19,772 bases of DNA from Lentisphaerota bacterium. GTDB taxonomy: Bacteria; Verrucomicrobiota; Kiritimatiellia; JAAZAB01. Numbering within the stretch: the stretch's first letter is position 1; each line of letters starts with the position of its first letter. Below, in pieces: positions 1 through 19,772 of this stretch. Position numbers and translations under genes: made by a program. Below the pieces are notes generated by a model that saw only the letters and a program-made list of their open reading frames with translations, was not told where the DNA came from and did no database searches. The stretch covers positions 1-19,772 of the forward strand of contig JACPGN010000075.1 of NCBI GenBank assembly GCA_016182435.1. Direction: 5' to 3'.

Positions 1-1581
1 CAATGGACCGCTCCGGCCCTGGCCTGGACGGCTCTGATCGGCGGCTTATTTATCGGCTTCCTGGGCTTAAACCTCTTGATGCGCAAGCAATGGTCGGAGC
101 ATGAGCGCTTTTCGTTTCCGCAAACCATTCTGCCCCGCAACCTGCTGGCCGAGGAGCAGTCTCGCGCCGGCAATTGGTACTATCCCCTTTTCCGCAACCG
201 GGCCATGTGGCTCGGGTTTGGGCTCACCCTGCCGCTGGTTATTTTAAAGGGTCTCCACTTTTATAATCCGGCTATTCCCGCCCTGTTGGTGACTGACAAT
301 AATTTCGGCGCATATTTTTCAAATCCGTTGGTCAAGGCCTTCTTTCAGGATGTGTACACCCCCGGAGGGATTGGCGCCGGCTTCAAGTTTTCCCTGCTGG
401 CCATTGCCTTACTGATTGATACCAACGTATTATTTTCGCTCTTGATTTCTTATTGGCTGTTCCAGCTTTGGAACCTGTTCGGCAAGGCCTTCAACTTTAC
501 GCGTTTCCCCGGCTACCCCTGGCGCCATCAGCAGCACATGGGCGCCTTTATTGCCTACGCCCTCCTGGCGCTCATTGTCGCCCGGCGGCATTTAGCGCAA
601 GTCTTTCGCGCAATTTTCTATTTCGGCGATGGTATTAAGATTCCCCTGGGCAACGAGCGGGGACAATATCGGCTGGCGCTCCTGATGGTCGTTCTGGCGC
701 TCGGGGTCATCGCGCTCTGGAGCGTCTGGACCGGCATGGGGCTGACCGCCGGGTTGCTGTTTTTCGGCTACCTATTGATCGTCGGTTTTGCCGCCAGCAA
801 AATCCGCGCCGAGTGCGGCGCGCCGTTTTCCTATATGACGCCCTATTTCGGCATGCAATTTGTGGCGGCGGCCGGCGGATTCGCCGTATTCGGCTCGACC
901 GGCATGCTGGTAGCCACGCTAGCCAGCGGGTTCATGGCCCCGGCCAGCTTCCTGCTCATGGCGCCAACTCAGATCGAAATGATCGAACTGGGCCGTCAGA
1001 TGAATGTGCGCCCGCGCGATCTCTGGGTCGGGCTTTTCATCGGCCTGCTGGGGACGCTCTTCATTGGCGGATTTGTCCTGCTCTGCTGGGGCTACGGGAT
1101 GGGCGTTGACCGGCTGGAAACTTCCTGGCCGTACTCGCAGAACTGGTACTTCAATGAGTTTCGCACGGGCGAGGCCAGCGCCGACCGCGCCTTTGAGAGC
1201 GGCACACTCGCCACAACACCCGAGACTCGACCGATGGATATTCTCCACAATCTGGACGCCAAGGGCTTGGGGTTTGGCCTGGTCATAACCTGGGCGCTGG
1301 CCGCGCTGCGCAGTTTATTCATGTGGTTCCCGGTCAATCCGATCGGTTACGTGCTGGCCCCAAGCCACTTCATGAGCGGATTCTGGTTCTGCGCCCTCCT
1401 GGCCTGGCTGATCCGGCTGCTGATCCTGCGCCTGGGCGGCGCGCGCATGATCCGCGCGGGGCTTGTGCCCTTCTGCCTCGGCATGTTCCTGGCCTCTATC
1501 TGTTCAATCATCCTGTTCGATCTGGTGGGAATCGGTCTGCGGTTGCAAGGCATCACCAATATCTACTGCGGCCTGCCATGA
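1..1581 (+). CDS. DUF6785/DUF6784 membrane protein, OPT-superfamily-like transporter (5' partial)
   Basis: The reading frame is open from base 1, so the N-terminus lies outside the window; about 526 residues are visible. The protein is a polytopic inner-membrane protein with many hydrophobic segments. A conserved loop, HERFSFPQTILPRNLL, lies just after the first visible membrane segment. It resembles the DUF6785 loop, and I compare it to the Pro-containing loops of oligopeptide (OPT/YSL) transporters. The last 100 or so residues match the DUF6784 pattern: WFPVNPIGYVL, then LLILRLGGARMIRAG, then a membrane segment starting PFCLGMFLA. The substrate is unknown; transport of peptides or other small solutes is inferred from the OPT resemblance only. 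The TGA stop overlaps the ATG of the next gene (ATGA at 1578-1581), indicating translational coupling to the giant permease. A second protein of similar architecture follows at 6922. Confidence 0.82.
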   Translation, partial: QWTAPALAWTALIGGLFIGFLGLNLLMRKQWSEHERFSFPQTILPRNLLAEEQSRAGNWYYPLFRNRAMWLGFGLTLPLVILKGLHFYNPAIPALLVTDNNFGAYFSNPLVKAFFQDVYTPGGIGAGFKFSLLAIALLIDTNVLFSLLISYWLFQLWNLFGKAFNFTRFPGYPWRHQQHMGAFIAYALLALIVARRHLAQVFRAIFYFGDGIKIPLGNERGQYRLALLMVVLALGVIALWSVWTGMGLTAGLLFFGYLLIVGFAASKIRAECGAPFSYMTPYFGMQFVAAAGGFAVFGSTGMLVATLASGFMAPASFLLMAPTQIEMIELGRQMNVRPRDLWVGLFIGLLGTLFIGGFVLLCWGYGMGVDRLETSWPYSQNWYFNEFRTGEASADRAFESGTLATTPETRPMDILHNLDAKGLGFGLVITWALAALRSLFMWFPVNPIGYVLAPSHFMSGFWFCALLAWLIRLLILRLGGARMIRAGLVPFCLGMFLASICSIILFDLVGIGLRLQGITNIYCGLP

Positions 1582-4500
1582 GCGCGAAGAAAACATCTTA
1601 TACCTGGGGCAGCCAACTCCTGGGCGCCGCGATCTTCGCGGCGCTTGGGCTCTCCGCGCTCGCCTTCTATGTCCTTTTTGCCCTTCCGCCGGAGCGTAAG
1701 CACCGAGAAGCATTTCAGCCCTCCTACTCCGAGCAACCGCTGATTGAAGCATTGGCCAGCAACGGCCTCAGCCAGCGCCTCCAGGAGATCGGGCGCGCCG
1801 GCCAAGCGGCGGGCGAACGCCAGATCGGTCGTTTCAGCGGCAGCCCCGGGTTTTACCGCGCGGAAAAAATGATTCTCGAGACATTTGCCAAAGCCCAACT
1901 TGAGATTCACACGCAAGAGTTGAGGGTGACCGTGCCCGTAACCGAGTATTGCGAAGTGCTCGACGAGCGCGGGCAACCGATTCCAGGCGTCACGTTATAT
2001 CCCTTCACCCCCAGCGGTTTGCTGCCCACGGTCTTGCCCACCAACGGCGTTCAAGGCGAGTTGGTGCTCGCCGAGCAATCGGACTTGCAGTTCCTGACTG
2101 GCCACCGGCCAGAGGAGAGCATCGTCTTGACCTATCTCGGGGCTTGCGACTGGGCCTCGCTGGCCGCCGTGGGCGTTAAGGCCGCCATCGTCATGGAAGA
2201 TGAACTCAAGCAGGCGTTAGCCGCCGACCCGGACAAACCGATGGCCTGGAACAGCATGGTCTCCGGCGCCGATGTGGCTTATCCCCGCTTCCTGGCCCGC
2301 GGACCATTAGCGGATTTTGCGGGCCGGAAACTGACGCTGCGTTGCAAAGTCACCTGGCAAGAAAGGTCCGTGAGAAACCTGTTAGGTGTGTTGAAAGGCA
2401 AAGGCAGTAACGACGAGGCGCTGCTGATTACCGCTTATTACGACAGCAACTCTTCTGTACCCGAACTGGCGCCCGGGGCCGAGCAGGCGATCCCGCTGGC
2501 CATGATGCTGGAACTCGCGCGGGCGTTAGCGCCCTACCAGGGGCAACTACGGCGCGACGTGATTTTCATAGCCACGGCCGGTCATGCCCAAGCGTTGGCC
2601 GGAATGTGCCGGCTGCTGGAGCCCATCGAGACGTTCACTCTGGGGACGGCTGACCGCCGTCCCTTGGAAGATCTGATACGGGATGAGAACATCCCGTTAG
2701 GTCATTCCCTGCGCGGTCTTGAACTCGTGGATGACGACTCGCGCTGGAGCCCGGAAGCCGTCCGCACTTTCGCCGAGGATTGGCCGAAGGAAGACGCCGG
2801 CTTCCGGGAGTGGTTTGGGCAACGCCTCATTACCGTGCTCGGGGAAATAAATCTGGATTTCAAGGAAGCCGTGATCGAGCGCCAATTGGCCTACCTGCGC
2901 GCCGGCTCGCCGGTCTATCGCGACGGGTTTGCGCCCGCCAAGGCGACCAATGAACAGCGCAAGGCCGCGGAAAACCGGCATCCACTCCTGGCGGCGCTTC
3001 TGGCAGCCAAGGCTTTAGATAACCGTTCGGGCAACATGCTGACTCAACCGCTTGACCAGTTGGTGGCACGACCGGAGTTCGCCGAATGGGATATGCGCAG
3101 CCGCCTGCGGGAGCTGTTGAACCGCATTGCCGGCTATCACCAGCGGCAAATCAAGGAATTCCAGGACTCCATCGCTATCCGGGAGCTGTTCGCCCCTTAC
3201 GAAGAGACCCTGACAATGAATCTGGAACTAAATTCAGGAGGATCGCGCGCTTATACGGATTTGTCCGTGCTCACCGGCCTGCCCGGGGTTGGCTCAATTG
3301 CCGAGCCGCAGGTCGCCGAAATTGCCCAGTTGCTGGAGGAAAAAGTTCCGACGATCGGCCGCCGGGCAGCTTTCGACGTTATCCAGTGGGGCGCGCAAGA
3401 CGCCGTTGGCTCGAAGGAACGGCCGAATGTCCACTATATATGGATGACCACGCTGGAGTCGGAACTCTGGACGCTGGCGGGGAGGCTCGGTTTCTCACTG
3501 CTGAACTACCAGTTTAAGCCGGAAAAGCTATGCACCCCCGATGATACCTTTGCCGGGATCAAGTCTGATGTGGTCAGTCAGCAGTTACCGGTTGTCGGAC
3601 GAGCTATTCTGGCCATGGCCGATGGCCGCGTGGCGTTCAAGGCCATCCCTTCCGACCGGAAAAAGCGGATTGCCACCCTGCATGGCAAGGTCTATGGAAA
3701 TGCGGGGGTCGGAACGCTGGTGCCGAACCACCCCATGGGGATCAACACGGTCGTGCGCGCCTATGTGCCGGGGAATCCGTTCGCAATAATCGACAGCCTC
3801 TACCGGGGTATTCGCGTTTATCCGATCCTGATGACTAATCCTTACGGGGAATACCGTAAACGGTTCAATTTCAACCTGATTTCCTACTCCGGCTGGGCCG
3901 GCGCGATTGCGCTCAATGCCGCGCGGTTCGACGAACAGGGCCGCGTGCGCTTTTACAAGAACGCTGCGACCTCGATTCAGAGTATCTACCCGAACGAGCT
4001 TTTCAGCGTCGCCGAGATCCGCTCGGCCAACCGGGCCCCGGCCAAGCCGATATCGGTCGGCGTTTTCCGCTGCGTGCCCATCGAGTTATTCGAACAGAAT
4101 AACCCCATGACCATGCAGGCCTTCAAAGGCGTGCAGTTTTTAACCAGCCAGGGCCTGGCCCAGCCAATCAACTTTCGATTCGACAAAAACATATCGTTCC
4201 TGGATCCCGATTTACGATTCTTTATTGCTTTACAGGATGGCGCTTCCGACAACAAGGAAATCCTCGAAAATCGCGCCTTCCTGCTGAATGTTGATCCGGA
4301 TGAGCCGCTTAACCCTGCGGAGCCGGAAATTTATGGGAAAGGTTACCTGGCGGCGGATAATCCCAATATCAGCTATGCCCACCAGGGGGCAGCCGCCTCC
4401 CTCCTGCGCACCAATGAAAAACGCCTGCAACTGCAGAAACGCTACGGCCTCGCTGATGAACTGATGCTCTCGTTCCATGAGCGCGGCAAGGAATTGCTGG

Positions 4501-6848
4501 CGCAAGCCCGCCAATACCGCTCCCAAAAAGACCCGCTCGGCGCCGTGCTGGCGGCGGGCAAAAGCCTATCCTATGCGATTAACAATCATCCGGTCATCCG
4601 TAAGAAGATTTTCCACGCTGTGATCGGCATTCTCTGGTACCTGGGCCTGCTGGTCCCATTTGTCTTTTTTTTCGAGAAGCTGGTCTTCGGTTTCACCGAT
4701 ATCCGCAAGCAGTTGCTCGCCAGCGGCATTATTTTCCTGGTCGTGTTCCTGCTGCTGCGCTGGTTTCACCCGGCCTTCCAGATGGTGCGCTCCTCGCTGA
4801 TGATCCTGCTGGGCTTCGTCATTCTCCTGCTGACGCTCCTGGTTACCTTGATGGTCAGCGGCAAGTTCCAGCAGAATATCAAGGAGTTGCGCAGCAAGGA
4901 GGGGCGGATCGAAGGGGCCGACATCAATCGCGGCGGCGTAATCGGCACAGCCTTCATGCTGGGTCTGAACAACATGCGCCGGCGCAAGGTGCGCACCGGC
5001 TTGACCTCGGTAACGCTGATCCTGCTGACCTTTGTCATCATCTGCTTTACCTCGATCTCAACGGACCTGATTGACATCGAATATCCGACCGGTAAGGCGA
5101 CCTGGAACGGCATCCAGTTCCGCAAGAGCAATTATCTGCCGCTCTCTGCGGCGGAGCTCAACAGCCTCAAGCAGATCTATGGCCAGCAATATCCGCTCTC
5201 CATCCATTCCTGGCTAACCTCCGCCATGCAGGGGATAGGGGGGGGGAGCATGCAGAACACCGAAATCATTGTTGACCGCGAATACACCGCGGGCGCCAAC
5301 ACGCTCAAGAAGCGCGCGGTGGTTAATGCTTCCGTGGCTCTTCCCTGGAATGAGCCGCAATTCTCCGGCCTGAACCGCCTCCTGCTGACTAAGCGCGGCT
5401 GGTTCCCACGCGGACCGTCGTCGCGCCAGGAGCTTGAGGCCGCTTTCAAGTCCGGTTATAAGGAGCAGGCCCTGGTGATCCTGCCGGAGACCGCGGCCCG
5501 CGAACTGGAAATCACGCCGGAAGCCGTAAATGCGGGCGAGATCGAAGTGATGATTCGCGGAGACACGTATATTGTGCAGGGGATCATTGACACTCTGGCG
5601 CTTAATAACATCACCGGCCTTGACGGCCGAAGTATTCTGCCTTACGACATCAATTCAATCCAGGCGCTGGGGTCCAGCTCGGCTGGTGTGCTTGTTCCTG
5701 AAGATGTCAAACGCTTGAACGCCGCGCAGGTAATCCTGGTCAATAAGCACCCGCTGGCCAAGCCGGGCGTGGAGGACGTGCGCATGGTTTCCTGCGGCAT
5801 TCTTTTCCCGAAGGAACCCTACTCAATCATCAAGGACGGCCCGCCACGGCCGGCCGTAGGCTACAAGGACCAACGGCGGCTGGTCACGGAGTTCCTGGAG
5901 CGTTCGGGCGAGAGAGCTTATTACGCTATTGACGGCATGGCTTACTACGGCGCGCGCCTGCGCGCGCGCACGTTCGAGGGACTCCTGGAGTTGTTGATCC
6001 CGATCCTGATCGCGGCCTTGACGGTCTTCAGCACTATGCGCGGATCGGTCTACGAGCGCCGCGATGAGATTTACGTGTATAATGCCGTGGGCATTGCGCC
6101 CAATCACGTGTTCTTCATGTTCATGGCTGAGGCCTGTGTCTATGCCGTGGTGGGGGCGATGATGGGCTACCTGCTCAGTCAATCCACCGGGAGGGTTCTG
6201 ATGGCCCTAAACCTGACGGGCGGGCTGAACATGAACTACAGCTCCATCGAAACCATCTATGCCTCGCTGACCATCATGGGCGCAGTGCTGCTCTCGACCC
6301 TGATTCCGGCGCGGGACGCCGCGCGGCTGGCCTCGCCCGCCGATCAGCGCGAATGGTCCGTGCCCGTGGCTGAGGGTGATGTGATGACCTTCAATCTGCC
6401 GTTCACCTTCACCCAGCATGATCGCATTGCCGTAATCAGCTACTTCCGGCGCTGGCTGGATTCCAACGGCGAGGGCAGCTCCGGGCCATTTTTCTGCGCG
6501 GCGCCGGAGCCCAGGTTGCAGAAGACCCCGGGCGAAGAGCGCAGCGGCGGACTGCTGCCGGGGATTACCACCACGATCTGGCTTAAGCCCTTTGACCTGG
6601 GTGTCTCGCAACGCTTAGATATTCGGTTGCCGACCGACCCGCAGACGGGCGAGTATATCGCCAACATCCGGCTCGTGCGCTTAAGCGGCACGGCCGCGGC
6701 GTGGAACCGCACGGTCAAGCCGTTCCTGAGCGTCCTGCGCAAACAGTTTTTGAACTGGCGGGCGGCCACGCCGGCCGAACGCGCCGAGATGTTTACGGAG
6801 GCCCGCGCGGTGCTGGCCAAGTGCGCGGTTGAATTGCCAATGAATTAG
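1578..6848 (+). CDS. Giant FtsX-type ABC permease with degenerate PA/M28-peptidase-like ectodomain
   Basis: This 1756-residue protein starts at the ATG in the ATGA overlap with the upstream gene; the open frame extends further 5' but lies inside that gene. A signal anchor spans about residues 12-36. Residues about 80-420 resemble a protease-associated plus M28 aminopeptidase fold (GSPGFYRAEKMILETF, NLLGVLKGKG, LLITAYYDS). The expected metal ligands look lost: the usual HxD His is Tyr287, the Asp of the GADDN loop is replaced by GAEQA (300-304), and the Glu pair is GH (335-336). A beta-rich carboxypeptidase-regulatory-like stretch (HGKVYGNAGVGTLVPN) follows near residue 700. Membrane segments at about 1008-1095, then 1130-1160 after LNNMRRRKVRTG, a MacB-like periplasmic part, and a C-terminal FtsX domain (about 1468-1590, with YERRDEIYVYNAVGIAP) complete the permease. 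A soluble tail of about 160 residues ends it. The partner ATPase is probably one of the two encoded downstream. It is more than four times the usual FtsX/MacB permease length. Confidence 0.85.
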   Translation: MSAKKTSYTWGSQLLGAAIFAALGLSALAFYVLFALPPERKHREAFQPSYSEQPLIEALASNGLSQRLQEIGRAGQAAGERQIGRFSGSPGFYRAEKMILETFAKAQLEIHTQELRVTVPVTEYCEVLDERGQPIPGVTLYPFTPSGLLPTVLPTNGVQGELVLAEQSDLQFLTGHRPEESIVLTYLGACDWASLAAVGVKAAIVMEDELKQALAADPDKPMAWNSMVSGADVAYPRFLARGPLADFAGRKLTLRCKVTWQERSVRNLLGVLKGKGSNDEALLITAYYDSNSSVPELAPGAEQAIPLAMMLELARALAPYQGQLRRDVIFIATAGHAQALAGMCRLLEPIETFTLGTADRRPLEDLIRDENIPLGHSLRGLELVDDDSRWSPEAVRTFAEDWPKEDAGFREWFGQRLITVLGEINLDFKEAVIERQLAYLRAGSPVYRDGFAPAKATNEQRKAAENRHPLLAALLAAKALDNRSGNMLTQPLDQLVARPEFAEWDMRSRLRELLNRIAGYHQRQIKEFQDSIAIRELFAPYEETLTMNLELNSGGSRAYTDLSVLTGLPGVGSIAEPQVAEIAQLLEEKVPTIGRRAAFDVIQWGAQDAVGSKERPNVHYIWMTTLESELWTLAGRLGFSLLNYQFKPEKLCTPDDTFAGIKSDVVSQQLPVVGRAILAMADGRVAFKAIPSDRKKRIATLHGKVYGNAGVGTLVPNHPMGINTVVRAYVPGNPFAIIDSLYRGIRVYPILMTNPYGEYRKRFNFNLISYSGWAGAIALNAARFDEQGRVRFYKNAATSIQSIYPNELFSVAEIRSANRAPAKPISVGVFRCVPIELFEQNNPMTMQAFKGVQFLTSQGLAQPINFRFDKNISFLDPDLRFFIALQDGASDNKEILENRAFLLNVDPDEPLNPAEPEIYGKGYLAADNPNISYAHQGAAASLLRTNEKRLQLQKRYGLADELMLSFHERGKELLAQARQYRSQKDPLGAVLAAGKSLSYAINNHPVIRKKIFHAVIGILWYLGLLVPFVFFFEKLVFGFTDIRKQLLASGIIFLVVFLLLRWFHPAFQMVRSSLMILLGFVILLLTLLVTLMVSGKFQQNIKELRSKEGRIEGADINRGGVIGTAFMLGLNNMRRRKVRTGLTSVTLILLTFVIICFTSISTDLIDIEYPTGKATWNGIQFRKSNYLPLSAAELNSLKQIYGQQYPLSIHSWLTSAMQGIGGGSMQNTEIIVDREYTAGANTLKKRAVVNASVALPWNEPQFSGLNRLLLTKRGWFPRGPSSRQELEAAFKSGYKEQALVILPETAARELEITPEAVNAGEIEVMIRGDTYIVQGIIDTLALNNITGLDGRSILPYDINSIQALGSSSAGVLVPEDVKRLNAAQVILVNKHPLAKPGVEDVRMVSCGILFPKEPYSIIKDGPPRPAVGYKDQRRLVTEFLERSGERAYYAIDGMAYYGARLRARTFEGLLELLIPILIAALTVFSTMRGSVYERRDEIYVYNAVGIAPNHVFFMFMAEACVYAVVGAMMGYLLSQSTGRVLMALNLTGGLNMNYSSIETIYASLTIMGAVLLSTLIPARDAARLASPADQREWSVPVAEGDVMTFNLPFTFTQHDRIAVISYFRRWLDSNGEGSSGPFFCAAPEPRLQKTPGEERSGGLLPGITTTIWLKPFDLGVSQRLDIRLPTDPQTGEYIANIRLVRLSGTAAAWNRTVKPFLSVLRKQFLNWRAATPAERAEMFTEARAVLAKCAVELPMN
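5238..5246 (+). repeat. Nine-G homopolymer inside the giant permease gene
   Basis: A run of nine G residues encodes a Gly-Gly-Gly stretch in the periplasmic part of the permease and is closely flanked on both sides by ATGCAG. Runs of this length are known slippage sites. Gain or loss of one base would truncate the protein before its C-terminal FtsX membrane domain. Confidence 0.9.
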
Positions 6849-6882
6849 CCACACTTGTCCGCCAAGGTGGAAAAATGCACAA

Positions 6883-6905
6883 GCCTGCCCGAGCGTCGGC
6901 CAGGG
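6883..6905. repeat. Dispersed near-palindromic repeat, copy 1
   Basis: This copy begins GCCTGCCC and ends GGCCAGGG, with a CCGA-GCG-TCGG centre. It differs from the copies at 13550 and 19087 only by one extra G in the centre. It lies in the 73-base gap between the giant permease gene and the second OPT-like gene. A small inverted pair, TCCGCC/GGTGGA, lies just upstream at about 6858-6871. Confidence 0.8.
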
Positions 6906-6921
6906 CAGAGCACAAAAAAAT

Positions 6922-8922
6922 ATGGCAGCTGAAATTAAAAAACGCTTCAGCGGCGACCAGGAGCTTGAGCAATATCGGGCCATCCTGGAGGAACCCGCCG
7001 AATTCAGGAACGGATTCACCTGGGTGACCGTGGCGGGGGCCTTCTTCTGCGGCCTCTTGATGATGCCCGGCACGATTTACCTGAGCCTGATGACCGGCGG
7101 CGGCGTCGCGGCCTCGTGGGTAACCCTGATCATCTTTTCCGAGGTAACCCGGCGCGCCATGAAGACGCTGAGCAAACAGGAGCTGGTCGTGCTCCTGGGC
7201 GTGGCGGGCACAATGTCAATGGGCGGCCCGATTGGCGACCTTATCTGGCGCCAGTACCTGATCCGCTCCGACGCCGTGCGCGACATGGGCCTGCTGGGCC
7301 AGTTCCCGTCCTGGTTCGCCCCCCAACCCACCAGCGACGCCATCCTCTCCCGCAGCCTGCTGCACTCGGACTGGATGATTCCCATTCTGCTGATGGTCTT
7401 TCTCTCCGTGATCGGCACGCTGCGGGCCTACACGCTGGGCTATTTCTTTTTCCGCCTGACTTCCGATATCGAGAAATTGCCGTTCCCGTTCGCCTCGATC
7501 GGCGCGCAGGGCTCCATGGCGCTCGCGGAGGCCGGTGAGAAGCACACAACCTGGAAGTGGCGAGTATTCTCGCTGGGCGCGATCCTGGGCCTGAGCTTTG
7601 CCGTCATCCAGATCGGCATTCCCCTGTTGACCGGTGCGTTCCTGACCAAACCACTGATGATTATTCCCCTGCCGTGGTACGACGCCACGACACTGACCGA
7701 GAGCGTGCTGCCGGCCACGCCCTTCGGCATGGTCATTGACCTCGGGCTGCTGCTCACGGGCATGATTGTGCCGTTCTGGGCGGCCATGGGCACCGGCGCG
7801 GGTATCTTGCTGACGACCGTCATGAACCCGTTGCTGCACAAGCTGGGCGTGCTGCAACGTTGGCAGCCGGGCATGGACACGATCAACACGACCTTCAACA
7901 ATTCCATTGACTTCTGGTGGAGCTTTTCGATCGGCGTCACCCTGGCCATCGCGGTCATCTCCTTCTATCAGACTATCCGGGACGTCACGCGCAAGGCGCG
8001 CGCGAGCCGAAAGAAGAAAGCGCTCGCCACCGGTGGAGCGCGCGAGAATCTGTGGGCAACGCCCCATCAGCGCGGCGACTTCTCGCCCTGGCTGGCCGTG
8101 GCGCTCTATGTCATCGGCTCGGGCGCGGTAGTGTGGGTTTCCCACCTGCTGGTGCCCCGGTTCCCGCTCTACTTCCTGATCCTCTTCACGCTGGTCTACA
8201 CCCCGATCATGTCCTACATTGACGCCCGGCTCCAGGGCATCTGCGGCCAGGTCGCCAATATCCCGCTGGTCAAGGAAATGGCTATTATTCTTTCGGGTTA
8301 CAAAGGCATTGATATCTGGCTGGCGCCGATTCCCCTGGACCAGTATGCCGGCACAACCTCGCACTTCCGCACGGTCGAGCTGACCGGCACCAATTTCTTC
8401 TCTTACGTCAAGTCCAGCGCATTGACCTTGCCGCTGGGCTTCATCCTCAGCTTTATCTTCTGGGCCTTCATCTGGAAGTCGGGCGCCGTGCCCTCGGACC
8501 TTTTTCCCTACGCCCAGAAAATGTGGGAGCTGACCGCCAAGAACACCGTCTTGCTCTATTCGGCCACGATGGAAATGGAAGGCGCCAAGCCGCTTTTCTT
8601 CCAGGCGCTGCATCCCAAGGTTATTGCCGGATCCTTTTCCTTCACCGTGCTGGCGTTCGTCCTCATGTCAATTATCAATGCGCCGATCATGGCCATCTAC
8701 GGGTTCCTGCAGTCGATCGGCGGCATGCCGCACGGATTCATTCTGCTGGTCGTCGGCAACCTGATCGGCAAGTTTTATTTTCAGAAGAGATTCGGCGCCA
8801 CGCGCTTTCTGCAGATTGTGCCGGTCCTGCTGGCCGGCTACGGAACAGGTGTGGGGCTGATCGCCTTGATCGGCGTGGCCATTAACCTGATTGTCAGCGC
8901 CGTCTCCGGCGTGCCCTTTTAA
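6922..8922 (+). CDS. OPT-superfamily-like polytopic membrane protein (peptide-transporter-like)
   Basis: The 666-residue protein has a short hydrophilic N-terminus (about 30 residues) followed by a dozen or more hydrophobic segments across its length. IEKLPFPFASIGAQG, after the early membrane segments, parallels the E-x-FSFP loop of the DUF6785 protein at 1-1581. The early TLSKQELVVLLGVAG and the C-terminal repeats of Gly-rich membrane segments also suit OPT-like carriers. The family assignment rests on these motifs and topology, and the substrate is unknown. The start is the ATG at 6922; no clear Shine-Dalgarno sequence precedes it, only an A-rich stretch after the repeat at 6883. The stop is 2 bases before the next gene. 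A long antisense frame inside this gene is a compositional shadow. Confidence 0.75.
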   Translation: MAAEIKKRFSGDQELEQYRAILEEPAEFRNGFTWVTVAGAFFCGLLMMPGTIYLSLMTGGGVAASWVTLIIFSEVTRRAMKTLSKQELVVLLGVAGTMSMGGPIGDLIWRQYLIRSDAVRDMGLLGQFPSWFAPQPTSDAILSRSLLHSDWMIPILLMVFLSVIGTLRAYTLGYFFFRLTSDIEKLPFPFASIGAQGSMALAEAGEKHTTWKWRVFSLGAILGLSFAVIQIGIPLLTGAFLTKPLMIIPLPWYDATTLTESVLPATPFGMVIDLGLLLTGMIVPFWAAMGTGAGILLTTVMNPLLHKLGVLQRWQPGMDTINTTFNNSIDFWWSFSIGVTLAIAVISFYQTIRDVTRKARASRKKKALATGGARENLWATPHQRGDFSPWLAVALYVIGSGAVVWVSHLLVPRFPLYFLILFTLVYTPIMSYIDARLQGICGQVANIPLVKEMAIILSGYKGIDIWLAPIPLDQYAGTTSHFRTVELTGTNFFSYVKSSALTLPLGFILSFIFWAFIWKSGAVPSDLFPYAQKMWELTAKNTVLLYSATMEMEGAKPLFFQALHPKVIAGSFSFTVLAFVLMSIINAPIMAIYGFLQSIGGMPHGFILLVVGNLIGKFYFQKRFGATRFLQIVPVLLAGYGTGVGLIALIGVAINLIVSAVSGVPF

Positions 8923-8924
8923 CC

Positions 8925-9995
8925 ATGGAAACAATCGGCACCCAGGTCAAACTGCCGTTCCAGCGCGCCTTGCAAATCGCCGTGCAGGGTATCCGCATCC
9001 GGCTGGGCCGCTCGCTGGTAACCATCAGCGGAGTAGCGCTGGGTATCGCCTTCCTGATGAGCAATCTAACCGCTCAATTCATCAAGGATGCGCTTGGCAA
9101 GGAGCGCGAGGTGCGCCAGACTGTTAACCTGATGGAAACAATTGTGCGCGGCGAAATCGGCAACTTCGAAGGCAAAAACCTCTCCGTGGCCGTGTTCGGC
9201 TCCCTCGGAGCCGCGGAACGCTCCTTACTGGAGCGGCTCGTCGCGGCCGAGCCGGCTATTATCAAGGCCTATGGCCTGAATGCGCCCGGACTCCAGAGCG
9301 CCGCTTTGCCAGGAATCGGACGGGACAGCCAGGTTCTGCTGGTGCTGGGCAGCGCTCGGCAGTGCCCCGTCGCGCTGGCCGAACTGGCGGAAGGCCTGCA
9401 GCAAAAAGTCGTGATTGACTCGGTCGCTGACCGAAAATTCCCCGCCGTCGCCAAGGCTATGGCCCTGGCCGAGCTTGGGCAGGCGGGCAGGCCCGGCGTC
9501 CCCGCGGTTCAAGTCCGGCGCGAGGTGTTTTTCGGTAAGGCCGCCGATGAACAACTCGTCAAGCTTGGCCGGGCGGACGAGCAGGAGCGGTTCCGCACAA
9601 TTTGGATCGTGATCATTTCCATCCTGGTAACGGTCATTGGCGTATCCAATGCCTTGCTGATGTCGGTAACCGAGCGTTTCCGCGAGATCGGCACGATGAA
9701 GTGCCTGGGAGCGCTCTCGAGCTTCATCCGCAAACTGTTCCTGATCGAGAGCGCCTTGATCGGTTTTTGCGGGTCGGTGCTGGGCATGTTAGCCGGCGCC
9801 TTGCTGCCGATTGTTGTCTTTGGCATCTCTTTTGATTTCCGCTCCGTGCTGCTCCAGATGAATTTCGCGCTGCTGTTGACGGCCGCGGCCGGAGCGGTAG
9901 CCGCCGGCACGCTCTTTGCCATTGGCGCGGCCATCTACCCGGCCAACATCGCCGCGCGCATGGTGCCGGCCACCGCCCTGGGGACCAATATCTGA
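8925..9995 (+). CDS. FtsX/MacB-type ABC transporter permease
   Basis: This 356-residue protein has the classic MacB/LolE layout. One membrane segment lies near residues 29-49 (LVTISGVALGIAFLMSN). A periplasmic domain of roughly 175 residues follows. A C-terminal FtsX domain starts near 226, with three hydrophobic blocks (about 226-248, 268-300 and 316-345). The cytoplasmic loop TERFREIGTMKCLGAL, after the first of these, is the characteristic FtsX coupling loop that contacts the ATPase. It should work at the inner membrane with the ATPase encoded one base downstream, probably in export or mechanotransmission rather than import. The ATG lies 2 bases after the upstream stop. It is slightly shorter than typical MacB permeases of about 400 residues because the periplasmic domain is small. 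Confidence 0.9.
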   Translation: METIGTQVKLPFQRALQIAVQGIRIRLGRSLVTISGVALGIAFLMSNLTAQFIKDALGKEREVRQTVNLMETIVRGEIGNFEGKNLSVAVFGSLGAAERSLLERLVAAEPAIIKAYGLNAPGLQSAALPGIGRDSQVLLVLGSARQCPVALAELAEGLQQKVVIDSVADRKFPAVAKAMALAELGQAGRPGVPAVQVRREVFFGKAADEQLVKLGRADEQERFRTIWIVIISILVTVIGVSNALLMSVTERFREIGTMKCLGALSSFIRKLFLIESALIGFCGSVLGMLAGALLPIVVFGISFDFRSVLLQMNFALLLTAAAGAVAAGTLFAIGAAIYPANIAARMVPATALGTNI

Positions 9996-9996
9996 A

Positions 9997-10770
9997 ATGG
10001 ACAATAATTCCTTAACCCTATTGTTCGGCGACGAGAGCGCCGCGCAGAAAAGCGGGTATGTGATTCGCGCCGTGGAGGTTTGCAAGGTCTATCGCCTGGG
10101 CGACGCTGAGACCCACGCCCTGCGCGGAGCGACCTTAGACGTGCGTCGGGCGGAATACCTCTCGATCATGGGACCCTCCGGTTCGGGCAAGACCACCCTT
10201 TTCAACATGATCGGCGGACTCAACAAGCCGACTTCCGGCAAGGTCTACATTGACCAGGTGGATATCGCCCAGCTCGATCCCTATGAGCTGGCCTGGTTGC
10301 GCTGCCGCAAGGTGGGCTACGTGTTCCAGACGTTCAACCTGATCCAGGTCATGTCCTGCATTGAGAACGTCATGCTGCCCATGGCCTTTGCCGGACTCAG
10401 CAGCGAGGACGCGCGCGACAAGGCCCTGGGTATTCTGGAGCTGGTGGGCTTGCGCGACCGCGCGCTGCATAAACCCGCCGAAATGTCGGGCGGCCAGCAA
10501 CAGCGCACCGCCATTGCCCGCGCCTTGGCCAACTCGCCGGATATCATCCTGGCGGACGAACCCACCGGCAACCTCGACCTGAAAACGGGCGAGGAGATTA
10601 TCGAGCTTTTCGCGCGCTTGCGCGACCAGCTCGGCATCACCATTATTACGGCCACCCACGACCTCAAGATGCTCAAGCGCTCGGACCGCATCGTCTGGAT
10701 CGAGGATGGGCGCATTACCAGGATCACCACGCCGGACGAAATGAAGATCAAGATCGAGGAAATTCATTGA
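9997..10770 (+). CDS. ABC transporter ATP-binding protein, MacB/LolD type
   Basis: The 257-residue ATPase starts at the ATG one base after the upstream stop; a longer open frame reaches into the permease gene and is not used. Walker A is GPSGSGKTT (residues 59-67), the Q-loop Gln is 111, the signature MSGGQQQR is 163-170, Walker B is [12 protein letters not shown] with catalytic Glu188, and the H-loop His is 221. [12 protein letters not shown] and the short single-domain form place it with MacB/LolD/FtsE-type ATPases that serve FtsX-fold permeases. The immediately preceding permease is the likely partner. The N-terminus carries about 20 extra residues compared with the second ATPase at 11371. 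All catalytic residues are present. Confidence 0.95.
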   Translation: MDNNSLTLLFGDESAAQKSGYVIRAVEVCKVYRLGDAETHALRGATLDVRRAEYLSIMGPSGSGKTTLFNMIGGLNKPTSGKVYIDQVDIAQLDPYELAWLRCRKVGYVFQTFNLIQVMSCIENVMLPMAFAGLSSEDARDKALGILELVGLRDRALHKPAEMSGGQQQRTAIARALANSPDIILADEPTGNLDLKTGEEIIELFARLRDQLGITIITATHDLKMLKRSDRIVWIEDGRITRITTPDEMKIKIEEIH

Positions 10771-10799
10771 GGAAAGCTATTGGTATCTAAAATAATACT

Positions 10800-10819
10800 C
10801 CCTCTCCCTTGGGAGAGGG
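10800..10819. repeat. Intergenic palindrome (CCCTCTCCC-TT-GGGAGAGGG)
   Basis: This is a perfect 9-base inverted repeat with a TT loop, followed by GCTGAGGTGAGGGG. It resembles widespread intergenic REP-like elements of this sequence type. It sits 30 bases after the ATPase gene, in the 169-base gap before the PqqD gene. There is no T-tract, so it is not a typical intrinsic terminator. Confidence 0.75.
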
Positions 10820-10876
10820 CTGAGGTGAGGGGAATGCTGGCTCACCGTCGCGTAGCGCTATGGCGGAGCACAGTAG

Positions 10877-10897
10877 GGCCGCACAGCTTGTGCGGCC
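10877..10897. repeat. Intergenic palindrome (GGCCGCACA-GCT-TGTGCGGCC)
   Basis: This is a perfect 9-base stem with a 3-base loop, 43 bases before the PqqD start. Together with the palindrome at 10800 it fills much of the only long gap in the operon. No T-run follows it. It could stabilise the upstream message or lower expression of the downstream half, but it could also be an inert mobile repeat. The segment between the two hairpins (10846-10858) recurs as its reverse complement at 13761-13773. Confidence 0.7.
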
Positions 10898-10939
10898 ACT
10901 GAGACAGTTAAAGGGATAGTTAATAATCTTGATGCAGCC

Positions 10940-11374
10940 ATGAAAATAAGTTGGAAATGGCGAGAACGCGGCGGGGCCAATCCCCGCAGCACCTATATCC
11001 GGGATCCGCTGGCCGTGATTCCGCTCACGCCGGAAAACGTGGAGCAGAAGCGCTCCAGCGCAGGGACGATCCACCTGCGCGCGCGCGTGCCGCTGAAAGG
11101 ATTGCGCAAGCGCGTTGCCGACTGGCTGGGTTATGAATATACCAAGACAGTCGCGCTCGACGAACTGGGCTCGGCGTTTTACGAGCAGGTGGACGGCCAG
11201 CGCAGCCTGCGCGAGATAGCTGAAGCCATGCTGAAAGCGAGCGGCCGGGGCCCGCGTGAACTCGAGGAGCATATCGTGCTTTTCACCAGACTGCTGATGG
11301 CCAGGAATATGCTCGTCCTGAAAGTGACTCCCGCGAATCGCCTCGCGGAGACAATACCGGAAGGACAACTATGA
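10940..11374 (+). CDS. PqqD-family peptide chaperone-like protein
   Basis: The 144-residue protein contains a PqqD-type winged helix: after a variable 70-residue N-terminus comes TVALDELGSAFYEQVDGQRS, then LREIAEAML and a final amphipathic helix (RELEEHIVLFTRLLMARNMLVLKV). PqqD proteins bind leader peptides and present them to radical SAM enzymes; many RiPP recognition elements share this fold. The N-terminal part is longer than in PqqD itself (about 90 residues) and includes basic patches (KISWKWRERGG, LKGLRKRVADWLGY). The TGA stop overlaps the ATG of the second ATPase, so the two are translationally coupled. A radical SAM gene follows that ATPase. A peptide-binding role is known for the family; its substrate here is unknown because no short precursor gene is visible. 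Confidence 0.8.
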   Translation: MKISWKWRERGGANPRSTYIRDPLAVIPLTPENVEQKRSSAGTIHLRARVPLKGLRKRVADWLGYEYTKTVALDELGSAFYEQVDGQRSLREIAEAMLKASGRGPRELEEHIVLFTRLLMARNMLVLKVTPANRLAETIPEGQL

Positions 11375-12102
11375 ACTCAATCGCATCCGGGCGCAACGTG
11401 ATTGCGGGAGCGGTGGATGTCAAGCGCAAGTATTCGCTGGGCAAGGAAACTGTCTGGGCGCTGAATGGCATTACCCTCGACATTTTCGAGGGTGAATATC
11501 TCTCCATCATGGGCCCCTCCGGTTCGGGCAAATCAACCTTCTTCAATATGATCGGCGCCTTGGATGTGCCCACCGCGGGAACGATCCGCTTCATGGGCGA
11601 AGACCTTTTCAAGTTGCCCGAGACCCGGCAGGCCTGGGTGCGCTGCAACAAGATCGGCTACATCTTCCAGACTTACAATCTGGTAGCGGTGATGACCGCC
11701 CTGGAAAACGTGGCCTTGCCCGCCGTCCTGCGGGGCGACTCGCGGAAGGAGGCCCACGCCAAGGCCGCTGCCATGCTGGAGACCGTGGGGCTTGCTCATC
11801 GCCGGGACCACCTGCCCTCCCAGCTCTCGGGCGGGCAGCAGCAGCGGGTGGCCATCGCCCGCGCGCTGGTCAACAGCCCCGCGGTCATCCTGGCGGACGA
11901 GCCTACCGGCAATCTTGACACCAAGACCGGCGCGGAGATCATTGAATTGCTCAAGCGCCTGCAGGTGGAGCAGCACGTCACGATCATCACCGCCACCCAC
12001 GACATCAAAATGCTCCAGATCTCCGACCGGATCGTGTGGATCCGCGACGGCCTCATTGAGCGCCTTGAGGAGCATGACCGGGTCAAGTTCACGGTCGCCT
12101 GA
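11371..12102 (+). CDS. Second ABC transporter ATP-binding protein, MacB/LolD type
   Basis: The 243-residue ATPase begins at an ATG inside the PqqD stop (ATGA), with an AAGGA ribosome-binding site just upstream. Walker A is GPSGSGKST (48-56), the Q-loop Gln is 100, the signature LSGGQQQR is 152-159, Walker B is [12 protein letters not shown] with Glu177, and the H-loop His is 210. It is clearly paralogous to the ATPase at 9997 (shared [32 protein letters not shown] and SDRIVWI stretches), yet diverged enough to suggest distinct permease partners. No permease lies directly next to it. By elimination it may serve the giant permease at 1578, or the two ATPases may form a heterodimer. Confidence 0.95.
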
Positions 12103-12136
12103 CCGTGTCGGCGCGCAAGCGCTACCGGGACCAGCC

Positions 12137-13531
12137 ATGAAAGTGCTTTTCGTTTATCCTGATATCGGCGTGCGCGGCGGCGCGCGCAGTTACCAGTTCG
12201 GCATCGGGCTCTTGAGCGCGTTACTCAGGGCGCGCGGCCACGCGACCAGTCTATATTACATGTTCGGGGATTATAACCCCGCGGCGCTCAAGCGCGCGGT
12301 CGCCATGTACCAGCCGGGCCTGATCGCGTTCTCGGCGGTCTCACCGCAGTTCCGGTTCGTGAAACAGATTTTCAAGGACCTGGCTCCTTTTCCCGCCTTT
12401 ACCATTCTGGGCGGACACCACGCCACCTTGGCGCCGGAATGTATGCAAACCATTGAAGGACTGGATGCAATCTGTATTGGCGAAGGCGAATATCCGCTTC
12501 TGGAACTGGTCGAGACCCTGGAGCGCGGCGGCGAAGCAAGCGCCATTCCCAACCTCTGGGTAAAAACCCGCAACCAAGGCATTGCGAAAAACGCGACCCG
12601 CCCTTTTACCGAAAACCTGGATGCGTTGCCGTTTGTGGACCGCGAGCTGTTTGATTACCAGGCAATCATTAATTCCGATTTCCACACAGGGCAGTTCATG
12701 TTTTCACGCGGCTGCCCCTACAACTGCACCTTCTGCAGTAATCACGCCCTGCGCGAGCGGCAGGAGGGCAAATACGTCCGGTTCCGCGGCGTGCCAAGCT
12801 GCCTCGCTGAAATCCGGGAGGTGACTCTCCGCTACCGCATGCGCGCGCTCTACTTCAATGACGACTGCTTCACTGCCCACCGTAATTTTGTGGACGAATT
12901 CTGCGCGCGCTATTCCGAGGAGTTCGCGTTGCCCTTCGCCATTAATGCCCGGCCGGAAACACTGAACGACGACATCTGCCGCGTGCTCAAAGCCGCCGGC
13001 TGCCAGCGGATCAGTATTGGCATCGAAAGCGGCTCGGAGAGCTTCCGTCAAAAAGTGCTTGGCCGGCGCCAGTCCAATGAGCGGATTGTCGCGGCCTTTG
13101 CCGCGGCCCACCGCGCGGGAATCAAGACCAAATCATTTAACATCGTCGGCTTCCCTTACGAGACGCCGGAGATCTTCCAGGAAACCGTGGACCTCAATGA
13201 GCGCATCCAGCCCGACAGCGTCATCATCGGCATCTTTGAGCCCTACCCCGGCACGCGGCTGGCGGAGATATGTTTGCAAGAGGGTTTTATCACCAGCGAC
13301 GGGCCGGATACCTGGTTCCTGGGCCGGATGGATACTATCCTGAACATGCCGGCCTTCCCGCGCCGCGCAATTTTGCGCTGCTTCCGGAATTTTGCGTTCA
13401 ACGTCTACAAGCGCCACGCGCCGTTGAGGGCCTTCTTTTATAAAATCTATTACTCAGCGGCCGGCGAACGGCTGATCCGGCTGCTCGCGCCCGTCAAGGA
13501 TCTCCTGCGCCGCCTGGTGATGGGGGTGTAG
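12137..13531 (+). CDS. B12-binding-domain radical SAM enzyme
   Basis: The 464-residue protein starts at the ATG 34 bases after the second ATPase; an in-frame extension further upstream overlaps that gene and is rejected. Residues 1-140 form a Rossmann-like cobalamin-binding-type domain ([46 protein letters not shown]). The radical SAM core follows, with C193, C197 and C200 in GCPYNCTFC binding the 4Fe-4S cluster. Later core strands are seen in [29 protein letters not shown] and [10 protein letters not shown]. The C-terminal 80 residues are basic and partly hydrophobic. No canonical DxHxxG cobalamin motif is visible, which is common in this class. Family members catalyse methylations, ring rearrangements and other radical chemistry. 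The reaction cannot be read from the sequence; proximity to PqqD suggests a peptide substrate, but lipid or hopanoid-like substrates remain possible. Confidence 0.9.
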
Positions 13532-13763
13532 GACGGACGACAGATGACAGCCTGCCCGAGCTCGGCCAGGGACGACGGACGACGGAATACGAAGCAAACG
13601 CCCAACACCGAACGCCCAACGTCCAATACCGGACGACAGACAACAGGCTCGCGTCCCGTCCTGTAGCCGCGAGACGACCCGCCTACAACGCTATGCGTAG
13701 CATTGCGGGCAGGTAGGCTCGCGTCTTGTTTTCCGGACAACGGGGCGGGTCAGATGGAGCGCG
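13532..13763. other. Intergenic repeat-rich segment between convergent genes
   Basis: No gene is supported. The segment contains GGACGACAGA at 13535-13544 and 13631-13640, AACGCCCAAC at 13597-13606 and 13611-13620, and AGGCTCGCGTC at 13645-13655 and 13715-13725. A hairpin lies at 13686-13705 (CAACGCTA/TAGCATTG, one mismatch, loop TGCG). It could act as a bidirectional transcription end between the + operon and the - strand DUF2723 gene, but no T-tract terminator is evident. Confidence 0.7.
13550..13571. repeat. Dispersed near-palindromic repeat, copy 2
   Basis: This 22-base unit begins GCCTGC and ends CCAGGG, around a perfect palindrome CCGAGCTCGG. It is identical to the copy at 19087-19108 and one base shorter than the copy at 6883-6905. 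It lies 18 bases after the radical SAM stop codon. Confidence 0.85.
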
Positions 13764-15047
13764 CTACGCGACGTCGTCTGGACCTGCTGGTTGGGTCTCC
13801 TTCGTTTTCCCATCGGAAATATTCTTAAGCCATTCAAGCACCGTTAGAACACCTAATCCAATAAAGATGCTCCATACTGCAAAAGATGGTATAAAAAGTA
13901 CGCGATAAGTGAAGGCGGATTGTACGTCCCAGCTTGGATTCAAGCCGATGATCAGAACGACGCTGAACATGAAGAAAGATAAGATACAGACCGCCCACCA
14001 CGCGCGCCATGAACCTTGGAAGAGGGACACCCGAATGATCGGGATAAGCCCAGCGACAACGAAGGGGAACATGAACTGGTGACAAAGCATCGTGACATAT
14101 CCATTCAGTTGATCGAGAAAAACAAGGGGGTCTCCGAAGACGTTGGTCGGCACAATCGCTGCGTATTGGCCCCGCGTGATGCAGTGCCTGAAGCCCTCCC
14201 AGGTCCGGGGATAGGCGAAGTACATGGGAGGGTGCCCCTCACCTGCGAGTGGAAGGTATGCATACAGCGAAAGGCCGGCAAGAATGAGGAGAATCATACG
14301 TGCGACCGTGCGTCCTTGCGGCAGGAACCGCAGCGACAGCGCCAGAGAAAGAATAACTCCGGAGACGACCGCCATGCCAACCCACGGGTCGGGCATGGAC
14401 TGTTGGAGGAAGATGACCAAGGCGGCAAGGACCGGCAAAATGGTCAGCGTGAAATCACGGAGCATAGCTTTGTCTACAAGGAACATGGCAAGGATATAAG
14501 AAGGAATCAAAAGGAAGAAAAAATAGGACTGGGCCAGACCGATTCCGAAGACAGCGGCAACAAGGTTTGCCATGCGTTGACTGCCCCATTTGAGCCATAT
14601 CTGCGTCGTCACGAGAAACATCATGAAAAAGAAGAGGGTTAGCGTATGGGTTTCGGTTATGAGCGACTGGGACCACATCGCGCGACTAACCGCAAACTGT
14701 GTGCCGGCGGCGACCGCCACAATGGCGGCATGCGCCGCTTGCGTTTTAGATGGAGATGGCGACCGCAGGGTACGGCCGACGCGACTCACTATGAGGGCAA
14801 CCAGGCCGCAGGAGAGACTGCCGAAGAATGCTGACATGAAGTTCGTTGCCCATGCGGGATTGGGATATCCGTGGTAGCGGACAAACCAAAACAACGAAAT
14901 GAAGAGCTTGGCAAGGAGATGCCACACAGGATAGCCGGGAACGCGCCCGACTCCAAGGTGCTGCCCGGCAACGACAAAAGCGCCCGATTGTTCAAGCATA
15001 ACGGTTGGCGCCAGGGTGAGGGTATAGAGAGTCAAGGAAAACATCAC
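13764..15047 (-). CDS. DUF2723 membrane protein (TMEM260/O-mannosyltransferase-like)
   Basis: About 427 residues with roughly 11 hydrophobic segments. The N-terminal block LYTLTLAPTVMLEQSGAF, then HLGVGRVPGYPVWHLLAKLF and ATNFMSAFFGSLSCG, matches the DUF2723 pattern (LTLaPTV, D/Q-SG-F, PGYP, N-x-SA). Family members are polytopic glycosyltransferase-like proteins related to eukaryotic TMEM260; here a Gln-Ser-Gly replaces the more common Asp-Ser-Gly. The first canonical start is GTG at 15047, next to ATG at 15044, but this cuts into the first membrane helix. The frame stays open upstream to about 15150 with a plausible coding stretch (FFARTDWLATGIVV) and no ATG, GTG or TTG. The true start may therefore be a non-canonical codon such as ATT at 15119, near the AAGGA at 15124-15128. 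The 3' end (DDVA-stop) runs into a sequence shared with the intergenic repeat at 10846. Confidence 0.78.
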   Translation of the reverse strand: MMFSLTLYTLTLAPTVMLEQSGAFVVAGQHLGVGRVPGYPVWHLLAKLFISLFWFVRYHGYPNPAWATNFMSAFFGSLSCGLVALIVSRVGRTLRSPSPSKTQAAHAAIVAVAAGTQFAVSRAMWSQSLITETHTLTLFFFMMFLVTTQIWLKWGSQRMANLVAAVFGIGLAQSYFFFLLIPSYILAMFLVDKAMLRDFTLTILPVLAALVIFLQQSMPDPWVGMAVVSGVILSLALSLRFLPQGRTVARMILLILAGLSLYAYLPLAGEGHPPMYFAYPRTWEGFRHCITRGQYAAIVPTNVFGDPLVFLDQLNGYVTMLCHQFMFPFVVAGLIPIIRVSLFQGSWRAWWAVCILSFFMFSVVLIIGLNPSWDVQSAFTYRVLFIPSFAVWSIFIGLGVLTVLEWLKNISDGKTKETQPAGPDDVA

Positions 15048-15126
15048 GACAATTCCCGTTGCCAGCCAGTCAGTTCTGGCAAAGAAAGAATAATGCTTGT
15101 CGGGAACGACGACCGTAATGATTTCC

Positions 15127-15438
15127 TTATTTATGATCTGCTGGTCCGAACATGTTACGAGTCAGGCGCAACCCGCTTTGGATTGCGCATGAACTCGCTT
15201 GTTCGCATTTCTCATAAAGGGTTTCAGGTGCAATGTCCGCCCCGTTCGGCCAGGCAATCGTGCCGCCTTCGATTCTCGCCTGCTTGAAGAAATCGGGATC
15301 CTTGAGCGGGGCGAAGACGGGTCCCCGTTGCAGGTATTCAGAGAAATCGACGACAGCACGGGTGCGGTCATCGAAGACAATCAGAAAAGAATAACCTGAC
15401 TTGTATTCGATCTGTTGGACCTCGTTGAGATTCCACAT
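15127..15438 (-). CDS. DUF2442 family protein
   Basis: The 103-residue protein has the DUF2442 signature: [18 protein letters not shown], then [19 protein letters not shown], then the diagnostic [19 protein letters not shown] chose the ATG at 15438 because GAGG lies 7 bases upstream; a TTG four codons further upstream is possible. Family members are small, often in accessory DNA or beside toxin-antitoxin-like partners, and have no settled biochemical role. The usual DUF4160 partner is not seen here; a MazF toxin gene lies 53 bases upstream in the same orientation. The C-terminal 20 residues (after YEKCEQASS) look like a non-conserved tail. The stop overlaps the open frame of the downstream DUF2723 gene, so translation may be coupled. 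Confidence 0.85.
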
Positions 15439-15491
15439 GATGCGCCTCAATCCAGCGGGGCGATTTTCTTAAAGCGCTTATTTCAATTCTC

Positions 15492-15827
15492 CTAATAGTC
15501 GAGAATTGCGGCGATGGCTCTATTGATGGCCATCATATCGTCGGGAGCCAGCGTGTCCGATCTCGACTTTAGCCGCTGCTTGGATACAGCCCGGATTTGG
15601 TCAATTACGGCCACCGCTGGCCGACCTTGACAAGTCACAGGCACAGTAATTGGTGGATGCGGCTTAGCGGCAGTCGAAAGAGGAATGACAACAACGGTTC
15701 TGCGAAGACGGTTCAATGTATTGTGTGTCAGAACAACACAGGGGCGAGTCTTCTTTATTTCCGCGCCCTGTGTCGGATCAAGCGACACCCACCAGACGTC
15801 TCCGCGTTCCACGCAAGCTTCGCTCAT
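15492..15827 (-). CDS. MazF/PemK-family endoribonuclease toxin
   Basis: The 111-residue toxin starts at the ATG at 15827, which overlaps the antitoxin TGA (ATGA). A ten-codon upstream extension starting at 15857 would lie inside the antitoxin gene and is rejected. The conserved PemK/MazF core is complete: RGDVWWVSLDPTQGAEIKKTRP, then CVVLTHNTLN, VVVIPLST (with the catalytic-region Thr) and AVIDQIRAVSKQRL. MazF toxins cleave mRNA or other RNA at short sequences and are neutralised by the cognate antitoxin. Length matches the family (about 110). It appears intact. Confidence 0.93.
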   Translation of the reverse strand: MSEACVERGDVWWVSLDPTQGAEIKKTRPCVVLTHNTLNRLRRTVVVIPLSTAAKPHPPITVPVTCQGRPAVAVIDQIRAVSKQRLKSRSDTLAPDDMMAINRAIAAILDY

Positions 15828-16042
15828 TCGATTACCACGTCTTCGAACAACTGCCAATCGTCAATCTCGCGTTCAAGTGCCTTGTCGCGATTGGCTGCTT
15901 GACAAGCCGCGGCAAGAGAATTTTCATGCTTAGCCAAGGTCTCTTCAAGCAACCGGGCAACAAGGCGTGACCGTTGCCGGGGCGGAACCGCCACCTGGAA
16001 GCGGTGTGCAACCTGATCTGGGATGGATAGTGTTATTCTCAT
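15824..16042 (-). CDS. Ribbon-helix-helix antitoxin (MazE/CopG-like)
   Basis: The 72-residue protein opens with a short beta strand and two helices typical of ribbon-helix-helix DNA-binding proteins (MRITLSIPDQVAHRFQVAV, then RSRLVARLLEETL). An acidic C-terminus follows (EREIDDWQLFEDVVIE), the usual toxin-binding, disordered part. It directly precedes and overlaps the MazF-type toxin, the standard order of type II modules, where the antitoxin with the toxin represses its own promoter. No Shine-Dalgarno sequence precedes the ATG at 16042. The promoter-like box at 16073-16078 would put the transcript start very close to the ATG, so a leaderless message is possible. Confidence 0.88.
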   Translation of the reverse strand: MRITLSIPDQVAHRFQVAVPPRQRSRLVARLLEETLAKHENSLAAACQAANRDKALEREIDDWQLFEDVVIE

Positions 16043-16049
16043 GCCGATA

Positions 16050-16078
16050 TATCATGCATTATGACTTATGAATGTCAA
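16050..16078 (-). promoter_or_regulatory. Possible toxin-antitoxin promoter
   Basis: On the - strand a perfect TTGACA (16078-16073) is followed after 17 bases by ATGATA (16055-16050), a poor -10 match. The AT-rich segment contains ATGCAT and repeated TTATGA words (+ strand) that could be antitoxin operators. The ATG of the antitoxin lies only 8 bases past the -10 candidate. Confidence 0.35.
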
Positions 16079-16136
16079 CCTTCTTTTACCTTTGGCCCAG
16101 GCGCCCGCCTCGACCGGCTGTGAAACGCGCAGCGGA

Positions 16137-16775
16137 TCACTGTACGGTCGGAGGCGTTGTTCGGACCTCTTGCTTGTCTGACATTACGTCAACGATTGAA
16201 GCCTCGTAAAGTGTGCCATCTTTTGCTGTGACAGTCAGTTTCTCTGGTTCCTTTGGCCATTTTGAGAGTGTGGCCAGGATCTGATCGAAGTGCTGTATAA
16301 CGTCCTGGACTTTCTGGATTTTGACAGGGAGAATGTCGGCATATGGTCCCTGTGTGCCGATATCGATCCATCCTGCATATCCGTGGAATTTCTTAGGTTT
16401 ACCGGCTTTAGTGATATACAAACCTGCAGAACCGTAACCGTAACTGTGTTGCCGCATTTCGATATTTCCAATCTGATGCAGCCGCATTTCTCCGGTTTGT
16501 CGGAACGACTCAGGGCCGAGTTCCGATAGAATCAACGTTCCCTTGCCCTCCAGTTCGACTTTCGCTGTTATGTGCTCTAGGGTAACGTCCTCATTTCCAG
16601 TAATGGAGATCAACGTGCATCCGGGAATACTTTCGAACCCTCTCTTGATTGGTTGCCTTTGGAACCAATAGCCTGCCTTGGTTGAAAGCAGCACCCATGC
16701 AAAAAGCGCGACGCATACAAGTGCACAGCCGGCGGCTATAACACCGAGAATTGCGAGTATACGTTTCGTTTTCAT
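16137..16775 (-). CDS. Membrane-anchored protein of unknown function
   Basis: The 212-residue protein begins with MKTKRILAIL followed by a hydrophobic stretch (GVIAAGCALVCVALFAWVLL), a signal anchor or uncleaved signal. The remainder is extracytoplasmic and hydrophilic (FESIPGCTLISITGNED, GYAGWIDIGTQGPYADILPVK, LTVTAKDGTLYEASIVD). I do not recognise the family. The ATG at 16775 is chosen because it gives a clean signal sequence; a TTG nine codons upstream is the alternative. AGAGG directly abuts this ATG, too close for a good ribosome-binding site. The gene lies just after an attC-like hairpin and the GTTCGGAC core, and its neighbours are similarly small envelope proteins. Base composition is lower in GC than the operon at 1-13531. 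Confidence 0.6.
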   Translation of the reverse strand: MKTKRILAILGVIAAGCALVCVALFAWVLLSTKAGYWFQRQPIKRGFESIPGCTLISITGNEDVTLEHITAKVELEGKGTLILSELGPESFRQTGEMRLHQIGNIEMRQHSYGYGSAGLYITKAGKPKKFHGYAGWIDIGTQGPYADILPVKIQKVQDVIQHFDQILATLSKWPKEPEKLTVTAKDGTLYEASIVDVMSDKQEVRTTPPTVQ

Positions 16776-16789
16776 CCTCTGGTCCGAAC

Positions 16790-16822
16790 GGCAAGCTGGC
16801 AAAGCAGCTCGCCGGGTTAGAC
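16790..16822 (-). repeat. attC-like recombination site candidate between small genes
   Basis: Read on the - strand: GTCTAAC (16822-16816, fits RYYYAAC) lies 10 bases after the stop of the 16833-17276 gene. It is followed by a stem GGCGAGCTG/CAGCTTGCC (one mismatch, 6-base loop) and then GTTCGGAC. The 13-base GATGCCGTCTAAC at 16828-16816 is the exact reverse complement of the sequence just before the same gene (17298-17286). At about 41 bases it is shorter than usual attC sites, and the last core box is imperfect. Confidence 0.4.
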
Positions 16823-16832
16823 GGCATCTTTC

Positions 16833-17276
16833 TCACTTCTTGTCCTGCTTTTGAAAGCATGAGTAACGCGAGACACCCCACTTATCGTAGAACTCTCTGT
16901 CATCGGCTGGAACAAATATCCACTGACCTTTTAACTTCAAAACGTGCAAAGTCTTCAAGTGCCCCTTCATCATTCCATCCTCCTTGGACGGCTTGAGAGT
17001 GATGCTCTTGTCGTTCAGACTCCACTTACCCGAAGCCTCTCCATACTTACCGAGGCAACCGTGCCACTCGGCTGTGTATTTGCCGTCCGCTTTGAGTATC
17101 AGATAAATGTTGTAACCCGTGCCGTCACCTCGATAGTAGCTACCCGCTATAGCCTTGGCGTTCGGTGGCGCTTCTGGCGTGCCCTTCTCTTTCTCGTCGC
17201 CTGCAAAAGCGACGCAGAGACCAAGCATGAGAACGACGCAGCCTGCTGCAACAGTAAGAATACGGTGAGTTTTCAT
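16833..17276 (-). CDS. Small secreted protein of unknown function
   Basis: The 147-residue protein has a clear Sec signal peptide (MKTHRILTVAAG, hydrophobic core VVLMLGLCVAFA, then GDEKEKG). The mature part reads like a small beta-sheet domain with lipocalin/META-like spacing: AIAGSYYRGDGTGYNIYLIL, KYTAEWHG, GKWSLNDKSITLKP and KGQWIFVPADDREFY. I do not assign a family. The gene is precisely flanked by 13-base inverted sequences: GTTAGACGGCATC ends 9 bases before the ATG, and its complement begins 4 bases after the stop. This is the layout of an integron gene cassette. No promoter is visible between it and the lipoprotein gene upstream. Confidence 0.7.
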   Translation of the reverse strand: MKTHRILTVAAGCVVLMLGLCVAFAGDEKEKGTPEAPPNAKAIAGSYYRGDGTGYNIYLILKADGKYTAEWHGCLGKYGEASGKWSLNDKSITLKPSKEDGMMKGHLKTLHVLKLKGQWIFVPADDREFYDKWGVSRYSCFQKQDKK

Positions 17277-17291
17277 AGCGCGTGTGATGCC

Positions 17292-17363
17292 GTCTAACGG
17301 GCACGTTGACGGTTTCGGCGACCAGTCTGCGGGTTGACGAAACCGTCCGATGTGTGGTTCGAT
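17292..17363 (-). repeat. attC-like recombination site candidate
   Basis: Read on the - strand: ATCGAAC (17363-17357) follows the lipoprotein stop, then a perfect 10-base stem GACGGTTTCG/CGAAACCGTC (17347-17338 with 17317-17308, 20-base loop), then GTTAGAC (17298-17292), which fits the GTTRRRY core. The total of about 72 bases is in the attC size range. The R'' box departs from RYYYAAC at one position. The TCGAAC of this box is complementary to GTTCGA just upstream of the lipoprotein gene (17743-17738), as expected if that gene is also a cassette. Confidence 0.4.
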
Positions 17364-17364
17364 G

Positions 17365-17724
17365 TCATTTTGTTTCGAATCTGCATTTGATAGTCAATGT
17401 CCCGCCGGTAACATTCGTCGGGAGGTAATCCACACGGAACGTGTTGGTGTCCCAATCCGATGACCAGTTATTACATGAGTAGTTGGTCAAAGCAAGATGC
17501 GACCAAGGATCTCCGAGTGTGAGGGAAGCCATGCCGTTGAGATGCGAATAGACGAAGAGCCGTACTCCCGTGACATTGGTAGCGTGTACTGATGTCGAGA
17601 ACACAAGATTGGTTGGTCTGGTCACATCCGACACCTTGACCGTCTTACCAGGAAATGCGCCGACAATACACCCAGACACGAAGATGGCGCACAACCCGGT
17701 CATGAGGCATCCTGAAAGTTTCAT
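17365..17724 (-). CDS. Small predicted lipoprotein of unknown function
   Basis: The 119-residue protein starts at the ATG at 17724 (MKLSGCLMTGLCAIFVSGC), with a lipobox-like VSGC near residues 16-19 suggesting lipid anchoring. An ATG seven codons upstream (17745) would put acidic residues before the signal and is less likely. GGAA and GAGGAAG lie upstream as weak ribosome-binding sites. The mature part is Thr/Asn-rich with beta-type sequence (RPTNLVFSTSVHATNVTGVR, YLPTNVTGGTLTIKCRFETK). No family is recognised. It is the first of the - strand accessory genes and ends next to the attC-like hairpin at 17292-17363. Confidence 0.6.
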   Translation of the reverse strand: MKLSGCLMTGLCAIFVSGCIVGAFPGKTVKVSDVTRPTNLVFSTSVHATNVTGVRLFVYSHLNGMASLTLGDPWSHLALTNYSCNNWSSDWDTNTFRVDYLPTNVTGGTLTIKCRFETK

Positions 17725-17950
17725 TTCCGATTCTTCCTCGAACATGTATTAGACGTAATTAGTGTATTGCCATGCGATAATTCTATAAGTATAAACAACG
17801 GGCAGAAATAATAATTGCCTTTTTTCAAATCGTATGGCTGGTTTTGATGAGGGTCAATAATAAAACGCGGATAACTTTCGGCAGGCCTTCCAATCCTGCG
17901 TGGAAACGCAACGCGTCAACCCCGCTCATGCGTCCATAAAGGTGTGACTT

Positions 17951-17978
17951 GAAAATTGCACGTCTTCGTGCAATTTTC
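17951..17978. terminator. Perfect 12-base hairpin upstream of the deacetylase
   Basis: GAAAATTGCACG pairs exactly with CGTGCAATTTTC around a TCTT loop. It lies 20 bases before the deacetylase ATG, in the 274-base AT-rich gap (17725-17998) where no gene is supported. The stem ends in TTTTC on both strands, so weak bidirectional termination is possible. Because it precedes the start so closely, it could instead be a leader structure of the deacetylase message. Confidence 0.45.
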
Positions 17979-17998
17979 AGGCAGTAAGAATACGGCTC

Positions 17999-19066
17999 AT
18001 GAAACACGCAGGTCGCTATACGGTGGTCGGGGCCGGGGTTCTCCTGGCGGCCTTGGCTCTCGCCATGGGTCTGACCGCGCGGCTGAGGGAAGCGCGCCAG
18101 GTGCGCGCGGCGCCTGTTTTGATGTATCACAAAATCGGCGCGGTCACCGACAACGCCTGGTGGGTGCCGACCGACGTCTTTGAGCGTCAGTTGCGCGCCT
18201 TGCGCAATCAGGGCTATGCCACGATCCTGCCCGCGGATCTTATCAACCACCACCGGACCGGCAAGCGGCTGCCACCGAAGCCTATAATAATCACCTTTGA
18301 TGACGGCTACCGCGACAGCCTGGCGCTGGCCGAACCGCTGCTGAAAAAATACGGCTTCCGTGCGGTTGTATTTCTGCCAACCACCTTCATCGCCGAAACG
18401 CCGGAAACCCGCCAGTCATTCGAAGGCCAGCCCGGCCTGACCTGGCCGGAAGTCAAGGCCATGCAGGAACGCAGGACCTTCGTCTTCGGCGGGCACAGCC
18501 ACCGGCACGAGAACCTGATCGTCGCGGCCGATGCCGAGGCCGATATCCGGGAATGTTTTGACCAGTTGCGCCGGCACGCCATCCGGCCGCCTTTCGCGTT
18601 CTGTTATCCGCACGGACAATATAATGAACAAACAGTAGCAGCCGTCAAACGCACCGGGTTCCAGATCGCTTTTATCGGCGAAGACCGGGTGGCCCGGACC
18701 GGCCGGACAATAGATCTGCTGACCATGCCGCGGGTTTCGGTCATGGGCGGCAGACATAGTTTCAGGTTCAGCAGTTCTCATATTGTTACGGACAAGACAG
18801 GTAATAATATCGGCCTGTGTGTCCGTCACGAGGGTATCCCGATCGAAGTCAGTCCGCGCTTAGTGGTGAGCGGCGCGGCCGCGGATCAGTGCTGGCTACC
18901 GGCGGTGGAAGTGAGCAACGCCGATTACGAATGGCGCTGGCCCCCATTGCTATTTCCATTGGAAGGCGTCAGGATGCCATTGCGCCTGGAAATCTGGGAC
19001 AAACACCGGTTGTTTTTACTGTGGTCTGTGCGTCCGGGCTTCGGCCTGGATGTAAGAACCAGATGA
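17999..19066 (+). CDS. Membrane-anchored polysaccharide deacetylase (NodB/CE4)
   Basis: The 355-residue protein has a signal anchor at about residues 7-26. The CE4 fold follows: LMYHKIG near 41-47, then IIITFDDGYRDS with the catalytic Asp101 and metal-binding Asp102, then GGHSHRHENL with metal-binding His166 and His170 in the H-S/T-x-x-H motif, and FCYPHGQYNEQTV near 201-213. The LMYHKIG...TFDDG layout matches the PgaB/IcaB-like and YadE-like branch of deacetylases acting on extracellular N-acetylated polysaccharide. The last 100 residues, after MPRVSVMGG, are not part of the core and look beta-rich. It stands alone on the + strand. GC content returns to that of the first operon, so it appears native. 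No strong ribosome-binding site precedes the ATG. Confidence 0.9.
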   Translation: MKHAGRYTVVGAGVLLAALALAMGLTARLREARQVRAAPVLMYHKIGAVTDNAWWVPTDVFERQLRALRNQGYATILPADLINHHRTGKRLPPKPIIITFDDGYRDSLALAEPLLKKYGFRAVVFLPTTFIAETPETRQSFEGQPGLTWPEVKAMQERRTFVFGGHSHRHENLIVAADAEADIRECFDQLRRHAIRPPFAFCYPHGQYNEQTVAAVKRTGFQIAFIGEDRVARTGRTIDLLTMPRVSVMGGRHSFRFSSSHIVTDKTGNNIGLCVRHEGIPIEVSPRLVVSGAAADQCWLPAVEVSNADYEWRWPPLLFPLEGVRMPLRLEIWDKHRLFLLWSVRPGFGLDVRTR

Positions 19067-19086
19067 GTGACTGCCCGCCAGAGGCG

Positions 19087-19108
19087 GCCTGCCCGAGCTC
19101 GGCCAGGG
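19087..19108. repeat. Dispersed near-palindromic repeat, copy 3
   Basis: Identical over 22 bases to the copy at 13550-13571 (palindromic core CCGAGCTCGG). It lies 20 bases after the deacetylase stop, directly after a CCGCC/GGCGG mini-hairpin, and is followed by TCCGCC...TTGGTGGA. That pair is also near copy 1, where it precedes the unit. Confidence 0.85.
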
Positions 19109-19462
19109 GTCCGCCTATAACTTTGGTGGAAACGAAACGGCCTGCCTGTGCGTAAACGCAGACAGGTTACACGCTTCGATTCCGGTTTACCCTGCGAAGC
19201 GCTTTGGCGAAGCACGGGCTTGTCCTGCGAAGCCTCTTGGTCCGGCAACTGCCGGACACGGATTGAACGTAAAGAAGCTTGTCCCGCTTTCAGCGGGATC
19301 GGGATCGGATGGAACAAGAAAACGGCATCCGCTCAACGCGCGGGCAACGTAACGCTATCAAAGAGAAATTAACCGCACTCCGTACGGTAAGGGGGATTTA
19401 TGTCTATTGCTGTGCCTCGGCGAAGCGGCCTGGCGAAGACGGGACACCGCGCCTTTGATGAG

Positions 19463-19503
19463 TGACCCCATTCCGCCTGACCCCATTCCGCCTCCATTCC
19501 GCC
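19463..19503. repeat. 15-base tandem repeat, about 2.7 copies
   Basis: TGACCCCATTCCGCC occurs at 19463-19477 and 19478-19492, followed by an 11-base partial copy ending at 19503. Related TGACCC words occur downstream (about 19530 and 19592). TGACCCC words of this kind often flank REP-associated or IS200-like transposases, but no transposase is present here. Confidence 0.75.
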
Positions 19504-19772
19504 TACGGATGAAGCTAAACCGCATATCGGGGCTGACCCTGTTACCGCCCGATCCCACCCGCCGTGTCAAACTAATTGTATGTCCGTATAGACCTGACCC
19601 CGATCCCCCCAATTCGTCGAAGATCGCAACTGGCAAAAAGGGCAAGACTGACATAAAGCGCAGATGGGAAAAAAGTTCTTAGTTTCAACATAAGACCCCG
19701 AAAAAATGCGCGGGCGCTTCTCATTCATCCTTGCCGAGACCCTTGGGATTATTTCTTGCAGCACGGTTCCCA

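What the first reader, a model, noticed from the sequence alone, without database searches (positions are those of the whole stretch)
1..13531. Candidate undescribed peptide modification and transport system: OPT-like x2, FtsX x2, MacB-type ATPase x2, PqqD, B12 radical SAM
Seen: eight co-directional genes with ATGA overlaps (1578, 11371) and gaps of 1, 2 and 34 bases. Known: PqqD-fold proteins deliver peptide substrates to radical SAM enzymes; MacB/LolD-type ATPases with FtsX permeases move peptides, lipoproteins or signals across the envelope; OPT proteins move oligopeptides. Inferred: a single pathway that modifies and traffics a peptide or envelope molecule. I know of no named system with this combination, but the novelty itself needs a database check.
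Basis: partly seen in the sequence, partly recalled or inferred. Interest (0 to 1): 0.75.

Follow-up and report, generated by a model that had tools for sequence, protein, structure and literature searches.

The report
Unnamed bacterial ABC–OPT envelope transport cassette
A set of seven neighbouring genes, kept together in distantly related and mostly uncultured bacteria, appears to build an undescribed transport machine in the cell envelope, joining an ATP-driven pump, a pair of oligopeptide-transporter-like proteins, a dead peptidase used as a domain, and a small protein of a peptide-binding family; the radical SAM enzyme beside it does not belong to it.

The parts
1..1581 (+). opt1: membrane protein, DUF6785+DUF6784, distant homologue of opt2 (5' end outside the window)
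   Evidence: Pfam DUF6785 1.3e-56 and DUF6784 1.2e-18; hhalign with the opt2 family, colinear over 455 columns, E 2.1e-4 but probability only 46%; near opt2 in 19 of 24 bait-free loci, but in only 4 of 17 loci of L045-L079
1578..6848 (+). giant permease, 1756 aa: N-terminal TM, periplasmic M28/PA-type pseudopeptidase, TM helices, FtsX module, conserved C-terminal domain
   Evidence: adjacent to opt2 in 24 of 24 bait-free loci
1734..3647 (+). pseudo-M28 fold of the giant protein, about residues 53-690, with PA domain and a helical insertion (about 360-540); tested metal ligands absent
5997..6326 (+). FtsX permease C-terminal region of the giant protein (residues 1474-1583)
   Evidence: PF02687 1.8e-12; LolC 4.4e-7
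6354..6845 (+). conserved C-terminal domain of the giant protein (residues 1593-1756), after the last TM helix
   Evidence: conserved columns W1593, P1608, W1668, D1673, G1704, W1709, R1711, R1721, W1727 across 46 members
6922..8922 (+). opt2: OPT-fold membrane protein, 666 aa
8925..9995 (+). ftsX: second, small FtsX-type permease, 356 aa
   Evidence: PF02687 3.1e-13; YtrF 8.4e-12, MacB 2.4e-10; TM regions 27-50, 222-249, 271-338
9997..10770 (+). abc1: LolD/MacB-type ATPase
   Evidence: PF00005 1.6e-32; LolD 217.8 bits, under the 307.75 cut-off; Walker A GPSGSGKTT, signature SGGQQQR, Walker B ILADEP read in the translation
10940..11374 (+). pqqD-like: PqqD-fold protein with N-terminal extension
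   Evidence: PF05402 1.6e-4, 22.4 bits vs cut-off 23.4; 23 of 26 family members match PqqD at E<=0.01; family profile vs PqqD structure 3g2b 2.3e-10
11371..12102 (+). abc2: second LolD/MacB-type ATPase
   Evidence: PF00005 1.7e-34; LolD 234.3 bits, under the cut-off; motifs [22 protein letters not shown] in the translation
12137..13531 (+). NOT part of the system: B12-binding radical SAM gene (bystander)

Best explanation
The seven genes 1-12102 encode one envelope machine. SHOWN here: they are conserved together; opt2 has the OPT fold (predicted structure); the giant protein joins an M28/PA fold without the tested metal ligands to an FtsX-type permease; both ATPases keep their ATP-binding motifs; the PqqD-like protein tracks the system across genomes, strongly in two phyla and less so in a third; the radical SAM gene does not. 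INFERRED: the giant and the small FtsX protein form a heterodimeric type VII (LolC/LolE-like) permease driven by abc1 and abc2 (about 0.75); opt1 and opt2 sit with it as a paired OPT-type membrane pore or carrier (about 0.6); the pseudopeptidase domain, in the periplasm, binds a peptide-like ligand without cutting it, as nicastrin is thought to do (about 0.5); the PqqD-like protein selects a peptide-like cargo in the cytosol (about 0.5); ATP-driven movement then sends the cargo outward and the pseudopeptidase domain receives it (about 0.4; inward about 0.25). The confidence below is for 'one machine of these seven genes, without the radical SAM enzyme, handling a peptide-like cargo in either direction'.
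For: Gene set conserved despite changed order. Among 24 bait-free opt2 loci: giant adjacent in 24, cassette genes on one strand in 23, an ATPase near in 22, ftsX in 21, opt1 in 19, two or more ATPases in 16, pqqD in 13; every stretch ends within 10 kb of opt2 on at least one side, and L001's own pqqD and second ATPase lie just beyond the stretch used (L116). PqqD-opt2 co-occurrence at E<=1e-10: 12/14 vs 0/101, 11/17 vs 4/102, 67/68 vs 1/13 (Fisher p 1.5e-14, 1.3e-8, 2.4e-12, uncorrected for kinship; cut-off set after seeing the lists). In 9 of 11 genomes chosen because the locus in hand lacked pqqD, a match at E<=1e-3 lies elsewhere. Gene distances correlate (Mantel r 0.91 opt2-giant in 64 loci, 0.93 opt1-opt2 in 44, 0.81 opt2-pqqD in 44). 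Structure. Ligand loss.
Against: No substrate, direction or physical contact was tested. Known OPT transporters import (recalled), which fits outward transport poorly. opt2 genomes without a pqqD at E<=1e-10: 2 of 14, 6 of 17, 1 of 68; 2 of 11 without any match; so PqqD may be an accessory. In the broader set L045-L079, opt1 is near opt2 in only 4 of 17 loci, two ATPases in 1 of 17, pqqD in 8 of 17, so the core there is giant, opt2, ftsX and one ATPase. L086 shows only opt2 and giant. opt1's kinship with opt2 rests on a weak profile match. No conserved cargo-like small gene was found. Mantel and co-occurrence tests are not corrected for the species tree.
Confidence: 0.6

Rival explanations
1. 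Import machine: the pseudopeptidase domain catches a peptide or metal-chelate in the periplasm, opt1/opt2 carry it inward as OPT proteins do, the ABC part releases the ligand or frees it from the outer membrane, and the PqqD-like protein takes it up in the cytosol.
For: opt2 fold match to Yellow Stripe 1, solved with an iron chelate (its importer role is recalled); NCBI names some opt2 homologues 'peptide transporter'.
Against: Type VII ABC systems known to me act outward or by mechanical signalling (recalled). I saw no outer-membrane receptor or binding protein recurring beside the cassette, but the flanking gene clusters were only partly annotated.
Confidence: 0.25
2. Not a transporter of a peptide: a LolCDE- or FtsEX-like machine that sorts lipoproteins or transmits a signal to the cell wall, the OPT-fold and pseudopeptidase parts being structural.
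For: Closest curated ATPase is LolD; LolC, LolF and FtsX among solved relatives; opt2 is in 68 of 81 genomes of L068's phylum, as for a core envelope function.
Against: The PqqD family, which binds peptides in other systems (recalled), tracks opt2 tightly there; opt2 is patchy in two other phyla (14 of 115, 17 of 119), unlike an essential lipoprotein sorter. Whether these genomes also hold a standard LolCDE was not tested.
Confidence: 0.2
3. One reading: a single peptide-modifying and transporting pathway with the B12 radical SAM enzyme as its modifying enzyme.
For: Adjacency with a 34-base gap in the window; the same two genes about 1.1 kb apart in L001; PqqD proteins serve radical SAM enzymes elsewhere (recalled).
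Against: No close relative of this radical SAM protein near any other cassette examined; next-best orthologues in genomes without opt2; a deacetylase gene lies between in L001's genome.
Confidence: 0.03
4. Chance neighbours: general transport genes that happen to be close.
For: ABC and FtsX families are abundant.
Against: Conserved gene set across phyla with changed order and genome-wide co-occurrence of pqqD with opt2 even when unlinked.
Confidence: 0.01

Closest known systems
LolCDE / MacB / YtrF type VII ABC systems
   Same: FtsX permeases and LolD-like ATPases; two unlike permeases in one set as in LolC/LolE
   Different: one permease carries a pseudo-M28 half of about 1000 residues; two OPT-type proteins and a PqqD-like protein in the same cassette; ATPases and permeases score under the LolD, LolC/E and MacB cut-offs
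OPT/YSL transporters (barley Yellow Stripe 1)
   Different: 13% identity; no Pfam OPT match; encoded as a pair with an ABC system
Nicastrin and nicalin (and transferrin receptor): M28-fold proteins without peptidase activity
   Same: M28/PA fold, metal ligands lost, membrane-anchored
   Different: those are eukaryotic; here the fold is fused to an ABC permease; the non-enzymatic role of those proteins is recalled
PqqD / RiPP recognition elements
   Same: PqqD core by profile
   Different: no conserved radical SAM partner or precursor gene near it, N-terminal extension, tied to a transport cassette
PADLOC model CARF_m8--CARF_LolE_TM (PDLC01991)
   Same: its positions 11-596 of 810 align to the membrane half of a giant-family protein (L058, residues 836-1472, E 1.6e-59)
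   Different: no CRISPR or CARF search was made here; the paper I recall as its source is not held, so where its CARF domain lies is not known to me

Membership tests
Type VII (MacB/LolCDE-type) ABC system | FtsX-type permease domain | tested here: met
   PF02687 in giant and ftsX
Type VII (MacB/LolCDE-type) ABC system | LolD/MacB-like ATPase with intact ATP-binding motifs | tested here: met
   PF00005, best curated relative LolD; motifs read in the translation
Type VII (MacB/LolCDE-type) ABC system | large region between TM1 and TM2, then further TM helices | tested here: met
   hydropathy of ftsX and of the giant's second half
LolCDE proper | scores over the curated LolD and LolC/LolE cut-offs | tested here: not met
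   217.8 and 234.3 vs 307.75 bits for LolD; giant and ftsX far below the LolC/E cut-offs
OPT/YSL transporter | OPT fold | tested here: met
   for the predicted model of opt2 only; opt1 by weak profile homology
OPT/YSL transporter | match to a curated OPT sequence family | tested here: not met
   opt2 no Pfam or NCBIfam OPT match; opt1 only DUF6785/DUF6784
OPT/YSL transporter | proton-coupled uptake of oligopeptide or metal chelate | not testable with these tools
   needs transport assays
M28 metallopeptidase | M28 fold | tested here: met
M28 metallopeptidase | co-catalytic metal ligands | tested here: not met
   4 of 5 ligand positions tested (numbering recalled); 149 of 158 members keep none, 9 keep one, none keeps two
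PqqD / RiPP recognition element | PqqD core by profile | tested here: met
   window protein alone just under the Pfam cut-off; 23 of 26 family members match PF05402 at E<=0.01; 3g2b 2.3e-10
PqqD / RiPP recognition element | conserved partner radical SAM enzyme and precursor peptide | tested here: not met
   this enzyme's family; other radical SAM families were not sought; small ORFs in gaps and 1-kb flanks
PqqD / RiPP recognition element | binds a peptide | not testable with these tools
   needs binding assays
CARF-containing defence effector (PADLOC CARF_m8) | CARF domain | tested here: inconclusive
   PADLOC match confined to the permease part; the last 168 residues alone and the first 1105 residues alone give no PADLOC match at E<=0.01

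The most novel reading that the evidence does not exclude
A new class of envelope machine: an ATP-driven LolCDE-like permease pair coupled to a paired OPT-fold pore, with a nicastrin-like pseudopeptidase as periplasmic cargo receptor and a PqqD-like protein as cytosolic cargo selector. It would be a dedicated transporter for an unknown class of peptides, part of the core gene set of Armatimonadota and scattered in PVC bacteria.
Probability: 0.35. Interest if true: 0.82.

Novelty: new variant of a known kind. Interest (0 to 1): 0.62.

Why it matters
If the seven genes are one machine, ABC-driven and OPT-type transport are combined in a way I know of no precedent for. A nicastrin/nicalin-like pseudopeptidase would act inside a bacterial permease, and a PqqD-like protein would serve transport without a modifying enzyme. 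opt2 is in 68 of 81 sampled genomes of L068's phylum (Armatimonadota), and a reduced set is in a named strain, Desulfatibacillum alkenivorans DSM 16219 (L058: ftsX-abc-giant-opt1-opt2, with c8-pqqD elsewhere), so its function can be tested. Automatic annotation calls some of its parts 'peptide transporter' and 'M28 family peptidase'; the second name is misleading, since the tested metal ligands are gone.

Tried and rejected
Radical SAM as member: rejected. Precursor peptide in the cassette: 1910 small ORFs in gaps and 1-kb flanks of 97 loci gave no conserved family; the largest cluster (6 loci) lies antisense at DUF1559 genes, apparently a shadow. DUF1559 pseudopilins as cargo, suggested by neighbouring copies in several loci: present in 11 of 14 opt2 genomes and 47 of 101 others, but with 0-6 matches in 11 of the 14, and at 20 in 18 genomes without opt2 (the tool scored only about 20 candidates per genome), so no clear link. 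Metallopeptidase role: rejected for the tested ligands; the ligand corresponding to D179 (recalled) was not tested. Defence role: the PADLOC match covers only the permease part. Gene c8 (about 310 aa, next to pqqD in all 11 of its loci in L045-L079) is near 9 of 24 bait-free and 8 of 17 broader opt2 loci but none of the 43 of L001-L044; no member-wide Pfam match; not folded. Rfam and tRNA scans of the window: nothing. The first ligand count took the wrong column for the first histidine and was redone. The pqqD model was contaminated by out-of-frame ORFs and was replaced. Flanking genes: most clusters were not annotated.

Limits of the ligand count: the 158 proteins are 46 from the loci and 112 of the 119 further homologues listed (those over 1500 aa; 806 were found, 120 listed); some proteins occur in both sets. 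Limits of the co-occurrence tests: some seed genomes of the profiles are in the samples (for example those of L001, L045, L068, L074).

Papers: only search listings and abstract starts were seen, and two lists were capped (20 of 26, 8 of 290); no paper text was read; the one look-up was not held. The library holds open-licence PMC papers only, so absence there is weak evidence.

Full report
WHAT IS THERE. The first gene is cut by the window edge. Pfam and NCBIfam give: DUF6785+DUF6784 (opt1); FtsX plus Peptidase_M28 (giant, 1756 aa); no useful match (opt2); FtsX (ftsX); ABC_tran twice, nearest LolD; PqqD just under the cut-off; B12-binding radical SAM. No whole genome is held for the window; its nearest relative found is L001 (record titled Lentisphaerae bacterium, 76% identity in ftsX).

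IS IT A UNIT? One scan with ftsX kept the best 80 of 422 matches, as 79 loci. In L001-L044 (mostly PVC bacteria) the order opt1-giant-opt2-ftsX-abc1-pqqD-abc2 recurs, many loci being cut by contig ends. Among L045-L079 (Planctomycetes, Armatimonadetes, Zipacnadia, Desulfatibacillum and others by record title), 17 loci hold opt2; giant and ftsX are near in 17 of 17, one ATPase in 16, two in 1, pqqD in 8, opt1 in 4, in other orders and often with a further gene c8 before pqqD. To avoid the bias of the ftsX bait I searched 115 genomes of L001's phylum with opt2: 14 genomes, 25 copies, and fetched their surroundings. Of 24 loci analysed (the 25th, G063:C6, was held only as a 5-kb stretch, L080, and was left out), giant is adjacent in 24, all cassette genes on one strand in 23, an ATPase near in 22, ftsX in 21, opt1 in 19, two or more ATPases in 16, pqqD in 13, c8 in 9, the radical SAM in 0. 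Every stretch ends within 10 kb of opt2 on at least one side; one of the 24 is L001's own locus, whose pqqD, second ATPase and radical SAM lie just beyond the stretch used (L116). Gene order differs between loci while the set largely stays, which points to function rather than inherited order. Distances between genes correlate (Mantel r 0.62-0.93 over 40-74 loci, 0 of 999 permutations reaching the observed value in each of six pairs); this is not corrected for the species tree, but one genome bin holds two cassettes (L007 and L020) in which all genes of the second are less like the window's than those of the first.

PQQD BELONGS, THE RADICAL SAM DOES NOT. A profile of 26 cassette PqqD proteins (A3) was run on the same genome samples as opt2. 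At E<=1e-10 the counts are 12 of 14 opt2 genomes against 0 of 101 without opt2 in L001's phylum, 11 of 17 against 4 of 102 in the phylum of L045, and 67 of 68 against 1 of 13 in the phylum of L068, an Armatimonadota record. The cut-off was set after seeing the lists; weaker matches, mostly to the PqqD core alone, occur in some genomes on both sides. Fisher p values: 1.5e-14, 1.3e-8, 2.4e-12, uncorrected for kinship. A completeness filter of 90 was asked for in the first phylum, but the tool shows no completeness values. Of 11 genomes picked because the locus in hand lacked pqqD, 9 carry a match at E<=1e-3 elsewhere, the weakest best match being 6.7e-13; in Desulfatibacillum alkenivorans c8 and pqqD overlap at a separate locus. 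For the radical SAM protein the same 115 genomes hold four full-length orthologues at 58% identity or more: L001's own and three in genomes without opt2; the other 13 opt2 genomes have at best 40%. Annotated neighbours of those three include ribosomal protein L20 and a PfkB kinase (L102) and a lipid A acyltransferase (L104); no cassette gene was found near any of the three. In L001's genome a polysaccharide deacetylase gene separates the radical SAM gene from abc2.

MECHANISM. The two unlike FtsX permeases and the LolD-like ATPases suggest one LolCDE-like heteromeric ABC complex. The constant giant-opt2 adjacency suggests that the OPT-fold proteins are part of, or coupled to, that complex. A pseudopeptidase ectodomain is a natural non-cutting peptide receptor; a PqqD-like protein is a natural cytosolic peptide selector. 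I therefore propose a machine for a peptide-like cargo. Outward movement (about 0.4) is favoured because type VII ABC systems work outward and a cytosolic selector fits export; inward movement (about 0.25) is favoured by the habits of OPT transporters. A Lol- or FtsEX-like role without peptide cargo is a serious rival (0.2). None of these steps beyond gene content, predicted folds and ligand loss is shown.

NOVELTY. Eight full-text searches of the held library showed no description (listings only, two of them capped). Relatives of the giant's membrane half are already in PADLOC as CARF_m8--CARF_LolE_TM; the paper I recall as the source is not held. The parts are known kinds; the combination is new to me. 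I rate it a new variant of a known kind and keep the 'new class' reading as the novel case.

Noticed in passing
window 13550-13571 and 19087-19108: An identical 22-base repeat starts about 20 bases after the stop codons of the radical SAM gene and of the polysaccharide deacetylase gene; an inverted copy (95% complementary) lies inside ftsX at 9463-9484.
   Followed up: no
window 10771-10939: The 169-base gap between abc1 and pqqD folds more stably than shuffles (-64 kcal/mol, z -3.07); its hairpin-like 20-mer has no exact + strand copy in loci L001-L116.
   Followed up: partly
window 15492-16042 (-): PemK/MazF-like toxin gene (PF02452, 6.8e-28) with an overlapping 72-aa upstream ORF without Pfam match, a likely antitoxin; next to it a DUF2442 protein at 15127-15450.
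   Followed up: partly
window 13764-15047 (-): TMEM260-like protein, a family described as protein O-mannosyltransferase-like (PF11028, 1.4e-19).
   Followed up: no
L045-L079, e.g. L051:8495-9406, L077:6041-7018; also L117:5822-6697: Unnamed gene c8, about 310 aa, by eye two repeats of one domain, adjacent to pqqD in all 11 of its loci in L045-L079 and overlapping pqqD at a separate locus in Desulfatibacillum alkenivorans; no member-wide Pfam match.
   Followed up: partly
L084/L085 (G116:C12) and genome G116: Two opt1-giant-opt2 sets in tandem; this genome has five opt2 copies.
   Followed up: no
genomes of L068's phylum (Armatimonadota): opt2 is present in 68 of 81 sampled genomes, near-universal for an unnamed system.
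   Followed up: yes
giant-family proteins P0124, P0191: Public records name this protein 'M28 family peptidase' although the family has lost the tested metal ligands.
   Followed up: yes
L003:9528, L005:11061, L015:4346 and 6957: Small ORFs of one cluster sit between cassette genes; the L005 one matches the 23S rRNA-intervening sequence protein family, the others were not scanned.
   Followed up: partly
giant residues 1466-1615; L058 giant residues 836-1472: PADLOC model CARF_m8--CARF_LolE_TM matches the permease half (E 4.5e-38 and 1.6e-59), hinting at CARF-fused relatives of this permease.
   Followed up: partly
L058 (Desulfatibacillum alkenivorans): The cassette follows glycosyltransferase, histidine phosphatase and polysaccharide deacetylase genes.
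   Followed up: no
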